Source of the DNA: Spiroplasma phoeniceum P40
GTDB taxonomy: Bacteria; Bacillota_I; Bacilli_A; Mycoplasmatales; Mycoplasmataceae
Assembly (NCBI RefSeq): GCF_003339775.1
Contig: NZ_CP031088.1
Location: 806,001-870,000 of the forward strand
Length of the DNA: 64,000 nt
Direction of reading: 5' to 3'
Shown: positions 1-64,000 of the stretch, piece by piece
Numbering within the stretch: position 1 is the stretch's first letter
Layout of the letters: the number at the start of each line of letters is the position of its first letter
Position numbers and translations under genes: made by a program
The notes under the pieces: model-generated
What the model was told of the DNA's origin: nothing
Databases searched by the model: none
The model's input: the letters and a program-made list of their open reading frames with translations, nothing else

Positions 1-91
1 TCAATATGGTAAAGGTTGATTTTATAATAATGAAAAAATAAGTAATCATCTCCGCGATGCAATTATTATTGCTAATTATGAAAGAATTTAA
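1..91 (+). pseudogene. RuvC-like resolvase, 3' end only (window edge)
   Basis: This is the C-terminal end of a RuvC-like Holliday junction resolvase cut by the window start. The frame begins at base 2 and stops at 89-91. It ends in the motif NHLRDAIIIANY, whose Asp matches the last metal-binding Asp of RuvC. Bases 1-80 are the reverse complement of 22592-22671 with one mismatch, so this is a second copy of the gene at 22585-23064. The rest of that prophage must lie to the left of the window. It may be intact outside; only the tail is visible. Confidence 0.8.
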
Positions 92-296
92 TAATTTTAT
101 GAAAAAAGATAAATATAATCAAAAACGGAAAATATATTATTCTAGCTTTATTCGAAAAACAGTTAATTTGTATTTGGATCAAGAACAAGAAAAAATATGA
201 AATAATTTACCACAAAACTATACTTTTTTTGAAAAAGTAGAATACTTTATAAATTACTATATTGTAAATAATAAAGGAAATAATAAAAATGAATAA
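78..296 (+). CDS. Small phage protein, paralogue of 21553-21720
   Basis: This 72-aa frame contains one TGA read as Trp. It overlaps the resolvase end by 14 bases. The C-terminal half (around IWNNLPQNYT and FINYYIVNNK) matches the 55-aa protein at 21553-21720, so both are conserved phage proteins. A beta strand followed by two predicted helices would fit a ribbon-helix-helix regulator, but I see no decisive motif. Function unknown. Confidence 0.65.
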
Positions 297-474
297 TTAT
301 ATTTTATGTTATCGTTCAGAACAAGGTAATCGCCCTTGTAAAACCCCCCTTGGTGAATATATAACTGGCACTGATATTGAAGATATAAATATCAATTCAA
401 CCTGAGACTGATAATATTTAATCAATAAATATGGTGAAAAGAATTTAATTATCTTAAAAACAAATAAAAAATAA
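289..474 (+). pseudogene. Copy of the 61-aa phage protein, broken by TAA
   Basis: The frame encodes the same small protein as 21292-21477 (MNNYILCY, then KTPLGEYITGTDIED). The Glu codon after the motif STWDW is changed to TAA, stopping the product near residue 41. The frame stays open after this stop to its normal end at 472-474. A conserved terminator follows. The intact sister copy shows that TAA is the derived state. Function unknown. Confidence 0.75.
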
Positions 475-494
475 CCTTAATTGGTTATTTTTTT
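466..494. terminator. Bidirectional terminator between convergent genes
   Basis: The hairpin AAATAACC / GGTTATTT has an A run on the left and a T run on the right. It sits between the + gene ending at 474 and the - gene ending at 493. The same hairpin occurs at 21272-21300 in the main prophage. Confidence 0.75.
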
Positions 495-789
495 AAATGC
501 TATTTGTAAGTTTTTCAATCGCTTCTTTTTTAGCATATTCTTTATCATTAATTTTAACTTGTTTTTTGACATTTTTAATTTGTCCAGTTTTAATTGCTAA
601 TTCTGTTGCACTTTCAGCACCGCGTAAATGCTTTTCGTGAGCAATAACAGCAGTTCATAATTCTCTAATTTCTGCTTTATATTTTTTATTTTTTTTAGCA
701 GATAAACCAAGAACGCCAAGACTACCAGTTCCAACTGAACCCGCTAATACAAGTAAAACAATCATTAATGTATCTGTTGAAATATTCAT
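493..789 (-). CDS. Small phage membrane protein, holin-like
   Basis: This 98-aa protein has one N-terminal hydrophobic segment (residues about 6-30, rich in Leu, Val, Gly) and a long Lys-rich C-terminal part. The layout is that of a class of small phage holins. The gene at 18874-19212 in the main prophage has the same layout. Its start ATG has an AAGGAAA stretch just upstream. Holin function is inferred from layout and phage context only. Confidence 0.6.
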
Positions 790-897
790 TTTTTTATTTC
801 CTTTCTATCCTTACTAAAACAGTGGCCATCTATTCTTTCAGAACAAAATAATTTATAAAATAGACTATATAACCACCCAAAAATATCTACCACCCCT

Positions 898-1473
898 ATG
901 TTTAATATTACAAATAAATTAACTTTAACGGGTAATTTAACTATTTTAATATATACAAAAACAGCAAAAAACCCTAAGTTTTATGGTCCATATGTTTATC
1001 CTAGTGTTCCAGTGGAAATTTGAAAATTATTAAGTAATGCTGTATCTAATGCAGGGACTTTATTTTGGCGTTATTGATTAAGAAAATGATTACCTAGTCA
1101 TTTAAGAAATTATATTAGAAAAAGATTACCAAGAGAATTAAAAGAAAAATACCCAAAAGGAAATATTAAATTAACATTACCAACAGTTCAAAAATTACAG
1201 CAAATTAAAAAGTTTATTAATAATTTAAAGATTGGGCATTTTAATTTTAATTTTGCTGGCGAAATTAATAATAAAAAATGATATCGTGAACGCCGAAATG
1301 ATATTAAAAATATTAAGAATTTATATAAAACACCAGTTAATAGTAAATTTTATCAGGTTAATAAATCTACTAAAACAATTAATAAAAATAAAAGAAAAGT
1401 TAATAGTTATAAACCATCTAATTTAAAAAATAAATATCGTAATCAATTAAGGGGTGTTTTATATGGAAAATAA
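898..1473 (+). CDS. KTSC-like phage protein, N-terminally shortened
   Basis: This 191-aa protein is a homologue of the - strand gene at 11941-12855. Shared features are GNLTILI, a YGPY.YP stretch, a Trp-containing helix and an FW..W core. This core resembles the KTSC fold found in phage proteins. The copy lacks about 100 N-terminal residues of its homologue; the frame is open a little upstream but has no start before a TAA. It overlaps the next gene by 11 bases, so they are probably co-translated. The basic C-terminal tail suggests nucleic-acid contact. Role unknown. Confidence 0.6.
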
Positions 1474-2278
1474 TTTAAATAATTTGTTATTTATAACAGT
1501 TGAAGATGTTAAAGAAAGTAAACTTTGACAATCTGATTATAATGATAAATCTGCTTATAATGATAATTTAATTTATAATGCTATTTTAAAAACTAGTTTA
1601 TGAATGGATAGATTATCAGGTGGAACAATTTCCGATAAGATTAATAAAAAAGATTTATTTCCATGAGTAAAAAAAGATAATACAGGTGTAATTGAATATG
1701 ATAAATGATTAAGTTATATTCAATCTGCTTGTTTATTAGCAGTTATGAATTGATATTTGCCAAAAGGTGTAAATGAACTAACTGGGAGTGCTTTATTTTC
1801 ACAAGGTGGGGTTGCTTATTCACAAACTAATGACCCTGAGGAAAATGAAAATATTACTCGTGATGTTAAAAATGCTTTAAAATTAGCAGGTGAAATAATT
1901 GATATTATATCTAGTAAAACAAATATAAGACCATATAATTATAATTTAGGAAATTATGCTCATCCATGAGAAGAAGAATATAAATATATTACTAAAAAAA
2001 CATTTTATGAAACATTATTATTTTGATTAAAAGAACGATTTCAAACAGATAATTCAATTAATATAACTTATCCTACTATTAATGATTTTAGTAAGATTGA
2101 TTATAATGAGTATATTAAATTAATAGTGCCTTTTGATAATGATACGATTTATTATGAAAATAATGTATGAAAAGCAAAACAAGGCGATAGTTCAATAACA
2201 GTTAATGCCCCGTTACATCAAAAAGATGATGGTAGTTTAGAATTATTATTATCAGATGAATTTGGGTGCCTTAACTAA
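1463..2278 (+). CDS. Head-tail adaptor-like protein, truncated copy
   Basis: This 271-aa frame starts inside the previous gene. The N-terminal part has the helical layout of phage head-tail adaptors but is diverged from the gene at 19258-20664. The middle and end (VPFDNDTIYYENNVWKAKQG, then a stretch ending LLLSDEF) are almost identical in DNA to the second half of that gene. About 100 bases between these blocks are deleted here. The frame ends four residues after LLLSDEF, where SpV1-derived sequence starts, so the C-terminal domain is lost. It is probably not functional as a full-length product. Confidence 0.65.
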
Positions 2279-2303
2279 GATATATAATCGATTATAATAA
2301 ATA

Positions 2304-2702
2304 TTAAAATCCTTTAACCATAACACGGAAAAAGTTTAAGATTTTAATAATACAAAATATAGCAAATGGAATTAATATAATTCACACTTCACCTAAGAAA
2401 ACCATTATCTCAGGTAAAATATTTGTTATACCTTCTTTAACTTTTCATAATGAACTAGTCAAACCAGTTCAAATCCCAGTCATACCCTCAGTCATAGTTT
2501 TAGATGTAGGTGCTGTTAAAAAATTAAACGCTGTTGTTAAATACATACCTAACATTTTTTTATCCTCCTTTATTTCAATTTCTTTTTTTTCTTTTTTCTT
2601 TCCTCGAATTTGTTTAATTTTTTGATAAATTGATAAACCAATTCAAGCAAAAATCCCTAATATAATAACAACACTAAATATTGTCGTTAATCAAGTTGGC
2701 AT
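2304..2702 (-). CDS. SpV1 coat protein fused in frame to upstream membrane ORF
   Basis: The 3' part (2304-2555) encodes an 83-aa protein close to the SpV1 coat protein at 55380-55631, with a hydrophobic C-terminal segment. The 5' part (2552-2702) matches the small membrane protein at 55232-55411. In the full SpV1 element the two are separate overlapping genes. Here an A run between them is one base shorter (7 rather than 8), which removes the stop and joins both in one frame. It is a fragment of a dead virus copy and probably not used. Confidence 0.6.
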
Positions 2703-2832
2703 AATACATCTCCTTTCTAAAAACTAAAAAATTGAAATTTGCAAACTCGCTCCGCTCGTTGTCGCTTCTCTCCATTAAAAACACTACTGAATAAATTATC
2801 CGCTAATAAATTACGCGGAATAATTTATTCTT

Positions 2833-2945
2833 TTACTTTTTAATTTCAATATCTTTTGCAATCTTATTTACAGTATTAATAACATTATCTTTACCATACT
2901 TTTCACTAACAACCGCAAAATAATATATTGCTTTGTTTGCATAAT
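2833..2945 (-). pseudogene. SpV1 small ORF remnant
   Basis: The frame ends with KYGKDNVINTVNKI and matches the small SpV1 ORF region at 54992-55101, and less closely the intact 37-aa version at 3457-3570. An in-frame start is missing because of a shift just after the ATG. The product is unknown. Confidence 0.5.
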
Positions 2946-3018
2946 TTCAACTCCTTAGTTAAAAATATTAAAAAAAATTTACTTTCCAAAACTGTAAAAA
3001 CCAAAAATACAAAATGTG

Positions 3019-3347
3019 TGTGGTTTCTACACCTAAGAAAACCATTATCTCAGGTAAAATATTTGTTATACCTTCTTTAACTTTTCATAATGCACTAGTC
3101 AAACCAGTTCAAATCCCAGCCATACCCTCAGTCATAGTTTTAGGTGTAGGTGCTTTTAAAAAAATTAAACGCTGTTGTTAAATACATACCTAACATTATT
3201 TTTTATCCTCCTTTCTTTCAATTTCTTTTTTTTTCTTTTTTTCTTTCCTCGAATTTGTTTAATTTTTTGATAAATTGATAAACCAATCCAAGCAAAAATC
3301 CCCAATATAATAACAACACTAAATATTGTCGTTAATCAAGTTGGCAT
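3019..3347 (-). pseudogene. Truncated SpV1 membrane and coat genes
   Basis: The MPTWLTT start at 3345-3347 opens the small membrane protein, followed by a coat protein broken by an extra A in a run near 3160. The coat gene loses its C-terminal membrane segment where the virus left-end sequence begins at about 3019. It is a second diverged copy of 2304-2702. Confidence 0.6.
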
Positions 3348-3456
3348 AATATATTTCCTTTCAAAATTTTTAAATATCGCGTCACGCTATGCGTGTTCGC
3401 TACGCTCAAAATAAACATTATTGAATAAATTACCGCTAATAAATTACGCGGATAAT

Positions 3457-3570
3457 TTATTCATTTTCTTTTACATTATTAATTACTATTTTATTTACAG
3501 TATTAATAACAATATCTTTTCCATACTTAATTACTAAGGACCACAAAATAAAATAATGTTTTCTTGCCAT
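3457..3570 (-). CDS. Small SpV1 protein, 37 aa
   Basis: This is a complete small frame (MARKHYFILWSLV, then KYGKDIVINTVNKI) with a GGAG ribosome site 9 bases upstream. It is the best-preserved version of an ORF that also occurs at 2833-2945 and 54992-55101. It has no recognised domain. Its repeated retention next to the coat genes suggests it is a real virus gene, but its role is unknown. Confidence 0.5.
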   Translation of the reverse strand: MARKHYFILWSLVIKYGKDIVINTVNKIVINNVKENE

Positions 3571-3599
3571 TAAAAAATCAACTCCTTTCAAAGTTGATT

Positions 3600-3859
3600 T
3601 GTTGCACTTCGATTACACGATGCCTACAATGAGTAACACATCCAATTGCAACGCGATCACCAATTTTAAGTTTTGTAATATCAGCTCCAATTACTGTCAC
3701 GACACCAACTCCTTCATGCTCCATAATTATGTTAGGAACAACACTATTATCATGCCCCGAATATGGACAATAATCCGCATGTAAAAAATTAAATCCCTCA
3801 ATTTTAACAATAATATCTGTTGCTTTTTTTAATTGGCTCGTTAGTTTCAGTTCATTCAA
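3600..3859 (-). pseudogene. Zinc-type alcohol dehydrogenase, N-terminal fragment
   Basis: The translated fragment starts MNELKLTS and contains HEGVGVV and GADITKLKIGDRVAIGC, the GroES-like N-terminal region of zinc alcohol dehydrogenases. After the THC residues the sequence changes to a stretch also found at 49290-49320, so the gene is cut there. The NAD-binding half is missing. It is a dead remnant produced by insertion or deletion at the SpV1 copies. Confidence 0.7.
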
Positions 3860-3953
3860 TTTTCTTTTTTCCTTGAAAAATTAATGATTGCATTTTCTTC
3901 CACTTCACTTTCTACTTATGATTATACCGAAATAATAATGATGTTAAACAAAA

Positions 3954-4001
3954 AAGAATAAGACTAAATAACTTTAACCTAATTATTTTGATCTTATTCT
4001 T
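3954..4001 (-). terminator. Terminator of the gene at 3994-4752
   Basis: An AAGAATAAGA / TCTTATTCTT inverted repeat of 10 bp overlaps the stop codon of the - strand gene. A T run on the - strand follows at 3950-3955. Confidence 0.6.
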
Positions 4002-4752
4002 CAACTTGCAAGGTACCTCGTTCAAGTTCTCCTGCAACATTAGGATCAATTAAATCCGTAAATAAACGTTGACGAGGTGTTCTTAAATTAAAATATTGAC
4101 GTGAATTTTTTCGAATTAGTTCTTGATTCTCATCAGTTAAATTCATAAAAACCCAGGCATCAGTACAAACTGGTAAATTATTAAACATAATAACTTCTGC
4201 AGCATATGTTTCTGCTAATTGCACACTATCCTTAATATCTTCATCAAATGGAACAATAAAACTCTCTTCTAAATCGTTAATTCTTTCAATTGATGGATCA
4301 TTCGCAATCCCAATGCCAATTCTAACCTCACGGACAGCTTGATATTTTTCATATAATGTATAATTAATAATTTTAACAGTTGTATTAATATAATTAGCAA
4401 TTTCAATTAAATAATTTAAATCCCCATCATCTTCGTATAATGCCAAATAAATATTTTCATGGCGATGAATTCCAATAATATTTTCACCCATTTTTAAAGA
4501 ATTTAAAATAGTTTCTTCTAAACTATTTATAATTCATTGATAAGTATTTTTATCATATGCTTTTTTAATTTCTTTTTCATTAATAAAACGAACAACAACT
4601 GATGAAACAGATTGACTTTTATCTTCTTTTAAATAAAAAGGTGGTAATTGTAAATTTGATAATGCCACACGATTACGATATTCATCAAGTCTGTTTTTAC
4701 TATAAACATATTCTTTTAATATTTCAATCGTTTGTTGCGGTTCTCACTTCAT
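3994..4752 (-). CDS. Conserved hypothetical protein, 252 aa
   Basis: The frame starts at 4752 (MKW) with an AGAGGTAACC ribosome site just upstream. It is intact with two TGA-encoded Trp codons. There is no signal peptide or membrane segment, so it should be cytosolic. The part around residues 90-150 (HRHENIYLAL, then REVRIGIGIA) loosely recalls the spacing of GGDEF or class III cyclase domains, but the catalytic GG(D/E)EF residues are absent. I do not recognise the family. It is a single gene between mobile elements with its own terminator. Confidence 0.7.
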
Positions 4753-4939
4753 ATTGGTTACCTCTTATTATAAATTAATTAAGTTAATTATAACATAAAA
4801 AGCCCTAAATTAAAGGCAATTATTAGGTTATAGTTTAAAAACCATAACCTTTTAAGTCTTTAAAATAAATTTATAAGGAAGAACATAATACCAACCATTA
4901 TTTTAAAGTTAACTTTAGTAAGAACATAATTTAATTATT

Positions 4940-4987
4940 AAAAAATTCTTCTTATAAAACTTTTTATTTTGTAAGAAGAATTTTTTA
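4940..4987 (-). terminator. Strong terminator hairpin
   Basis: AAAAAATTCTTCTTA pairs with TAAGAAGAATTTTTT across a 17-base loop (15-bp stem). It directly follows the stop of the - strand remnant at 4985. Confidence 0.7.
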
Positions 4988-5330
4988 ACTAGATATATGA
5001 TAATTATATTTATTTTTCAATGTATGATAAAAATTAGAAATAGATGTTATCACATCATTGCTTAATTTTTTATTTTTAATTTTTCCTTCTCATTCTTTAA
5101 TCATATTGTTATTAACTTCTTTTAAAAAGTGCTTTGCAAAAAGAATAAATTGGTCTGAATTATTATTTTTTTCAACAATGTCTAAGGCAAGACTTCAATC
5201 AATTCTATTTAATATTCATTGTCATATTTCTTCACTACGGTCAACAGATAGCCGGATTATCAAAGCCATTTTAATAAATAATACTTGATACTCTTTTGAA
5301 GCTTTTTTCAATAATTGTATTGTAAAGATG
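4985..5330 (-). pseudogene. Hypothetical protein interrupted by IS30-type element
   Basis: An open frame of about 115 codons ends with LKNKYNYHISS. The C-terminal part resembles the end of the phage protein at 17692-18345 (LSDKVYK then LNKKYNYGY). Its 5' end runs into the IS element border near 5331, so the N-terminus is missing. The function is unknown. It suggests that the phage-type gene family also existed outside the prophage, or that the IS30 element split an older prophage. Confidence 0.5.
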
Positions 5331-5487
5331 CAAGTAGGTAATTCCAACCTTGTTAATATGATATTATACCTTTTATCAAAAAATGCAATATTTTTTCAAA
5401 AAAAATAACTTTTTTAAATATGAGTTAATATTTAAGCACGACAAAAAGAAAAGTTTGCTACAAATATATAATTTATATTTAAAAAAA

Positions 5488-6480
5488 TTAAATATTAATA
5501 TTTTGTAAAAATACCTCTTTGGAGGATAATCAACCTAAACTCGGTCGCGGCTTTTCATTAATAATTTTCATAACTTTATTAATTTCTTTTTGAGTAACAG
5601 TATTAAAATCAGTTCCCTTAGGTAAATATTCTCTAATATCTCTATTTATTCTTTCAACTTTTGCTTTTTGTGTCGGAGTTCCAGCATCACAAAAATAAAC
5701 ATTAGCATTAGTAATTTTCTCCATCTCTTTTCATTTACTAAATTCTTTACCTTGATCTGTAATAATTCCTTTTATATTTACTTTATAAAGTTTATTTCTA
5801 ATAATACTTTTAAGAACTTTATTAACCTCTTCTGAATTATGTTGATTTAATTTAAAACAAATCGTATATAAACTTTTTTCTTCGGTAATAGTTAAACAAG
5901 CAGACTTATGTTCTTTTCCAACAATACAATCCATTTGAAATCAACCAAAAGTTCCCTTTTCATGTTCTGCTTCATCAATAAATCTAATATTAGTTAATTG
6001 ACCACGATCATCTTTTCTCTTTTTTGTTTTATATTTTTTACCTTTAAATGGTAATTTTTTCTTAATTTCAGTATTTTCATCATCAAAAACTTTATATTCA
6101 ATATATTTATAAAGTGTCATATGTGAAAATGGAAACTTTTCATTATATTTTTTTTCATATTCATAAATAATTAATCTTGGTGAATAACTTTTTTTACTTA
6201 AAATTTTCTTTACATAATTTACAACTTTTTTTGTAATTGTAGTATATTTAATAGATTTTTTTCTTTTCTTTTTATAATCATCATTTGCTTTTTCAGGATC
6301 ATATTCTTCTTTAAGTCTTTCAACCTCTAATCTAATTGTATTAGGGCTTTTATTCATTACTTTTGCTATTTTAGAATAATTAGGTGTACCATTTTTCTTT
6401 TTAAATGTTTCTGATATTAAATATTCTTTTAATTTATATCTTTCATCAAGACTAAAATGTTTATATTTTTTCTTTTTCAT
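5488..6480 (-). CDS. IS30-family transposase
   Basis: This 330-aa transposase is open through three TGA (Trp) codons. An N-terminal helix-turn-helix region (residues about 10-55, SLDERYKLKEYL and SKIAKVMNKSPNTI) recognises DNA ends. The DDE catalytic core follows: first Asp in QMDCIVG, second in ITDQGKEFS, Glu in KAKVERIN. The C-terminal PRPSLGW is the family's typical end. All catalytic residues are present, so the enzyme may be active. It sits at the left border of the prophage. Confidence 0.9.
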
Positions 6481-6533
6481 AAGATTTAACCAACCTTTCC
6501 AAAAATATTTTTATCATAAAATTTAAAATTTTG

Positions 6534-6568
6534 TTGACATTTTATTAAAAGATGTTAGGATGGTGATG
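6534..6568 (+). promoter_or_regulatory. Phage-type promoter, site 1
   Basis: TTGACA at 6534, a 16-base spacer, TAGGAT at 6556, then GGTGATG. This is the same layout as the promoters before the late genes. A hairpin terminator at 6629-6652 follows about 60 bases downstream, so it may make only a short RNA. It lies inside the suspected IS30 border, which leaves its origin open. Confidence 0.6.
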
Positions 6569-6628
6569 TAATTTAATACAAGTAGGATTATCCAACCTTA
6601 AATCTCTTGTTTAAAAATTACTAAAAAT

Positions 6629-6652
6629 GAAGACTTGAAAAAGTCTTTTTTT
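6629..6652 (+). terminator. Terminator upstream of late operon
   Basis: The hairpin AAGACTTgaaaAAGTCTT is followed by seven or more T. It insulates the late promoter at 6655 from transcription entering from the left. Confidence 0.75.
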
Positions 6653-6654
6653 AT

Positions 6655-6689
6655 TTTACTTTTTTATATTTTTTTGTAGAATGGTGATG
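6655..6689 (+). promoter_or_regulatory. Phage late promoter, site 2
   Basis: TTTACT at 6655, 16-base spacer, TAGAAT at 6677, then GGTGATG. It lies 19 bases before the terminase start, and the GGTGATG would be at or near the transcript start. Confidence 0.75.
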
Positions 6690-6707
6690 ACAAAAGAGGT
6701 AAAAAAG

Positions 6708-7067
6708 ATGGCAAAAGTAGATAAAAAGTGATGAATAATGGCAAATTTAACAAAAATAAAGCAAAAATTAACAAAATTTGATGAATATTGTAAAGAAAAT
6801 AATATTAAACTTGCCACAAAAGAAACCTTATTAATCTTTTGTAATTTAGAAGAAGATGAATATAATACCTTAAAAGACACTAATTTATTAGCATTTAATG
6901 AACTTAAAATGAAAATACGAATATTAGAAAATAATATAAAATTACATCTCTTAAATGAAACTAAGGGGGGTGTATCTGTATATGCTCAGTATTATGGTCG
7001 TGAAAATGAAAGTGAAATAAATTATGCTCCCCCAGTAATTAACATAACAGATGGGAGAAACATATAA
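6708..7067 (+). CDS. Terminase small subunit (probable)
   Basis: This 119-aa protein starts at the ATG at 6708, chosen because AGAGGT lies 7 bases upstream and TGA codons are Trp; a later ATG at 6738 is possible. It is mostly helical and lies directly before the large terminase, with TAATG stop-start overlap. Position and size fit the DNA-recognition subunit that brings phage DNA to the packaging motor. I see no clear helix-turn-helix, so the call rests on context. Confidence 0.6.
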
Positions 7068-8584
7068 TGGCAATGTTATATGAATATAGTTATCTTAATA
7101 AGATAGTAATTAGTTTGTTAAATAATACTGAATATATTGCAGATGAGATTAATTTAGCAGGTAGTCGTAAAGCAGGTAAAACATATTCTATTGATGAATT
7201 AATAGCATTATTAAGTTGTGTAGTATTAGCACATAAAGATAAAAAAATAGCAATATATGGTTTTAGATTAAATAGTGCTGATACTGCTGAAATGCAACAA
7301 GATATTCAAGATGCATTAGATAAAATAGGTTTAATTCTTAATCCTACTAAAAAATGAAAAGGTGGTCATTATCAATATAATGCTAGGTTTAATAAACCTA
7401 CTTGATTATTTCCTAATGGTAGTTTTATTAAATTACAAGGAGCAAGAAAAAGTAATTCATCGCAAGTATTAGGTAAAGGAACAGCACGAGCAAATGGTGC
7501 TGATTTATGTATTATTTGATTAGAAGAAGCAAATGAATTTAGTAAAGCAGAAAAAGAAGCAATTATGCAAGCAGTTCGTGATTATAAAAAAATGATATTA
7601 ATTACAAGTACTAATCCTGATAGTATTTATCAAGATCATATTGATTATTTAAATAAATTAATGCCATTTAATCGTAAAGAATTAGAAAGTAATGGTGAGC
7701 AAATATCTAAATTAATAGTGCCAGTCTTAGATCCTAAAACAGGTCAAAAAGCATATGATAAAAAAGTAATTAATCATTATACTAATTATTTAATTAATAA
7801 AGATAATTTAAATTATGATGAATTAATGAAATTATATGAATTAAAAGCAGAATGACCTAAAAAATATGAGGTTTGAGGAATTGGAATGCCAGGTGCATTA
7901 GATGGTAGTATTTTTGCTAATTATTTATTTAGTAAATTATATGATTTTGAACCAGTTAATTTTAGAGCAGGCTTAGATTTAGGTTATGCTGAATCACCAT
8001 TAGGACATGCTACTCATGCAATTTTAATAGGAATAGATAAAGATTATAAAAAAATGGCACCATTAATGGAATATAAACATAGTAATGCTGAAATGGTACA
8101 AAAAGATATAATGAAAGTTTTACATGAAATAGTACATTTTTATATAATATGTGCTACACAGTGAAATGATTTATATAATGGTTTAGAAATAAATGTTGAT
8201 ACTGGTGGTGGTCATTTAGTAGAGGTTGATACATTAAATAATATTAGACGAAAGTTTTTCCCTGATGCTAATTGATTAAGATTTAAACCAGTTAATAAAG
8301 AAATATGATATAGAACTGATAGAATTGATGCTATAATCATCCTGCTAAATAAGAATTATTTACAAATTAGTCAAAGATTAACACCAGAATTATTTAAAGA
8401 TATGTTAAAAATGGAATGAAGAAAACCGCCAGCAAATAAATCTACTTATAAATTAGAAGATAATAAATTATTTGATGATGGTTTCGATGCTATGACTTAT
8501 GCTGTTATGGATATAATGGAATATTTTATAAAAACACTAGATAATCCATTTTTAATAAGTAAACAATTTGGAAAGCGAGGTTAA
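7067..8584 (+). CDS. Terminase large subunit
   Basis: This 505-aa packaging ATPase and nuclease is open through several TGA codons. The Walker A-type motif is GSRKAGKTYS (residues about 32-41), Walker B is LCIIWLEEAN, and the nuclease Asp residues are plausible in RAGLDLGYAE and in the FDDGFDAMTYA region near the end. It belongs to the PBSX/Terminase_3-like group. Translation is coupled to the small subunit. It would translocate DNA into the prohead and cut it. Looks intact. Confidence 0.9.
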
Positions 8585-8588
8585 AATT

Positions 8589-8888
8589 ATGGCAAAAAAA
8601 CAAATTAAAAAAAATGTTGAAAAAATGCGAATGGATAAAAATATTTGTTGAATGATAATTGATGGTAAAGAATGTTTTAAAAAAGTAAGTAAAAATTGAA
8701 ATGGTATTGGTGTTCCTGCTTGTGAAGAACATACTAAAATATTTCAAGAATTAATGAAAGAAACTTATGATTATGGTGTAAATAATCAAAAAGAATATTT
8801 AGATCAATATGAAAAAGGTTTTAAAAAAGGTATTGAAGAAACTAGAACTGAAATTAAGAAAAAATATCCACAAGTTTACAAAAATTAA
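8589..8888 (+). CDS. Small phage protein with possible zinc site
   Basis: This 99-aa protein starts 4 bases after the terminase stop. Cys residues at about 18, 28 and 45 and His 48 (ICWM, KECFK, ACEEH) could form one zinc site. The C-terminal half is charged and helical. A similar Cys pattern ending in CEEHW is in the remnant at 46671-46878. Function unknown; the next promoter lies at its 3' end. Confidence 0.65.
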
Positions 8889-8909
8889 AATGATGGTAAG
8901 ATGGTGACG
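8875..8909 (+). promoter_or_regulatory. Phage late promoter, site 3
   Basis: TTTACA at 8875, 16-base spacer, TAAGAT at 8897, then GGTGACG. It overlaps the end of the preceding gene and precedes the scaffold and capsid genes. Confidence 0.75.
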
Positions 8910-8955
8910 ATAGTTTTTGAAATTTTCTATAAAAAAATAATGGAGGGATTAAAGT

Positions 8956-9426
8956 ATGTCAAACTTTAAATATGAATATAAAGAAAATATGACACAAGAT
9001 GAAATTAATGCTTTATTAGAACAAAAAGAAAAGCAAATATTATCTAATGTCTTACCAAGTGTAGAAACTCGTATTAAAACTGAAACTGAAAAACAATATG
9101 AAGAAAAAATTAGTAATTATCAGTCAAAAATAAAAGAATATGAGTTATCACAAGTACCACAAGAAAATCGTAAATTAGTTGAAGAACTATTAAATAGTGG
9201 TAAAGATATGGAATATGTTAAAACTAACTTTAAAGATTTAATTGAGAAAAAACCACAATTAGATATGAAAAACCTAATGAATGGTGGAATTCAAATTAAA
9301 GATGAAAATATGTTTATTGAAGAATTATCACAAAAAATTAAAGAAAATTTACAAGATAATCATAATATTCCCATTAATGAAAGAATTAAAAACTTAGTTC
9401 AAAAAGAATACCAGAAAGGAAAATAA
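8956..9426 (+). CDS. Capsid scaffolding protein (probable)
   Basis: This 156-aa, strongly charged protein has a long coiled-coil region (residues about 15-70, ALLEQKEKQIL to SQVPQENRK) and no membrane segment. It stands directly before the capsid gene, 3 bases apart, with a GGAGG ribosome site. Size, charge, coil and position are those of scaffolding proteins that guide prohead assembly. No protease motif is visible. Confidence 0.75.
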   Translation: MSNFKYEYKENMTQDEINALLEQKEKQILSNVLPSVETRIKTETEKQYEEKISNYQSKIKEYELSQVPQENRKLVEELLNSGKDMEYVKTNFKDLIEKKPQLDMKNLMNGGIQIKDENMFIEELSQKIKENLQDNHNIPINERIKNLVQKEYQKGK

Positions 9427-9429
9427 AAT

Positions 9430-11280
9430 ATGGCATCAATTATAGGATTACATGAAGGGTTTGTTATTGGTAATGGAGTAGCAAATTTAACAAAAGAAGG
9501 ACATTTATTATTATCAGCACAAGAAATGCGAGTAAAAAATATTTTAACTAATCCTGATTATTATACATTTCACCGTTTAACAGCAACAGCACAATCAAGT
9601 CCTAATATGGAAAGTGCAGATTATGCAGTAGCAATTTATACAATTCCAGAACGATTATTTTATGGTGATTCAGAATGAAATCACGAAAAAGGAAATCCAA
9701 AACAAAATCAAAATGCTAAGCGTGGTCGTTTAGTAATTGATCATACTATTGGTTTAAAAACACAATGAAGACGATTTGATTTAGATCGTTTAAAAAATAC
9801 TGACCCATCATTACGCGGTGAATTAGTAGCAAAATGAACTGGTTCAATTACAGAAAATATGATGTTTAATTTAGAATTATACTTTTTAAAAGGTGTAATT
9901 GATAATTATATTGCTAGATCAAAATTTAAACCTGATTATGCTTTTATTTATGACACAAGTACAATTAAAACTCAACAAGATGCATTAGATTTAATGTATA
10001 AATTAGCACATCGTATGACTGATGAAACAAGAAAAATTAATGCATCTCAAATTGGGACAAATACTAGTGATTGAGAAATGATATGAGAACCACATTCATA
10101 TTTAGATTTAACACGAGCATATACTCAATTAATTGGTGAAAGTATTTCAGCAAATACAATGGTAACAGGTACTTTATTCCAAGATAAAGTAATGGGTTAT
10201 ATGATTTCTAAATCATTATGACTTGGGCAAGAAATTGAACCTTTATATGGTAAAACATCAGATGGGCAATTACAAGTTAATTTAGAGGGAATGAATAGAA
10301 CTCGTGGATTTGATTTATCTATTGATAAAAAAATTGAAGGACTTGTAATTCATAGAGAAAATGCAGCAATGATTACTATTTTTACTGAAAATATTAGTTA
10401 TGTTGATAATGATACACAAGAACCAGCATTTACAAGTCGTGTATTATTTTCATTACCTGCTTTAACAAGACCTGAATTAGGTTTCTTAATTGTTAAAGAA
10501 ATGTTTACAGAACAAGAACAAAATGATGCCATTGCTCGTTTATGAGATAATACTAATACTACTAGTGATAGTTGACAAAAATATAATGAATTTACTGGTG
10601 AATGAGAAAACGAATTAACTTATCAATTATTAGATTATGATCCAAATTATAAAGATTTTTATAATCCTATATTTAAAACTGCAATGCAAAATACTATTAA
10701 TAATATTAATAATTTAGATGTAGATCAAACAGCATTAAATATGGATGTTAAGAAAAAATATCATGAATTCTTTGGAATTATTCCATCAACTCTTGACACA
10801 GCAGAAATTAAAAAATTATTTGATAAAGTATTAGATAATAATTTAACTACATATCAAAAAAACAAAGTTATATCATTTATGCGTTCTGCCATAATATTAA
10901 GTGATGGTAAAAATGATTATCCAATTCAAATAAATTCAGCAGGTATTTATTTACCAGTTAATGAAATTGTAAGTGGAAATATTTATTTACATATTAATGC
11001 AGGTGTTATTGATAATCAAAATATTAATGATAAAAAAATATTAATTAATAGTACAACAAAACCTGCTTTATCAACAGTTATTACAACACCTAATTTAGGT
11101 CAAATTACAATGGTTGGTGATACACCAACTACTGCTGAATTAGAAACTGCTATTAAAGCAAAAAATACTAATTATCAAACTGGAGATGCAACATTCTCTA
11201 ATATTACATCTACTGGCACATTAGCAACTGGAAATCCAAATAAATATAGTGGAACAGTTTCTTTAATTTATTCAAAGTAA
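9430..11280 (+). CDS. Major capsid protein with C-terminal surface-like domain
   Basis: This 616-aa protein is open through TGA codons. The first about 370 residues read like an HK97-type capsid protein by position after the scaffold and by its mixed alpha/beta content. The last about 200 residues look different, with LSTVITTPNLGQ, then PTTAELETAIKAKN and YSGTVSLIYS. This pattern of short helix plus beta hairpin is the repeat seen in Spiroplasma surface proteins of the spiralin type. At its stop (11278-11280) the -1 frame is open for another 216 codons, which may be a frameshift extension (next entry). Confidence 0.75.
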
Positions 11281-11933
11281 GTAGTGCCGTAGATATTCAC
11301 GATAAAATTAAAAATGTTGATAGTTTAACAAATGATGAAATAATTAAAGGAATTATTGTACCTCAAAAAGTATCAAGTGAAGATTTAAGACCGCTTTTAA
11401 ATGATAAAGTTTTAAAAGCAGTTAAAGCGGTTGATGCAAGTTTAACAGCAGATGATTATGATTGATGACCGTTATATTATCAAGGTGAACCATCAAGTTA
11501 TGATATTACTACAACAGATATTTATGTTGATATTTATATTGCTGGTAAAAATAAAGCAACTGGTGTTTCACAAGTTCAGTATTATAAAGTACAAAAAGTA
11601 AATCAAATAAGTATTAAACAATTTAATAAAGATAATATTGGAACTTTAAAAACACCTTGATATAGTGATGTTCCTGATTTAACTAAAAAAGCAGATGTAA
11701 TTACTGAAATGAATACTGGTCTTATTAAAGCAATTCAAAAACTTAATGCTGGTTTAACAACTTCAGATTATATTGTTAATATTTTAGATTATGATGATTC
11801 AATATTTAATGATAGAGATGAGGGTAATTTTAGCAATAATGTTTCGGTACCATATATTTTAATTGGTACAAATTGATTAACTGGTGAAACAACAGGAATG
11901 GAAATTACAGTTCCTGCTGCTACTAAAAAATAA
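11277..11933 (+). CDS. Possible -1 frameshift extension of the capsid protein
   Basis: An open frame of 218 codons runs from 11277 to the TAA at 11931-11933 with no ATG, GTG or TTG start near its beginning. It lies in the -1 frame of the capsid gene and starts at the capsid stop (TCA AAG TAA). Two repeats can be seen: LLNDKVLKAVKAVDASLTAD and MNTGLIKAIQKLNAGLTTSD, each followed by a beta-rich part. They resemble the capsid's own C-terminal module. Options are programmed -1 slippage on AAAG giving a minor long capsid form, a mutation or sequencing error splitting one gene, or a separate gene with a cryptic start. Confidence 0.55.
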
Positions 11934-11940
11934 AAAGGAT

Positions 11941-12855
11941 TTATTTCCTTTTTATTTTATTTTTTGTTGTATTTATTGGGTTTTTAATTATATTAAATCC
12001 TTTTTTAATTTCATTATAAAGATTAATTGTTTTTGGTTTTGATATTATTTTAGTATGTAATTTTTGATAACCTAATTTTAAATTAGTAGCATATTGTTTT
12101 TGTTGTGTTAATCAATTTTTATTATCTATATATTGTTTATGATTATTTAATTTAGCATCTTTTGTATTATAAAAATTAGTACTATAACGATTTATTTCTT
12201 TATTTAATTCTAATAAGTTTTTATTAATTCTACTTGCTCTTAATTTAACATCTCCGCTACCTTTATTTTGTTGTGTATATATTTGTCAATTAACATATTC
12301 TCTTAATTCACTGCGTAATCATACATGTAATCACATATTTCAAAATACTGATCCTGATCCAGTTCCATTTTTACCAGTTGCTGATTTCATTGCTTGTCAT
12401 ACTTGAATGTGTACTTTTGGATATGTATATGGTCCATATCATCTTTTTTGTTTATCATTATCTGATTGAATTAAAATAGTTAAATTACCTATTAATTTTT
12501 GTTTATTAGTTATTTGAAAAAATCCCTTTTTACATCAACTACTAGATAATATAGTTCAATTACTTTCTGTTGGTGTTAATGAATTTATAATTTCTTTATA
12601 TTTATTTTTATCTAAAAAACTAATATCTTTAAATAATTGTATTTCTAAACTTTTAGGTAATTTTGCTAATAAATCACTTAATATATTAGGATTTAAATAA
12701 TATTGAATTTGTGCTAATTGATGTTCAATATCTTTAATGCTTTGTAAAATTGATTTTATTTTAGAATTCCCATATTTTTCTAATAATTTTATAATTCTTA
12801 ATGCTATTTTAGGATTTTCTAAAATACTAGTAATTAATGTTAATAATTTTCACAT
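11941..12855 (-). CDS. KTSC-like phage protein
   Basis: This 304-aa protein is encoded on the - strand inside an otherwise + strand late region, between capsid and portal. Its start has AAGGAG 9 bases upstream. Residues about 90-180 (CKKGFFQI, GNLTILI, YGPYTYPKV, FWNMWLHVW) resemble the KTSC fold; the rest is Lys- and Asn-rich and helical. A shortened relative is at 898-1473, there on the same strand as the adaptor gene. It converges on the capsid gene and diverges from portal. Function unknown. Confidence 0.65.
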
Positions 12856-12858
12856 ATT

Positions 12859-12896
12859 TTGACACTCTCCTTATGGTGATTATATAATGGGTGATG
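12859..12896 (+). promoter_or_regulatory. Phage late promoter, site 4 (portal)
   Basis: TTGACA at 12859, TATAAT at 12883 (18-base spacer; TATATA at 12881 would give 16), then GGGTGATG. It lies in the 59-base divergent gap between the KTSC-like gene and the portal gene. The spacing and the extra G depart from the other sites. Confidence 0.7.
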
Positions 12897-12914
12897 ACAA
12901 AAAGAGGTGTAAAA

Positions 12915-14321
12915 ATGAATAATGAAATAGATTTTAAAGAATTAAATAAACAACCCGAATATTTAAATTATTTGGAAAAAGGAAAATACCCAATATTATC
13001 AGAACAAAAATATTATATTGATATTCCTTGAATTATTGCTAATAGAAAAGCAGCTCCATTAACTATTGGACAAGGTCTAATGTTTAATTGTGATAATGAT
13101 GATACACAAGATTGAATAGAAGAATGATACGAAAAAAACTATGTTTATTCTAAATTATTTCAAAATGAATTAGCAAATAGTTTATATGGGCGTAGTGTAA
13201 TGTATTTATTAAAAACAGAAACTGATGATTTAACTATTGATGTTGCACCTATTGGTTCAAGTGTTCGTATTGCTAAATATTCAGAAATAGAACAATATGC
13301 AGAAATGTGAATATTACCTGCTCAATCTGATTATATGTGATATCAAAAAGTACAATTTTATCCAAGAAAAGCAAAAATAACTTATTATACTGCAAAAGAT
13401 TTAGAAATTGGTATTTGACAAACTTATGGTGAATTAGAAAGTAAATTAAGACCAGTTTCTATAATGGAATATGATACTGGAATAGATATATTACCTATTG
13501 TTGAATTTACAAATTTACCTAAATTAGTTCAAGGTACAAAAACAACAGCAGATGCTGTGCCCGATTGTTTACCTGTATTTAATTTAATTAAAGATGTACA
13601 AGATAATATTTATTATAAAAGAATTGAAAGAATTATTAATCGTACTCATTTTGTAGGACGAAAAAATACATCTCCACTTGGTGATAATGATAATGGTAAT
13701 GGTGATGAAGAATTAGTACAAGCAGATGCTTTAATTAGTAGTACAGTTCAACAATATGCTATGACTGGTACTACTGGTGTTGGTTTAATTCATGCTCAAC
13801 AAAATTATACTGAAATAACTATTGATAGTGATTATTCTATGAAAATGATATTTAATGGTGCAGGTTATGAATATGATAATTTTTCAGGGAATAATTATAC
13901 AAATAAAACAGAGTCATTAATGAATAATAAATTAGATATTCATACTACTTTACAAAAAAGATCTTTACGATTTCCTAAATTATATCGCTTATTTGATTAT
14001 ATATTTAAGCATTATAAAAAATGAGATAGTTTAGATGATAACAGTCAGAATAATGATAATTTTAGACCTTATACCTTAGAATTTATAGATATATCAATAG
14101 TTAATGAAATTACTCAATCTGAGGTAATTGATAGACAAATAAATAATGGAACTATTACTCATGTTAGAGCAATTCATAAACAAGAAAAAGTAACAAATAA
14201 AAAAGCAAGAATGATGTATGAAGAAATTAAAAAAGAACAAAAAGAACAATTAGATCAAGAAATGAGTTATATTGATGATAATCAAACAAGAGAAGAAGAT
14301 ATTAAAGGAGATATACAATAA
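12915..14321 (+). CDS. Portal protein
   Basis: This 468-aa protein forms the ring at the capsid vertex through which DNA passes. Evidence is size, mixed beta/alpha N-terminal wing with many Trp/Tyr, a long C-terminal helical stretch (KARMMYEEIKKEQKEQ) and location near terminase and capsid. It fits the SPP1 gp6-type portal family. AGAGGTG is the ribosome site. Its stop overlaps the next ATG (TAATG), so the two are coupled. Portal after capsid is a less usual order than portal before scaffold. Confidence 0.8.
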
Positions 14322-17212
14322 TGCAAGTACCTAATATTAATAGTATTTTTAAAAACTTAAATGAAAGAATAATGGATAATAGTGTTAGATCTGATTTAAC
14401 TAAATTAGATATTGATATTAAAAGTAATTATTTCTTTTTTCCATTTATTATTAAAACTGGTTTAGTAAATATTACTGATAAAGGTTTTCAACCTAATAAT
14501 GGAGTACCACAAAACTTTACACAAATGTCACAAATATTTACTGGGAAAGAAGGAATAATAGCACAATGAAAAAATGCTATTAAAATTAGATCTCGTGCTA
14601 TACCTGATATTTGAAATTATGATTTTTTCCAAAATAATAAAGATTGATTTACTTATTCTATTAATGAATTTAAAAATAGTTTAACGGATAAAGTTAGTTA
14701 TTTATATATTACTAGTACCGAAAAAACTTATTTATGAGATGCAACAAAACAAGTTTTTATTAATAAAGATAATCCTGATAATAATTATCCAGTTAATGAT
14801 ATTTGAGAAAAAATTAATAATGAAAATGGTTTTAATGTTTATGTTATGAATTTACAAAAAATTGATAAAGCATTAGATAATTTTGCTATTAAAAGAAAAT
14901 TTAAAGGTGATGCTTATAAATGTCATATTGTTAATATTAATGATACTGTTGAATTTTCTAAATTAGGTGGTGAAGAATATTTTGGCGAATATAATGCTTG
15001 ATATCTTGATCGTACAATTACGATTGAAACTACTTATAATTTTCAAAGAGAAGATTTTTTAAGATTTTATTTAGTTCCTTTACAATCTGATAAAGAAGAT
15101 GTTGATGATAATTTATTAATGTTTATTTCAAATGCTCAACCAAAATATAATGATTTAAATGAATTAGTATATTGAGTTATTACTTTTAGTTATGTTAAAG
15201 ATTATATTAATACTACTGGACAAACTATTCAGCAATTCGTACAATTTTCAGCACCAGGTGAGGGTTATGTAATACCTAAAATAATATGAGATGATTTAGG
15301 TATTCCAAAAGATTATATAATTAATGAGAAATTTACTGGTGATCGAGGTATTAAAAGTATTCAAATTAGTTTATTAGGTAATAATGCTTTTTCAGCACCA
15401 GTTATATTTGGTCGCCCTATTGAAAATTTAGGGAAATGAAATGAAAAAGTATACCCAAGTCGTAGACTATTTATTGAAAGTATTAAAACACCAATTTCAG
15501 ATCCAATTACTAAAAATAGTAAACCTCTTTCTACTTATTATTTGACAAATGCTATACCCGCTATTAATGGTCAATATGATAATTGATTAAAAAGAAAACA
15601 AGGACAAACAAACCAAGAAGTTAAAAAGAATTATGAAGGTTATTTAAATACTGATAGAGATTTAACACAAGCAACTAATCCAAGTAATTTAACAGTTAAA
15701 GATAAGGATTGACTATTTAAGAATAAAGATGTAATAAATATAGAATATGATGTTAGGCCAAATGGGTATTTTAGATATAATAAAAAAACTGGAATTGTTA
15801 ATATTAATCCATCTAAACATTCAAAAGGAACTTTTAAAGATATGTTAAATTTATTTTCAATAATGAATAATCATATTATTAGTTTGCCAATAGATATAAA
15901 TGAAAGTGTTGTTTGAACACAAAGAGATATACCCGTTATTGGTAAATTTTTAAATGCAATAACTTTTGGAATACCTATTTATTGAAAAATTATAGATACA
16001 AACACTAATTTAAATTACCCTAATATTAAAACTGGTATTCCTTTATTTATAGGTAAATCAAATTATACATTTTATGATGAAAGTTATTGACCTAGTGTTA
16101 TTATTGACAATAAAGAAACATCAAAAAATCAGGGTAATATACCACTTGATGTTTTTAGATATAATACGCAAGATGAGGTTAATGATATTATTAATGCATC
16201 ATCAAGCAACACAAGTATGGCATTTACTTTAACAGATAAAATAAAATTACATAAATATAATAAAGAAAATGGTACAAGTTTAGGTTATCAAAATGTATCA
16301 AGTATTTATTTAGGTCAATATGATTATGAAGATAATAATATTGTTTATTTAGCAGATGGTCAATTTGAAGCATTTAGTGCTTTAAGTGAAAACTTTTTAA
16401 CAGATATTAATGGATATACTTATATTATTGATGCTATTGGATTTTATAATATTGGTAAAACTGCTTGCAAAATTTATATGTTTACAGATGATATAGATCA
16501 ATTTGAACCATTTAGTATTATGGATTATCAAATTAGTTTACAAACAACATCTTTATATAATAATTCAGTACGAGATTGATTAACAATATATCCTTTAAGT
16601 TATTTAGATCAATTTATAGATGATAATGTAATACATGAATGACCACAAACTTTTCCACAACCTGAACCTGATTTAAATTTATATCCTATTGAAATTGATT
16701 TAAGCAAATTAACTGTAAATTTAGATATTTATGCAAATATTAATGATCAAGAAGGAAAGGAAAAAACCTATAATGTAGAGTATGAATTATATGATTTTTC
16801 AAAACAAGGTATAAATAATTGACAACAAGTAGTAAAAAATTATCATAGTTTCTATATAACTAATTTAAATACATCATTGCCTAATAATTTAAATGTTTAT
16901 GCAAAAAAATCTAAATCTGATGATATAGTAGATGTAGCAAAAAATGATTTAAGTTTAGCAAATTATATAGTTTTAAATGATATTACAACAGATGGTTATG
17001 CTCCTTTAAATTATTCATTTTATAAAAGTGATAATGTTGCTCGTGTAAAAATATTATGTAAATTATTATTTTATAGAGATGGTGTTAAGTTAAAAGTTAA
17101 ATTTAGTGTAATATTAAATGCTAATATTTATCATAGTGCATTGTTTGGTGATATTTGAGGTTATTTATCTATGGCTACAAATGCCACTACTAAAATTACT
17201 TTAAAAAAATAA
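14321..17212 (+). CDS. Large phage structural protein, 963 aa
   Basis: This is the longest gene of the prophage, open through many TGA (Trp) codons and translationally coupled to portal. The protein is rich in Asn, Tyr and beta-type segments with no membrane helix or enzyme motif I recognise. Its place after portal and its length fit a tail-tube, knob or fibre component of a short-tailed phage. It is too beta-rich to be a tape measure. It may carry the tail tip. Confidence 0.6.
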
Positions 17213-17215
17213 AAA

Positions 17216-17617
17216 AAATGTCTTTTTGTTATTCTTTAACAATTACATTTCCATCTTTATCAATATCTAAACTAGGAGATTTATTTTCTTCTCCATTTCA
17301 ACGATAAACTTTTATCCATGAGTTAGACCAAGGCAATTTAATATTAACATCTGGATTATTATTTATTCTTTTTGATATTTTTATATTATTAGAGTTATCT
17401 TTATATATCATGTAATATCATTTATTATCTACTAATTCATTAAAAGGTTTTTCCTGTTTTGTTATTCATTCTAAAACACCATCGTTTGTTTTTATATTAT
17501 TTTTTTCTTTTAAATCTGCCAATTCTTTTTCAGTATATTGTGCTTTATTACACCCAACTACGCTTGTTGTACTTGTTCCTATTAACAATATTCCCCTAAA
17601 ATACTTAATAATCTTTT
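17216..17617 (-). pseudogene. Phage lipoprotein, frame broken in G tract of signal peptide
   Basis: The ATG at 17617 opens MKRLLSILG, then a GGGG tract shifts the frame to a stop. Restoring one base gives ILLIGTSTTSVVGC, a standard Spiroplasma lipoprotein signal with lipobox Cys, and an open frame to the TAA at about 17231. The mature part has WYYMIYKDN and IKVYRWNGEE then DIDKDGNVIV. This resembles a module in the SpV1 adsorption protein (59941-60150) and the lipoprotein at 61515-61859. A G-tract shift could be phase variation, decay or a sequencing error. Confidence 0.65.
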
Positions 17618-17642
17618 CATTGTAGAATTATCCTCCCTTTAT

Positions 17643-17677
17643 TGTCACCATCATACCATCAACAAAGTTAATTTCAA
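17643..17677 (-). promoter_or_regulatory. Phage promoter, site 5 (lipoprotein)
   Basis: On the - strand: TTGAAA at 17677-17672, 16-base spacer, TATGAT at 17655-17650, then GGTGACA. It is followed by a GGGAGG ribosome site and the lipoprotein ATG at 17617. The same promoter class serves a gene on the opposite strand. Confidence 0.7.
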
Positions 17678-17691
17678 TATTTATTTAAAAT

Positions 17692-18345
17692 TTATATACC
17701 ATAATTATATTTTTTATTTAAAATACTAAATATTTTATAAACTTTATCACTCAATTTTTCTTCTGACTTTTCATTAATTTTTCATTCTTTCATAATATTA
17801 TTTAATGCTAATTTTCATTTTTTTTCTAAATTACTATATATTTCTTTATTAATTTTTTTATCTTTTATAACTTCATAAAATTCTTGCACATTTAAATTAC
17901 TTAATAATTTTTCTAATTTATTATTATCTTCTTCTTCTGATAATTGAATGGCAATAAAAACTCTAATTACTAAATTTTTTAAACCTGAATCTGCTTTCTT
18001 TATAAAAGAAATAAATTTTTTTGTAAAATTATATACTTCTTTATTTTTTGAAAAAATATTTGCTGTTGAATGTAGTTCATCTTTTACTAGTTTTTTTATT
18101 TCTTCTTTACTTTTTCCAATAAAATCTAATAATCGATCTTTAATTTCAATAAAACTATCTAAAAAAATTACTGCTGCGGAATTATAAATATTATTTTCTT
18201 TAATTGTTGAATTATATTTTTCAAGTTCTTTGCTATAATCATACAAAATATCATAAATTTCATTTTCTAAAATTTTCTTTCTTGTTTTTAATTTTAATTC
18301 TTCCAATTGATTATAATTAATTTTATTGTTTTTCATTTTTTTCAC
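17692..18345 (-). CDS. Hypothetical phage protein, 217 aa
   Basis: This lysine-rich, almost entirely helical cytosolic protein is read through two late TGA codons to TAA at 17692. Its C-terminus (EKLSDKVYKIF, NKKYNYGY) resembles the remnant at 4985-5330. It follows the membrane protein at 18353-18691 with 7 bases between and both are - strand, so they form an operon inside the late region. The pairing suggests an accessory (moron-like) unit, perhaps exclusion or defence. No motif supports a specific role. Confidence 0.6.
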
Positions 18346-18352
18346 ATCCCTA

Positions 18353-18691
18353 CTATAATTTATTTTTCTCTAAAAAATCTTTTAATACTGAGCCATTAAC
18401 TTTCTTTTGATTTTTATTTTGATTAATTTTTTCTTTTACTTCTTTTTTCTTTTTTTCTTTTTTAATTTTTTCTAAAATATCATTTTGAGGGTTTTTTTCT
18501 TGTTTAATACATAAATTATTTTCAATAATTTTAAGTATTGTCATTCAACGTTCTTGCTCGTATTTTAATTTAATTTTTTCTAAATCATTTTTTACTCTAG
18601 TAGACCTTATACCAAATAGTATTGTTAGTAACGTACTTATTACACTTAAAACACTTCCTATTAAACCAAAAATGCTCGATCAATTATCCAT
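18353..18691 (-). CDS. Membrane-anchored phage protein with charged tail
   Basis: This 112-aa protein has one N-terminal membrane segment (residues about 4-30, IFGLIGSVLSVISTLLTILFG) followed by a coiled, Lys/Glu-rich tail. The frameshifted gene at 26902-27209 has the same layout and similar N-terminus. It is upstream partner of the gene at 17692-18345. The type is seen among small phage membrane proteins, including exclusion proteins, but the function is not evident. Confidence 0.6.
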
Positions 18692-18809
18692 AAAATTTTT
18701 AACTTTCTATACATATAAAAACCCTCTCTTTTTATTAACTTAATTATATAACAAAATTATACAACAAAAATAAAAAGGGTTGCATATATTTTAATTTTTA
18801 ATATTGTTG

Positions 18810-18844
18810 TTGATTATTTTTATCTTGATGCTAAGATGGTGATG
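18810..18844 (+). promoter_or_regulatory. Phage promoter, site 6
   Basis: TTGATT at 18810, 16-base spacer, TAAGAT at 18832, then GGTGATG, 30 bases before the next + strand gene. Confidence 0.7.
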
Positions 18845-18873
18845 TGAAAATTAAGAAAGGACGATAAAAAAAT

Positions 18874-19212
18874 ATGAGTACAGAACTTTTAATTGGTATT
18901 GGAGTTGGAATTGCTTTTGGTGGGGTTTTAGGTTATAAAGGATTAGAACTTTTAATTAAAAAAATAATTAAAAATAAAGTTAAAGAGTCTGCAAATAAAG
19001 TGGTAGGACAAGAAACATTAGATGCTATTCATTTAGGTTTATTGCAAACTGCTAATACTTTGGGTCTTGGTAATACTGAATGAGCACAAGTATTAGAAAC
19101 AAATAAACCTGTTAGTGAAGAAGAATTTAATCATATTGTTAAATTACAAAGAGCAAAGAAATCAATTTCTAAAAAAGATATTAAATTATCGGATAAAACA
19201 ATTAAAGTCTAA
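18874..19212 (+). CDS. Small phage membrane protein, holin-like
   Basis: This 112-aa protein has one Gly-rich membrane segment (residues about 5-28, IGIGVGIAFGGVLGYKGLELL) and a polar, basic C-terminal part. It has its own promoter and a terminator that overlaps the stop codon. It could be a holin: with no cell wall in the host, a pore-former alone might release phage. It could also be a virion membrane protein. The layout matches 493-789 in the other prophage. Confidence 0.6.
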
Positions 19213-19227
19213 AAAAGACTTTTTTTG
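19204..19227 (+). terminator. Terminator after holin-like gene
   Basis: AAAGTCT and AGACTTT pair over a short A loop, followed by T7. The stem overlaps the TAA of the gene and the upstream part of promoter site 7. Confidence 0.7.
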
Positions 19228-19229
19228 TT

Positions 19230-19242
19230 TATAATGGTGATG
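19230..19242 (+). promoter_or_regulatory. Phage promoter, site 7 (-10 and GGTGATG)
   Basis: A perfect TATAAT is followed by GGTGATG, 15 bases before the adaptor gene. No good -35 is seen 16-18 bases upstream (TCTAAA at 16), so strength may come from the -10 and the conserved downstream element. Confidence 0.65.
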
Positions 19243-19257
19243 CGAAGAGGTGAAATT

Positions 19258-20664
19258 ATGGCAGATATAACAAAATTAGAAAGTTTTAAATTAATAACAT
19301 TAGAAGAGTTTAAAAATTGAGAGGGTTTTGATAAATTAGTAGCACAATATGGTAAAAAACTTTATGATGATACTATTTCAAATTATTTAATTGAGGGTAT
19401 TACAAGAGCAAGTTTACAATTAGATAGTATTTGTGGTTATCGTTTAGAAACTGAGTTTCCATTGCTTGATCCTAATAGTGAAATTGATAAAAAGCGGATT
19501 AATTATGTAAAAATTGCTTGTTGTTTGCAAACTCAATATTTAATAAGAACTGGGATTGAATATTCAAATGGTGGTGAAAATAGTAGTGATAGTGTTGCAA
19601 GTTATACATATCCTAGTAATATGAAGATAGAATTTTCTCCTGATATTATAAGTTTATTAGAAAAAGCAAAGTTTTATAAATCACAAACTATAACTAAAAT
19701 AAACCCTGATAATTATGGTTTTAAAAATGAATATAATACTGGATTTGTGCAACCTGATACTAATCATAAAGATCGACCAATTATGTTAAGTGAGGCAGAT
19801 GCTAAATATGTATGAAAAAATAGTATGTTTACATCTAATACTTTATCTATTATTCCATGATCTAGTACTGAAAAAAGTGGAATATGACAAATTGAAATAT
19901 CAAGGGAATTATTAGCAAATTATATTGATAATTATATAAAAAATATTTCCGTTAAACTTGATAATAAAAGTATTATATATAATTCTAATAATGAATTATC
20001 AGTGCCTTTTGATAATGATACGATTTATTATGAAAATAATGTATGAAAAGCAAAACAAGGTGGTGATATACCATCTGATGTTATTAAAGATAGTGATTTA
20101 AATAAAGATTATATTGATAAAGAAGATGGAAAATATATTGTTAAAAAAGCACAAAGTGGTAGTTCAATAACAGTTAATGCCCCGTTACATCAAAAAGATG
20201 ATAGTAGTTTAGAATTATTATTATCAGATGAATTTGATATTGAAAATAATAAATTATCTTTAGATAAAGGTTTAACAGATACTATTGACCAAATGTTAAA
20301 ATGAGTGCTTGAAATAAATAAAAAAATAAAATGAGAAGAAGTACCGATATCATACACACCTGATAGTTCAACTTATATTGATATTCCTGAATTTTCAGAA
20401 GAATATCGTTATCAAGTTAGAATGTCACCAACTAATCGGAGTACATCTGAAGGTAACTTACGACTTGATCCGCCTTATTTTACAGAAAAAAAAGCAAATA
20501 AAACTTTATCTAAACGCCAATCAATCGCTTTTATTGATGATATGGATAAAACCCATTATAGTATTTCACTATATAATGCTACTGGTCGAGTTTATTTAAC
20601 TGATGGTAATGCTGGTAATAATGTAAAAATAAATAGTGTTCGGGTTTTACGACAAGAGGTGTAA
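19258..20664 (+). CDS. Head-tail adaptor fused to C-terminal tail domain
   Basis: This 468-aa protein starts at 19258 with GAGGTG 7 bases upstream. Residues 1-160 form a helical domain (ITLEEFKNWEGF, INYVKIACCLQTQYLI) like gp6/gp15-type head-tail adaptors. The remaining beta-rich part (VPFDNDTIYYENNVWKAKQG, LLLSDEFDIEN, YRYQVRMSPTNRS, GRVYLTDGNAG) looks like a tail appendage. The middle block is nearly identical in DNA to the truncated copy at 1463-2278. Fusion of an adaptor with an appendage domain is my inference. Confidence 0.65.
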
Positions 20665-20666
20665 AT

Positions 20667-21266
20667 ATGATAGATAAAGAAAATATTATTATTAAAAATG
20701 AAAATGGTACTTATTGACAAAGATTAGGTTTTGAACAAAGAAATCCAAGTCAAAGTTTTAAAGCATGAAAAAATCGTAAGTTTTTAAAATATGATAAATA
20801 TCCATTTCATATTAAAAAAGCATATATTATGCGATATAATGCACTGTCAATTTTATATCATACACCATTTTTAAGTTTATATGGTTTATTTTTTACTAGT
20901 TTACATTTTAATTGAATACCAACATTAGAACCAGTTAAAGAGTTTATGTTTGGTCAGCACAATATAACTGATGGTGGTTTTTTTGGATATGCTGGGATTG
21001 TTATATCATATCCAATATTACATGGTACTGCTTGATTAACAACAAAAATACCTAAAATACCAGCAATTAAATTACCGATTGGTAAATGTTTAGAGCAAGT
21101 TTATAAAATACCAAGTTATATCTTATATTTAATATTATTTGGTTGATTAATATTTCGTAAATATCTTAAAAAACATAATGTTAATATTTGTCATAATTGT
21201 AAACAAACAATAGAACAAGTTGAAAGTTGAAATGAATATTGTCTTAAAAAAAGATGAAATAAATAA
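20667..21266 (+). CDS. Phage membrane protein with C-terminal Cys motif
   Basis: This 199-aa protein starts 2 bases after the adaptor stop. Hydrophobic segments at residues about 55-80, 105-130 and 150-170 suggest three membrane spans. A C-terminal CHNCKQTIEQ...YC motif could bind zinc on one face of the membrane. It is the last gene of the rightward late operon and is followed by a strong terminator. It may act in lysis or DNA entry; not recognised. Confidence 0.65.
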
Positions 21267-21271
21267 CATTT

Positions 21272-21300
21272 AAAAAAATAACCAATTAAGGTTATTTTTT
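21272..21300. terminator. Bidirectional terminator, end of late and early operons
   Basis: AATAACC / GGTTATT hairpin flanked by A and T runs, between convergent genes. Same element as 466-494. Confidence 0.8.
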
Positions 21301-21477
21301 ATCTGTTTTTAAGATAATTAAATTCTTTTCACCATATTTATTGATTAAATATTCTCAGTCTCATGTTGAATTTATATTTACATCTTCAATATCAGTACCA
21401 GTTATATATTCACCAAGAGGAGTTTTACATGGTCGTTTACCTTGTTCTGAATGATAACACAAAATATATTTATTCAT
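21292..21477 (-). CDS. Small conserved phage protein, 61 aa
   Basis: Intact version of the protein whose copy at 289-474 is broken. MNKYILCYHSEQG, KTPLGEYITG and STWDWEYL are the recognisable parts; Cys at 6 and 16 could pair or bind metal. It is the last gene of the - strand early operon. No family is recognised, but two copies in two prophages show it is a conserved gene. Confidence 0.7.
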
Positions 21478-21552
21478 TATTATATCTCCCATCTTTTATT
21501 GCATTTCTTTTTATAACAACACTTTAATCTTTTATGCTTATAAGACTTTCTT

Positions 21553-21720
21553 TTATTTACTTTCATCTTCTTTATTATTTACAATATAGTAATTGATAAA
21601 ATGCTGTACTCGTTGGTTATGTGTATATAATTCGGGTAATTCATTTCATATTTTTGCTTGTTCTTTATTTAAGTAAACATTAATATTTCTAATTACAACT
21701 TGATGATTTTTTGTTTTCAT
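21553..21720 (-). CDS. Small phage protein, possible DNA-binding
   Basis: This 55-aa protein is a paralogue of 78-296. VVIRNINVYLNKEQAKIWNE followed by a helix and FINYYIVNN could form a strand-helix-helix unit like ribbon-helix-helix repressors. It overlaps the end of the zinc-ribbon gene. A regulatory role is only a suggestion. Confidence 0.55.
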
Positions 21721-21847
21721 TTTTAAATAACCTTTTATAACAAACATAATGCATTACTTTATTATTTTTAGAAACAATATTACCATAATTAATATTTTTA
21801 TTACATTCATTACATTTTATTTTAATAGAATAATGTTGGTTGAACAT
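21689..21847 (-). CDS. Zinc-ribbon-like small protein
   Basis: This 52-aa frame has CNEC near residue 13 and HYVC near residue 39, a possible four-ligand zinc site. The start (ATG at 21847) overlaps the methyltransferase end and the stop overlaps the next gene, as in the tightly packed neighbours. It is short and could be spurious, but the Cys pair spacing supports it. Confidence 0.5.
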   Translation of the reverse strand: MFNQHYSIKIKCNECNKNINYGNIVSKNNKVMHYVCYKRLFKNENKKSSSCN

Positions 21848-22595
21848 ACTTTAATCGCTCCTTTGTTAATTTATAATATTTTTCATTAATTTCTATTCCA
21901 ATTCAACGCCGATTTAATTGTTCACAAGCATACGCGGTTGTACCACTTCCTAAAAAACAATCTAATACAATATCTCCAACTTTACTATGCTTATTTATTT
22001 GTAATTTAATTAAATTAATATCTTTAATAGTAGGGTGTTTTATATTTCCTATAAATTGATTATTGCTATTAGTAATTTGATAAATAGTCTGCATATCTTG
22101 ATTTCAAACATTACTATAACTAATTGGGTTTTTGTAAATATATAAACATAATTCTTTATCTTTACGATATGCAGCATTAGTAGGTGCATCATTTGTTTTT
22201 TTGTAAATTATTAATTCAAACTTTAAGTTATAATTTTCTATTTCAATTAAATAATCTTTTAATTGTTGTTTTGATAAATAAATTATAAAATTTGGTTTTT
22301 TAATAATTCGCATTCATTCTTTAAAATATGATGGTATATCAAAACTACTAATAAATTCACCCTGTAAAAATTCAAGTTCCCTTTTACGAATTTGATATTG
22401 AATATTAGAACAATTAGGATCTTGTATTTTTTTTAAATTATATTTAATATGCTTTTCTTTATTTTCTAATTTTTTAGCAATATCAGGGTAAAGGTAAGGT
22501 GGATCAGTTAATATTAAATCAATACTTTTGTCAGATATTGTTTTTAATATTTCTAAACTATCACCAAAATATAACTGACCTAATTTAGTTTTCAT
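21822..22595 (-). CDS. DNA methyltransferase (adenine-N6 or cytosine-N4)
   Basis: This 257-aa enzyme has the catalytic motif TDPPY near residue 33 and the AdoMet-binding motif DCFLGSGTT near residue 205, followed by IGIEINEKYY. The order catalytic motif first, AdoMet motif last is that of beta-class amino-methyltransferases. The target-recognition part lies between. No restriction gene is adjacent, so it is probably an orphan phage enzyme that protects phage DNA. ATG at 22595 is preferred over an upstream TTG; it overlaps the resolvase end. Confidence 0.85.
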
Positions 22596-23064
22596 AATTA
22601 GCAATTATAATTGCATCGCGGAGATGATTACTTATTTTTTCATTATTATAAAATCAACCTTTACCATATTGATAAGTTAAATTAGTATCTTTATCATATT
22701 TTCATAAACAACTATCATTATATTTACTTAAATTTTTAATATTTTTAACAACTGATTTAGTATATTTTGGTGATACTCAATTAATTTCAATTTGTAAATC
22801 ATTTAATTTAATTTCTAATGCACCTAATAATCGTAATAAATCATCTCTATCTTTTGACCCATTAGCATTTGTTGGTAAACAATTTTCAATATTAAATTTA
22901 TATGAATTTTTATATCTAAATGCAGAAAATGAATCTATTATAAACTCTAATTGTTTTAATCAATTATTATATATAATTTCAATTTTTCTAATAATTTTAT
23001 TATCTTCATAAATAACAATACCAGTAGTACCAGTTCCTGATGGGTCAATACCTATTTTTATCAA
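22585..23064 (-). CDS. RuvC-like Holliday junction resolvase
   Basis: This 159-aa protein starts MIKIGIDPSGTGTTG, an RNase H-fold start with the first catalytic Asp, and ends NHLRDAIIIANY with the last Asp. Acidic residues in EIKLNDLQIE are candidates for the central Glu. I chose the TTG start at 23064 because GAGGAG lies 8 bases upstream; GTG at 23073 is too close to it. It would resolve branched DNA before packaging. The gene overlaps recT and the methyltransferase. A second copy ends at position 91. Confidence 0.8.
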
Positions 23065-23969
23065 GTTGCTCACTCCTCATCATTATTAACTGCTGGTACT
23101 ACATTTGAGATATCTTCTTCTTTAACGACATTATCGTTAGTGTCTGCTATTTCTGGATAAGATGGGTTATTTATATTATTTGATAAGGGTTCATCGCTAA
23201 TTTGCCCTTTATTTTTGGCGACATTAGTATCATTATCAATATAAATATTTTCATCATTAGTAGTAATAACTGATTGATCTGATTTATATGCTTGTTGTAA
23301 TTCAACAGACATAATACCTCATTTTCTTAATAATGATGTTAATACTGTTTTTAATGCCATTTCATCAAAAGTAGCAATATAAAATGATTTATTTTTAGCA
23401 TAAGTTTTAGAATATTTCATAAAATGATTTTCCATTTGTTCTTTTGTCATATATAAAGTTTTTTCAAAACCATTAACCATTTTAAAATATGCTACATATC
23501 CAATAATGGGTAATTTTTCTCGTTCATTTTCATTTTGATTTCAATTAAAACTAGTTCCTTTTAAACGGTCATAATTTACTAATTCACCAACTCTAACATC
23601 TGTTACTGCTATATCTAAATATTGTCCACTTCTTTGTGCTAATTGAATATAACCTTTATAACCCATTTGAAATTGTGCTTGATTAATTCATTCTTGTACT
23701 TCACGACCATTAATAATTCTTGTTATTTTAGTATTATATGGAACAACATAAGCATAACCAAATTGTTTTTCCATTGGTAAATTTAATAAAACACCTTGAT
23801 AACAAGCAGTCATAATAGTTCTTGGGTCTGCTTTTTGTAATAAATCATTACTATTTGAGATTGCTACAATATTACTTTTAAATCTTGCAATTTCATTTTC
23901 ATTAGAAAATTTACTTTTTATTCATTCATTTACCTTATCTGTTTTTAAAAATTCAACAATATTTGTCAT
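23058..23969 (-). CDS. RecT-family single-strand annealing protein
   Basis: This 303-aa protein matches RecT in order: a region around TIMTACYQGVLLNLPMEKQF, GYKGYIQLAQRSGQY and IIGYVAYFKM, then MENHFMKYSKTY. The C-terminal about 90 residues are acidic and low in complexity. It anneals complementary strands in phage recombination, normally with an exonuclease, which I do not see unless the DUF1351 neighbour or another small gene helps. It overlaps the resolvase and starts next to the DUF1351 gene. Confidence 0.88.
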
Positions 23970-23970
23970 T

Positions 23971-24741
23971 TTATTTCACTCCTTTAATTTGAATATTTAT
24001 TCCTTTAATACCAACTACTTTATTATCAGTATTTGTATCTCATTGTGCTTTAATTGTATTTTTAACTAATTTTTCATCAATAATTAAATATTTAATTAAT
24101 TGTTTTAATTCATATTGATTAGCATTTTCTAAAAAATCATCATCAATCCCTAATACTTCAATATCTTTTATTAATAATTTTTCTTTAATTAAATTAATAC
24201 CAACTTTTTTTAATTGTATTGGTTCTAATGATTTATCAATTTGCTCAATTTGTTCCATTACACGAACTTGTTCATCTTGAATTTGGTCTATATCAAGACC
24301 CATATCTGGTGTTAAACTATTTACTTTTTCAATTAATTCTTGTTTTTTTAATTCTTGTTCTTTTAAAAACTCATTTTGCTTTTGAATTCGCACTTGATTA
24401 ATATTATTTTTAATTTCAATTTTATGATTTTCAATATATTTTTCAAAATGAATAATATTAGTATGAATACGATTTAAAGCATCTTTAAATTCTTTAACTG
24501 GATCTAATGGTTCTTTAAAAACAATATCAATTTTAGTTAATGTTGATGGAATATCTTTTAAATGCACATCTTTATAACCAGTCGTATTATATTGATTACG
24601 ATGTCTGTATATAAATTCTGCTAATTCTTGTCCATTTTCATCAATTCATTTTTTAATATTTAATGCTTTTAAACTTAATTCTTTAAAATCATTACCTTTA
24701 ATTGCAAAAGGAAAAGAAACATTTTGAACTATATTTTTCAT
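23971..24741 (-). CDS. DUF1351-like phage recombination-associated protein
   Basis: This 256-aa protein is helical with a long coiled coil (residues about 85-160, HFEKYIENHKIEIKNNINQV onwards). Its place directly before recT is typical of DUF1351 proteins in phages of low-GC Gram-positives. Its N-terminus (FPFAIKGNDFKEL) and C-terminal beta part fit. The role is unknown but linked to recombination by position. It starts at ATG 24741 after the GGAGGAAAAAT ribosome site. Confidence 0.65.
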
Positions 24742-25079
24742 TATTTTTCCTCCTTACTAGGTAATTTGTCATATTTAGAATTATCTTTTAAAATTAGAAT
24801 ATACTTTGATAATTGTTCTTCTGTTGGTTCTTCTTCATCTTCAACTATACATTGGTCTCAATGTCCGTGATAACTACAATAATATTGAGCATCAAAATCT
24901 TCTTTATATAATATTTGTTGTTTTAATTCATCAAGTTCTTTTTTATATGTTTCTAAAATATTTTCAAATATTTCTTTATATGATTCAAGAATAACAGGAA
25001 AAGTCAAATCCCCATATTTCCCCGAATCATCTGCTCAATCTAATTGGTCTTTTATTAATTCTTTAACTGTTATATTCAT
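24741..25079 (-). CDS. Small acidic phage protein, KLPSK tail
   Basis: This 112-aa protein has a coiled middle, a Cys/His patch (YYCSYHGHWDQC) and an acidic C-terminal part ending KDNSKYDKLPSKEE. The last stretch is shared with the next upstream gene (25079-25327), as is LKQQILYKEDF. The two are partial duplicates. Coordinates overlap by the TAATG/ATG coupling on both sides. Function unknown. Confidence 0.65.
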
Positions 25080-25327
25080 TATTCATCGTCCTTACTAGGT
25101 AATTTGTCATATTTAGAATTATCTTTAAGATAAAATGTTATTCCATTATCGCAGCAAATTGAACTATGTTCTCATAAACAAGTTACTTTTTGAAAATCTT
25201 CTTTATATAATATTTGTTGTTTTAATTCTGTAAGTTCTTCTTTAAGTACATCATTATCACAAAATAAACAATAATCAGAGTTAATTTGATTAACAGGGCA
25301 TTGACATTTTTTACAATATTTTGCCAT
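25079..25327 (-). CDS. Small zinc-ribbon phage protein, KLPSK tail
   Basis: This 82-aa protein starts with a zinc-ribbon (CKKC near 5, CLFC near 21), then LKQQILYKEDF and the same end KDNSKYDKLPSK as its downstream neighbour. It looks as if different metal-binding heads were joined to one conserved middle and tail. Unknown function; part of the tightly coupled early operon. Confidence 0.65.
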
Positions 25328-25635
25328 TATTCATCCTCCTTAATAACAGTTAATTGGTCTAATTGTTTTTTTGTAATTCTAGCACCTAATAAACAAGCAT
25401 TTTCTAAATTAGCACCTACTAAACAAGCATTTTCTAAATTAGCACTTCGTAAATTAGCATATTCTAAATTAGCACATCATAAATCAGCACATCATAAATC
25501 AGTACCTTGTAAATTAGCACTTCGTAAATAAGCACCTCGTAAATCTAATGTTTTAATTGCTAAATATTTACTGATTTGATTTTGTTCAACATCAATTCCT
25601 GTTAAATCTTTAATTAAAGCTTGTAATGTTTTCAT
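25327..25635 (-). CDS. Pentapeptide-repeat protein
   Basis: This 102-aa protein has about nine to ten tandem five-residue repeats of A(N/D)LXX type (residues about 33-83), with Cys and Trp at outward positions. Such repeats form a right-handed beta helix; some mimic DNA and inhibit gyrase or nucleases. Here it might protect phage DNA or modulate topoisomerase. The repetitive DNA at 25380-25550 is due to these repeats. Function beyond the fold is not determined. Confidence 0.8.
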
Positions 25636-25636
25636 T

Positions 25637-25774
25637 TTATAATTCCTCCAAATTCTTTTCTGCAATTAAAGTATCAATATAGTCATAAGCACTTTCTTCT
25701 GAATGACATTCTTCTAATGCTTCATTAAATAAATCTTCTTTTGTGTAAACTTTGCCATCTTCATCTTTTCACAT
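25637..25774 (-). CDS. Small acidic phage protein, 45 aa
   Basis: Frame MWKDEDGKVYTKEDLFNEAL ends at 25637. It uses a TGA (Trp) at codon 2 and overlaps neither side by more than a few bases. It is acidic and helical. It lies in the early operon between two better-supported genes. No function recognised. Confidence 0.55.
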
Positions 25775-25775
25775 A

Positions 25776-25946
25776 TTATTCACATCCTTGTCATTTAATA
25801 TTTTCGTTTTCTAAATCAATAATGGTTGTTAATCATTCATTTTCATTTTCAACACTAGCAGTAATTTTTGCTTCTTTTAATGTATAAAACGATTTAGTTA
25901 GAACTTCATTTTCAAATTTCATTACTAATAAGTATCTTTTTTCCAT
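25776..25946 (-). CDS. Small conserved phage protein, 56 aa
   Basis: This 56-aa protein (MEKRYLLVMKFE, LTKSFYTLKEAKITA, TTIIDLEN) has a clear homologue at 47087-47248 in the other phage remnant, so it is a real gene. It has a short beta-alpha-beta pattern and no membrane segment. It is encoded next to the leader of the early operon. Unknown role. Confidence 0.65.
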
Positions 25947-25959
25947 AATTTAATTCCCC

Positions 25960-26088
25960 CTAATTTTGTTTTCCTAATGCTCAATGTTCATCAGTAATTT
26001 CATTGTGTGTAGGGATATATTTATTTTGTTTATCACATTTAAAGCAATAACCTCAATATCTTTTTTTAAGACAATATTTCTTTTTCAT
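25960..26088 (-). CDS. First early gene, small Cys protein
   Basis: This 42-aa protein (MKKKYCLKKRYWGYCFKCDKQ) has three Cys in a CX8-9CXXC pattern and ends DEHWALGKQN. A homologue, broken by one missing A, is at 46527-46659. It begins the early operon, just downstream of the operator cluster, with AGGAGG ribosome site. A small zinc-binding or regulatory peptide is possible. Confidence 0.6.
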
Positions 26089-26132
26089 ATTTACCTCCTG
26101 ATTATTAATTTTGGTAATTGTTGGTATATTAA

Positions 26133-26167
26133 CTACAATGTTCTACAATTTGTAGTTGTTTGTATAG
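26133..26167 (-). promoter_or_regulatory. Operator cluster upstream of early operon
   Basis: Repeated CTACAA / TTGTAG half sites, with the near-perfect palindrome CTACAATTTGTAG, lie between the leader RNA region and the first early gene. The same motif array is at 46457-46502 before the homologous gene in the other phage remnant. This conservation suggests a repressor site; no repressor gene is identified. Confidence 0.6.
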
Positions 26168-26400
26168 TTAAGACGCCATATAATTACATTTCTTCATCCG
26201 CACCATTTCAGGTCAAAGCGTTCAGTTTTTAAAATAAATTCACTCGCACCTTGAAGAACCTAATGCTAATCGCAAATTTATTTATAAAGTGACCATCTCT
26301 ATTTTTATTGTGGTTTGATGTTGACCTCGCACTTATCACCACTATCGCTTATTAAAGCGTCTATTATTTCCAGACTGATTACTGTTGGGTTAGACCACCA
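26165..26400 (-). ncRNA. Candidate structured leader RNA (phage copy 1)
   Basis: No gene is present in about 235 bases with higher G+C than its surroundings. On the - strand it starts after a terminator and a possible promoter, contains hairpins such as CGCTTtaatAAGCG, and shares blocks with 46190-46470: TTGCGATT, then a TGCG..TGAAT..TTTTAA.AACTG block, then a purine-rich GATGA.GA segment. The position relative to operator and first early gene is the same in both. An RNA is inferred from this; it could also be a complex regulatory DNA site. Confidence 0.45.
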
Positions 26401-26403
26401 AAA

Positions 26404-26433
26404 TATCTATTAAATTGTTAGATTGTTTTTCAA
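26404..26433 (-). promoter_or_regulatory. Possible early/leader promoter
   Basis: On the - strand: TTGAAA at 26433-26428 and TAGATA at 26409-26404 (18-base spacer), just inside the terminator and before the leader RNA region. A similar arrangement is at 46147-46177. Moderate match only. Confidence 0.35.
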
Positions 26434-26437
26434 ATAA

Positions 26438-26475
26438 AAAAACAACCCTTTAACAAGAGTTGCTTTTTTCCTACT
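26438..26475. terminator. Bidirectional terminator insulating the early region
   Basis: Stem CAACTCTT / AAAGGGTTG (on the - strand) with T run on both sides, upstream of the leader and early operon. The same hairpin occurs at 46112-46145. Confidence 0.75.
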
Positions 26476-26592
26476 TCATCCTTTATTCTACAAATTTAAA
26501 CATTTTTTAACTTGTCTTTGATATTTAAAATTTTGAAAAAAATAAAAGTGTTCTTTAAAATTTTCTGGTTTTTTGCTTTCTACTTTTTCTTG

Positions 26593-26844
26593 TTAAAGTT
26601 CAGTAAAAGTTTTTTTACTATTATTAAATATTTCATGTTTTAAACTAATAATATTATTTAATAGTTTTTTAACAAAATTATCTTCCAATTGTTTAGACGA
26701 TGTTCTTTTTTCTATCTTATTTTGATTATTAATCTGCTTATTCTTTAATAATGTCCAGTAATTAAAAATTACATCATAAAATTCATTTTTAATAAATCCA
26801 TTAATAAATTTTGCTTGTAATTTTTCTTTATCTTTATAAGTCAT
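26593..26844 (-). CDS. Hypothetical phage-border protein, 83 aa
   Basis: The start at 26844 (MTYKDKEKLQAKF) is chosen because TAGGAG lies 8 bases upstream; an upstream in-frame ATG exists at 26874. The protein is Lys/Asn-rich and helical without membrane segments. It lies right of the early leader in the same orientation, near the prophage border. Not recognised. Confidence 0.55.
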   Translation of the reverse strand: MTYKDKEKLQAKFINGFIKNEFYDVIFNYWTLLKNKQINNQNKIEKRTSSKQLEDNFVKKLLNNIISLKHEIFNNSKKTFTEL

Positions 26845-26901
26845 AATTTTTCTCCTAAACATTATTATTTTCATATGACTTTTTTATTTTAAAAGCATCT
26901 T

Positions 26902-27209
26902 TTAACTAATATCGGGTTCATTGGAGGTTGTTATTTCCCCTTCCATTCTTTCATATGATTGATCTTTATTACTTTGGTTAAATAATTTTATAAAACCATT
27001 AATTGCATTGTCAATTGTGGAAGATGTTTTGTTTATTAGAATTTCCATTATTCTTGAATGATTTTCTATTAACTTTTTATGTATTTCATCAATTTTTACT
27101 TCATTTAGTTGATTATTTTTATTAGCAATAAAGTAAATATTGAAGAAATAATTGTACTTATGAATGATAAAGAAGCAACAATAACGGTAACTATTTCTCC
27201 CATATTCAT
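26902..27209 (-). pseudogene. Membrane-anchored phage protein, frameshifted
   Basis: MNMGEIVTVIVASLSFIS opens a membrane segment like that of 18353-18691. A one-base change near 27130 shifts the frame; the continuation (IANKNNQLNEVKIDEIHKKL to NEPDIS) is open to 26902. It is a second copy of the small anchored protein and marks the right end of recognisable phage genes. It could be read if the shift is a sequencing error. Confidence 0.55.
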
Positions 27210-27389
27210 TTCTACTTCATCTATTATTTATACTTTTATTATAACTTCTAACAGTTTTACACTCATATATTAACTAAAAAATAATATATTTCCTTATTAT
27301 TAATCATATTTATTATAATTATTTCTTCTTTTGTTTTAATTTTATATATAAAATTCCTCCCTTTTCTTTAAAATCATAACTGTCTTAAA

Positions 27390-27590
27390 AATTGTTTTTT
27401 AAAAATAATGAAAATTTATTATTTTGTGCCCCATAATTTTTGGGATTAAAATCTGGAATTTTTCGAAGTAAATTTTCAATAATTATAGAAAACTGAGTAA
27501 ACCCATCATTATTTTTATCATTTTCTTTAATTATTGAATTTACTACCTCAATTAATTCTTTTTTACCTTCTAACTTTTTAAAAATTAATA
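27390..27590 (-). pseudogene. Orphan OST-HTH (LOTUS) domain fragment
   Basis: An open frame without start overlaps the 3' end of smpB and ends at about 27392. It reads KELIEVVNSIIKENDKNNDG, then LLRKIPDFNPKNYG and FSLFLKNNF. This matches the OST-HTH/LOTUS RNA-binding domain (…PDF.P..YG…). Such domains usually follow a NYN ribonuclease domain, which is absent here. It is probably the last part of a host gene destroyed by prophage entry or deletion. Confidence 0.55.
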
Positions 27591-28016
27591 TTTCCGAAGT
27601 AAGCGCTCATTATCGCGTTGCTTAATTGTTTCTCGTTTATCATAATTCTTCTTCCCACGAACTAAAGCAATTTCTAATTTAGCATAATTATTTTTAAGAT
27701 ATAACTTTAATGGTACTAATGTTAAACGTTCTAATTTAATTCGTTGCAAAATTTTTTTAATTTCTTTTTTATGCAAAAGTAATTTTCTAGTACGATCAGC
27801 ATCTGGTGCATATGATGTTGAAAATTTATATTGAGCAATTATCATATTGATAACAAAGGCCTCATTTTTTCTAATAATAACAAAGGCCTCATTAATTGAT
27901 ACATCATTATTACGAATTGACTTAATCTCACTGCCTGTCAAAACAATACCAGCTTCATAGGTTTCAATAATTTCATAATTATACCGTGCTTTTTTATTAA
28001 CTGTAATTGTCAACAT
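27585..28016 (-). CDS. smpB: SsrA-binding protein SmpB
   Basis: This 143-aa protein is SmpB, which binds tmRNA and helps rescue stalled ribosomes. Motifs: [20 protein letters not shown] at the N-terminus, SEIKSIRN, then [17 protein letters not shown] and the basic C-terminal [18 protein letters not shown] tail. I prefer the ATG at 28016 (MLTITVNKK) with GGAG 9 bases upstream; an in-frame ATG at 28037 would overlap rnr. It follows rnr closely, a common pairing, as RNase R works with tmRNA-SmpB. Confidence 0.95.
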
Positions 28017-28029
28017 TAATATCAACTCC

Positions 28030-30147
28030 TTAATCAACTAGTTCAAAATCAATTTGCCGTAATTTTTTACTTGCTTTCTTTACTCTAATTCGTACTTTTT
28101 TTCCTAAAAAATATTCTTTTCGTTTCCGTTCTCCAATTAATTTTAAACTTTTTTCATCAAAAACGTAATAGTCATTTTTTAAATCAGTAATATGAACCAA
28201 TCCTTCAATTGTATTTGGTAATTCAACGAAAATTCCAAACGAAGTAACTCCAGAAATAATGCCATCATATTCATAACCAATTTTATCTTCCATATATTCA
28301 GCTTCTTTCGTTTTGTCAACTTCTCGTTCACATTCCATTGCCCGTAATTCTGCAAGGGATGACTGTTTACTAGCATGACTAACAAAAGTTCGCGTTTGTT
28401 CTAAATTAGTAATTTTAACTTTTCCTTGAAATAAATATTCTTTTAATAAACGATGAACAACTAAATCGGGATAACGCCGAATTGGTGAAGTAAAGTGCGT
28501 ATAACATCAAGATGCCAGTCCAAAATGGCCATCATTAATAGCACTATATTTAGCTTTTTCCATACTTCGTAATACTAAAGCTGAAATAACTTTAAAATTT
28601 TCCTTATCCTTTAACTTATTTAAAATTTGCTGTAAATCTTTAGAATGAATATTTTCTAACTTTCCTTTAATATTTAAACCTAAATAAGATAATTGCGTAT
28701 ATAAATCAAACAATTTTTTTGGTTTTGGCTTATCATGCACACGATAAACAAATGGCAAATCCATTCAATAAATTGTTTCGGCTACCGTTTCATTAGCGCG
28801 AATCATAAAAATCTCAATCAATTTTTCTGCATCAGCACGCTCTCGCACAACAATATCTTTAATCTTACCATTTTTATCAACAATAAACTTTGGTTCATCT
28901 AAATCAAAATCAACAACCCCATCATGTTCTTTTTTTAAAACTAAAATTTGATATAACTGTTGCGCTAAAAGCAACATTTGAGCAATTTCACCTGAGATTT
29001 GATTTTTTTCTTGGCAGAATAACTTATTAACTTCATCATAAGTTAATCGCGCTTTTGAAATAATGACAGCTTCATAAATACTAGAATTAACAACATGTCC
29101 CTGCTTATTAATTTCCATTTCACAAATTAATGTTAATCGTGGTTCAAAAGGATTTAACGAACAAATCCCATTACTTAATTTTTCTGGTAACATTGGAACA
29201 ACCCGGTCAATTAAATAAACTGAACATCCTCGGTCAAAAGCTTCTTTATCAAGATAACTATTCTGTGGAACATAATGTGCAACATCAGCAATCGCAACCA
29301 ATAATAAATAATTACCATTTTGATTTTTTTTAACTAAAATAGCATCATCAAAATCTTTTGAATCATTCCCATCAATTGTAACAAACATTTCTGCTTGTAA
29401 ATCACGGCGTGATTTATCTGCTAACATTCTTGCAACATCAACATCTTGTTTAATTTGATTGGCTTCATTTAATGTTTCTTCATTAAATTTAGTACGAATA
29501 TTAAATTCATGTAAAATAGCCAAGACATCAACACCGACTTGATTAGTATTACCAATGATCTCAATGATTTTAACTTGCATTAAATTGTTTTTACTATTAA
29601 TATTTGTAATGATTCCCTTTACAATTGTATTTTCAATTGCATCAGCTAAATTAATAATTTCAGCACGATATTGCGTTAATTTATTATTTAAAATTTCTAA
29701 ATATTTTTGTTGATGACGATTCTTTTTAATAACTCCAACTACATATTCATTATTTCGCTTCAAAACTTTAATTACTTGTGCTTCTGCTTTTTTAGAATTA
29801 TTAATATTTTTTTGTTTTTTTAAAATAAACAAAACTTGATCTTGGTCTAATGCATTATTTAAATCATCTTGTTTAACATAGTATTCTTCTTGGTTTTCAC
29901 TAATTTTAATAAAACCAAAACCTTTTTTATTAATGCTAATAACTCCTCGTAAATAAATTTTTGGATCAAAATAATAAAACCGATGTTGTTGTGTGACCCC
30001 AATAATATTATCATTTTCTAATTCGACCAAAACTTTTAACATCATTTTATTATCATTAATTTTATTAATATCTAATAACTGTTCTAATTCAATCGTATCA
30101 ATTGGTTTTGTTTGTTTTTTTAAAATAGCTACAATTCGATCGTGCAT
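28030..30147 (-). CDS. rnr: Ribonuclease R
   Basis: This 705-aa 3'-5' exoribonuclease is intact once TGA is read as Trp (codons at 28507 and 28765 region). Order: N-terminal winged helix, cold-shock OB domains (residues about 60-220), RNB catalytic domain with the Asp cluster [12 protein letters not shown] (residue about 265), and C-terminal S1 domain ([17 protein letters not shown]). In mollicutes RNase R is often the only such exonuclease. It lies between secG and smpB with a terminator before it. Confidence 0.97.
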
Positions 30148-30166
30148 ATACCTTTCCCCCTAAATG

Positions 30167-30197
30167 AAAAAAGAGACATTTTTAAATCTCTTTTCAA
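30167..30197 (-). terminator. Terminator between secG and rnr
   Basis: On the - strand GAGATTT...TCTC hairpin followed by six T, directly after the secG stop. It suggests rnr has its own promoter or depends on read-through. Confidence 0.65.
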
Positions 30198-30224
30198 TTA
30201 ATGAAATTTTTAAAGATTTAATTA

Positions 30225-30521
30225 TTACAATAGAACTTTTGTTAATAAATTTATCAATAATGTAATAACTAATAATGTTGAACCAAATGCTAACATAAAA
30301 ATAGATAATGTTTGATCTAACCCACGTTCTTTACTATTAGCAAATAATTCATCATTACCACCATTTAAAGCACTTAACCCTGTTTGTGCTTTTTTGTTTT
30401 GTAATAAACCAATAATAATCATAATAATTGATACAATTAAAGCAATTATTTCAAAAACATAAATAATTGTATTGGCTACTTGTGGATCAATTGCTAAAAA
30501 CATCATACTTGATAGGTTCAT
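30225..30521 (-). CDS. secG: Preprotein translocase subunit SecG
   Basis: This 98-aa protein has two membrane segments (residues about 18-40 and 72-95) separated by a polar loop with KKAQTGLSALNGGNDELFAN, the pattern of SecG. It would assist SecYE in protein export. The position just upstream of rnr is the common secG-rnr-smpB arrangement of Firmicutes and mollicutes. Confidence 0.85.
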   Translation of the reverse strand: MNLSSMMFLAIDPQVANTIIYVFEIIALIVSIIMIIIGLLQNKKAQTGLSALNGGNDELFANSKERGLDQTLSIFMLAFGSTLLVITLLINLLTKVLL

Positions 30522-30631
30522 TAAAACATCCCTCTCTAAATTAAATTATGTTCCTATTAATAATACTATAAAAATACTATAAAATTACCAAAATTATTGT
30601 ATTTTAAATTAATTTTAATTTTTTTTCAAGG

Positions 30632-31465
30632 TTATTTAAATAATGATAAATTCCTCCGGTATTTATTGCTGCTAGCTACATCGTATGCTAAATTTAAAAT
30701 CGGAGTTGGACTATGTTCCATTGCAATTGCATAAGGTAAAATTTCAAACACAGAACGGTCATTATAATTATCACCAAAATATAAAACATTCTCTAATTTA
30801 ATTTCACGTTCTTGCCTTTGATTTAAAATATCAATTAAATGTAAAATTGATTGCACTTTATTTGAATTACCATGTACAATATCACATCCATATTCAGACA
30901 GTGGTTCAACATTAATATTTAAAAATTGTTTTAAAGATGTATACATTTCTTGAAACATTATTTTGGATGAATGCTTTGCAACAATTTTATTGGCTATTCT
31001 AATATCATCAAAGCAAAATGGTTTTACTTGTTTCATTCCATCTAAAAATGCACCTGGTTTTGATTTAATTTTTAATAATTCTTCACCCACACAATATAAA
31101 TTATCATAATCTTGATATGAAATTGTAAAATCACATTGATATTTTAATAAAATATCAATTACAATAACTAAATCCGAAACTGGCATTAAATTACTATAAA
31201 TTGACTTATTGTTTTTAGTATCATACACTAAAGCACCATTAGCACCAATAACATATTGACAATAATTCTTAATTTTTAATTCTCTTGTGTAATTATCAAA
31301 ACCAAGGGGCATTCATCCTGATGCAATTGATACAGCAATCCGTTTTGCTTGCAATGCAAGTAATTTATTTTGAACAAGAGTTGGTAATTCTTGCTTATCA
31401 GTAATCAATGTGCCATCAATATCAGTAACAATTAATTTAATTTGATTACCATTAATTTTTAACAT
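30632..31465 (-). CDS. Cof-type HAD phosphatase 1
   Basis: This 277-aa protein of the HAD superfamily, Cof/YidA type, has the nucleophile motif TDIDGTLITDK near residue 17, a motif II Ser/Thr in SIASG, a C2-type cap, and the acidic motif near the end (YFGDNYNDRSVFE). It dephosphorylates sugar phosphates or similar metabolites; the substrate is not predictable. It starts 15 bases downstream of the related gene at 31480-32310, suggesting tandem duplication and co-transcription. Confidence 0.9.
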
Positions 31466-31479
31466 GACAACCTCATCTT

Positions 31480-32310
31480 CTATTTTAATATTGTCTTATA
31501 AAGATAATCAGCAATTCCTGCCGCATTATTATCTTTTGCAGTAACTGCAAAAGCAACTTCTTTTAATTGCGGTGTAGCATTGGCTAATGCAATTCCATAT
31601 TTTGAATTTTTAATCATCTCATAGTCATTCATTTGATCACCAAAACACATAATTTCATCTGAATCAAGATGGTGATTTTCTTTGTGTTTAAGTACTTCAA
31701 TTAATTTTAAAATTCCCTGTCATTTATTAACATTTTTAGGAATAATCTCAATAAACCCATATCCCGTAACTTCTGTCCTTAATGTTTTACTGACCGCAAT
31801 TTGTTGTCGTAACCAATTTTGTTTTTGTTCATCATGACAAGAAATTACAATTTTACGCATTTGCGGAATTTCATTTCAATCTAAAACAATTGCTTTAATG
31901 TCAGTATTACGAAATAAAAAAAGATCATCTTTAATAATTCTTGATTGTGAAACATAAGCTTCTTGTTCATTAAGTGGCGCTAAATAAAAATCATGACCAA
32001 ATTCTCGAACAATATTCATTGCTCATAATGTATCTTGATATGAAATTGTTTCATCATAGACATATTCTTTTGTTTTTAAATTTAAAACAGACCCACCATT
32101 AGCACCAATAACATACGGACAATTGTCAATAATTCCTAATGTTGTTGCATAATCAGATAAACTACTAGGAACCCGTCCTGAAGCAATCGTTACTAAAATA
32201 CCCATTGCTTGAGCCTTTTTTAAAGCCTCAATATTTATAGTTGGAATCTTTTTATCTTTATCAGTTACTAATGTTCCATCAATATCACACAAGATCATTT
32301 TTACTATCAT
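31480..32310 (-). CDS. Cof-type HAD phosphatase 2
   Basis: This 276-aa phosphatase is paralogous to the next gene downstream. Motif I is CDIDGTLVTDK, motif II TIASGR, motif III/IV in CFGDQMNDYEM. It is open through TGA codons to TAG at 31480. It lies after the ATP synthase operon and its terminator. Probably cytosolic sugar-phosphate phosphatase. Confidence 0.92.
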
Positions 32311-32418
32311 TACATTGCCTACCTTCTTTTAATATTACTTAGCTTATCATATAAGTAGTCTCAGACATTATCATTCTATCATGTTTTATTTTATATTTAT
32401 AATTAAGAAAATTAAAAC

Positions 32419-32447
32419 AAAAAATCTCAAAAAAGAGATTTCTACTT
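32419..32447 (-). terminator. Terminator of the ATP synthase operon
   Basis: AATCTC / GAGATT hairpin with T run on the - strand, 7 bases after the atpC stop. Confidence 0.75.
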
Positions 32448-32453
32448 TCGGAT

Positions 32454-32717
32454 TTAACTAATAGGTTCAACTTCATCAGCAAGAATTTTAACAAATTCTT
32501 GTTCAACTTGCAAAATTCCACCAGCAATACTTAATTTATATTCTTTATTATTAACTTTGTATGTCATTTCAGATGTAACAATTGTTGAAACAATAGGAAT
32601 ATGACCATACAAAATACCCATATATCCCGTAATTGTTTTCACTGTTATAATATCAACTAAGCGATTAACAATGACACCCTGTGGTGTAATAATTTTTAAA
32701 CTAATTTGATTCGCCAT
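32454..32717 (-). CDS. atpC: ATP synthase epsilon subunit, one-domain form
   Basis: This 87-aa protein covers the N-terminal beta-sandwich of epsilon (ISLKIITPQGVI, GYMGILYGHIPIVSTI, LSIAGGILQV). The C-terminal two-helix domain, which inhibits the enzyme in many bacteria, is absent, and a terminator follows at once. Short forms occur in some groups, so it may still connect F1 to the c-ring. A recent nonsense change is possible: after PIS the next codons read IRK but then stop again. Confidence 0.85.
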   Translation of the reverse strand: MANQISLKIITPQGVIVNRLVDIITVKTITGYMGILYGHIPIVSTIVTSEMTYKVNNKEYKLSIAGGILQVEQEFVKILADEVEPIS

Positions 32718-32718
32718 T

Positions 32719-34115
<1,397 letters not shown>

Positions 34116-34129
34116 TTTTTAACCACCTC

Positions 34130-34987
34130 TTAATTTTCTTGCGCGCCAGCCCCAGCAACAATTTCTGTAATTTCCTGTGTAATTGCTGCTTGACGCTTAC
34201 GGTTATATAATAACGATAATTTTTCTAACATTGCATTTGCATTATCTGTTGCATTTTCCATTGCTACTAGCCGTGATGCTTGTTCTGAAACCTGTGATTC
34301 AACGATTGATGAAAATAAAATAGTATTTAAATACATTGGCACCGCATTTTCTAAAATCGTTGCTGGATCTGGTTCAAATTCGGTAATAACATTAATGTGT
34401 TTTGGTTCTTCATGTTGTGTTACCTTAATAATTGGTAACAATTGTAAAATTGTTGGTTCAAAAGTTACATTATTAATAAATTTTGTATAAGCAATTTTAA
34501 TTTCATCATAATTATTTCCATTAAAACCAGATAAAATTTCTTGTGCAAACTCACGTGCATCATCATAAGAAAAATTAATATCAATATCTTTTCTTGTTTG
34601 CATAATTTCATAACCTTTATGGGCATAAAATGTTTCTGCTTTAGAACCGATTGTAATAATACAATCACTTTTTCGTAATTGTTGTAACACCAACTTATTA
34701 ATATTAATATTATAACCACCACATAAACCTAAATTTGAATTAACAATGATTCAACAAGTACGTTTACTATCTTTTATGCCATCTTTTTTTTGATAAATTG
34801 AATCATCTGCTTTACTAATGATATCATTAAAAACAGTATAAACTTCAGCAAAATATGGTTTTGAATTAGAAATTCGTTTACCAACTTTTTTTAATTTTGC
34901 TGTCGCCACCAATTTCATTGCTTGTGTTATTTTAGATGTTGAAGTAATTGAAGTAATTTGTTTTTTTAAATCTGTTCCGACTGCCAT
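34130..34987 (-). CDS. atpG: ATP synthase gamma subunit
   Basis: This 285-aa subunit is the rotating central shaft. The N-terminal helix (LKKQITSITSTSKITQAMKL) and the C-terminal helix (YNRKRQAAITQEITEIVAGA) are typical. It is open through one TGA in the middle (residues near CWIIVNSNLGLCGGYN). It lies between atpA and atpD in the standard order. Confidence 0.95.
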
Positions 34988-35003
34988 TTTGTCCTTTTAA
35001 CCT

Positions 35004-36575
35004 TTATTGTCCTAATTTTTTCCACTCTTCAATTTGTCCAAACATTTCTGGTTTATAATTAGCAATTTTATTGGTAATTTTTTTAACAACATTAATAATT
35101 TCATTATCAATATTAGTCATTAAGGTATCGCTATAGGATTTGGCCTTTGCTAATTCAGTATAGTATTTTTTTGCTTTTGTATTAAAATGTTCAATTATTT
35201 CTTCTTTAAATTCTTGAATTTTATCAACTGGAATTCAACGAATTCTTTTTTTCTTAACTGCTAATAAAATGATTGCTTGGTCAATTTGTGAAAGCGGTGA
35301 ATATTGTTTTTGTTTTAAAATTTCAATTACTCGTTTTCCATGTTCTAATACTTCTTTTGTCGCATCATCCAAATCAGAACCAAATTGAGCAAAGGCTTGT
35401 AGTTCACGATATTGTGCTAATTCTAATTTTAATGAACCAGCAACTTGTTTCATTGCTTTAATTTGTGCTGTTGACCCTACTCGTGACACCGATAATCCCA
35501 CATCAACCGCAGGACGAATTCCAGCATTAAACTGATCATTATTTAAGAAAATTTGCCCATCAGTAATTGAAATAACATTAGTTGGAATATATGCTGAAAT
35601 ATCACCCGCTTGTGTTTCAATAATTGGCAAAGCAGTAATACTTCCGCCTCCATATTCTTTTGTTACTCGCGCGGCGCGTTCTAATAACCGACTATGTAAA
35701 TAAAAAACATCACCAGGATATGCTTCACGACCAGGTGGGCGGTGTAATAATAGTGCCATTGTTCGATAGGCAACAGCATGTTTTGAAAGATCATCATAAA
35801 TAATAATGACATTTTCACCAGATTCCATCCATTCTTCACCAATAGTAACACCAGTATATGGTGCTAAGTATTGTAATGGCGATAATTCACTTGCTGTGGC
35901 TGAAACAACTGTTGTATATTCTAATGCACCAGCAGCTCGTAATTTTTCGACAATTTGTGTAACAGTTGATGCTTTTTGTCCAATTGCAACATAAATACAT
36001 TTTACATTTTTCCCTTTTTGATTTAAGATTGTATCAATTCCGATAGCTGTTTTTCCTGTCTGGCGATCACCGATAATTAATTCTCGTTGTCCTTTCCCAA
36101 TGGGAATCATCGCATCAATTGTCATAATTCCCGTTTCCATTGGTTCATCAACTGATTTTCTAGTCATAACACCAAGTGCAATTCGTTCCACAGGACGTGT
36201 TTTTGTTGCTTTTAATGGTCCTTTCCCATCAATTGGTTGTCCTAATGCATTAACAACACGGCCTAACAACGCATCACCAACTGGCGTTTCAACAATTTTT
36301 CCTGATCGACGAACTTGATCACCTTCACGGATTGTTTTATCGTCACCCATTAAAACGGCCCCAACAGCGCCTTCTTCTAAGTTTAATACCATTCCATAAA
36401 TTTCATTCGGAAAAATTAGCAATTCACTCATCATTGCATTGTCAAGACCATCAATTAAAGCAATTCCATCACCAACTTTCACAACAGTTCCTTCTTCATG
36501 AATTTCAATTTTTTTACCATATTCTTTAATCTGTTTTTTAATTATTTCGGAAATCTCATTTACATTTAAAACCAC
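35004..36575 (-). CDS. atpA: ATP synthase alpha subunit
   Basis: This 523-aa subunit has the Walker A motif [10 protein letters not shown] (residue about 170) and the alpha-specific [13 protein letters not shown] region. The C-terminus after RIRW is read through TGA to TAA at 35004. It forms the non-catalytic nucleotide sites of F1. Length is normal. Confidence 0.97.
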
Positions 36576-36591
36576 TTTTTCACCCCATCTT

Positions 36592-37137
36592 CTATTTATT
36601 ATATATTGCTTTTTGTCGCATTGTTTCTAATTGTCCTGCAATTGAACCATCAATAATTTCGTGCTTAATTTTAATCCGAACTCCGCCTAATAAAGATGCA
36701 TCAATTTTGTTAACTAACTCAATATGATAACCAAATTTTTTACTTAATTTTGTTTCAATTGTTGTAATTTGTTTTCTTGTTAATGGTTGGGTTGAATAAA
36801 TATTTCCATATTGAACATCATAACTAATATTTATTAATTTTCTTAAACTTTTAAAAATTCTTCTAACATAACAAAAAGCTTCACGATCAATTAATAAAAA
36901 AAGGGCATTTAAAATTAACGGATCAATAACTTTTTGAAATGGTTTTGCTAAAATGTTCTTTCGTTCTTCTTTTGCAATGTCAGCATTCATCATTAACTTA
37001 ATATAATCTGGTTCTTGTTTAAATAAATCTACGATTATATTACTAACTTCTAAAAAATGATTAATTTTTTTTGTTTCAAGCGCCAACCCCATTAAAGCAG
37101 CTGCATAATTATCAATAAATTTTTTACTAACTAACAT
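36592..37137 (-). CDS. atpH: ATP synthase delta subunit
   Basis: This 181-aa stator subunit starts with a helical domain ([20 protein letters not shown]) and ends with the conserved [22 protein letters not shown] motif. It connects F1 to the b subunit. It is in standard operon order, 6 bases after atpF. Confidence 0.95.
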
Positions 37138-37143
37138 AACTTA

Positions 37144-37680
37144 CTACTCTAATTCTTTGATAAAGTCTTCTACCAATTTTTCATTTTTTTCTTTATTAAT
37201 TTCTTTGCTCAATAATTGCTCAGCTGCATTAAAAGCAACATTAATAATTGATTTTCGAATATCATCATAATATTGCTCTTTTTCTTTTTGAATTTCTTTA
37301 TGGGCCTGTTCATTTAACTGCATAACTTCAGCTTTTGCTGTTTCTAAAACTTGATGACGTTTTGCCTCTGCTTCAGTTCGAGCCGCAACAATAATACTAT
37401 TTGCTTCTACCTTCGCTGTTGTTAACAATTTCGATGCTTCTTTTTGATCAATTGTTGCTTTTGCTTGTTTTTCAGCAGCATCTTGAATTAATTCTCGAAT
37501 TTTATTGCGACGAGCCCGCATTGCTTTTCGAAATGGATTATAAACTCATTTTGATAATAAAATTAATAAAATAATTGTCGCAATAACATGCGCAATAAAA
37601 ACCCATAGATTAGGAAATAATTGATTAATAATTTCTGCTGGTTCAATTGGTTTTGACATTAATCACATTGTCATAGACAT
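37144..37680 (-). CDS. atpF: ATP synthase b subunit
   Basis: This 178-aa subunit has one membrane segment (residues about 25-45, LWVFIAHVIATIILLILLSK) and a long charged coiled coil (residues 50-170). It is the peripheral stalk. Start at 37680 with AAGAAGG upstream, read through TGA codons; a later start at MSKPIEPAE is possible. Unlike many mollicutes it does not carry a clear lipoprotein signal here. Confidence 0.93.
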
Positions 37681-37715
37681 CTAAGCCTTCTTTCTTTCCA
37701 ACTTTTTACTTTTCA

Positions 37716-38018
37716 TTAACCAGTAACAAATGCTAAAATAATAGCAATAACTAATGCATAAATTGACCCTGATTCAGTAATCGCAGCAGCAATAATATAT
37801 TGTGTTCTAACTTTACTTTCAACTTCTGGGTTTCGAGCAATTGCTTCAACAGCTTTTCCACCAGTATACCCTTGTCCAATTCCTGAACCACAACAACCAA
37901 TGGCAGCTAATCCTGCACCCAATAATGACATTCCCTTTGTAAAACCATCATTAATTCCGGCCATAAATCATATTGTCATCATATTCGATAGCAAATCTAT
38001 TGTCATAAAATTTATCAT
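37716..38018 (-). CDS. atpE: ATP synthase c subunit
   Basis: The start at 38018 (MINFMTIDLL) has GAGGAG about 10 bases upstream and gives 100 aa, the length usual in mollicutes, which have an N-terminal extension. Two membrane helices form the c-ring hairpin; the ion-binding Glu is in AAAITESGSIYAL. RNPEVE in the loop contacts F1. An internal ATG at 37964 is less likely. Confidence 0.93.
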
Positions 38019-38070
38019 ATTATAATTCTCCTCTTCCTTAACAAATATATAATTTTATTTTAATCCTTTT

Positions 38071-38889
38071 TTAGCCATTTAAATTAACATTTTTAATTTT
38101 TTGTTCTTTTTTTAACTTAATTATCTTTTCGTTTTTATCTTTGGTTTCTGTTTTCATTTCCATTGCCCAATAGGCAATTGTTAAAATTGCAAAAATATAT
38201 GCTTGAATTAAACCATCGAAAACATCAAAATAAATACTTAAAAAAGGTAAAAATACACCAGATAATAAATCAACAGGCCCAATATAAGGAATCTGTCCTC
38301 AAATAAAGCTCATTAAAGCTGTGAACAAGGTAATAATAACTGTTCCTCCCAAAATGTTTCCAAATAAACGAAATGAAATTGAGATCAAAGGAACAAATTG
38401 GGTTAATAATTCTAATGGATTGACAAAAAACTTTTTAAAATATACTAGTTTTTGATATTTAATCCCAAAATAATATATTCCAAAAAAGGTAACCAATCCC
38501 GTTGATAATGGGACAGTATAAGCTGTTGCAAGTGATTCAAACCCAACAACACTCATTAAATTTCCAATCCCAATATACAATAATAAGTATATAACATAAA
38601 CTGTTAAAAATTTATATTTTGGTCCCATCAAATCAACAACTTGTTTTTCAACTCACTTAATTGTAATTTCAGCAAAAAGTACTAAACCAGTTGGAATATC
38701 GGTTGGACCAAGTTTTTTTAAGCGTTTATAATAACCTATTGATAAAAGCATAATAATAAAGGTAGTAATAACTATCGTTACTAATTGCGGTAATAAAATT
38801 GTATAACTTCATGCATCCATTCCACTTTTATTTGGATCAGGGATTAAATCCATTGCAAGAAATTGACCAAAGTTACTATTCATTGCCAT
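38071..38889 (-). CDS. atpB: ATP synthase a subunit
   Basis: This 272-aa membrane protein forms the ion half-channels. It is read through several TGA codons. The conserved Arg is in ISISFRLFGNILGGTV, followed by the last membrane pair. Five or six membrane helices are visible. It overlaps the atpI-like gene by 14 bases. Confidence 0.93.
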
Positions 38890-39232
38890 TTTTTTTTTCC
38901 TTTCTGCGTTGATGAATGGGAAATTTAACATTTGCAAATAATGATGAAAATGGACATAAACTAATTCCAACAATTATTGTGTAGATACTAAAAAAACTAG
39001 TATTCTTAGCATAAATAACTATAGGTATAGTATAAATCACTAAGCGAACTAGGTACAATAAGATAAAAAAGTACTTATTTAAACTTATACTTAACAATCA
39101 TCCAGAAAAACAAATGATTAAGAAACCTATAAGAGAAAACAAATACCCCAAAACTAATCCTGTGTATAAAGTTCAATCTCGTTTTAATGTCAAATATATC
39201 ATCGTCAATACTATTAGTATTCCCAAAAACAT
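38876..39232 (-). CDS. atpI: ATP synthase I-like membrane protein
   Basis: This 118-aa hydrophobic protein has four predicted membrane segments, and is located between upp and atpB as AtpI proteins are. AtpI assists c-ring assembly. The start is uncertain: ATG at 39232 is the first good one, but the frame is open upstream to the upp stop. Sequence identity within this family is low, so the call uses position and topology. Confidence 0.75.
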
Positions 39233-39302
39233 TATTAAACTTATTATTGACAGTTTATATTCTACACCTTTAAAATGGTTTTTTCAATTTAATTTATTTT
39301 TT

Positions 39303-39926
<624 letters not shown>

Positions 39927-40029
39927 TAATTACTTTTCCTCCTTAATTTATTAGATTTTAACATAATTATAAAGATAATACCAAGATTTAATTTGGAATT
40001 ACTTACATTTTTAAAAATAATTAAATAAA

Positions 40030-40066
40030 AAGAAATAAATTGAACTTTCAAACTTATTTCTTTTTT
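40030..40066. terminator. Terminator-like hairpin upstream of upp
   Basis: AGAAATAA / TTATTTCT stem with A and T runs, between upp and the secreted-protein remnant. The 220-base gap holds nothing else clear. Confidence 0.5.
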
Positions 40067-40145
40067 TAATCTTTCATTATTTTTTTATCACTTGTAATGT
40101 TGAACCTGATTTTATCCTTAGATTAATGTAATTAGAAGATGAAGG

Positions 40146-40669
40146 TTATTTTTCTGTAATCTCAAAACTATAAAATAATTTTAAGTACAAAATTGCAGTG
40201 TTGATATCCATTCAAACAACTCCCTTCATATAAAAATAACCTGAATATCATTGCTTATTAATAGTTGTTCTAAAATCATTTTTATTATCTAACATTACCC
40301 AATCAAATTCATTCGTAAGTACTTTTAAATCACTTGTAGGAATAAATAGTGCAAAAAATAATTTGGATTATCAATCTTATTATCATTAACTGTTATTTCA
40401 AAGTCAGGCAAACAAACGACAGAAAATGTTTTTAACTCATTTAAATTATTAATTCCTAACGCTGTTAAATTAACTTTTTCTGTTTTATAGTTAATTTTCG
40501 CTACTTTTAATGCTTTATTTAAAAACACTTCAGATTCAATTAAGTAAGTTTTATCTTTTTGCTGGCTATTATTATTTTGTCAAGGCTCTTGTACCTTATT
40601 AGCTGTAACAAGAGAAGCAATATTATTAAACATTATTATTGCTCCTAATAAACTTAATATTTTTTTCAT
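40146..40669 (-). pseudogene. Secreted protein, frameshifted
   Basis: A signal peptide (MKKILSLLGAIIMFNNIASL) starts the frame, without a lipobox Cys. At residue about 114 (NPNYF) a missing T in a T run shifts the frame; the continuation runs FFALFIPTSDLKV to EITEK and stops at 40146. The family is not recognised. A homopolymer error or a real break are both possible. Confidence 0.6.
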
Positions 40670-40806
40670 AACTTAATAACTCCTTTCTTTAAAATAATAA
40701 GAGTTAATAAATTAATAACTATTTATTTAATATTGCAATATTATTTTTTATTTTTTAATTATATCCCTCAAAATAAAAAAAGTCATAGGTTTTAACTACA
40801 GCTTTT

Positions 40807-41632
40807 TTAACTTAAATTAAATCTAAATTCTTGATTTGGTAATAAACAATCAACAATTTTTTGTTCATTTTCGTCTAATTGACCAACAAGGTTACGAATA
40901 CCATCGTTTATCATCCGTTTTGTAATAATTTGAACTTCACCTTTATAATTTTGTGCCTTATTATTTAAAATAACAACATCACCTTTTTCAAAATATTAAC
41001 CATTGAAGGGGCGGGCAGGCAAATCACAATCTTGATATTTAATCCGAGCAAATGTACTACGAATCATGTACTCCGCTAAATATGGGCGAACAAAATTAAT
41101 TGTTTGGTCAAGAAGTATCCCCTTTTCAGTAGGGACACTCCCCTATCTGTTTTTAAACTTAATGTAATTAAATGTAAATTAATGTTTTGTAAAGTTGCAA
41201 ATTCTTCATCATTTAAAAACTGCGTTGATACAATAATGTCGTCTACACCTAAGGCCACAAAATGACGAATTTGGAAATCTAATGTTAAATCACGATGCAT
41301 TTCAATGCTTGGTAATTTATCATTATATTGCCAAGGTCCTTATTCAGTCATAAAAAATTCACAACTTGTTAACGATTATTTTTATCTAATTCAAATTCTT
41401 CATAAACAGCACCATTGACATCACCATAAACATCAATCCCTAATTTATTTATTAGCTGTTTTTGTTAATTGTAAAAAGCGATTAAATAACTTTTGATCAC
41501 TTTTTTTAACATTAATTAAATTAAGGTAGTAAAAATAACCTTAATTTGAGCTTTTGCACATTTTGTTAAATATGTTTCTAAAACATAGTTCTCTGCAATC
41601 AAATGTGGATATAAACTAACACCAATGCGCAT
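40807..41632 (-). pseudogene. MupG/DUF871-family protein, degraded
   Basis: The start MRIGVSLYPHLIAENYVLET and later pieces (LGIDVYGDVNGAVYE; TLDFQIRHFVALGVDDIIV) match 6-phospho-N-acetylmuramidase-like DUF871 proteins. Several stops and shifts break the frame. It sits in a beta-glucoside-type cluster with PTS IIA, ROK kinase and GH1, so its original role was sugar metabolism. Confidence 0.7.
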
Positions 41633-41637
41633 AACAA

Positions 41638-41985
41638 TTAATCCAAAACTTTTTTTGTAAGTAATTTATCATATAATTCAATAAATTCTTTTGCTAATTC
41701 AATAACCATTTGTGCTGTCATCATTTGATCTTCGGCATGCATAAATAACACGGGAATTTGATGTTTTGTCCCTTGTGCCTCTTCTTAAATAATAGTCATA
41801 TGTTGTTTTTCTGCTTCAATAATATTTTGCTCTGCTTCTATAATTAAATTATTAGCATCCGCAGTTTTTCCTTCTTTTGCAGACTTAATTGCAATTAAGG
41901 CATTTGATTTTGCCATACCAACATAAGTAATAATCCCAAAAGATACTTCTTCAAAATTTATTTCTTTCATTTTTATGTTCTCCAT
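41638..41985 (-). pseudogene. PTS IIA, lactose/cellobiose type, with in-frame TAA
   Basis: NFEEVSFGIITYVGMAKSNA and LFMHAEDQMMTAQMV are the family's helices with the phospho-accepting His in the MHAEDQ motif. A TAA after MTII, before EEAQG, breaks the otherwise full frame. The product would have delivered phosphate to a beta-glucoside permease. Confidence 0.85.
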
Positions 41986-41988
41986 TTC

Positions 41989-42942
41989 TTATTTTGTTTT
42001 ATCCATTTTAGAAATCGCATAATATCCTGCCCCATACATTCCTGCCTTATCTTGTAAATTTGAAATCTCAAGAGTAAAAGTTTTTAACATAAAATCACCA
42101 ATTCGTGATTTTACTAATTCTTCTAATATATTTTTTAATTTTACTCCTAAATTAGTAACACCCCCAGCTAAAATAATGACTTCTGGGTTCAAAATATATA
42201 ACATTGTTACAATGTGATACGCTAAGGGAATTAATCCTCTAGTAATTGTTGCAATTGTTAATTCATCATTTTGATCAAATAAGGGTTTAATATCAACTAA
42301 TTTTAAAGCATGTTGTTCTTTTTCTTTTAACTGGTGTAATAAACTACCCGGATTTTTATCAGCAGCTTGGTTAATTAATTTTGTCAAACCTGTAGCTGAA
42401 GAAACTGGTTCAATACAATTTTCTAACCCACAAGTACAAGCAAATAATTTTTGAAAAGAACCGCCATGACCAAGTTCACCAGCAAAACCATTTGCACCTG
42501 TTCACAACTGGCCATTTAAAACAATTCCACCACCAATTCCAGTTCCTAATGTATATAAAACTAATGATTCTTTTTTATCATAAATCCGATCTCAATATTC
42601 TGCTAATGCAGCTGCATTAGCATCATTAATAATATGAACTGGTTTTTGAAAAATTTTCTCAGCTTCTTCTTTAATATTAAAATTACATCAATTTAAATTA
42701 CCAGCTAAAGCAACAATCCCATTTTTTTCATCTAAGAAACCAGGAATTGCAAAACCAATTTGACTAATTGTTGCTCAATCAATTTGATGTTTTTTTAATT
42801 GCTGATCAATTTCTAATTTTATGGTTTGTAAAATTGCTGCTTTATTTGTTGTAACTTTAAATTCACAACGAATAACTTTTTTTTCTGAAAAAACAGCACA
42901 CTTAGAACTAGTTCCTCCTAAGTCAATTGCTAAAACATTCAT
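41989..42942 (-). CDS. ROK-family sugar kinase
   Basis: This 317-aa protein is intact. The ATP-binding start is AIDLGGTSSKCAV, followed by the zinc motif GHGG...CTCGLENCIE and catalytic Asp in INDANAA. A ROK glucokinase or regulator role fits the beta-glucoside cluster. It is the only member of the cluster (40807-45480) without a break, so it may serve general glucose phosphorylation. Confidence 0.92.
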
Positions 42943-42956
42943 TAATTTTTTCCTCT

Positions 42957-43991
42957 CTATAACTCAATAATTTGATGATCATTATTATTATTTGTTAATT
43001 CTAAAATTTTAATAATTTCTAATGAAATTGCTTTTGGAACAACATTTGACTCATTTTTTTTATTTTTTCATAAATCATACACATGTTCAATTTCAAACCG
43101 TAGCCCTTCACCAGCGGTTGTAAATGGTTCATCAACAGTTTTAATTAAATTACCTTGTAAATCATAAACTTGATAAGTATATGCCATATGACAAGAATCT
43201 TTCTAATAATCAACATTGTATTTTTGCAAATTACCACCTAATTTAATGTAACCTTTTGTCCCTAAAATTTGTGCTGATAATTCACTAGATAAACTATCAC
43301 TAGCAATAATTTTTGAAATCCCCTGATTTTTATGACTAATATTTAAAATAGAAGTAGAAATTGCATTATGTGTTGAATAAGCATTATTTAAATGTGTTAC
43401 TAATTGAGCTGGCCCTAATAAATCAAGTCCAATAAATAAAGCATACATTCCACCAGCTAAATGTAGTCCAACAAAATTTTTATCATTTGATTTTGGTTCT
43501 GGTTTTTTACCACTTGTTGAAACTTTCGCATGACTAGCACTCAAATATTCAATTGTTCCAATTAAACCAGTTTTCAAATCTGCTTTCATCATTTGATAAG
43601 CTGGTGAAAATCCACTTTTAATACCATCAAATAATAAAACATTATTTGTTGTTGCTAAATCATATAACTCTTGTACAGTTTGATATGATAATGTTAATGG
43701 TTTTTCACAAAAAAAATTTATTTTATGGGACAATAATTGTTTAGTAATTTCATAATGCGTTGCATCACTTGTACCAATATATACTAAATCAAAATTTGTA
43801 GCATCTTGAATTAACTCATCTAATGACTGGTAAACTTTGTGAATTTGGTAAATATCTTTATATTGCAAAGCTTTTTCATAAGTTAAATTATAAATTCCAA
43901 ATAAAGTAATTTGATCTTTACATTTTGTATTTTGTAAATCATCTAAAAATCATTTTGTAATTCGTTCTGAACCAATTAATACAATTTTCAT
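42957..43991 (-). pseudogene. Gfo/Idh/MocA oxidoreductase with in-frame TAG
   Basis: An N-terminal NAD-binding fold (MKIVLIGSERI; GTSDATHYEITKQL; FFCEKPLTLS with the EKP motif) is followed by the substrate domain. A TAG at 43203-43205 after KYNVDY stops the frame; the last about 80 residues continue in the same frame. The family oxidises sugars or sugar derivatives. Confidence 0.85.
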
Positions 43992-44001
43992 GTCAGCCTC
44001 C

Positions 44002-45480
44002 TTATTTATATCAAAAGTCTCGTGTTGTTAATTCCGTCTTTAATAAATTCGTTAAAACATCAATATCATCATATGCAAGATTTTTACCATTTGTCGCAAT
44101 TACTCGTTTATATCAAACATAAGATAATTTTGGTGTTCGCGTTTTAATTTTACTATTAAAATCAACAGAAACCAAGCCATAATCTTTCCGATATCCTCCA
44201 CTTGGAGAAAAAATATCATAATAAGTTTATAATGAATAACCAATTAAATTAACTTCACGCTTAAGTGCTTTAAATACTTCTGCTAAATGTAAACTTAAAT
44301 AGCGAATCCGATCTTGATCTAAAATTAATGGTTCTGCTTTATTATCAAAATCACCCATTCCATTTTCAATAATCATTACTGGCTTTTGATACTCTTTTCA
44401 TAATATTTCAGCTCCAATTGCTAACATCTTTGGGTCAATAATTCAATTTCATTTTGTATATTCAATACCTTTTGGAAATAATTGTTTAAAACCCGATATA
44501 AAAAAGTATGACTTTTTTGGTGCAATTCTTTTAAATTATCAACATAATTATCCCTAGTAATATAACATGGACGATAATAATTTCAACCAATTAAATCCAA
44601 TTGATGTTTTTTTAATAAGTTTAAATCTTCATTACTAATTATAAAATCAATGTTTTCATCTTCTAATCATTGGAAAAAAATCTGGATAAGTTCCTTTTAA
44701 ATTTGGATCCAAAAAGAAATTTTTAAATCATTGGTTATACTTTTCAACTGCTGCTTCATCACCTTCTCGTAATTGATATGGCGGCGCTCAATCATGGTCA
44801 ATTCCTAACATTGCATCATTAGCAAGATAACCTTTTTGCTTAGCTAAAACAAATTCTTGTTTTGTAATTGCTGCACTAAGGTTTAAATGATGAATTGATT
44901 TAGCAAAAGCTGTTTTATTTTTTGGTGGTGGTAAATAATCATTTAAATAAGCATCTAATGTAAAAGTAGAATTCTCGTCATTAACAAATCATAAATTACT
45001 ATATTTCCCTAAATATTGAAACACAATGCGTACATAGTTTCGGAATCATTCAATTACATTACGATTCTCAAATCCACCTTAAATTTCTGCCCACATTGGT
45101 GTATCTCAATGATATAAAATTGGGATTGGTTTAATTCCATTTTCAACTAATGTTTTAAAAACATCATCATAAAATTTAATCCCTTCTGGATTAAAATCAG
45201 TACTATTTTTAAGAAAAAATCGAGTTCAATCCATATTATAAACTAATCCTTGTAAGCCCATTCGTTTCATGATTCGAGTATCAGTCTTATACTTACTATA
45301 AAAATCAGCTGCAACTTCAATTGAATTAATTTCCCTTTCTGCTTTTCCTAATGGCGGAATTGAAAAATTACGTTTTGTAAACTCATCTCAAATTGATTCT
45401 GTTCGCCCACCTAAACTACGACCTCCTTCAATTTGAAATGCACATGTTGATACAGCAAAAATAAATTTCTTTTTAATCAT
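44002..45480 (-). pseudogene. 6-phospho-beta-glucosidase (GH1), degraded
   Basis: The start FIFAVSTCAFQIEGG, the middle and the nucleophile motif MIIENGMG, with TRDFWYK at the end, identify GH1. Stops (after PMWAEI) and shifts near 44670 and elsewhere break it into pieces. The usual acid/base region reads WFVNDEN. It would split phosphorylated beta-glucosides. Confidence 0.9.
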
Positions 45481-45552
45481 AATTTTCCTCTTTCTAATTT
45501 TTATTATTATTTTCTCTATTATATTTCGTTAAAATTAAGAAAGTTTATTGAA

Positions 45553-45729
45553 ATGACAATTCAACAGATTATTATTCTAATAGCAGTAATTTTCTTTATT
45601 ATCCCATTTATTGTTTGAACAATTGTTCGATTTAGAACAAAAGTATTACAATGCTATTCAGCATGACATAAAATTGCTTTAATTTTATCATATAGTATCT
45701 GTTTAAGCATTTTTTTAATTCTCTTGTAG
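45553..45729 (+). CDS. Small membrane protein, 58 aa
   Basis: Frame MTIQQIIILIAVIFFI encodes two membrane segments with a short basic loop and two TGA (Trp) codons. It has no strong ribosome site. It stands alone between the GH1 pseudogene and SpV1 remnant. It resembles SpV1 small membrane proteins only in size. Not recognised. Confidence 0.45.
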
Positions 45730-45744
45730 TATACCACACACATT

Positions 45745-46083
45745 TTAAAGATTACAAGAAAATAACAAAAATAATAAAAATATTTATTTATAATAAAAAA
45801 ATATCATAAAATAAATAAATAAATAAAAAATATAAAATTAAACACACTAAAAAATAATTTATTAAATTTTAATTAATAAATACATATTTTATTATTTTAA
45901 TAACATATTTTATGAGTTAATTTACATATTATTAATTAATTAAAATATAATAAACTTATTTAGTTTAAACACAAAAACTTAATAATTTAAAATTATTTAA
46001 TTAAACTTAAACTATTCAAAAAATTAAATGGTGTCTGAAAATTTAAAGACTTATGTACTCTTTCAAAATTATAAAAATAATAA
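45745..46083 (-). mobile_element. SpV1 end fragment (C-terminus of transposase and right end)
   Basis: The reverse complement of about 62975-63311: the end of the transposase gene (ERVHKSLNFQTPFNFL) and about 240 bases of A+T-rich virus end, down to TTGTTATTTTCTTGTAA. It joins tailed-phage early sequence at about 46083, which is a recombination junction. Confidence 0.85.
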
Positions 46084-46111
46084 TAATTGTAGAATAAAGG
46101 ATGAAGTAGGA

Positions 46112-46145
46112 AAAAAACAACTCTTGTTAAAGGGTTGTTTTTTTA
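46112..46145. terminator. Terminator at head of phage remnant
   Basis: CAACTCTT / AAAGGGTTG stem with flanking A and T runs, same as 26438-26475. Confidence 0.75.
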
Positions 46146-46189
46146 TTTGAAAATTAACTCTAAAAATTAAATATATTGGCTCTACAATT

Positions 46190-46470
46190 ATTTAATTTAC
46201 AATTACATATTTTTTTAAGGGAAGGTTCCCCAGCAAGGCATTTTGCCGGTATGAAATCATTAGAGCTGTTAACTTGTTTTTTGCGATTTTGTAAATTAAT
46301 GACTTTAATTAAGATAGGCGCGTAGCGGTGCATTCATAACTATTAATTGCAAGAAAAAAATAAAATCGTGTGCGTAGAGGTTGAATAACTTTTAAGAACT
46401 GGGCAAGGATTTCTTAATTAATCTACTAGTGGGGGCTTGATGAGGAGGTGCTTAATACTACAAGTAACTA
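46190..46470 (+). ncRNA. Candidate structured leader RNA (phage copy 2)
   Basis: About 270 bases with no gene and raised G+C, located between terminator and operator array exactly as in 26165-26400. Hairpins include GGCattttGCC, and GCGATTTT can pair with AAAATCGT. Shared blocks with copy 1 are TTGCGATT and a TGCG..TGAAT..TTTTAA.AACTG segment; the 5' half differs. A TTGAAA at 46147 with TATATT near 46172 could be its promoter. Confidence 0.45.
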
Positions 46471-46502
46471 CAAAATGTAGAACATTGTAGTACTTTGTAG
46501 TT
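46457..46502 (+). promoter_or_regulatory. Operator array in phage remnant
   Basis: Four or five CTACAA / TTGTAG half sites, including CTACAAAATGTAG and CATTGTAGTACTTTGTAG, stand before the first gene. Homologous to the cluster at 26133-26167. Confidence 0.6.
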
Positions 46503-46526
46503 AATTGTAAAAAGGAGAATTTAAAA

Positions 46527-46659
46527 ATGACTATAAAAAAGAAAATTTGTTTAAAAAAGATATTGAGGTTCTTGTTTTAAATGTAATAAACAAAAGCAAT
46601 ATATTCTTAAACACAATGAAATTAATGATGAACATTGAGCATTAGGTAAAAAGAATTAG
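46527..46659 (+). pseudogene. Copy of first early gene, frameshifted
   Basis: The ATG opens MTIKKKICLKK; a missing A in the A run shifts the frame. In the other frame YWGSCFKCNKQ to DEHWALGKKN follows the protein at 25960-26088. GGAG precedes the start. Confidence 0.55.
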
Positions 46660-46670
46660 GATTAAAAAAT

Positions 46671-46878
46671 CTATGAAATGTCAAAGAATTAATTGTAATA
46701 AAATTAATTGTAATAATAAAAATGCTTATTTTGGAAATAATTATATTGAAAAAAATTGGTGATAAATTAGAGTGAAATTTAGGTTATAAAAAAGAAATTA
46801 TATTATGTGAAGAACATTGATTACAAACTTATCAATTAGAAAATTTAATTATAAATAAAAAAAATAGGGGAAATATAA
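46671..46878 (+). pseudogene. Small Cys-rich phage protein, broken
   Basis: MKCQRINCNKINCNN opens a Cys-rich frame that stops after NWW; another frame continues LGYKKEIILCEEHWLQTYQ. The Cys and CEEH pattern resembles the small protein at 8589-8888. Confidence 0.45.
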
Positions 46879-46879
46879 A

Positions 46880-47083
46880 ATGTTAAAAAATGAAATTAAT
46901 TATAAAAATGCTTGATTAACATTTATTGGTATTAATTGAAAAAATGTAAAGATAAAAAAATATAAATGTTATTGAAAAGATAATTCTATTGAAATATTTA
47001 CATTATCAGAATTATATTTTAATTTTAAAAATACAAGTGAATTAAATAATTTATTACGAGTAAAAATGATTAAGGAGGATTAA
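46880..47083 (+). CDS. Small phage protein, 67 aa
   Basis: MLKNEINYKNAWLTFIGINW uses four TGA codons as Trp. AGGGGAAA precedes the start. It overlaps nothing and the next gene follows after GGAGG inside its end. No family recognised. Confidence 0.5.
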
Positions 47084-47086
47084 ATT

Positions 47087-47248
47087 ATGACTAAAAAATA
47101 CTTATTAATTATGAAAGGTGATTTTTCAAATGATATTTTAACTAAATCATTTTATACATTAGAAAAAGCAAAAATTACTGCTAATGTTGAAAATAAAAAT
47201 GGTTGAATAACAACCATTATTGATTTAGAAGATAAAAATATTAAATAA
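47087..47248 (+). CDS. Small conserved phage protein, 53 aa
   Basis: Homologue of 25776-25946: YLLIMKG, LTKSFYTLEKAKITA, TTIIDLEDKNIK. Conservation in two phage copies supports translation. Function unknown. Confidence 0.6.
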
Positions 47249-47293
47249 AAAGGATGTGAATATTAGAACTTATATTAAAGGAGAATAAATAAT

Positions 47294-47440
47294 ATGGAAA
47301 AAATAAAAAGAAATATTGCTAAATTATTAATTTCAATAAATGATGGTGAATTTGATGGATATGGGAAAAATACTATGAAGCAAATGATTTATGCTGAATT
47401 AGAAAAAATTTTTAATCAAATTAATAAAGAAAGTTTTTAA
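47294..47440 (+). CDS. Small phage protein, 48 aa
   Basis: MEKIKRNIAKLLISINDGEF, helical, with AAAGGAGAA upstream. No relative found in the main prophage. It lies at the end of the phage remnant. Confidence 0.45.
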   Translation: MEKIKRNIAKLLISINDGEFDGYGKNTMKQMIYAELEKIFNQINKESF

Positions 47441-47524
47441 AATCCAAAATATACAAGAAATTACAAATAAAGGAGATAAATAACATGAATTTAAAAGATT
47501 TATTAAATGAAATGTTTGATAACT

Positions 47525-48092
47525 ACATACCATGTTGCATATTAACTTCATTTGGAAAATATCAATCATATCAATAACTACCTTCAATTACAACAATTGG
47601 TTCATTAAAAGTGGTAAACATTTCAACTCGATCACCAAATAATTCAAAACAAGTTTTTGCATAAAAAACAAAAGCATCAACGACTTTTCGTGAAAACCAA
47701 CCACCTTTTTGTTGTGCTCAATATGGCATATCAAAATGAAATAAATTAATAATTGGTTTAATATTATTTTTTAACATTTCATTAATTACATTATTGTAAA
47801 ATTCAATTCCTTTTGGATTAACTGTTTTTCCATCAGGAATTAATCTAGTTCATTGAATTGATGTTCGTAATGAATTAAAATTTAACTTCCCTTGCAATTT
47901 TAATATCTTCTTGATAACGATGGTAAAAATCATTCAAACAAGGTTGTTGATTAAAAAACGATATTTTTCTAACTTAAATCAATGATCTCAATTTGATGCA
48001 GATTTTCCATCTTTCAAAGATGCCCCTTCTGTTTGCGGCGCAGAAAAAGCACTACCTAATAAAAAATTTTTTTTAAAATTATACTGTCCCAT
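47525..48092 (-). pseudogene. Second GH1 6-phospho-beta-glucosidase, truncated
   Basis: Start FLLGSAFSAPQTEGASLKDG, then after shifts SLRTSIQWTRLIPDG, INLFHFDMP and FTTFNEP (acid/base Glu intact in NEP). It is cut at about 47525 by phage sequence, so the nucleophile half is missing. It is a different gene from 44002-45480. Confidence 0.85.
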
Positions 48093-48166
48093 TAGAAATC
48101 TCCTCTCTAAAACACTTTTATTATATCTATAGATATAATTATATTTAGAGAATAAACAATAAAACA

Positions 48167-48709
48167 TTATTTAAGTAATTTGGATTTTAATACTAAATAT
48201 TGTTTCCATAATGTTTTTACACGACTATGTTCAAAAATAAAAAGTTTATTTTTAATTAAATGCTTTAAATTATCAATTTCTGTTCAAATTTCATTAACAA
48301 TATCACGACTATATTTTCAAGCAATGCGATTTCGATTAAACTCTTTTAAATCTAAAATTTTATAACTACCATCGGCAAAAACTTTAATGTCTAAATCATA
48401 ATCAATATACTTAATTGTTTTTTGCTCCATAATAAATGGTGATGCAATATTACAATAATAATTTATTCCGGTATCTTTAAGCATACAAATAATATTACTT
48501 CAATTTTTCCGATTAAAAATCCAGATTGCTGGTTCATTTGTTTTTCATTTTCTACCATTCAATTCTGTAACAGTAACATCTTCATTTACTAAAACAATAT
48601 ATTCTTCTTCTAGTAATAAAAAAACTGCTGATTCTCAACTACGGTAAACTGAACCATTATGTTTATAAGCATGTACTAAGACACTATCTCCAACTTGTAA
48701 CGAGTCCAT
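48167..48709 (-). CDS. DUF402-family protein
   Basis: This 180-aa protein is intact with several TGA codons. The N-terminal half is a beta-barrel (SLQVGDSVLVHAYKHNGSVY), and KYIDYDLDIKVFADGSYKIL followed by DLKEFNRN is the family signature with its acidic metal-binding residues. Members are nucleoside di/triphosphatases (YtqI/Ntdp-like) acting on nucleotides. It has its own promoter region and no operon partner. Confidence 0.85.
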
Positions 48710-49113
48710 AATGTTACCTCCCATAATTTACTTTTTTAAAATTACAGCAAAAAAACAACTAAAAATAATACAATAAAAAATTATGTAAAATTATTAAATT
48801 TAAATTGCCATAATATTTAATTTTATTTTGATATTAATTACTTTAAAATAAAATGCTATTTTAAATACGTCAACATTTTCATTATATCAGTTGTATTTAT
48901 TAAGTAAATAGACAGACTTTAACTAATTAGAAATTTTTTTATTGGAAATAAATTATTTTGGAAATTATAAATTTATATATTGCTTTTTACAAGACCTTAT
49001 AGTTAAGTAAAAATCTCCCCTATTTGTTTGATAATTTTAATAGGGGAGATATTATGTTAGATTTGATATTTTTTCTTTTTAAAAATAAAAAACTACTTTT
49101 GTAGTTAAAAATG
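48710..49113. other. Intergenic region
   Basis: A+T-rich, no gene. It holds an ATCTCCCCTATT / AATAGGGGAGAT hairpin at about 49011-49052 (a terminator candidate) and a small ACTAC / GTAGT hairpin at 49091-49106 just downstream of the tRNA, likely its terminator. Confidence 0.6.
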
Positions 49114-49188
49114 GGGCGGCTGATGGGACTTGAACCCACGAATGCCGGAGCCACAATCCGGAGCGTTAACCTCTTCGCCACAACCGCC
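49114..49188 (-). tRNA. tRNA-His (anticodon GTG)
   Basis: A cloverleaf fits: acceptor GGCGGTT / AGCCGCC, D-arm, anticodon loop TTGTGGC with GTG, T-arm GGGTTCAAGTCCC, and discriminator C typical of tRNA-His. CCA is not encoded. Confidence 0.95.
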
Positions 49189-49288
49189 ATATATGATTAT
49201 ATAAATAACCTTAATTATTATAACTTAAAACAAAAAAATGTAAATAGAATTATTTCTACATCTTAAAAACATATTTTTTATAACAGGC

Positions 49289-49346
49289 ATCGTGTAATCG
49301 AAGTGCAACAAATCAACTCCTTTCAAATTTGATTTGTTGCACTTCA
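49289..49346. repeat. Hairpin repeat shared with position 3595-3633
   Basis: A 17-bp perfect inverted repeat (arms GAAGTGCAACAAATCAA) with a 12-base loop CTCCTTTCAAAT. The left part GGCATCGTGTAATCGAAGTG is also found, inverted, at the SpV1/alcohol dehydrogenase junction near 3600. Confidence 0.7.
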
Positions 49347-49509
49347 TTTTACATAATTCAACATTAAAATAAATAAGATATTACTTTAAAAAGGATTATT
49401 ATGTTAATAAATCTTATCATTAATTTTATATTATATAATATATTAGGTACAGCTATGTAGTACCCAAGGGAGTAAAAATAGAAAAAGAATAACAAAATGT
49501 ATATATTAA

Positions 49510-50100
49510 GAAAAATAAAATTTTAACTAAAGAATTAATAATTCGTAATGTTAAATTTCTTTGTTTTGCTAGTTACGTTCAAACTGAAACAGATGTTATT
49601 AACTTCTTAAAAAAGTATAAAGATAAAAAAGCAAACCATAATGTATATACATATGTCATTGGGAATCGTAGTGAAAATATTTACAAAACCGATAATGGTG
49701 AAATACGAAATATTGCAGGGAAAACTATCTTAGAAAATATTCTTGAAAAAATATAACAAATATTATTGTTCTAGTTCTTCGGTATTTTAATCCAATTTAC
49801 AGTTTACCCGAAGATTGAATTAAAAATGGATATGTAACAATTACGCGTATTATTTTAAATTCTGCTCAGTTAGAAAAAATTAATGAACAAATTAAAATTG
49901 GAATTTTATTACGCCCATTAAATGAAGTATTTTTACGAGAACTTTTAGACAAAAATAAAATTAATATTATATCTAGGTTAATTTATCTTGGTGACTTAAT
50001 TTTTACTATAATTATTGATCGTAACAACAGTATACTAATTGAATTAGATAATTTAATTATTAAAGGAAAAAATTATAGTTATAAAATTTTAAAAAATTAA
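49510..50100 (+). pseudogene. yigZ: YigZ/IMPACT-family protein, broken
   Basis: The first part (FLCFASYVQTETDVINFLKK, NVYTYVIGNRSENIY, DNGEIRNIAGKTILENIL) matches the UPF0029/IMPACT N-terminal domain. There is no good start codon, and a frameshift at about 49755 precedes NIIVLVLRYF and a poorly conserved C-terminal part ending at 50098-50100. Decayed gene. Confidence 0.7.
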
Positions 50101-50134
50101 AAAATCTTATTAATTAAAAATTAATAAGATTTTT

Positions 50135-53098
50135 TTATGACAACGTAATTAATTCTGGTGATTCTAAAATTTCTTTTAATCGTGTTAAGAAAATACCTGC
50201 TTCTGCAGCATCAATAATTCGTTGATCAATTGTTAAAGCAAAATTCATTATTGAACGAATTACTAGTTTATCCCCTTTTATGACAATTGGTTTACGAACA
50301 ATACGCCCAACACCAATTACTGCTGAATTAGGATAAAAAATTGTTGGTGTTGCATTAACTGCTCCAACCATTCCATAGTTGGCAATAGTAATAGTACTTC
50401 CTTTTAATTCATAATCATATAATTCACCTTGACGTAAACGTTCAATTGTTTCTTGAATGTTAATTGCAATTTGTTTTAAACTCATTCGCTCAGCAAATTT
50501 AATAACTGGAATAACTAATCCCTCACTAGTTTCTGTTGCTAACCCAATGTGTTGTGAATTTTTAATTACAATTTGATTTGTTTTTGAATCATAATATGAA
50601 TTTAATTTTGGATATTCACTTAAAGCTAACGAAACTGCTTTTACTAAAAAACTCATTGTCGAAAATCGAACACCATACTCAGCATTAGCATTTTTTAATT
50701 TTCGTTGTTGATCAATAATTGCTGACATATCAATTTCAGTATTAATTGTTAATGGTGGTACATGTGCTTGAGACATAATCATTGATTGAATCGCAGGATA
50801 TCTTGTTGATTTAATTTCTTCTCTTGTTTCTAATCCCTGTGGTTCAACTTTACTATTAGTATTAATAATATTTAAATTGTTATTTAATGGTTGTACCAAG
50901 TTTCCATAACTATTAGGAATTGTAGTTTCTGTGGAATTAAATTTTTTAACTTGTAAATTATGTGTTTCACAATTATGTTCAGTTTTTAATTCAGGCCCTT
51001 GTTTATTATTAAATTTAAATTCTTTTAACATCTCTTTTAAAAAAGGATCTGACTCATTCATTGTTTTTAACATTTGTTGCATTAACATATATTGCATCAT
51101 TTTTTCAATGTTTGTTCCATCTGTATTATTATTATTATTATTTACTTGACGTAAACTTTGAATTTCTCGTAATAATTCATTTTGACGATTATTTTGTTCT
51201 TGATTAGCTAAGCGTTCTTTTAAAATTGCCAATTCAATCATTACATTATTGTCAATTGTACCTTTTAAACTACAGTTACTTTCATCACTGTTTTCAAGTT
51301 GAGTTAATTGCTTAGATGATTGTTGTTTTTCATATGATAAAGATGGTTTAACTATATCATCATTTGTTTTTTTTTGCTGCGAATTATTATCATAGTATTC
51401 ATTATCTAATATTTTATATTGTGATTCAACTTCCTCAAAAGAAGGACGCTGATAATTACTAATTCCTCCTAAAACAGAATCAACTTCAACATTTCCTTTT
51501 GCAATTTGCTCCATTCTTTTCTTAATTAACTCTCGTTGATTTCTTGTTTTTAAAATTTTTTCTCGTTGCCCATTATCATTTAATTTTTCATATAAACGAT
51601 CACGATAAGATTTTAATGGAGAAAAATGTCCTTGTTTTTTTTCTTTCGCTTCATTTGACTCATTTGGATCAATTGTGTAACCATCAGCAGAAATATAAAC
51701 TTCATCAGATAATTTTTTGTAATTTGTTTTAAAAGTATTAACATTGTCATTATAATTAGAAGCAGAACTACTATACCCAGTTTGTACTTCTGATGATACA
51801 TTTCTTTTAATTAAATCATTCATTCTTCCTTGGATAATATTACGTAAAATTTTAGGACGTCCATCTTCATCTAAAAAATCCATTGAATTTTTGGAATTAC
51901 CACTTTCTAATGATAACTCATGAAAATCATTATTATTATGTAATTGCTCACGACGTTGATTTACAAGATTACGAAAACTAGTATTTTCATTTTGACCACC
52001 AAAAAATGCTGCTGCATTAATTGGTACTTTATCTTGATGCTTTGTTGTATTAACTAAATATTTTGCATATTCTTTTGCTTGATTTTCTTCTGTTAATTTT
52101 GTTTGTCCAATTGTAATAGCATTCGTTATAATATTTTGGTCGGGAATAGAAGGCGGTTGATTCAAACTATTTGTTTGTGATTCAAAGTTACCATCTTGAA
52201 ACATATTACTATTCAAATCAGGAATATTAACCATTGTTGTCTTCGCCTCACTTTTTATTTCTTTATTCATTGGGTTTTTTATTGAATCAATTGAAGGAAT
52301 TTTTTCTCGATTATTAATAATATCATTATCATTAATTTTTAAATTTTTAAATGATAATCTTCGTGTTTTCTTAGGACCAAAAGATAATGCTGTTTCATCC
52401 CATCGTTTCTGTTCTTCTTGTGTTATTTTAGTGGGTTGTTCAAAAAGTTGTTTTTGTGATGATGAATTTTTTTGTTGCTGAAAATTAATGGATTGATTTT
52501 GTTCAATATTTGTTGAAAAATAAGAACTATTATTAATAGTATTCTCTTTAGAAAAGGGAGTTCCACCATTTTGGTTAAAATTTTGTGATAATATCGAAGT
52601 ATCATATGGTTGTTGTTCATTAATTAATACAGTTCTTGAATTAATGATGTTTTCATTATTGTAAACTTGTTGCTGATTAAATAAAGGTGGCGTAAAAGTT
52701 GGGTGTAAAGTATTTTCGTTCCCAATACTAATTCCTGAATAATCATCTTCTTCAACATCATTTCATTTTGTTCCAAATTGATCATTTTTTGTTGTCGAAA
52801 ATTTTACCCCTTTTTTATTTAAACGAGTAAATTCGTTATCTTCAAGACGTTTAAAATAATACTTTTCAATTTCATCTTCAGTTGTTAGCAAATTAGCAAT
52901 AACAGCATTGGGTTTAATTTTAGTGCCTTCTTTAATTGGCTTAACAATAATTCCATCCATTGGGGCTGTAATAATAGATTCGCCATTTTCAGTTTCAATT
53001 AAAGCAATTTTATCACCTAATTTAACCTCTTCATTCTGATATAAGAATTTTTTTAAAATTCCTTTTTTTCCTAACGTTAATACTCTAATTTTTTTCAT
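50135..53098 (-). CDS. E2 acyltransferase-like protein lacking catalytic residues
   Basis: This 987-aa protein is open through TGA at 52763. Residues 1-80 are a lipoyl-type domain, but the lipoyl site reads ETENGE instead of ETDKA, so the modified Lys is missing. Residues about 110-760 are Asn/Gln-rich and probably disordered with coiled pieces. The last about 210 residues match the E2 catalytic domain (NYGMVGAVNATPT, GVGRIVRKP) but the active-site HxxxDG reads DQRIIDA, without the His. It is probably a pseudoenzyme with a structural or binding role. Pyruvate dehydrogenase genes are not adjacent. Confidence 0.8.
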
Positions 53099-53244
53099 TG
53101 TTTCTGATTACCCCATTCAAAAAAAACTTAATATGTTTTATTAAATTTAGTTTAGCCACTTTTATACCCATTTTATTACAAAGTAATTATATCATACATT
53201 CACTGTTTTTTAGTATTAAAATAAAAAGTAAAATTATACACAAA

Positions 53245-53288
53245 AAAATAAAAAAATGCAAAATTTTTACATTTCTTTCGCATTTCTT
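53245..53288 (-). terminator. Terminator after MATE remnant
   Basis: AAATGC / GCATTT stem and T run on the - strand, overlapping the stop region of the transporter remnant. Confidence 0.5.
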
Positions 53289-54905
53289 TTTATCCTTTTT
53301 ACTTTATTATCAAATTCTGTAATATGCTTAGTTTCTGTTAAATTTTTTACCCATTTTTTTCGTTTTAAAATAATCAATGCTCAAATTGCTTTTAAACTGT
53401 CAACTGATTGCATAATTAATACAATATAAATAATATCTAAATTTGAAGTAAAAATTAAAATTTCTAATAATGGTACTGGCACTAATCATGTGAATAAAGC
53501 ATCTAAAACAAAGGCATTCATCACAGCACAACCTGTTCTAAATAATGGCATAACTTGTTGCAGCAATCATTAAACAAGGATATCATAATCCATAAGCAAA
53601 AAGCATCTAATGTGCAATTCTAAATGTTTCTGGCGTATTATTTACAAACAATAATTCTGGTAAAAATCATCCTCCGACAAGTAAAATTAATCCCGCAATA
53701 ATTCCAATTAGAAAAGACAAAATAACTAAATGTTTACCATTATATTCTGCCTCTTCTAAATTATTGGCCCCTAACCGGCTGCCAACTAAAACTGAAGTTC
53801 CCGCAGCAAATCCATGATACAGCGGCGTATATAAAGCAGCAATAATTGTTGAAAAAATCGCATTTGCTGTTAAAGCATCTAAACTATAATATGCTCGTAA
53901 TTTAACTTGTACTACCATTCCGACTGATCAAAAAATTTCATTTAAAACAATTGGTCAAGCTTTTTGAAACGCTCGTTTTGTAACATAACCATCAAAGTGT
54001 CATCAATTTCGAGGAATAAATTTATACCGTTTATATGAAAATAAAACTATTATAAAAACAAGTTGCAAAATACGTGAAGCTGACGTAGCAATCGCGGCTC
54101 CTTGTACACCAATTCCATTAAAATTTGCAATAAAATTTGGTTCAATTAAAAATGGATTCATAAAACAATTCGTACTTAAAGCAATAACTGAAATTTATAC
54201 TGTCAAACCTGTTCGACCAGTTTCACGTAAAGTCGTAATAAAAGCAATGTTAATTGCTAACAATGGATATGATAAAGCAACTATTTTAAAATAATCTGAT
54301 CCTTCTAATGTTGAAATTGACGCTGCTCTATATTCAAAATATTTAAACCACTGAATTGCTAAATCTTTATCCTCAGGTTTTAATTGTGCAACTATCTCAG
54401 GGCGAGGAGCATATTTTGGTGTTGTAGTAAAACTAATCATTTCATAACCACAAACCTGCGATAAAATTAATACAATAAGGCAAATGATTAAACAAACATA
54501 AATTTTTAATAATGTTACTTGTTGTAATTCTTTATATTTTTCAGCACCATAATATTGTGCATTAAAAACTCCAAAGCCATAACAAACTCCGCTTAGAATT
54601 GCAAACATAATAAAATAAAGTTGGTTAGAGGCAGCAACTCCATTAATTGCTAATTGTCCTGCTGTATAATGATATCCAACATAATTTCCTAAACCCCAAC
54701 TATCTCAAACTGCTTTTACATGATAAACATTATCTGCTCCAAAAATATATTTAATCTAATTAAATAGTTCTTGATAACCATGGACATTTTTTTGAATTAA
54801 ACTTGCAAAAAAATTATCAACTAAGTCTGTTGATTCCATAATAATTTCTTGTAATGTTGCTAATAAAATTAGTACTAATGCAGTCGCATATCATTTTTTT
54901 TGTGT
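53267..54905 (-). pseudogene. MATE-family efflux transporter, broken
   Basis: Pieces in several frames cover a MATE transporter: ALVLILLATLQEIIMESTDL, VAASNQLYFIMFAILSGVCY, FGVFNAQYYGAEKYKEL, FAAGTSVLVGSRLGANNLEE. A TAG after QELFN and frameshifts break it. The first few codons are lost at the SpV1 border at 54906. It was a 10-12 span drug/cation antiporter. Confidence 0.85.
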
Positions 54906-54991
54906 AGAAACCATATACATTTTGTATTTTTGGTTTTTACAGTTTTGGAAAGTAAATTTTTTTTAATATTTTTAACTAAGGAGTTGAAATT

Positions 54992-55101
54992 ATGCAAACA
55001 AAGCAATATATTATTTTGCGGTTGTTAGTGAAAAGTATGGTAAAGATAATGTTATTAATACTGTAAATAAGATTGCAAAAGATATTGAAATTAAAAAGTA
55101 A
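54992..55101 (+). pseudogene. SpV1 small ORF, frame broken
   Basis: ATG with GGAG upstream opens MQTKQYIILRL but the conserved frame KYGKDNVINTVNKI (compare 3457-3570) lies one base off. The same shift is present at 2833-2945. Confidence 0.5.
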
Positions 55102-55231
55102 AAGAATAAATTATTCCGAGTAATTTATTAGCGGATAATTTATTCAGTAGTGTTTTTAATGGAGAGAAGCGACAACGAGCGGAGCGAGTTTGCAAATTTC
55201 AATTTTTTAGTTTTTAGAAAGGAGATATATT

Positions 55232-55411
55232 ATGCCAACTTGATTAACGACAATATTTAGTGTTGTTATTATATTAGGGATTTTTGCTTGAATTGGTTTA
55301 TCAATTTATCAAAAAATTAAACAAATTCGAGGAAAGAAAAAAGAAAAAAAAGAAATTGAAATAAAGGAGGATAAAAAAAATGTTAGGTATGTATTTAACA
55401 ACAGCGTTTAA
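55232..55411 (+). CDS. SpV1 small membrane protein, 59 aa
   Basis: [20 protein letters not shown] gives one membrane segment with a Lys/Glu-rich tail. It has AAGGAG upstream and overlaps the coat gene. Likely a virion or assembly protein; also present at 2552-2702 and 3200-3347. Confidence 0.7.
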
Positions 55412-55631
55412 TTTTTTAACAGCACCTACACTTAAAACTATGACTGAGGGTATGACTGGTATTTGAACGGGTTTGACTAGTGCATTATGAAAAGTTAAAG
55501 AAGGTATAACAAATATTTTACCTGAGATAATGGTTTTTTTAGGTGAAGCGTGAATTATATTAATTCCATTTGCTATATTTTGTATTATTAAAATCTTAAA
55601 CTTTTTCCGTGTTATGGTTAAAGGATTTTAG
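55380..55631 (+). CDS. SpV1 major coat protein (probable)
   Basis: This 83-aa protein has an amphipathic N-terminal half and one long hydrophobic segment (residues about 53-70, [17 protein letters not shown]) with a short basic end, the layout of filamentous-phage coat proteins. GGAGG precedes the start. Copies at 2304-2555 and about 3019-3180 show it is conserved. Confidence 0.7.
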
Positions 55632-56386
55632 TATTTATATTTATTATTTATCATGTATTTTAAATGTGGCACACTAGTTTTTATATGTGATTGATTAAAT
55701 AATTTTGTTGTTTATTTTTGCACTATACACTGTCTACAAATTTATTTTTAAATAAATTTAATTATTTTGGTTATTATTGATAATGTTAACAAGATGAAAA
55801 AACTTGTAGGCAGTATATAGTGTAAAAATATCAATTTTAATTATATTTAAGGTATTATTATGGTTTTCTCTCTGTATAAAAATATTTATAAATTTGTTAA
55901 TTTATTAAAAATTCAAATAATAAATTTAAAAGTTATTATTAAAATTATTATTAGTGAAATAATTGTTTTAATTGGTGATACCATTCATGATAATCAAAAA
56001 ATAGATGGTATCACATTTGTAAAAAATGAATTTATTAAATAGAAAAATGAATTTATTATTTCTTCGATATTTTATTTCTCCTTTCTATTTAAAATAATTT
56101 ATACAGAGAGAAAACCATAATAATATCAACTTAATTATAAATTTATGATTTTATATTTTAATAACTATTGTTAAAAATTAAATAGTATTTTTCAGAGTGC
56201 CAATTTTTATTATTTTATATATTTAACAATGTTTATTAACAGTGTTTATTAAACATTAAATAAACAATATATTAGCATTATTTATAACATTGTTAATAAT
56301 CAGTGTTTATTGCAATAAATAAACATTATATAAACATTATTTATAACATTGTTTATTAAACAAATATTTAGTTAGGAGACTATATT
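55632..56386 (+). other. SpV1 non-coding region with nested inverted repeats
   Basis: Three stems: CACTATACACTGTCTACAA (55720-55739) with 55803-55822, two mismatches; a 28-bp perfect pair at 55853-55880 and 56098-56126 around ATGGTTTTCTCTCTGTAT; and GTGATACCAT / ATGGTATCAC (55975-55984, 56005-56014) inside it. At 56220-56360 follow many copies of AATGTTTATT and its inverse. Such sites fit a viral replication origin and packaging signal. A 60-codon frame at 55860 lies inside the large stem and is probably not a gene. Confidence 0.65.
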
Positions 56387-56716
56387 ATGGATATGAAATT
56401 TAAAACAACTAAGAAATATAAAAAAATAAAGAGAGATTTTATTAAAAATATTTTTTTATTAAGTTTAATTGTTTTTTTGGTATATTGTTCACTTTTTTTA
56501 AGTTCTTTTATTTATTTTTCAATATTGAGTTGAAATGATAAAGATTTTCCATTCTCTGTATTTTTAATTATTATGTCTGTATATGCTTTTATAGTTATTA
56601 TTTTTGTGATTATTATGTATATAAAATATATTTTTGAAATTAAGGTAGAATTTGATGTTGAAAAAGAAAAATTAAATCAATATTGACAAATTGAAGGAGT
56701 TGATAAAATTGAGTAA
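56387..56716 (+). CDS. SpV1 membrane protein, 109 aa
   Basis: [18 protein letters not shown] precedes two membrane segments (about 20-45, 55-80), then a charged tail. It has GGAG upstream and overlaps the next gene's start. Function unknown; directly follows the putative origin. Confidence 0.7.
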
Positions 56717-57008
56717 TTTTGTTAAGAAAAATCAGAATGTAGAAAATTATTTTATTAGTAAGGAATTTATACCTTTTACAACAGAAAAAGCAAGTTTTAT
56801 TAATTTACCCAATCATAATTGCCATATTGGTTTTTGGTTGAGTAATAAGTTTATTTATCCGAGTGAAAAACATTCGGAACAAGTAGCAATCGGTTTGATT
56901 TATGATAATTCTTATCCTATTATAAAATATGATGAAAATTTAAAGCGAAATATTTGAAAGTATTTAACTGGAACAGAATTAATCAATTTATATAATCAAT
57001 ATAAATAA
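56709..57008 (+). CDS. SpV1 protein, 99 aa, TTG start
   Basis: I chose TTG at 56709 because AAGGAG lies 10 bases before it; no ATG is in frame. The protein ([34 protein letters not shown]) is soluble with one TGA. It may be a small DNA-binding or replication protein, not recognised. Confidence 0.6.
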
Positions 57009-57023
57009 AATTATTTTACTAAA

Positions 57024-57149
57024 ATGAAAAAAGCGTTATTTTTAAGTGAACCTAAAAAAGTAAAAGCAAATAATAACAATAATAATTTAACAAATTGAAG
57101 TGTTGAAAAAGAACAAGGATTAATTAATGATTTGAAAGACTTAAATTAA
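57024..57149 (+). CDS. SpV1 small polar protein, 41 aa
   Basis: MKKALFLSEPKKVKANN, Asn-rich and charged, directly before the next ATG. Short; supported by tight packing only. Confidence 0.45.
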
Positions 57150-57299
57150 ATGAGTTTATATGATTATTGAGTTCAATTTGTTATTTATATTATTGGTGCA
57201 AATGCCCCTGAGTTTTTATATGTTATATCGTTTGTGTTATTTATTGTTTTGTTTTTTGGAATGTTTTTTAAATTTATTCAAAAAATGTGAAGTTTTTAA
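57150..57299 (+). CDS. SpV1 small membrane protein, 49 aa
   Basis: MSLYDYWVQFVIYIIGANAP then one strong membrane segment (YVISFVLFIVLFFGMFFKF). Start follows the previous stop by one base. Probably a minor virion protein. Confidence 0.6.
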
Positions 57300-57301
57300 A
57301 A

Positions 57302-57505
57302 ATGCAAAATGATTGAATTAAATTAAAAGAGTTTTTTATTCATATATTTTTGTTTATAGATAAAACGAATGTTGAAAGTATTACAATGTGGAATTTAACG
57401 CAAAATGAATATTTAACTTTGATATTTGGTGTTTGAATTGTGATTTTGTTTTTAACTTGGTTTTTCTTGTGAATGGTTTTTAAAATAGTTGGGTATTTTA
57501 AATAA
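57302..57505 (+). CDS. SpV1 small membrane protein, 67 aa
   Basis: MQNDWIKLKEFFIHIFLFID, and a second segment IFGVWIVILFLTWFFLWMVF. Its stop overlaps the next ATG. Probably a minor coat or assembly protein. Confidence 0.6.
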
Positions 57506-58518
57506 TGAAAAAGTTTATATTTTTCTTTAAAAACTATTGTTATATTAGTGGTTCAATGTTTTTGTTTAGTTTAATTGATTTATTACTTTGGATAATTTCT
57601 TTGTATTGTGTTGGTTTAGTATTTTGATTGTTGTTTGCTTTGCAGTGTGTTTATTTTGTGTGATGATTGTGAAAAAATATTTTTTATCAGTTAAACGCTT
57701 TTCGGTTAGTAAATTTTGTTTGAGATAATCCGTTATCAGTTATTATTGGAAAGTTAGGGACCGGTAAAACATTACTTTTAACTTATTTGTCGCAAACTAT
57801 GAAATTATTGAAAGATGAAATTTATAGTAATTATCCGTTAGAAGATGATAAAGTTAAAGTTTTAACATTTAAAAATTTAGATTTTACCGATCGAACAAAA
57901 CCGGTTCCCCCAGATGATAGTGTTATTTTATTTGATGAAAGTTATTTGTATATTGATGGAACTAGTCCTCATGATGAGAAAAAAGTTCATAGTGGTAAAA
58001 TACCGTGAATTGTTTTAGCGAGACATTTTGGACATCGTGCGTTGTTTACTGCTCAGCGTGAGGTTATGATTTGAAATAATATTCGCCAGTTAGCAAGTGG
58101 GATTATTATTCCAATTTCATTGAAAAAACCCGTTGATAAAAAAGGATTTAATTTTTTTAATCGTTTTTTTATTATGCGAATTGGGATTTTCCAAGATATA
58201 ACGGATTATGAAATTTGAAAAACAAAATCAGTAGAACGAACAACAGAAGGTAAAAGAGCAAAACATAAGTCAGATGTTGGGTTAGGAATTCGGTTTTTTA
58301 AAATAATTATTCCGCTTGAATTTGCCAATAAGTACGATAGTCAATGGTTAAAGTTTGTGTGTGATTTAAAGAATGATGAAATTATTGATAAAAAATATTA
58401 TTATTGGTCGGAAATTACAAAATTAAGTGTTAAAGAACGATTAGAATTGTTTGATATTGATATTTTGAAAAAGAATTTAAAACCTAAAAAAGAGAAAGGA
58501 AATGGTAAAGATGATTAA
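57505..58518 (+). CDS. Zot-like morphogenesis ATPase (pI-like)
   Basis: This 337-aa protein has N-terminal membrane segments (residues about 10-60), then Walker A GKLGTGKTLL (residue about 84) and Walker B DDSVILFDES. This is the Zot/gpI family that drives extrusion of filamentous phage through the membrane. It overlaps the next gene. Intact with several TGA codons. Confidence 0.88.
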
Positions 58519-58906
58519 TTTATTAGTTGAAAATAATAATAGTAATTGAAACAAGATTTTTAGTTTTGTTTTTGATATATTTTTGTTTATTTTTGATGTA
58601 ATTTGAAATACAAAATTATCGATGTCAAATACATCGATTGCTTATTTTTTAGTCTTTTTTATGTTTATTAAGTTATCTATTTATGCAATTCATGGCACAT
58701 CAACACAATATAATAATTTAGGTTCAACAGTTAATAATGGTGTTTCGCAAGTATATTCGTCAACTGTACGAAAAGTTATTAATGTTGGTAAAAATGTTTA
58801 TCAAAATAGTAATAAGCAGCAAGTTAAAAAAGAACTTAAACGACAAAGTATTAGATATCAAGCAAAAAATATTAGAAGTACTAAATTTAAAGTAGATAAA
58901 AAGTAA
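58511..58906 (+). CDS. SpV1 membrane protein, 131 aa
   Basis: N-terminal part with two hydrophobic stretches ([36 protein letters not shown]) and a basic C-terminal half ([17 protein letters not shown]). It overlaps the ATPase stop and the next ATG. Perhaps a DNA-contacting minor coat protein. Confidence 0.65.
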
Positions 58907-59142
58907 TGATTAAATTAGTTTTATTGGTTGCGGCAATCGCGATATTTGGAACTGGTTTTATTACTGTTATTATTAATCAATTTACATCGGCAAAAAATAT
59001 TATTATGGATTTATATAATTCTGATACTTGGTTGATTTTATTATTTGGTAGAGTGGCAATTTTATTTAGCCATCCGTTAATGGTAACAATATCAGGTTTA
59101 TATATTGTTGGGTTTATTGTTTCAAAAACATTGTATAGTTAG
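58906..59142 (+). CDS. SpV1 membrane protein, 78 aa
   Basis: Two to three membrane segments ([31 protein letters not shown]-like stretch; [14 protein letters not shown]), with TAATG overlap at the start. Minor virion protein by position. Confidence 0.65.
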
Positions 59143-59153
59143 GAGTTAAGTTT

Positions 59154-59399
59154 ATGAAAATTAAAATTTTAAAGTTTTTAAAAGAAAAATGATGAGAAAT
59201 ATTAGTATATATTTTAGTTGTTGGTTTTGGTTTTGGTTTATTTATTGGGTCAATTTACGATAAATGAGATAAATTAATTAATGAGTTTGGTATTTTATTC
59301 TGATATATGTTAGTTGCAAATTTGTATTTTTGATTTGAATTAGTTTGATGTATTTTATTTATAATTAATTTTAAAAAGAAGAAAGGTGGTAAAGAATAA
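59154..59399 (+). CDS. SpV1 membrane protein, 81 aa
   Basis: MKIKILKFLKEKWWEILVYI with two membrane segments and eight Trp, all TGA-encoded; GGAG upstream. Position before the adsorption protein recalls the minor coat genes of filamentous phages. Confidence 0.65.
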
Positions 59400-61499
59400 T
59401 GCGTAAGTCATTATCTTTATTTGCCATATTTATTTTAAGTTTTTTGGGTTTGGTTATTCCATTTATTACTTTAACGGCGTTTAGACCCTTAAATGAGGAG
59501 CATTATACGCTTAAACAAGAGAAATAGTACTAATAAAGGTATTAATGAAACTGATTTTATTAATACAATGTTTTTACGCAGTATTTTTTTTGAAAATTGA
59601 TCGGAAACAAATTATTTTATTAATCCAACTTTAAAAACATCAAAAAAATTATCATTTAATGATAAATGGTATTTGGATTTTTTACAAGATAGTTATTCAA
59701 CTGGTTTTTCTTATGATAAACCTAGTGATAAATTTATGTATTTATATAAAAATTGAGATAATTATGTTAGACAATATAACATTAATGAATTTTTTGATGT
59801 TGATAAAAAACAATTTTTAAGAGAGTTAACAAATTTTGTTTATTCATTTGTAAATAAATATAATTTAACATCAATTTTAAATAAATTAAAAACAAATATA
59901 ACTGATTTTAAATTAGTTAATTTAAATTATGATTTTGATAATTGAAAATTAGTATCAAGTATTTTAGAAGAAGGAAATACTAAAAAATGATATATAGGTA
60001 TCTTTAAAAAAGATAATAGATGAAATATTATAAAATGAAATGGTAATAAAGAATTTTATTCATATTATTATGATAAAATTTATCGTTGAGATGGTGAACG
60101 TCAACCACAAACGCCCCAAATTGATAACAATGGTAATGTTAAGTTTAAAATAGATATTTATAAACAAAAAGTTAAAGATTTTTTAAATAATTATTTAGAT
60201 GTTATTATCCAAGAAAATATTAGAGTTCAACAAGGTGGCAGTTCGGATTATGAAAATCCGAATAAGGTTGGTACAAAGCGGATAATTTTTGATTTTGAAA
60301 CGGTTGACGAGTTGGATGTTAAAAATATTAGAAAATCAATTTATCGGATGATTTTGACTGTTTATGAGGCAAATTTAATTATTTCTGGTAGTTTGGAATT
60401 AAATAATATTAATAATGATGATTTAAGTTTTAATTTTATTTTTATCCGAACGGGAACTGGTGAGGTTTTTAATTTTAATGGTTCAATTTATTCATCATTA
60501 AATAGTAAAGATTTAAAGTATTATTAACAGTTTATCGGTCAGTTTGATTTATCTAAGTTTTTACAGTCGTTTTTTGCAAGTGCTTTGGTTCCAGTGTTTC
60601 AAAATCGTAGTTCGTTTATTGAAAATGGATATATTGATAATTTACAATATGATACTGTTTTAGTTAACTTTTTTGCGTTAAAATTACAAAATTTTAATAA
60701 TATTTTGTTGAGTGAGAATATTAACGATAAATTGCAATTTGATAAATTATTAAATAGTATGTTTAATATTTCACAGAAATTTTATACTAATTATTTACGT
60801 ACGATTTTTGATTTAGAGAATAATACTTATGTTCAAGGTTATAATAAAAAATATGGTTTATTAGTAAATAATGGTTTTAAAATTTAACCACGATATTTTT
60901 ATTTTTCGGATAAATATAAGCAATTAGATATTAAATTATATTCAGCATTTAAAAAACGGTTTTATACGATTAATAATTATGGTAGTGTTTTTAATTATGA
61001 TTTTTCGGTTGCTAATAATTATGATATTAAGTTAAATTCGGGTTATGTTTTTGAAGATGCTTTAAAAGATAAATATGGTTTAAAGTATAAAAAAATTGAA
61101 GAACAAAAAATCGGTTATAATGTTTTTGAATTGCAAGATCAAAAAGAGAATGATATGTACCGATATTATGATTTTAATTTTGGAATTTATAACTGACAAG
61201 AGATTAATAATGGTGGGTTGTTTCCCGATAAACAATGATGACAAGTGCAATATGTAACGCCAGAGGGTTAATGAGATTTTGGTGCTCATATTAAAAGTGC
61301 GGTCATTTGAATTGTTAATACTATTCCGGGAGTTAAACAAGTTAACGAGTTAGCGAGTGGTGTTGGTAAGGTTTTTGAAACAGTATATAGTTTTTTTAGT
61401 CAAATATTTGAGGTATGAAAATTTAATCCAGCATTGTATAGTACAATAACAAATATTTTTTTATTAATTATTTTTATGAAATTTGTGCGATTAATATAA
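59400..61499 (+). pseudogene. SpV1 adsorption protein (pIII-like), one shift and three TAA
   Basis: A signal peptide (SLSLFAIFILSFLGLVIPFI) and a C-terminal membrane anchor (TNIFLLIIFMKFV) bound a protein of about 700 residues, the layout of filamentous-phage adsorption proteins. The frame shifts at about 59524 and is interrupted by TAA at 60525-60527, 60885-60887 and 61269-61271, but otherwise stays open. Residues at 59941-60150 (WKLVSSILEEGNTKKWYIGI, IYRWDGERQPQTPQIDNNGN) form a module also found in two lipoproteins. Probably inactive now. Confidence 0.8.
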
Positions 61500-61525
61500 A
61501 AAGGACTTTGCTAGTCCTTTTATTC
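61497..61525. terminator. Bidirectional terminator
   Basis: AAAAGGACT / AGTCCTTTT hairpin between the adsorption gene and the convergent lipoprotein gene. Confidence 0.75.
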
Positions 61526-61859
61526 TTTTCAATTTGTATTTTACATGTTTTAGGGTTAATTGTTGGAATTTGTGATTCAGTAGGTTCAGCATTACCACTT
61601 CAAAAATAAACTTTATCATAATAATATGAATAAAATTCTTTATTACCATTTCATTTTATAATATTTCATCTATTTTTTTTAAAAGATACCCTATATATCA
61701 TTTTTTAGTATTTCCTTCTTCTAAAATACTTGATACTAATTTTCAATTATTATTTTCTGGTGGTTTTTCTGCTAATTTATCATCATAACAAGCAATTAAG
61801 TTTGTTGTACTTGTTGCGGTTAATCCAATTGCTCCTATTATGCTAAGTCATTTTTTCAT
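61515..61859 (-). pseudogene. SpV1 lipoprotein sharing a module with the adsorption protein
   Basis: Signal IIGAIGLTATSTTNLIAC has a lipobox Cys. After a short linker comes WKLVSSILEEGNTKKWYIG, identical to the adsorption protein at about 59941-60000, then a one-base shift and IIKWNGNKEFYSYYYDK in another frame. A display of the phage's receptor-contact module on the cell surface could block reinfection; this is inference. Confidence 0.65.
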
Positions 61860-61975
61860 ATATATTGCTCCTTTTTATTTTTTTATATATAATTGATTTT
61901 ATCTTATATCAATTATATATCAATTATTCGTATTAAATATTAATTTTATATATTTTTGATGGTAGGTGTAAAATA

Positions 61976-63070
61976 ATGAAATATATTATTAATAATTTTA
62001 ATTTGTTTGATTTACAAGCAAAATTAAAGAGTTTTTTAAGTAAAAATTATAAAAATAAATATTATAAAAGAATAAAACAAAAAATATTTTCATATATTAA
62101 TTTGTGTAATGATTATTATGTTAATAGTGGTAAATTTTTATTGAAAGATTTAATTAAAAAATATTTTAAAAATAAATTTTCAACTTTTTATTATTGAGCG
62201 AATAAAATTTTAATTGAATATAAAAATAATGATTTTGATGAATTATTATTAAAATCAACGTTACCACATAATATTAATTATCAATATAGTAATCATATTC
62301 GCAAAAATATTTGTGATTTATATTTTGAATATTGTAATAAGTGTGCTGGTGGTGTTTTATCTTTGTTTTATAATTTAAAAAAAGGAATTCATGGAGAAGA
62401 ATTAAAAAATAAAGCACCAAAAAATTTAAAAATATTTTTTCGTTGACTTAAAAAAGATGAAAGATGATTAAAAATAAAAAATAAAATTAAAGAAATTAAA
62501 AAACAACATCCAAGATATGAAGTTAAAGAAATAGGTTTATTACAGATGGACGCTAAATATTTTGTACCAAGTAAATTTCCAGTTGATAAAAAGTATTATG
62601 TTTATGATTTTATTGATTAAAAAACAAGATTAGCATTAGGATATGTTTATGATAAATTAAGTATTGATAATGCTATTGCTGCTGTTAAAAAAGCAATTAG
62701 TGATTTTAAAAATATATTTGGTGTTAAAATAACACGAATTAGAACTGATAACGGTTCTTAATTTATTAATAATTATCGGAATAATCAAAAAAATACTGTT
62801 AAAGAAACTAATTTTACTCAATTTTTAATAGATAAAAATATTTTTCATCAGACAACACCGGTTCGTTCTCCACAGTCAAACGGTAAGATTGAAAGATTTC
62901 ATCAAAATTATACTAAATTATTTGTATTTGAAGAAAAAATATTAAATGCAGTTAGTTTACAGAATAAATTAAATGATTATTATTATTTTTATAATTTTGA
63001 AAGAGTACATAAGTCTTTAAATTTTCAGACACCATTTAATTTTTTGAATAGTTTAAGTTTAATTAAATAA
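61976..63070 (+). pseudogene. SpV1 transposase (rve/DDE type), two in-frame TAA
   Basis: A 364-codon frame with an N-terminal helical DNA-binding part and the DDE core: LLQMDAKYF (Asp), RIRTDNGS (Asp), SPQSNGKIERFHQNY (Glu). TAA at 62618-62620 replaces a residue in FID-KTRLALG and TAA at 62759-62761 replaces the Glu normally following NGS. All else is open. The C-terminus HKSLNFQTPFNFL is duplicated at 46030-46080. The enzyme would integrate viral DNA. Confidence 0.85.
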
Positions 63071-63372
63071 TTTTAAATTATTAAGTTTTTGTGTTTAAAC
63101 TAAATAAGTTTATTATATTTTAATTAATTAATAATATGTAAATTAACTTATAAAATATGTCATTAAAATAATAAAATATGTATTTATTAATTAAAATTTA
63201 ATAAATTATTTTTTAGTGTGTTTAATTTTATATTTTTTATTTATTTATTTTATGATATTTTTATAATTATAAATAAATATTTTTATTATTTTTGTTATTT
63301 TCTTGTAAGTTATCTTTATCTTGATTTTTATTCTTATTTACTGTTTTTTGCTTTTTGTGTTTTTTTCTTGAC

Positions 63373-64000
63373 TTACCAATTTTTTGCCATAAACTTTATT
63401 AATGGTTTTAATCCTTTTGGAACATTTAAACTATTAATTCATTTAACAGTATATCCAACTGCTAATCCAGCTGCAATTGCTCCAACGAATCCAGTTGGAG
63501 TATTAACTGCTTCAATTCCTGGTAAAGGATAAAAGTTAGAAGCATTATTTCCAATAAATGAAACAACTAAAGCTGGAACAATTGCTGAACGACCAGCAAT
63601 TGAATTAGCAATAAATTCTCCCAAAATTGGAATCATTAATGTAAAGGCTGATACCCATATAACATTAAGATAATAGAAAAAGTTTTTTGGGTCAGTTAAT
63701 GGGTCAGTATAAAATATTTCTCCTTAATGTGCTGTTGTTTCGCTAGCATCAGGAATTCAACCCATTCCTTTTAATGAACCATGAAAATTATCATAGTTGG
63801 GGCCATAAATTGCTTTTGCTAATCCTAATGAAATAGCAATAAAAATTCCTCCTAAAATAACAATTGTAACCATATATGAAACCCCAGCCATTAAGTGTTT
63901 CATTACTCCAACTTTTTGGTTGCTACCATTAGCACCCTTAGTAATAAATTCTCCAGTTGGTTGCACTTTTCATTCTTTTAGAGCGGCATTAATAAACCCT
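63373..64000 (-). pseudogene. PTS fructose-type IIC component, in-frame TAA (window edge)
   Basis: Membrane segments and motifs (GGIFIAISLGLAKAIYG; IPILGEFIANSIAGRSAIVP; TPTGFVGAIAAGLAVGYTV) match fructose/mannitol PTS permeases. A TAA after ETTAH, before GEIFYTD, breaks the frame; the stop is at 63373-63375. The 5' part lies outside the window. Confidence 0.85.

Follow-up and report, generated by a model that had tools for sequence, protein, structure and literature searches.

Seven sites in the genome of Spiroplasma phoeniceum P40 are best explained as promoters that belong to a dsDNA phage of the Spiroplasma citri clade, temperate and integrating by means of a transposase; as a whole we consider this explanation reasonably probable. 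All seven share GGTGAYR at the downstream side of the -10 element, best read as the mark of a lineage-specific late and cargo regulon. The first site precedes a predicted small RNA which, judged from its sequence, is probably antisense and silences the phage's own transposase.

A transposase-type prophage and its seven probable promoters

The window, i.e., the whole stretch of 64,000 nucleotides analysed, contains a transposase-type prophage (5316..26492, ~21 kb, no strand assigned) which ends in TGTATTGTAAAGATGCAAGTAGG on the left and in an inverted TGTAGAATAAAGGATGAAGTAGG on the right. On the left, the flanks part between copies L031, L032, L033, L034 and L122, and the common stretch begins at 5318; on the right, divergence of the flanks between copies is seen in L218. 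In the 1.9-Mb genome this prophage is present three times. With terL and the transposase as queries, IMG/VR gave no confirmed relative. The transposase (5488..6480, - strand) is an IS30-like DDE enzyme: rve is matched above the Pfam cut-off (E 8e-9) and HTH_38 below its own, as in the IS30 family, phrog_4646 'transposase, integration and excision' is matched at E 1e-73, and relatives in MaM-2019a and phage R8A2B carry an IS30 annotation.

All seven sites listed in the initial annotation are present in the sequence; its coordinates denote the start of the -35 element, at 19230 that of the -10 instead. Site 1 (6534..6568, + strand, TTGACA-16-TAGGAT-GGTGATG, -10 at 6556) is the promoter of the predicted small RNA. 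Site 2 (6655..6689, +, TTTACT-16-TAGAAT-GGTGATG, -10 at 6677) lies upstream of the gene in terS position and of the terminase large subunit (7067..8584, +, phrog_2, E 5e-20). Site 3 (8875..8909, +, TTTACA-16-TAAGAT-GGTGACG, -10 at 8897) is followed by putative scaffold and major capsid genes, both named by position. Site 4 (12859..12896, +, TTGACA-18-TATAAT-G-GGTGATG, -10 at 12883), upstream of the portal gene (phrog_64, E 9e-6), matches TTGACA/TATAAT perfectly, with 18 nt between the two hexamers, and has an additional GGTGAT inside the spacer and one extra G between the -10 and GGTGATG. Site 5 (17643..17677, - strand, TTGAAA-16-TATGAT-GGTGACA, -10 at 17655) precedes a lipoprotein-like cargo gene. 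Site 6 (18810..18844, +, TTGATT-16-TAAGAT-GGTGATG, -10 at 18832) precedes the gene of a putative membrane protein of 112 aa with a weak holin match (E 0.09). Site 7 (19230..19242, +, TATAATGGTGATG), directly 3' of a terminator-like hairpin and upstream of a head-tail adaptor gene (phrog_541, E 5e-7), is without a clear -35.

GGTGAYR abuts the -10 at every site except that at 12883. The extended -10 TG is found in four of the seven, and a -35-like hexamer in six, five of them at 16 nt and one at 18, which fits sigma-A promoters with an extended -10. The fixed spacer of 16 nt proposed initially therefore holds exactly for the sites at 6534, 6655, 8875, 17677 (-) and 18810, and fails at 12859 (18 nt) and 19230 (no clear -35). 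As had been noted, no motif site precedes the early operon, which has a distinct palindromic element, CTACAAATTGTAG. The proposed regulon of late and accessory genes on both strands stands insofar as the motif is prophage-specific and precedes late units and a cargo gene; site 1 departs from it, since it precedes a predicted hairpin RNA.

Distribution and position of the motif

TAnnAT(G)GGTGAYR occurs seven times within the prophage, of which 21,173 bases (5318-26490) were counted, versus not once in the remaining ~42.8 kb of the window; 200 dinucleotide shuffles of the prophage contained 0.07 on average and 2 at most. All 13 exact matches to the 13-mer TADDATGGTGAYG in the 1.9-Mb genome are inside the three prophage copies. 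The equal density in host or shuffled sequence that would speak against a phage regulon was thus not found: one sequence stands at unrelated promoters of one phage, and its exact form is absent from the host, the pattern of a regulator-bound regulon. Tolerating one mismatch leaves little excess in the genome (34+54 vs 33+36 for the reversed pattern). Of 17 matches to the relaxed TGNTADDATRRTGAYR, 11 fall in prophage sequence and six elsewhere, five of these six with AA replacing the first two Gs. GGTGATG by itself is unspecific (16 in the window vs 2.0 expected, several within open frames), and a general sigma-70 consensus is not enriched between 6400 and 21400 (116 found vs 144 expected). A general feature of Spiroplasma promoters was considered and rejected. 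Among the matches listed, the exact motif occurs 32 times in 30 loci; seven are lineage-A sites, and 24 of the 25 others are in stretches of 170 or more codons without a stop, in sense or antisense orientation and mostly as YNGD codons, the single exception being in L060.

Relatives of the lineage mostly retain TADRAT-GRTGAYR; TGA is kept and the second position is often A. The form of the motif is stable though the -10 varies, as do the flanks at the S. poulsonii MSRO promoter before terS, and a plasmid copy in S. citri BR12 has the motif at all seven corresponding places. In the sister-lineage loci L042-L056 there is no GRTGAYR promoter outside genes, apart from one match in L045, and the lipoprotein genes have plain promoters. 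In these comparisons the motif is confined to one prophage lineage, with plain promoters at corresponding places in similarly laid-out sisters. At the lipoprotein gene the situation is varied: the S. phoeniceum lineage-A remnant L040 has the gene without the motif, with homology stopping at the gene start; two copies in L036 have TAGTGACA in place of the motif; in L057 and L119 the motif is present in other prophage contexts.

Could the promoters simply have been copied within the phage, the motif being mere shared descent? GATGGTAWGATGGTGAC is indeed found at sites 3 and 5 as well as at the promoter that precedes terS in S. poulsonii. Apart from this, however, neither the spacers nor the downstream sequences are related, and the motif persists through changes of the -10, so that we consider this quite improbable.

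Given a normal distance from -10 to +1, the motif would form the discriminator (-6 to +1). It would hardly be transcribed, and the common 5' RNA tag of the initial annotation is unlikely for this reason. GGTGAT is complementary to the 16S tail; an extended Shine-Dalgarno sequence was ruled out together with the RNA tag, as either would sit upstream of the transcript start. In other bacteria GG at this place contacts sigma region 1.2, and the position from -6 to +1 fits a second possibility, that GGTGATG is merely a strong or rigid discriminator for the host sigma-A, with no dedicated regulator and a constitutive RNA. Discriminator composition is reported to tune promoters (PMC8422995). We hold this to be rather doubtful. 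In the window sites the inner T and A vary no more than the Gs do, no exact match is found in the host part of the genome, and sister prophages in the same host lack the motif at corresponding promoters. Moreover, at site 4 GGTGATG is displaced intact by one base through the extra G, which speaks for a separate reader rather than for sigma.

The regulon reading would then be as follows. Host RNA polymerase would recognise the often extended -10 of the phage promoters, and GRTGAYR, the discriminator, would be a lineage-specific regulatory site that joins late, lysis and cargo units; most simply it would be the binding site of a candidate phage regulator covering the start region. Against a regulator speak the shortness of the motif, its lack of palindromic symmetry and its ~8 independent sites; the GG that follows the -10 could also act through sigma region 1.2. 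Among the genes that were scanned, a set without the small ORFs at 25.6-26.1 kb, there was neither a phage sigma-like protein nor an evident regulator. The genes specific to lineage A (terS position, g106, scaffold, 112-aa protein, DNA methyltransferase) have no recognised regulator domain. A 64-aa protein was considered as ribbon-helix-helix regulator: a 55-residue piece was modelled as two helices (pLDDT 73), and Foldseek returned no useful PDB match. GGTGA is similar to a known restriction site, and the DNA methyltransferase was considered as reader. No fetched B/C locus matches more than 40% of the enzyme (L054 has a 48-residue piece), but S. poulsonii MSRO retains the motif and has no match to it, and relatives at ~45% were found elsewhere.

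The operators of P1 C1 and of mycobacteriophage L5 are asymmetric sites repeated at many promoters. The present motif resembles them in this respect. Its overlap with the -10/+1 region before late units and the minus-strand cargo gene would suit a lysogeny repressor whose operators, as with P1 C1 or the L5 stoperators, are scattered across the late region. Unlike those, it is fixed relative to the -10 and no repressor gene was recognised; further, the early operon, the usual target of a repressor, has the different palindrome. We consider repressor operators possible, though less likely than not.

A predicted small RNA opposite the transposase

Downstream of site 1 there is no gene, but a predicted hairpin RNA of ~85 nt with terminator, opposite the IS30-like transposase (6568..6652, + strand; hairpin 6578-6610, terminator stem 6630-6652); its 5' end is inferred. 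The loop core CCAACCTT (R, 6592-6599) has just three occurrences in positions 1-30000 of the window. The left end contains the L core (5344..5351, +), which falls in the 3' part of the transposase transcription unit. The M core (6490..6497, +), conserved in position across other lineages, is the complement of the Shine-Dalgarno region of the transposase (mRNA AAGGTTGG). The RNA loop is thus complementary to the ribosome-binding region, as in antisense control of the IS10/ISPpu9 type. L and R are direct repeats, and inverted ends of a small IS were ruled out on this ground. Rfam 15 (5200-27500, E up to 1) yielded nothing but a snoRNA model, at 11786, with an E of 0.93 and below the gathering score. 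Most of the hairpins are weak (z -0.7 to -3.6); their arms, hand-chosen by eye, change together across lineages with a leaning towards pairing, and in the MAFFT alignment A2 the 5' arms are misaligned.

The RNA-transposase arrangement was found in 23 of 59 transposase loci, hand-picked among the matches listed, and terL is within 5 kb in all 23. MaM-2019a has the same L/M/R cores at 852/1958/2077 of L231. When contiguous pairing is scored (GC 3, AU 2, GU 0.5), RNAs reach 22.5 with their own leader versus 13.9 with swapped ones, and 0 of 100,000 permutations were as good; the match of the left end to the RNA covaries as well (0 of 100,000). These tests used 11 (Shine-Dalgarno) and 10 (left end) hand-picked representatives from 22 pairs in all. 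In three of the 11 one foreign RNA outscored the own RNA. L120, which was excluded, has a decayed target and is the one of 22 pairs to have lost the match, with the worst score (11 of the 22 RNAs, including its own, are as good).

A covarying core might instead be a binding site of the transposase rather than an RNA-RNA contact: L is within the terminal inverted repeat and each element has three copies. Yet the right end lacks the covarying core in all three elements compared (window, L049, MaM-2019a); the A RNA has its best contiguous match there at AAGTAGGA (score 19), in the outer repeat rather than in the core. The two ends resemble each other in the outer repeat but not in the core, M coincides with the Shine-Dalgarno sequence, and R sits in a hairpin loop whose hand-chosen arms change together. 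Such a binding site appears unlikely.

In the antisense reading, site 1 would drive a short hairpin RNA that ends at its own terminator. The exposed loop would pair with two places in the transposase message, its Shine-Dalgarno region and its 3' part. The three-way covariation suggests that this pairing blocks translation of the transposase. Since site 1 shares the late-promoter motif, the RNA is probably made together with the late genes, and integration would then be off during particle production. That one site couples the late programme to an RNA silencing the phage's own integration, with loops as distinct specificity classes and the left end as decoy or contact, is a tentative proposal to which we give rather low odds; given its consensus -35, site 1 may be constitutive. 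Several copies of one loop class reside in a single genome (L160, L162, L163 and L164 in G000), hence the RNA does not exclude copies.

Related systems and significance

RNA-OUT of IS10 is likewise an antisense RNA to a transposase ribosome-binding site. It overlaps its target and is transcribed from the opposite strand. Here the RNA is separate and pairs via a co-evolving core of 8-12 nt. In ISPpu9 (PMC8450116), a small RNA (Asr9/Ssr9) is also encoded beside the transposase and complementary to its 5' leader, and a second complementary stretch lies on the far side of the gene. Differently from there, the present RNA lies beside, not across, the leader, is phage-borne, and has its second stretch in the element's end; Asr9 raises translation, whereas the RNA here would cover the Shine-Dalgarno sequence.

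A similar layout is that of the Spiroplasma phage MaM-2019a (OL689230.1), which presumably corresponds to the ~19-kb DNA from particles in Ramirez et al. 2023 (cited in PMC12453411). Both have a left IS30-like transposase, then terS, terL, portal, capsid and connector genes, RuvC/RecT on the other strand, and the L/M/R cores; the ends of MaM-2019a are joined. The portal gene comes before the capsid gene in MaM-2019a and after it in the window prophage, and MaM-2019a has no GRTGAYR promoter. The terL of the G021 prophage (L050), whose RNA sequence is the same as that of MaM-2019a, is 30% identical to the window terL. Our literature searches listed no work on how tailed-type Spiroplasma phages are regulated.

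The discriminator motif and the covarying antisense RNA are handles on integration versus particle production in phages with a DDE transposase, and the loop classes are a natural candidate set of orthogonal RNA switches. If the proposal is true, prophage lineages coexisting in one chromosome would silence their own transposase and not each other's. Motif and RNA may bear on the strong multiplication of prophages and IS30 copies in Spiroplasma.

The prophage and its putative motif-bearing promoters

The DNA of the window is Spiroplasma DNA and uses genetic code 4. The prophage extends from about 5316 to 26492; only within these points is the sequence common to the copies elsewhere in the genome. 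Its ends are imperfect inverted repeats of each other (TGTA...AAGTAGG), and an IS30-like transposase is encoded on the minus strand at the left end. The late genes comprise terL, portal and head-tail adaptor, together with scaffold and capsid, which are named by position, and a gene in the terS position, which has no family match. The early operon (minus strand) encodes RecT, a RuvC-like resolvase and a DNA methyltransferase. In S. citri BR12, plasmid pScpBR12-1 carries a copy with 97.9% identity across the first 3.7 kb. The S. poulsonii phage MaM-2019a resembles the prophage in gene content and layout, but its portal precedes the capsid; in its record (L231, ~790-850) right and left ends are joined, as a circular form would show. 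Positions 1-3620 of the window hold pieces of other prophages or plectrovirus-like elements; among them a small gene block occurs twice, in diverged copies (~2266-2956 and 3030-3565).

The initial annotation described seven phage promoters with a fixed 16-nt spacer and the motif GGTGAYR directly after the -10 hexamer. All seven sites are present, the 16-nt spacer in only five; all would act as promoters. The further claims, that the motif marks late units and an accessory gene on both strands and is missing before the early operon, are borne out. The plus-strand late units recognised with a site are terS position-terL, scaffold-capsid, portal, a 112-aa protein and adaptor; one minus-strand cargo lipoprotein gene also opens with one. 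Upstream of the early operon the palindrome CTACAAATTGTAG (26143-26155) takes the place of the motif, accompanied by a further TTGTAG, as also in the sister-lineage locus L052 and in locus L218. Palindrome and TTGTAG are likely an operator for the early genes.

The motif in related prophages and its possible reader

In relatives (S. phoeniceum and S. poulsonii copies, the S. citri plasmid, other genomes) the motif takes the form TADRAT-GRTGAYR, under a search pattern which had already fixed the G, the TGA and the pyrimidine. In the S. poulsonii promoter before terS, flanks and -10 differ and the motif is kept. A scan outside genes of sister-lineage loci L042-L056 gave a single match, in L045, away from recognised late promoters; the RNA promoter of L054 has a near match (TAGAAT-TGTGATG). 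Lipoprotein genes of the sister lineages have plain promoters, except L057 and L119 in genome G017. The motif is nearly restricted to lineage A, that of the window, and its cargo gene. Against this stand L040, an S. phoeniceum lineage-A remnant whose lipoprotein gene lacks the motif, and two copies in L036, which read TAGTGACA.

Given the usual distance from the -10, the motif spans -6 to +1. A sigma factor alone would fit site 4 less well than a separate DNA-binding protein, because one extra G there displaces the whole motif by one base and a second GGTGAT lies within the spacer. We propose that a phage protein may read GRTGAYR. The complete lineage-A copies (window, L032, L036) hold five genes without a match over more than 40% of gene length in the lineage B and C loci compared: the terS-position gene, g106, scaffold, the 112-aa protein and an N6/N4 DNA methyltransferase (21822-22595, minus strand). 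A 64-aa protein (21553-21747, minus strand) has relatives in A, B and C loci; its strand-helix-helix-like sequence makes a small DNA-binding protein possible.

A predicted hairpin RNA opposite the transposase

No gene follows site 1; instead there is a hairpin, an intrinsic terminator and then site 2. By eye, the order promoter-hairpin-terminator-late promoter precedes terL in 14 of 15 sister-lineage regions, with the divergent transposase alongside; it is absent from L047, and L044 has a poorer -35. All twelve hairpins tested folded better than the mean of their shuffles, mostly weakly (z -0.7 to -3.6). At L031 ~18795 (genome G000, C1 ~211.8 kb) a lineage-A copy appears inserted in a sister-lineage prophage, between RNA terminator and late -10.

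The loop holds 8-12 nt that can pair, G-U allowed, with the Shine-Dalgarno region of the transposase mRNA: CCAACCTT in the window and CAACCCTT, CTAACCCTT, CTAACTCTT, CTAGCCCTT, AAAGCTCT, TCTGTCTC, TTTTGTCTC and TTTGTATCTC elsewhere. In S. poulsonii L121 an altered base is preserved as a G-U pair. Own pairs score 22.5 on average against 13.9 when swapped (11 representatives; 0 of 100,000 permutations as good), and in 8 of the 11 no foreign RNA outscores the own RNA; the full set of 22 pairs gives means of 21.8 and 14.4. Layout and covariation of loop and target are demonstrated.

The core also lies in the element's left end, which places it in the 3' part of the transposase transcript; there too it covaries, the longest match reaching 22 contiguous pairs (10 representatives, 0 of 100,000). 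CCAACCTT occurs three times in the window's first 30 kb; MaM-2019a has AAAGCTC at left end, Shine-Dalgarno region and loop, plus once on the opposite strand. This left-end copy resembles Ssr9, the second RNA of ISPpu9 (PMC8450116). To judge from sequence, transposase recognition, through the outer repeat, is separate from the RNA core, because the right end lacks the core (sought in the window element, L049 and MaM-2019a) and both ends carry a similar outer repeat.

Distribution and consequences

Among 59 hand-picked transposase loci, 23 have repeated core and promoter, all less than 5 kb from a terL match. Three of the other 36 are equally close; at two of these (L181, L195) the promoter is present and the core is altered or wobble-paired. 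By eye, the RNA is missing from transposase copies that neighbour lipoprotein or other genes. Since G000 contains several prophage copies with the same loop class, the RNA does not shut other copies out. In a body of literature with only a minority of subscription papers, which takes in the Spiroplasma papers PMC13375240, PMC12445526 and PMC12453411, neither a title nor the opening of an abstract mentions an RNA or a promoter family of this kind in phages of Spiroplasma.

The RNA would be made together with the late genes and would block translation of the transposase. From sequence alone, site 1 and the transposase promoter (TATGAT, minus strand) appear to have a -35 region in common, so that they would also compete for polymerase.

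Follow-up and report, generated by a model that had tools for sequence, protein, structure and literature searches.

A probable programmed -1 frameshift adding spiralin-like modules to a putative Spiroplasma phage capsid protein

Coat proteins with an extension gained by ribosomal frameshifting are established for T3/T7 (gene 10), Lactobacillus phage A2 and the Listeria phages A118, A500 and PSA (PMC5009743). These extensions are often Ig-like and, depending on the relative, lie in frame or out of frame with the coat gene; a proposed origin is that domains land at random in either kind of frame and are then selected (PMC5009743). The locus described here resembles these systems in that a minor, C-terminally extended coat form would arise when ribosomes change frame close to the coat gene's end; the original prediction had regarded such a long form as new, but with T3, A2 and A118 as precedents it is not new in kind (PMC5009743). 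It differs in its modules, which resemble spiralin and lipoproteins rather than Ig-like domains, in its mollicute host, in that no stimulator was found, and in that the out-of-frame joint is itself conserved within a cassette carried on four capsid backbones. No published frameshift in a mollicute phage was found in the literature searched. The other point of reference is spiralin, the major lipoprotein on the surface of S. citri, which in vitro binds glycoproteins of the leafhopper insect vector (PMC3485318).

The window, that is, the whole stretch of DNA analyzed, comprises 64,000 nt of Spiroplasma phoeniceum P40 (NZ_CP031088.1, positions 806,001-870,000, forward strand), translated with TGA as tryptophan (code 4). 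The junction lies within a tailed-phage head module of terminase, a 156-aa protein, the putative capsid, portal and, downstream, a head-tail adaptor-like protein, with the following features:

7067..8584, + strand: terminase large subunit (Pfam Terminase_3, E 3.2e-5; PHROG terminase, E 4.9e-20)
8956..9426, + strand: 156-aa protein directly upstream of the capsid gene, probably coiled-coil (from its position; the equivalent MaM-2019a gene is noted as coiled-coil)
9430..11280, + strand: putative major capsid protein, short form, type A, 616 aa (gene order; about 28% identity to type B)
11068..11277, + strand: 0-frame C-terminal module of about 70 aa, the first part of the cassette (common to four capsid types; 61-67% identical to S. 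kunkelii lipoprotein repeats)
11264..11284, + strand: 21-nt invariant stretch TAATTTATTCAAAGTAAGTAG (constant in 22 distinct junctions)
11274..11277, + strand: proposed slip site A_AAG, AAG being the final capsid codon (AAG at 25/25 loci)
11278..11280, + strand: 0-frame stop TAA (from the sequence; present at all 25 loci)
11277..11933, + strand: extension in the -1 frame, 218 codons and a stop (19 full-length copies keep it open; dN/dS 0.47-0.76)
11307..11594, + strand: extension module 1, spiralin-like (hhalign 98% to in-frame capsid modules; pooled with those, 96% to spiralin)
11598..11930, + strand: extension module 2, a copy that has diverged from module 1 (hhalign 87% to that module and its relatives)
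12891..14321, + strand: portal protein (PHROG portal, E 5.4e-5)
19225-20664: head-tail adaptor-like protein

The 156-aa protein, for which family searches returned no match, is a candidate scaffold by position. The 19225-20664 product and that of 1454-2278 have a common segment, VPFDNDTIYYENNVWKAKQG...SSITVNAPLHQKDDxSLELLLSDEF, a sign that another module within the phage region may have been exchanged or duplicated.

Gene order and distant homology to an annotated relative identify the 9430..11280 product as a putative major capsid protein. This type A protein is about 28% identical to type B, and type B has a close relative in Spiroplasma phage MaM-2019a that carries a capsid annotation owing to an HHpred match to the P22 coat. 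When an HK97-type fold or family was sought, the capsid gave no family match in Pfam or PHROG and no PDB sequence match, and its AlphaFold model was discarded as too poor to use (pLDDT 37). Annotated phages yielded nothing for capsid types A and D or for the extension, and scans of IMG/VR and GTDB contigs yielded no match to the extension or the capsids.

The capsid frame ends in TCA AAG TAA, with the TAA at 11278, and the -1 frame runs for 218 residues from GTA (11277, the G of AAG) to a stop at 11931-11933, so that the two open reading frames abut as originally described; the remaining two frames across the same DNA contain 17 and 25 stops. The S. phoeniceum genome holds 12 copies of the extension, each starting at the exact last base of the final capsid codon, and more copies occur in two other Spiroplasma genomes (one of them S. 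kunkelii CR2-3x) and on eight S. citri plasmids. The junction could be read at 25 loci representing 22 distinct junction sequences, counts that exceed the number of independent events because loci of the same genome are not independent. All 25, without exception, have AAG|TAA with the extension behind it in the -1 frame, and the longest invariant run in a 300-nt alignment of the 22 distinct junctions is the 21-nt stretch spanning the junction. The predicted recurrence of the two-frame arrangement in relatives was thus found, and a cassette copy with both parts in one frame, which would have pointed to an error or mutation in the window, was not encountered among them; other species do fuse related but distinct modules in frame. 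A sequencing or assembly error, for which nothing speaks beyond the two-frame appearance itself, was discarded as having a practically negligible probability, since the same junction is present in independently sequenced assemblies of S. kunkelii CR2-3x and of S. citri BR12, LB 319, D4, D10 and BLH-MB.

The extension might instead be a separate decoration protein, made by termination-reinitiation or from a non-standard internal start such as the ATT that follows an AAAGGA-like motif at extension codons 26-27 (about 11346); RefSeq indeed calls only an internal fragment of about 115 aa. However, the first ATG, GTG or TTG of the extension frame in the window is codon 145, in agreement with the original observation that the frame has no start codon near its beginning, and none stands at a conserved early position. 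No Shine-Dalgarno-like motif was found near the junction. Conservation extends to the first residues of the extension (VSSAxDIHDKI) and to the exact point at which it abuts the capsid frame, neither of which translation from a start further downstream would require. We consider a separate protein unlikely.

Conservation of the reading frame bears on a further explanation, in which an indel long ago disrupted an extension that had been in frame, leaving only a silent, spreading reservoir copied between prophages by recombination. Strong homogenization within genomes and the decay of five copies (L062, L063, L067, L071 and L074) would suit such a reservoir. Against it, the whole extension is open in 19 copies, down to 76-78% amino-acid identity, whereas the frame stayed open in 2-7% of runs per lineage when random substitution was simulated at the observed distances. 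Pairwise dN/dS of the extension was 0.47-0.76, with bootstrap P values of 0.001-0.009 in six of eight pairs and non-significant values (0.055 and 0.14) in the other two; the open frame is under selection, though dN/dS is not strongly below 1. The fixed AAG, the separate A_AAA_AAG cases described below and the lack of any one-frame cassette copy also speak against a silent reservoir, which we regard as very improbable.

The junction offers a plausible site for slippage. A_AAG is the sole conserved position in the overlap of the two frames, the shortest of which is five codons (in L066), that allows good tRNA re-pairing one base back. The junction lysine is AAG in every copy, while elsewhere in the cassette AAG accounts for 6 of 205 lysine codons (3%), and two capsids of genome G007 that carry the same 0-frame module without the extension end in TCA AAA TAA. 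The only lysine tRNA found in the genome was tRNA-Lys(UUU), with two genes and no CUU gene, a single lysine tRNA as in E. coli; the tRNA-family matches left without an anticodon scan were 82-90 nt long, the size of Leu/Ser-type genes.

The site resembles the Z_ZZN and X_XXZ_ZZN -1 sites of bacterial IS elements and dnaX (PMC4066793), with A_AAG here and A_AAA_AAG in two relatives, and differs from them in having a stop directly after AAG and no detected hairpin or pseudoknot, pseudoknots lying outside the folding model. With the same model, no fold near or downstream of the site was better than those of shuffled sequences, and no stimulatory hairpin was found at the two other -1 sites (L103 and L084). 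No tetramer shifts more readily than A_AAG in E. coli when a stimulator is present, yet A_AAG shifts very little without one (PMC4066793), so the shift rate here could be low. With hundreds of subunits per capsid, we infer that slippage at about 1% would be enough to place several of the long form in each particle. As regards the usual marks of a programmed -1 site, the conserved abutment of the 0 and -1 frames and a slippery motif in the right frame are both present, and a stimulator or upstream Shine-Dalgarno sequence was not found; such elements are common at programmed -1 sites but not obligatory. Fusion by transcriptional slippage or ribosome hopping would agree with the missing stimulator structure, but homopolymer runs at the junction reach at most three bases and the conserved AAG fits tRNA re-pairing, making either process highly improbable.

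The nature of the modules was only partly as first described. The two extension modules are related to each other (hhalign probability 87%), as had been proposed, whereas neither was detectably related to the module at the capsid's own C-terminus (probability below 1%). Module 1 matched the in-frame capsid modules at 98%, and the joint profile matched Spiroplasma lipoproteins at 99% and the spiralin domain at 96%, all hhalign figures being single-pair statistics. The extension gave no match up to E 1 in a Pfam search that included spiralin (PF05215), and an in-frame relative of its modules scored 21.8 bits against the PF05215 cut-off of 25, so the modules are best called spiralin-like rather than proven members. 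The proposed resemblance to Spiroplasma surface proteins nevertheless held, for the extension with spiralin-type domains and lipoproteins and for the 0-frame module with the repeats of an S. kunkelii lipoprotein. The extension modules share the helix-plus-strands module type of spiralin and the surface lipoproteins, and differ in lacking a lipoprotein signal, in their attachment to a phage structural protein and in the remoteness of the similarity to spiralin. As to an Ig-like fold, there was no Pfam match, and the AlphaFold model, which predicted a long helix and strands, was discarded for its poor confidence (pLDDT 46); the Foldseek result was meaningless.

A 1260-aa lipoprotein encoded on S. 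kunkelii plasmid pSKU205 contains about 16 tandem repeats to which the 0-frame module is 61-67% identical. The gene (L166; NZ_CP012424.1, 2060-5818, minus strand), in which the capsid-ending module recurs in approximately 16 tandem copies of 76 aa, may have donated the phage module or received it.

The unit formed by the 0-frame module, the A_AAG site, the stop and the -1 extension is not confined to one capsid. The last approximately 70 residues and the extension follow four strongly different capsids, namely A (616 aa), B (427), C (442) and D (383), of which A, B and C are about 25-29% identical to one another and D gave no convincing alignment. Mean extension identity was 95% within the same genome across different capsid types, and 81% between different genomes with the same capsid type; the window extension (type A) is 98% identical to a type C copy of the same genome and 79% identical to the S. 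citri type A extension, even though those two capsids are 96% identical. Extension identity therefore tracks the host genome and not the capsid, indicating that the whole unit, from the 0-frame module through slip site and stop to the extension, is transferred and homogenized as one, which argues against a one-off frameshift mutation. Tentatively, and somewhat short of an even chance in our judgment, this unit may be a mobile decoration cassette with its own recoding signal that moves whole between dissimilar capsid genes and is homogenized per host species, providing a controlled minority of long subunits that bear host surface-lipoprotein (spiralin-like) modules for adhesion or surface mimicry in the host or insect vector.

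Several other features of the loci were observed. In S. kunkelii, a type D capsid (L108; G001:C1, 446526-447674, minus strand) lies near an extension without a capsid (L064; 450245-450892, plus strand), each broken at the stop or junction and on opposite strands, as if an inversion had cut exactly there. In the type B and C prophages L054, L056, L057, L059 and L062 of genome G000, a tRNA-Ser(GCT) gene precedes the capsid by about 0.7-0.8 kb; the type A prophage of the window has no such gene. Large S. citri plasmids (56-135 kb), including NZ_CP046369.1 (L051), contain a phage head module, with products annotated only as hypothetical, and may be phage-plasmids.

Comparable arrangements occur in other Spiroplasma genomes, where type B and D capsids mostly carry one in-frame module. 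The MaM-2019a records from S. poulsonii (OL689226, OL689227 and OL689230) similarly have a spiralin-like module at the C-terminus of a type B capsid, and one record notes a weak HHpred match to Spiralin; they differ in that this single module is in frame, on every subunit, and no extension lies behind the stop. Two other capsids have separate -1 junctions: a type B capsid of G011 (L103), with an in-frame module, reads GCA AAA AAG AAG TAA before a 99-aa -1 module, and in a type C capsid of G012 (L084) a 91-aa -1 module accompanies GCA AAA AAG CAA TCG GAG ATT TAA. The classic slip heptamer of bacteria, A_AAA_AAG, is present in each; it was counted 3 times among the 13,148 codons of the window, a rarity to be read as a guide and not a formal test since the two cases were seen only after capsid ends with an open shifted frame had been inspected. 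Elsewhere, a type B capsid of G009 (L081; G009:C1, about 557734-559447) is followed, after CCC codons, by an extension of two modules in the +1 frame; it was not counted as programmed +1 recoding, being one locus where a simple indel is possible.

These comparisons favor a programmed -1 frameshift yielding a minor long capsid form, to which we assign a probability of roughly 0.8. The original proposal to this effect gains strong comparative support, which comes independently from the spread over species, the four capsid backbones and the two separate A_AAA_AAG junctions, and further from the strict AAG. The same out-of-frame arrangement behind four coat proteins suggests that a few long, decorated subunits are probably made by deliberate slippage. 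According to the mechanism we infer, most ribosomes would stop at the TAA at 11278 and release a short form of 616 aa whose C-terminus already consists of one lipoprotein-repeat-like module. On a minority of ribosomes, tRNA-Lys(UUU) would re-pair from AAG to AAA at the A_AAG just ahead of the stop, a slip of one base backward. The slipped ribosomes would read 218 further codons to give an 834-aa form with two additional spiralin-like modules, which may enter the particle as a minor capsid subunit and display them on the head. By analogy with spiralin and its binding of leafhopper glycoproteins in vitro, it is plausible that the long form serves to adhere to the host cell or to glycoproteins of insect origin.

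If correct, this would be a recoding event without earlier report for mollicute phages in the literature searched, in an extension missed by current annotation. The slip site would travel inside an exchangeable domain cassette instead of arising anew with each fusion, and phage heads would be linked to the spiralin-type surface modules of their hosts, which bind insect-vector glycoproteins in vitro. With in-frame, -1 (A_AAG and A_AAA_AAG) and possibly +1 attachments within a single genus, Spiroplasma phages would offer a natural experiment on how phages take up capsid decorations.

Follow-up and report, generated by a model that had tools for sequence, protein, structure and literature searches.

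Phages of Spiroplasma belonging to unrelated types encode one variable module twice, once in a virion protein and once in a lipoprotein gene that converges on it from the opposite strand. The two copies within a virus are mostly near-identical, whereas those of different viruses differ widely. These matched pairs make superinfection exclusion by the surface copy the best explanation, and the lipoprotein is probably a type-matched exclusion protein that displays the adsorption module of its phage on the host cell.

The module and its decayed genes in the window

The window, the whole stretch of 64,000 nt of Spiroplasma phoeniceum P40 analyzed here, was read with genetic code 4 (Spiroplasma). 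A prophage related to Spiroplasma phage MaM-2019a, with terminase, portal, large structural protein, and capsid genes, occupies approximately 4-26 kb, and a decayed copy of SpV1, with ORF2, small genes, and ORF1 (PF12461), occupies approximately 55-62 kb. SpV1 ORF2 (57505..58518, + strand; phrog_11343, 9e-180) weakly resembles Zot (E 0.029, below the Pfam cut-off). A partial glycosyl hydrolase family 1 gene (47523-48167; profile positions 4-187 of 453), probably a fragment, is also present in the window.

The module copies of the window are decayed: SpV1 ORF1 and both lipoprotein genes are broken. ORF1 is split into an N-terminal piece bearing the module (59493..60527, + strand; PF12461, 9e-92) and a further piece (60585..60887, + strand; PF12461, 1.2e-46, profile positions 391-490), and its genome-scale match contains three TAA. 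The SpV1 lipoprotein gene (61474..61859, - strand), convergent on ORF1 and with the lipobox IAC, matches NCBIfam LP_plasma NF038029 (6.3e-10, above the cut-off) and phrog_20608 (7.7e-12); its frame shifts after KKWYIG, near 61680. The lipoprotein gene of the tailed prophage (17229..17617, - strand) was assigned as a homologue of UXX42206.1 of phage MaM-2019a, by blastp to the lipoproteins of L034 and L035 and by synteny. It has a frameshift inside the signal peptide, and the frame opens only at a downstream TTG (17588). Convergent with it, 3' of the portal gene, is the gene of the large structural protein of 963 aa (14321..17212, + strand), which matches the 1065-1076 aa proteins of MaM-2019a-like phages at approximately 26%.

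The initial annotation had proposed a module common to SpV1 ORF1, the SpV1 lipoprotein, and the tailed-prophage lipoprotein. We built a module HMM from repeat-bearing loci and ran it on all open segments of the fetched stretches, the phage records, and the window. Built from other loci only, it found all three copies: residues 149-216 of ORF1 (59937..60140, + strand; iE 1.9e-11), the second frame of the SpV1 lipoprotein (iE 1.9e-3), and, as a diverged copy, residues 54-129 of the open segment 17232-17627 (- strand) that holds the prophage lipoprotein (module at 17241..17468, - strand; iE 3.7e-7). The identity of about 20 residues claimed between ORF1 and the SpV1 lipoprotein was confirmed as NWKLVSSILEEGNTKKWYIG, 20 identical residues, and the shared module is larger than had been described. 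The three modules thus lie where they had been placed, but each lipoprotein is encoded on the minus strand, and none of the three genes is undamaged. The prophage gene at 17216-17617, put forward as the lead exclusion candidate, did not hold that position: it is broken, no virion partner was detected within the same prophage, and among the examples it is the weakest. Its product matched the window ORF1 at 41% over 32 aa (blastp, E 5e-4), and its best module match in the whole set was 37%, a weak family resemblance.

At the DNA level, the sequence shared by ORF1 and the SpV1 lipoprotein is an inverted repeat, with left arms within 59938..60106 (+ strand) and right arms within 61583..61750 (- strand). 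One stretch of 61 nt is 100% identical (59938-59998/61690-61750), and a second of 98 nt is 88% identical (60009-60106/61583-61680).

Convergent pairs in related loci and phage types

Nine of 14 Spiroplasma genomes had PF12461, as against none of 14 used as controls. We fetched 80 stretches, 79 of them distinct because L183 includes L182, which represent the longer matches (ORF1 and siphovirus) rather than all matches, and 24 more surrounding lipoprotein-like genes of the genome to which the window belongs. The module is approximately 70-125 aa long. Of the 81 module ORFs that reach 300 aa or more, 77 had a convergent partner, an ORF the size of the lipoprotein that also bears the module, on the opposite strand and within 1.3 kb; four had no partner, and a partner on the same strand was seen in 0 of 81. 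The distance from the ORF1 stop to the partner was 17-36 nt in 41 of 42 full-length cases and 279 nt in the remaining one. The lipoprotein consists of a signal peptide, a lipobox, a linker, and then the module. By pattern, 57 of 68 partner ORFs have a Met, a signal, and a lipobox that share the frame of the module. The convergent genes of L153 are separated by a terminator-like hairpin (one found, 0.1 expected).

Inverted repeats of approximately 220-400 bp with 78-99.7% identity were present in most loci, reaching 96-100% in the arms of L110, L123, and L129. The depositors of the GenBank records of SpV1-C74 and SkV1 CR2-3x had marked such repeat pairs, at 1668-1913/3300-3543 in the former (noted as 'inverted', with one arm in ORF1 and the other downstream) and at 4386-4676/6197-6487 in the latter. 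These correspond to the arms described here, and the downstream copy was given no gene. On the opposite strand, the downstream arm is the lipoprotein gene, unannotated in the records of R8A2B, C74, and SkV1. It is intact and mismatched to ORF1 in R8A2B (L001:3042-3455), broken in frame in C74 (L002, ~3284-3540), and intact and matched in SkV1 (L003:6039-6506), the only one of the three in which it is both. The initial annotation had asked whether the module is missing from the ORF1 of other SpV1 isolates; it is present in the ORF1 of R8A2B, C74, and SkV1.

The siphovirus-type prophages have the gene order portal (PF04860), capsid (PF05065), HK97-gp10-like, tape measure, Dit_N (PF16774), tail protein, and module protein. 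The module protein, of 539-552 aa with the module near its C-terminus, is followed by a small membrane protein and then by the convergent lipoprotein, 533-543 nt away in all nine cases; it matched no Pfam family. Distant siphovirus relatives in G011 and G012 have repeat arms that are 99% and 100% identical. Two of the siphovirus prophages carry a SocA/Panacea antitoxin gene (PF13274; L190:16807-17710, 1e-13, and L193:11686-12592, 7e-22), followed by small ORFs, possibly toxins, that differ between prophages; this toxin-antitoxin slot, swapped between prophages, separates the tail genes from the module protein.

A third phage type has the module pair at one locus, L038. In this MaM-2019a-like prophage, a segment of 596 aa bears the module at residues 311-425, and a lipoprotein with a module 81% alike lies 31 nt off. 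The 596-aa protein had no detectable relation to the large structural protein of MaM-2019a-like phages, and the module HMM had no match in the 963-aa structural protein of the window or in its MaM-2019a-like relatives. The lipoprotein at 17 kb of the window, beside the 963-aa protein, occupies the same kind of convergent slot as the L038 pair. In the lipoproteins of MaM-2019a-like phages, variation falls in the module, and the sequence on either side of it is conserved; a virion partner of these lipoproteins was detected only in L038, apart from what may be a second copy in L037. MaM-2019a-like phages have a second secreted protein (L034:9133-10137; 334 aa, phrog_28559) beside the lipoprotein, on the same opposite strand.

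The exchange between unrelated phages suggested in the initial annotation was borne out, with one module variant common to an SpV1-type ORF1 and a siphovirus protein and a second variant common to a siphovirus and a MaM-2019a-like phage. The modules of the SpV1-type ORF1 L199 of S. phoeniceum and of the G004 siphovirus protein L179, which belongs to a tail operon, are 84% identical over 90 aa. Between siphovirus L037 and tailed phage L038, the virion copy of one and the lipoprotein copy of the other are 82-86% alike, and the two virion copies 72%. These comparisons directly support the passage of modules between SpV1, siphovirus, and MaM-2019a-like tailed phages.

The lipoprotein profile had matches in 53 of 148 genomes sampled from the order. 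Among the matches listed, those covering the whole profile were in Spiroplasma, and most matches outside it covered only the signal-peptide end or the first two thirds. IMG/VR yielded three matches with ORF1, two of them partial, and none with the siphovirus module protein, two lipoproteins, or a DNA pattern. A lone SpV1-type lipoprotein (L055:6146-6625), with a module 91% identical to that of L161 and no ORF1 match listed nearby, was possibly kept without its virus.

For ORF1, only PF12461 ('Spiroplasma phage ORF1-like family') and phrog_14869, both without a listed function, stood out, and no homology to pIII was detected in the Pfam search. The alignment shows a hydrophobic N-terminus and C-terminus, and the structure model was poor (pLDDT 40). 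The lipoprotein model, from 13 sequences, was better (pLDDT 68.5, pTM 0.60, both module ends near 80); compared with the PDB it gave no Z of at least 5, and the best value (3.9, for RimP), like that of a Klebsiella phage tailspike (2.7), was uninformative. Profile searches of the PDB gave only weak LGI1 matches (best E 0.016). Neither Ltp, Llp, nor a solved superinfection-exclusion lipoprotein was among the matches listed there at E up to 1 or in Pfam.

Matching within pairs and variability between viruses

Pair comparison began with 76 pairs, and removal of L182 and of identical modules left 68 distinct pairs. Module identity within pairs was at least 0.85 in 52, 0.5-0.85 in 13, and below 0.5 in three; in the middle class, many are siphovirus pairs, for which the range of the HMM extends into gene-specific flanks. 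A module's own partner was its best match in 59 of the 68. In a set of 45 de-duplicated modules, mean identity was 0.92 within pairs and 0.28 between them, the own partner was best in 45 of 45, and 0 of 100,000 permutations reached this; the set had been chosen by having the repeat, so the high identity comes partly from selection. It was drawn from 63 of 64 repeat pairs (one being too short), minus L002 and L134 (identity below 0.6, with the frame broken or the wrong frame chosen) and minus near-duplicates.

The hypervariability of ORF1 is concentrated in the module. Comparison of 38 of 39 long ORF1s (703 comparisons) gave 278 pairs with C-terminal flanks more than 93% identical, in which the median module identity was 0.36 and 95% were under 0.5. 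Both copies have changed together, as indicated by viruses that share modules on diverged flanks: the modules of L151 and L120 are 89% (ORF1) and 93% (lipoprotein) identical on ORF1 flanks of 53-57%, and those of L150 and L132 are 88% in both genes on ORF1 flanks of 58-59%.

In the module core of 53 of the 64 repeat pairs, 48 of 2,779 codons differed between the copies, 38 nonsynonymously and 10 synonymously, which is about the neutral expectation. Synonymous divergence between copies is approximately as low as nonsynonymous divergence, which argues that the copies are equalized by DNA exchange. Matched proteins on diverged DNA, which protein-level selection for identity would give, were looked for and not seen; synonymous sites were equally alike. 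That exchange across the repeat does happen is evident from L157 (490-4819), a recombinant SpV1 copy with a perfect inverted repeat of 1,474 nt in which the ORF1 N-terminal half, the module, and the lipoprotein tail occupy the place of the lipoprotein. The inverted order may persist because direct copies would recombine and delete ORF1.

Matching has exceptions. In R8A2B the lipoprotein is intact, but its module and that of ORF1 are only 45% alike; identity within the pair is 33-52% in L111, L159, and L161; and the arms of C74 are 89% alike, yet the lipoprotein frame is broken in its record. Together with coexisting viruses of the same module, these cases indicate that matching is common and not obligatory. 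Avoidance of the same module within a host, which might be expected if the lipoproteins exclude, was also considered and found no support, same-module pairs numbering 8 of 142 within genomes and 6 of 175 between genomes (backbone at least 93% identical); the comparison is weak, as the identical copies L153/L154, L130/L131, and L113/L114 could be duplications.

Proposed function and its alternatives

The type-matched exclusion that we favor would work as follows. Within the adsorption protein, the module would be what contacts the receptor. Cells that are infected or lysogenic would make the lipoprotein from its own transcription unit, and the lipoprotein, anchored on the surface of the wall-less cell, would occupy the receptor for that module. 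This would prevent viruses of that module from reinfecting the cell and new virions from being lost to the cell that produced them. When the module of the virion protein is replaced, the lipoprotein copy would be converted as well, so that immunity tracks specificity. Surface display of the adsorption module is suggested by the signal and lipobox (57 of 68), by the separate unit on the opposite strand with the hairpin of L153, and by the module being the only part shared with the virion protein. Type-matched exclusion is opposed by the mismatched loci (R8A2B, L111, L159, and L161), the broken frame of C74, the near-neutral differences between copies, the coexistence of same-module viruses in genomes, and the MaM-2019a-like lipoproteins for which no virion partner was detected.

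Llp of phage T5 is a superinfection-exclusion lipoprotein. Ltp of phage TP-J34, a small phage-encoded lipoprotein of the cell surface, acts before phage DNA is established (PMC3952083). The protein described here would be of this kind in size, phage origin, and surface anchoring. Ltp differs in targeting the incoming tape measure protein, and nothing in the sections of that paper drawn on here suggests that it copies the receptor-binding module of its phage (PMC3952083). Another parallel is the immunity of Ff phages (M13/f1), in which pIII from the resident phage saturates TolA, a resident filamentous phage thus offering its own adsorption protein to the receptor (PMC7070036). Here, in contrast, a separate opposite-strand lipoprotein gene carries the variable module only and is kept near-identical through the inverted repeat; tailed phages carry the same device, and ORF1 has no detected homology to pIII. 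Other exclusion proteins are encoded by inoviruses, 2 of 10 tested in Pseudomonas (PMC6813254). In Spiroplasma citri, integration of SVTS2 DNA is reported to accompany resistance to this virus (Sha 1995, cited by PMC8140453). We found no open-licence paper combining SpV1, Spiroplasma, and superinfection, and the sections of PMC2386487 drawn on here hold nothing on the pairing of module and lipoprotein.

The repeat itself raises the question of whether the arrangement serves at the DNA level, with the lipoprotein copy as a second cassette to invert, repair, or diversify ORF1, by phase variation, as a pilE/pilS-like store, or in the manner of diversity-generating retroelements, and with the protein secondary. 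Diversity-generating retroelements of the Bordetella phage type have two near-identical repeats, one within the receptor-binding protein. The likeness lies in the near-identical repeat pair with one copy in a virion protein, ORF1; here, however, the second copy is an inverted, convergent lipoprotein gene, and mismatches between copies are spread over all bases rather than confined to A. The inverted repeats in most loci (approximately 220-400 bp, 78-99.7%) and the exchange seen in the 1,474-nt repeat of L157 speak for such a device, and repeats flanking a segment in the window and related loci are one hallmark of an invertible switch. Frequent inversion, however, would leave about half of the inserts flipped, and no isomer joining a lipoprotein N-terminus to an ORF1 C-terminus was present among the module ORFs, L157 being the only ORF with an ORF1 N-terminus and a lipoprotein tail. 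A store should differ from the expressed copy, whereas the copies are alike, and 57 of 68 partner ORFs retain signal, lipobox, and frame. We regard a primarily DNA-level role as unlikely.

The within-pair identity and surface display would also be accounted for if the modules bound each other, or if the lipoprotein held or helped ORF1 in assembly, so that it aided the same virus, and the coexistence of same-module viruses in genomes fits this. A homophilic receptor would be missing from naive cells, however, and a role in assembly would give no reason to expect the device alongside unrelated virion proteins, as in the siphovirus and L038; we regard this account as rather improbable. Least is to be expected of a neutral by-product, in which a mobile lipoprotein family recombines with phage genes sharing its domain and gene conversion keeps the copies alike without benefit. 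The neutral look of the differences between copies, the 83 related lipoprotein or module matches in the genome, and the exceptions R8A2B and C74 agree with it, but an architecture of fixed spacing and orientation that recurs with two or more unrelated virion proteins, the joint replacement across diverged backbones, and the retention of the lipobox make it very improbable.

Type-matched exclusion by the lipoprotein, if it operates, may extend beyond single virus types. Filamentous, siphovirus, and MaM-2019a-like phages could draw on one pool of exchangeable adhesion modules as a self/non-self barcode, each deploying its module twice, in the virion for entry and in the lipoprotein for closing the cell, with the inverted repeat re-matching immunity when specificity changes. 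On the comparisons above, we give this wider scheme, with the cross-type exclusion that it allows, slightly less than an even chance. Because the module pool crosses virus types, filamentous viruses and tailed phages that share a module could then exclude one another.

The pairs pinpoint the likely specificity part of ORF1, a protein listed without function in Pfam and PHROGs, and bring to light an overlooked gene in the records of R8A2B, C74, and SkV1. They also suggest, through a mechanism open to testing, how integrated viral DNA could make S. citri resistant to a plectrovirus, as was reported long ago. If the proposed function is true, a phage immunity protein would be assignable by sequence to the phage that it excludes, immunity and host specificity would change together by recombination, and mutual exclusion between unrelated viruses would be predictable from sequence.

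Follow-up and report, generated by a model that had tools for sequence, protein, structure and literature searches.

The gene at 50135..53098 on the minus strand of the window, by which is meant the whole stretch of 64,000 nucleotides of Spiroplasma phoeniceum P40 analysed here, codes for a protein with the core fold of E2 (dihydrolipoyl acyltransferase), and there is little doubt that this protein is a pseudoenzyme and not a working E2. The gene belongs to one old clade which is under purifying selection, and the distribution of this clade among the genomes matches that of the MreB set. The MreB skeleton of spiroplasmas is actin-like and makes the cells helical. The reading which we prefer, at a probability of roughly 45%, is that the E2-derived pseudoenzyme forms an oligomer which would give the MreB-based cell body a multivalent scaffold; its oligomerisation, its binding to MreB and its localisation are the parts which we infer.

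The gene and its protein

The gene is complete and encodes 987 amino acids under translation table 4, the single TGA in the frame being read as Trp. The initial annotation remarked on an intact frame amid genes full of stops, and this holds, as both neighbours are broken. The transporter gene upstream is left with pieces of 137 and 184 amino acids compared to about 558 in the intact gene of G005, G008, G009 and G010, and the glucosidase-like gene downstream with 214 and 133 amino acids compared to 476 in its intact version. A downstream gene, c3, recurs at 16 pseudoenzyme loci, and the homology search for c3 reached genus g4 only. A protein of 420-440 amino acids with hydrophobic segments, a basic tail and no Pfam match (L139:1200-2486, L140:1136-2416, L073:14809-16131) is encoded directly upstream of the pseudoenzyme in genus g10 and near it in many genomes of genus g3; it was rejected as a general operon partner, because full-length copies are limited to g3 and g10. 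The small plus-strand ORFs at 55380-57008 of the window, one of which is hydrophobic, might be remnants of filamentous phage.

The N-terminal part of the protein, residues 1-85 (52844..53098, minus strand), is a lipoyl-like beta domain. The Pfam match to Biotin_lipoyl at residues 12-70 is weak, 17.3 bits at a cut-off of 22.1, and the AlphaFold model of the full-length protein, which has a mean pLDDT of 53, contains a beta domain here with a pLDDT of about 80. Residues 757-987 (50138..50830, minus strand) make up the E2 catalytic-type core, of which residues 757-985 match Pfam PF00198 (2-oxoacid_dh, the 2-oxoacid dehydrogenase acyltransferase domain) with an E of 1.6e-65. The closest solved relative of the core by sequence is the Geobacillus E2 core PDB 1b5s (E 7e-44). 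The core model (pLDDT 80) matches solved E2 cores with Z of 22-26, typically about 25, over some 205 residues, and 1b5s with Z 23.8 at 35% identity, so the core fold of the acyltransferase is present. No peripheral subunit-binding domain gave a Pfam match at E up to 0.1 with the same libraries that detect the core, a search which a strongly diverged copy could escape.

An overall E2 plan with a lipoyl site reading ETENGE and an HxxxDG motif turned into DQRIIDA had been proposed from the letters of the gene, and the alignments bear this out. Asn38 (52985..52987, minus strand) of ETENGE occupies the position at which active lipoyl domains have their lipoylated Lys. DHRMIDG of 1b5s aligns with DQRIIDA, in which Gln959 (50222..50224, minus strand), invariant in the orthologue alignment A1, replaces the catalytic His and Ala964 stands at the end of the motif. 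A third loss was overlooked at that time: SCTITN of 1b5s aligns with STITIAN, and in alignment with both 1b5s and the orthologues the active-site Ser/Thr, the Thr of TITN, is replaced by Ala906 of TIAN (50381..50383, minus strand). This column corresponds to Ser558 of the A. vinelandii E2.

The comparison of single residues covers 37 proteins, of which 35 are full-length and come from the fetched loci and two are the divergent copies of G164 and G195; it leaves out seven further g3 orthologues. The catalytic His is absent from every one of the 37, which read DQR in 36 cases and DRR in one. The Ser/Thr column holds Ala in all orthologues of the alignment from the host's family f1, and Thr in both from family f9. 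Among the 34 lipoyl-like domains the Lys column is occupied by Asn (14), Asp (12), Lys (3), Gly (2) and by Phe, Ser and Glu (one each); Lys is thus absent from 31, and the three orthologues which have it all belong to genus g4 (G039, G065, G079). The question raised by the initial annotation, whether both substitutions are fixed in the orthologues, therefore gets a divided answer: the loss of His is fixed, the loss of Lys is not, and no orthologue has both residues intact.

Between the two domains lies the arm, residues 86-756 (50831..52843, minus strand), which was originally described as a disordered linker of 650 residues. Most of it is indeed modelled with low confidence, but AlphaFold and conservation together point to helices at residues 321-356, 373-389, 418-433, 498-533, 554-575, 618-653 and 663-679. 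Block A (residues 373-389, 51932..51982, minus strand as are the following blocks) is a helix with the pattern S-x-FR-x-L-V-x-x-R, in which R376 and R382 are nearly invariant. Block B (residues 405-433, 51800..51886) reads M-D-x-L-D-x-x-GRP-x-x-x-R-N-I-I-x-x-R-M and includes the helix 418-433. Block C (residues 495-535, 51494..51616) has an R-x-x-I-x-x-R motif, nearly invariant Y498, I525 and R528, and the helices of 498-533. The long model helix of residues 618-653 (51140..51247) is possibly a coiled coil. Block D (residues 663-679, 51062..51112) is a Met/Gln-rich helix, MMQYMLMQQML, with M668 and Y670 nearly invariant. The arm residues which are invariant in 31 sequences are F375 in block A, P415, R419, I421 and R425 in block B, L626 in the long helix and Q669 in block D. 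Blocks A, B and C have an R-x-x-I/L-x-x-R/K type of pattern in common.

The mean conservation is 0.64 in residues 373-389, 0.68 in 405-433, 0.56 in 495-535 and 0.65 in 663-679, while the arm outside these blocks has 0.30-0.51. Arm blocks are also found in the orthologues that diverge most, those of G164 and G195 (L134, L135), from which the lipoyl-like domain is missing altogether. Since the model helices coincide with conserved blocks, the description as a disordered linker is only partly right. The N/Q-richness that was pointed out is found in the host protein (14.5% N and 8% Q); it is specific to the host's branch, and the arms of the relatives are richer in charged residues.

Distribution together with MreB and the fibril protein

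Orthologues are found in most genera of family f1 and in one other family, f9, a sister lineage. A genome was called MreB-bearing when its best match to PF06723 had an E below 1e-90, which is the case for 46 of the 298 genomes of the order. The pseudoenzyme is present in 44 of these 46, a distribution scored for this one gene. The exceptions are G023, which has a single MreB, and G072, which is 75% complete and fragmented. A full-length fibril protein is found, next to MreB, in 42 genomes of f1, and all of these carry the pseudoenzyme (40 by sequence search, the other two being the divergent copies of G164 and G195), whereas it occurs in none of the 18 f1 genomes without a full-length fibril protein. 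Family f9 is without full-length fibril protein and shows decay by degrees, and two of its genomes still have the pseudoenzyme: G035, where the gene is intact, three of the MreBs are intact and a fourth contains a stop, and G022, where the MreBs have in-frame stops and the pseudoenzyme gene is nonetheless intact. In G047 of the same family a 102-residue remnant of MreB goes together with a broken pseudoenzyme gene, and G029 and G041 have neither MreB nor pseudoenzyme, nor any E2 at all.

In a tree of EF-G the genomes G029, G047 and G041 are found on successive separate branches (86/81, 90/97 and 94/89), which implies three losses in f9; the non-helical clade of f1 (100/98) would be the fourth. 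The label non-helical refers here to genomes without full-length fibril protein and without the spiroplasma-type MreB set, and not to images of cells. The pseudoenzyme and MreB thus apparently have been lost together four separate times, with the reservations that the branch support is moderate and that genome decay is general.

It should be noted that five genomes of family f5 (G017, G032, G038, G054 and G069) have five or six divergent MreB-type matches, the best with E of about 1e-40 to 1e-60, and no pseudoenzyme. Second, diverged fibril-like genes with about 26% identity to the fibril protein lie beside the normal fibril gene at G158:C1:820888-822123 and G110:C1:1128818-1129633.

The match with MreB could also come from joint gene loss in reduced non-helical lineages, in which case the pseudoenzyme might be a scaffold that is not directly linked to the cytoskeleton and has its place in metabolism, at the membrane or in division, for instance. 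We consider this explanation rather unlikely, and it is the one among the alternatives with most in its favour. The lineages without the pseudoenzyme have also lost the fibril protein, and in f9 the E2 proteins altogether. The published cytoskeleton fraction points the same way: among the 16 Triton-insoluble cytoskeleton proteins of S. eriocheiris identified by Liu et al. (PMC5289999, Table 1) none is annotated as E2 or has a size of about 115 kDa, an absence from gel bands which is weak evidence. On the other hand the co-losses are apparently separate events, and the non-helical genomes of f1 (genera g2, g5, g6 and g7) have an ordinary E2 while the pseudoenzyme is absent, so not all relatives of E2 vanish. 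Moreover, f9 genomes as large as 1.2-2.0 Mb have lost the pseudoenzyme too.

Kiyama et al. (PMC9710875) reconstructed helicity and swimming in a minimal cell by means of two MreBs and in the absence of the pseudoenzyme; their candidate set consisted of seven genes, those for fibril and five MreBs plus a single unannotated one. The pseudoenzyme is not among the seven as these are described, and it is therefore not strictly needed for minimal motility. The same authors mention that some swimming spiroplasmas are without fibril protein (PMC9710875), which fits with a pseudoenzyme that tracks MreB rather than fibril.

Conservation of the core and loss of pyruvate dehydrogenase

Conservation is far higher in the core than elsewhere in the protein, with a mean of 0.75 versus 0.30-0.68 in the arm, and Asp963 of the core is kept in most orthologues. 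This could mean that the core has a ligand-binding or altered catalytic role, such as sensing of acyl-CoA in the old substrate channel. We find such a role improbable, as no orthologue examined has the His and very few have the Ser/Thr. In genus g10 even Asp963 is gone, the sequence there being DQRVSSEEQ or DRRICEQ, and conservation of the core could equally serve assembly.

Inactive relatives of E2 are known already. One of them is E3BP, the E3-binding protein or protein X of pyruvate dehydrogenase complexes. Its E2-fold core has no catalytic His and serves assembly rather than catalysis, and the core model matches the E3BP structure, PDB 6h60, with Z 23.5. On this precedent the pseudoenzyme might be an accessory subunit of pyruvate dehydrogenase which co-assembles with an active E2, and some genomes of the genus do carry both. 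The proposal is largely refuted by the persistence of the pseudoenzyme in the host and its sisters, where the complex is lost, and we hold it to be very improbable. In the host pdh locus pdhA is truncated to 213 amino acids and pdhB, pdhC and pdhD are gone, so at this locus the E1 and E3 partners are truncated (pdhA) or absent (pdhB and pdhD); G009 has an intact pdhABCD cluster at the same place. The remnant (L064:5709-9913, compared to L066:7760-14936) also keeps an lplA-like gene.

The initial annotation suggested looking for a separate active pdhC, and the host has no catalytic E2 at all: its E2-core proteins are two only, the pseudoenzyme and a second pseudo-E2. An active E2 is not seen in G004, G007 and G011 either, and the active-type E2 of G012 carries stops. 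The pseudoenzyme is absent where a genome has pyruvate dehydrogenase and no MreB. While E3BP keeps its lipoyl and subunit-binding domains and works inside the complex, the pseudoenzyme has no match to a subunit-binding domain and is found where the complex is gone. Apparently no inactive E2 relative has been described in the present setting; our literature search, in which subscription journals are thinly covered, found no published study of this protein.

The second pseudo-E2 has 618 amino acids and is encoded outside the window, beside the pdh remnants (L064:9958-11814; host C1:540960-542813). It reads GYNEAVID at the active site, has Asn in the column of the lipoyl Lys with a Lys one residue further on, and has an arm rich in His and acidic residues. 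It was found in the host's genus only, is truncated in G011, and falls outside the pseudoenzyme group in the tree of cores.

In this maximum-likelihood tree the pseudoenzymes form one group (98/97) apart from the active E2s; the deep placement is uncertain because of long branches. The gene is intact in 14 of 14 genomes of the genus by protein search. Pairwise dN/dS against 11 relatives is 0.06-0.17 for the core, with one exception of 0.64 in the closest pair, which has few changes, and 0.31-0.96 for the arm and 0.17-0.62 for the lipoyl-like domain. The orthologues in all 14 genomes and the low dN/dS of the core show that the pseudoenzyme is not there by chance. That the gene is a decaying former enzyme or a relic which is not expressed, as the many pseudogenes nearby could suggest, is refuted by its conservation across clades and by the dN/dS of the core and has a negligible probability. 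The original proposal that the protein is kept for something else is supported by these data, since pdhB, pdhC and pdhD are lost and no catalytic E2 is left, yet there is purifying selection, and the loss of His is common to all examined.

A possible scaffold of the MreB-based cell body

Compared to an E2 such as 1b5s the pseudoenzyme shares the core fold and the plan of a lipoyl-type domain, a linker and a core. It differs in the replaced His and Ser/Thr, in the Lys which is replaced in most orthologues, in having no detectable subunit-binding domain, in an arm of about 650 residues with its own motifs and in being present where the host pdh locus has no intact genes for the E1 and E3 partners. 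We think that the protein is probably used as a structural scaffold. The early suggestion of a scaffold or cytoskeleton element fits with the phyletic match to MreB and with the retained E2 fold, and has against it the S. eriocheiris list without an E2.

The trimer is the building unit of known E2 cores. The structures predicted here are those of a monomer; our proposal is that the core of the pseudoenzyme trimerises, or forms a larger assembly of the E2 type, and that the oligomer would display three or more flexible arms. The conserved R-x-x-I/L-x-x-R/K helices of the arms may be repeated binding sites for filaments or membrane partners, and arms and core together would then be a multivalent linker of the MreB-based cytoskeleton, at the ribbon, the membrane or the cell pole. 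In its most detailed form, which we put forward tentatively and consider the less likely version, an E2 core without catalytic activity would have been recruited prior to the divergence of the main spiroplasma lineages and would have become a many-armed oligomeric hub which cross-links or anchors MreB filaments, a component of the helical cell skeleton that is so far uncatalogued.

The Spiroplasma fibril protein is derived from a nucleosidase and is a proven filament. The pseudoenzyme resembles it in having the fold of a metabolic enzyme in the same bacteria and a nearly identical distribution among genomes. The two folds are unrelated, however, an assembly of the pseudoenzyme is a prediction, and the pseudoenzyme is present also in G035 and G022 of f9, which have no full-length fibril protein.

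All this bears on the way in which spiroplasmas, which have no cell wall, arrange their MreB ribbon and hold it in place. The present lists of cytoskeleton components rest on detergent-insoluble fractions and on a chosen set of seven genes, and by its sequence the pseudoenzyme is marked as a metabolic enzyme. If the proposed scaffold is correct, a pseudoenzyme of about 115 kDa, found nearly always with MreB and missing when MreB is missing, would be a new and testable part of the skeleton, and it would be the second metabolic-enzyme fold reused for structure in spiroplasmas, after the nucleosidase-derived fibril protein.
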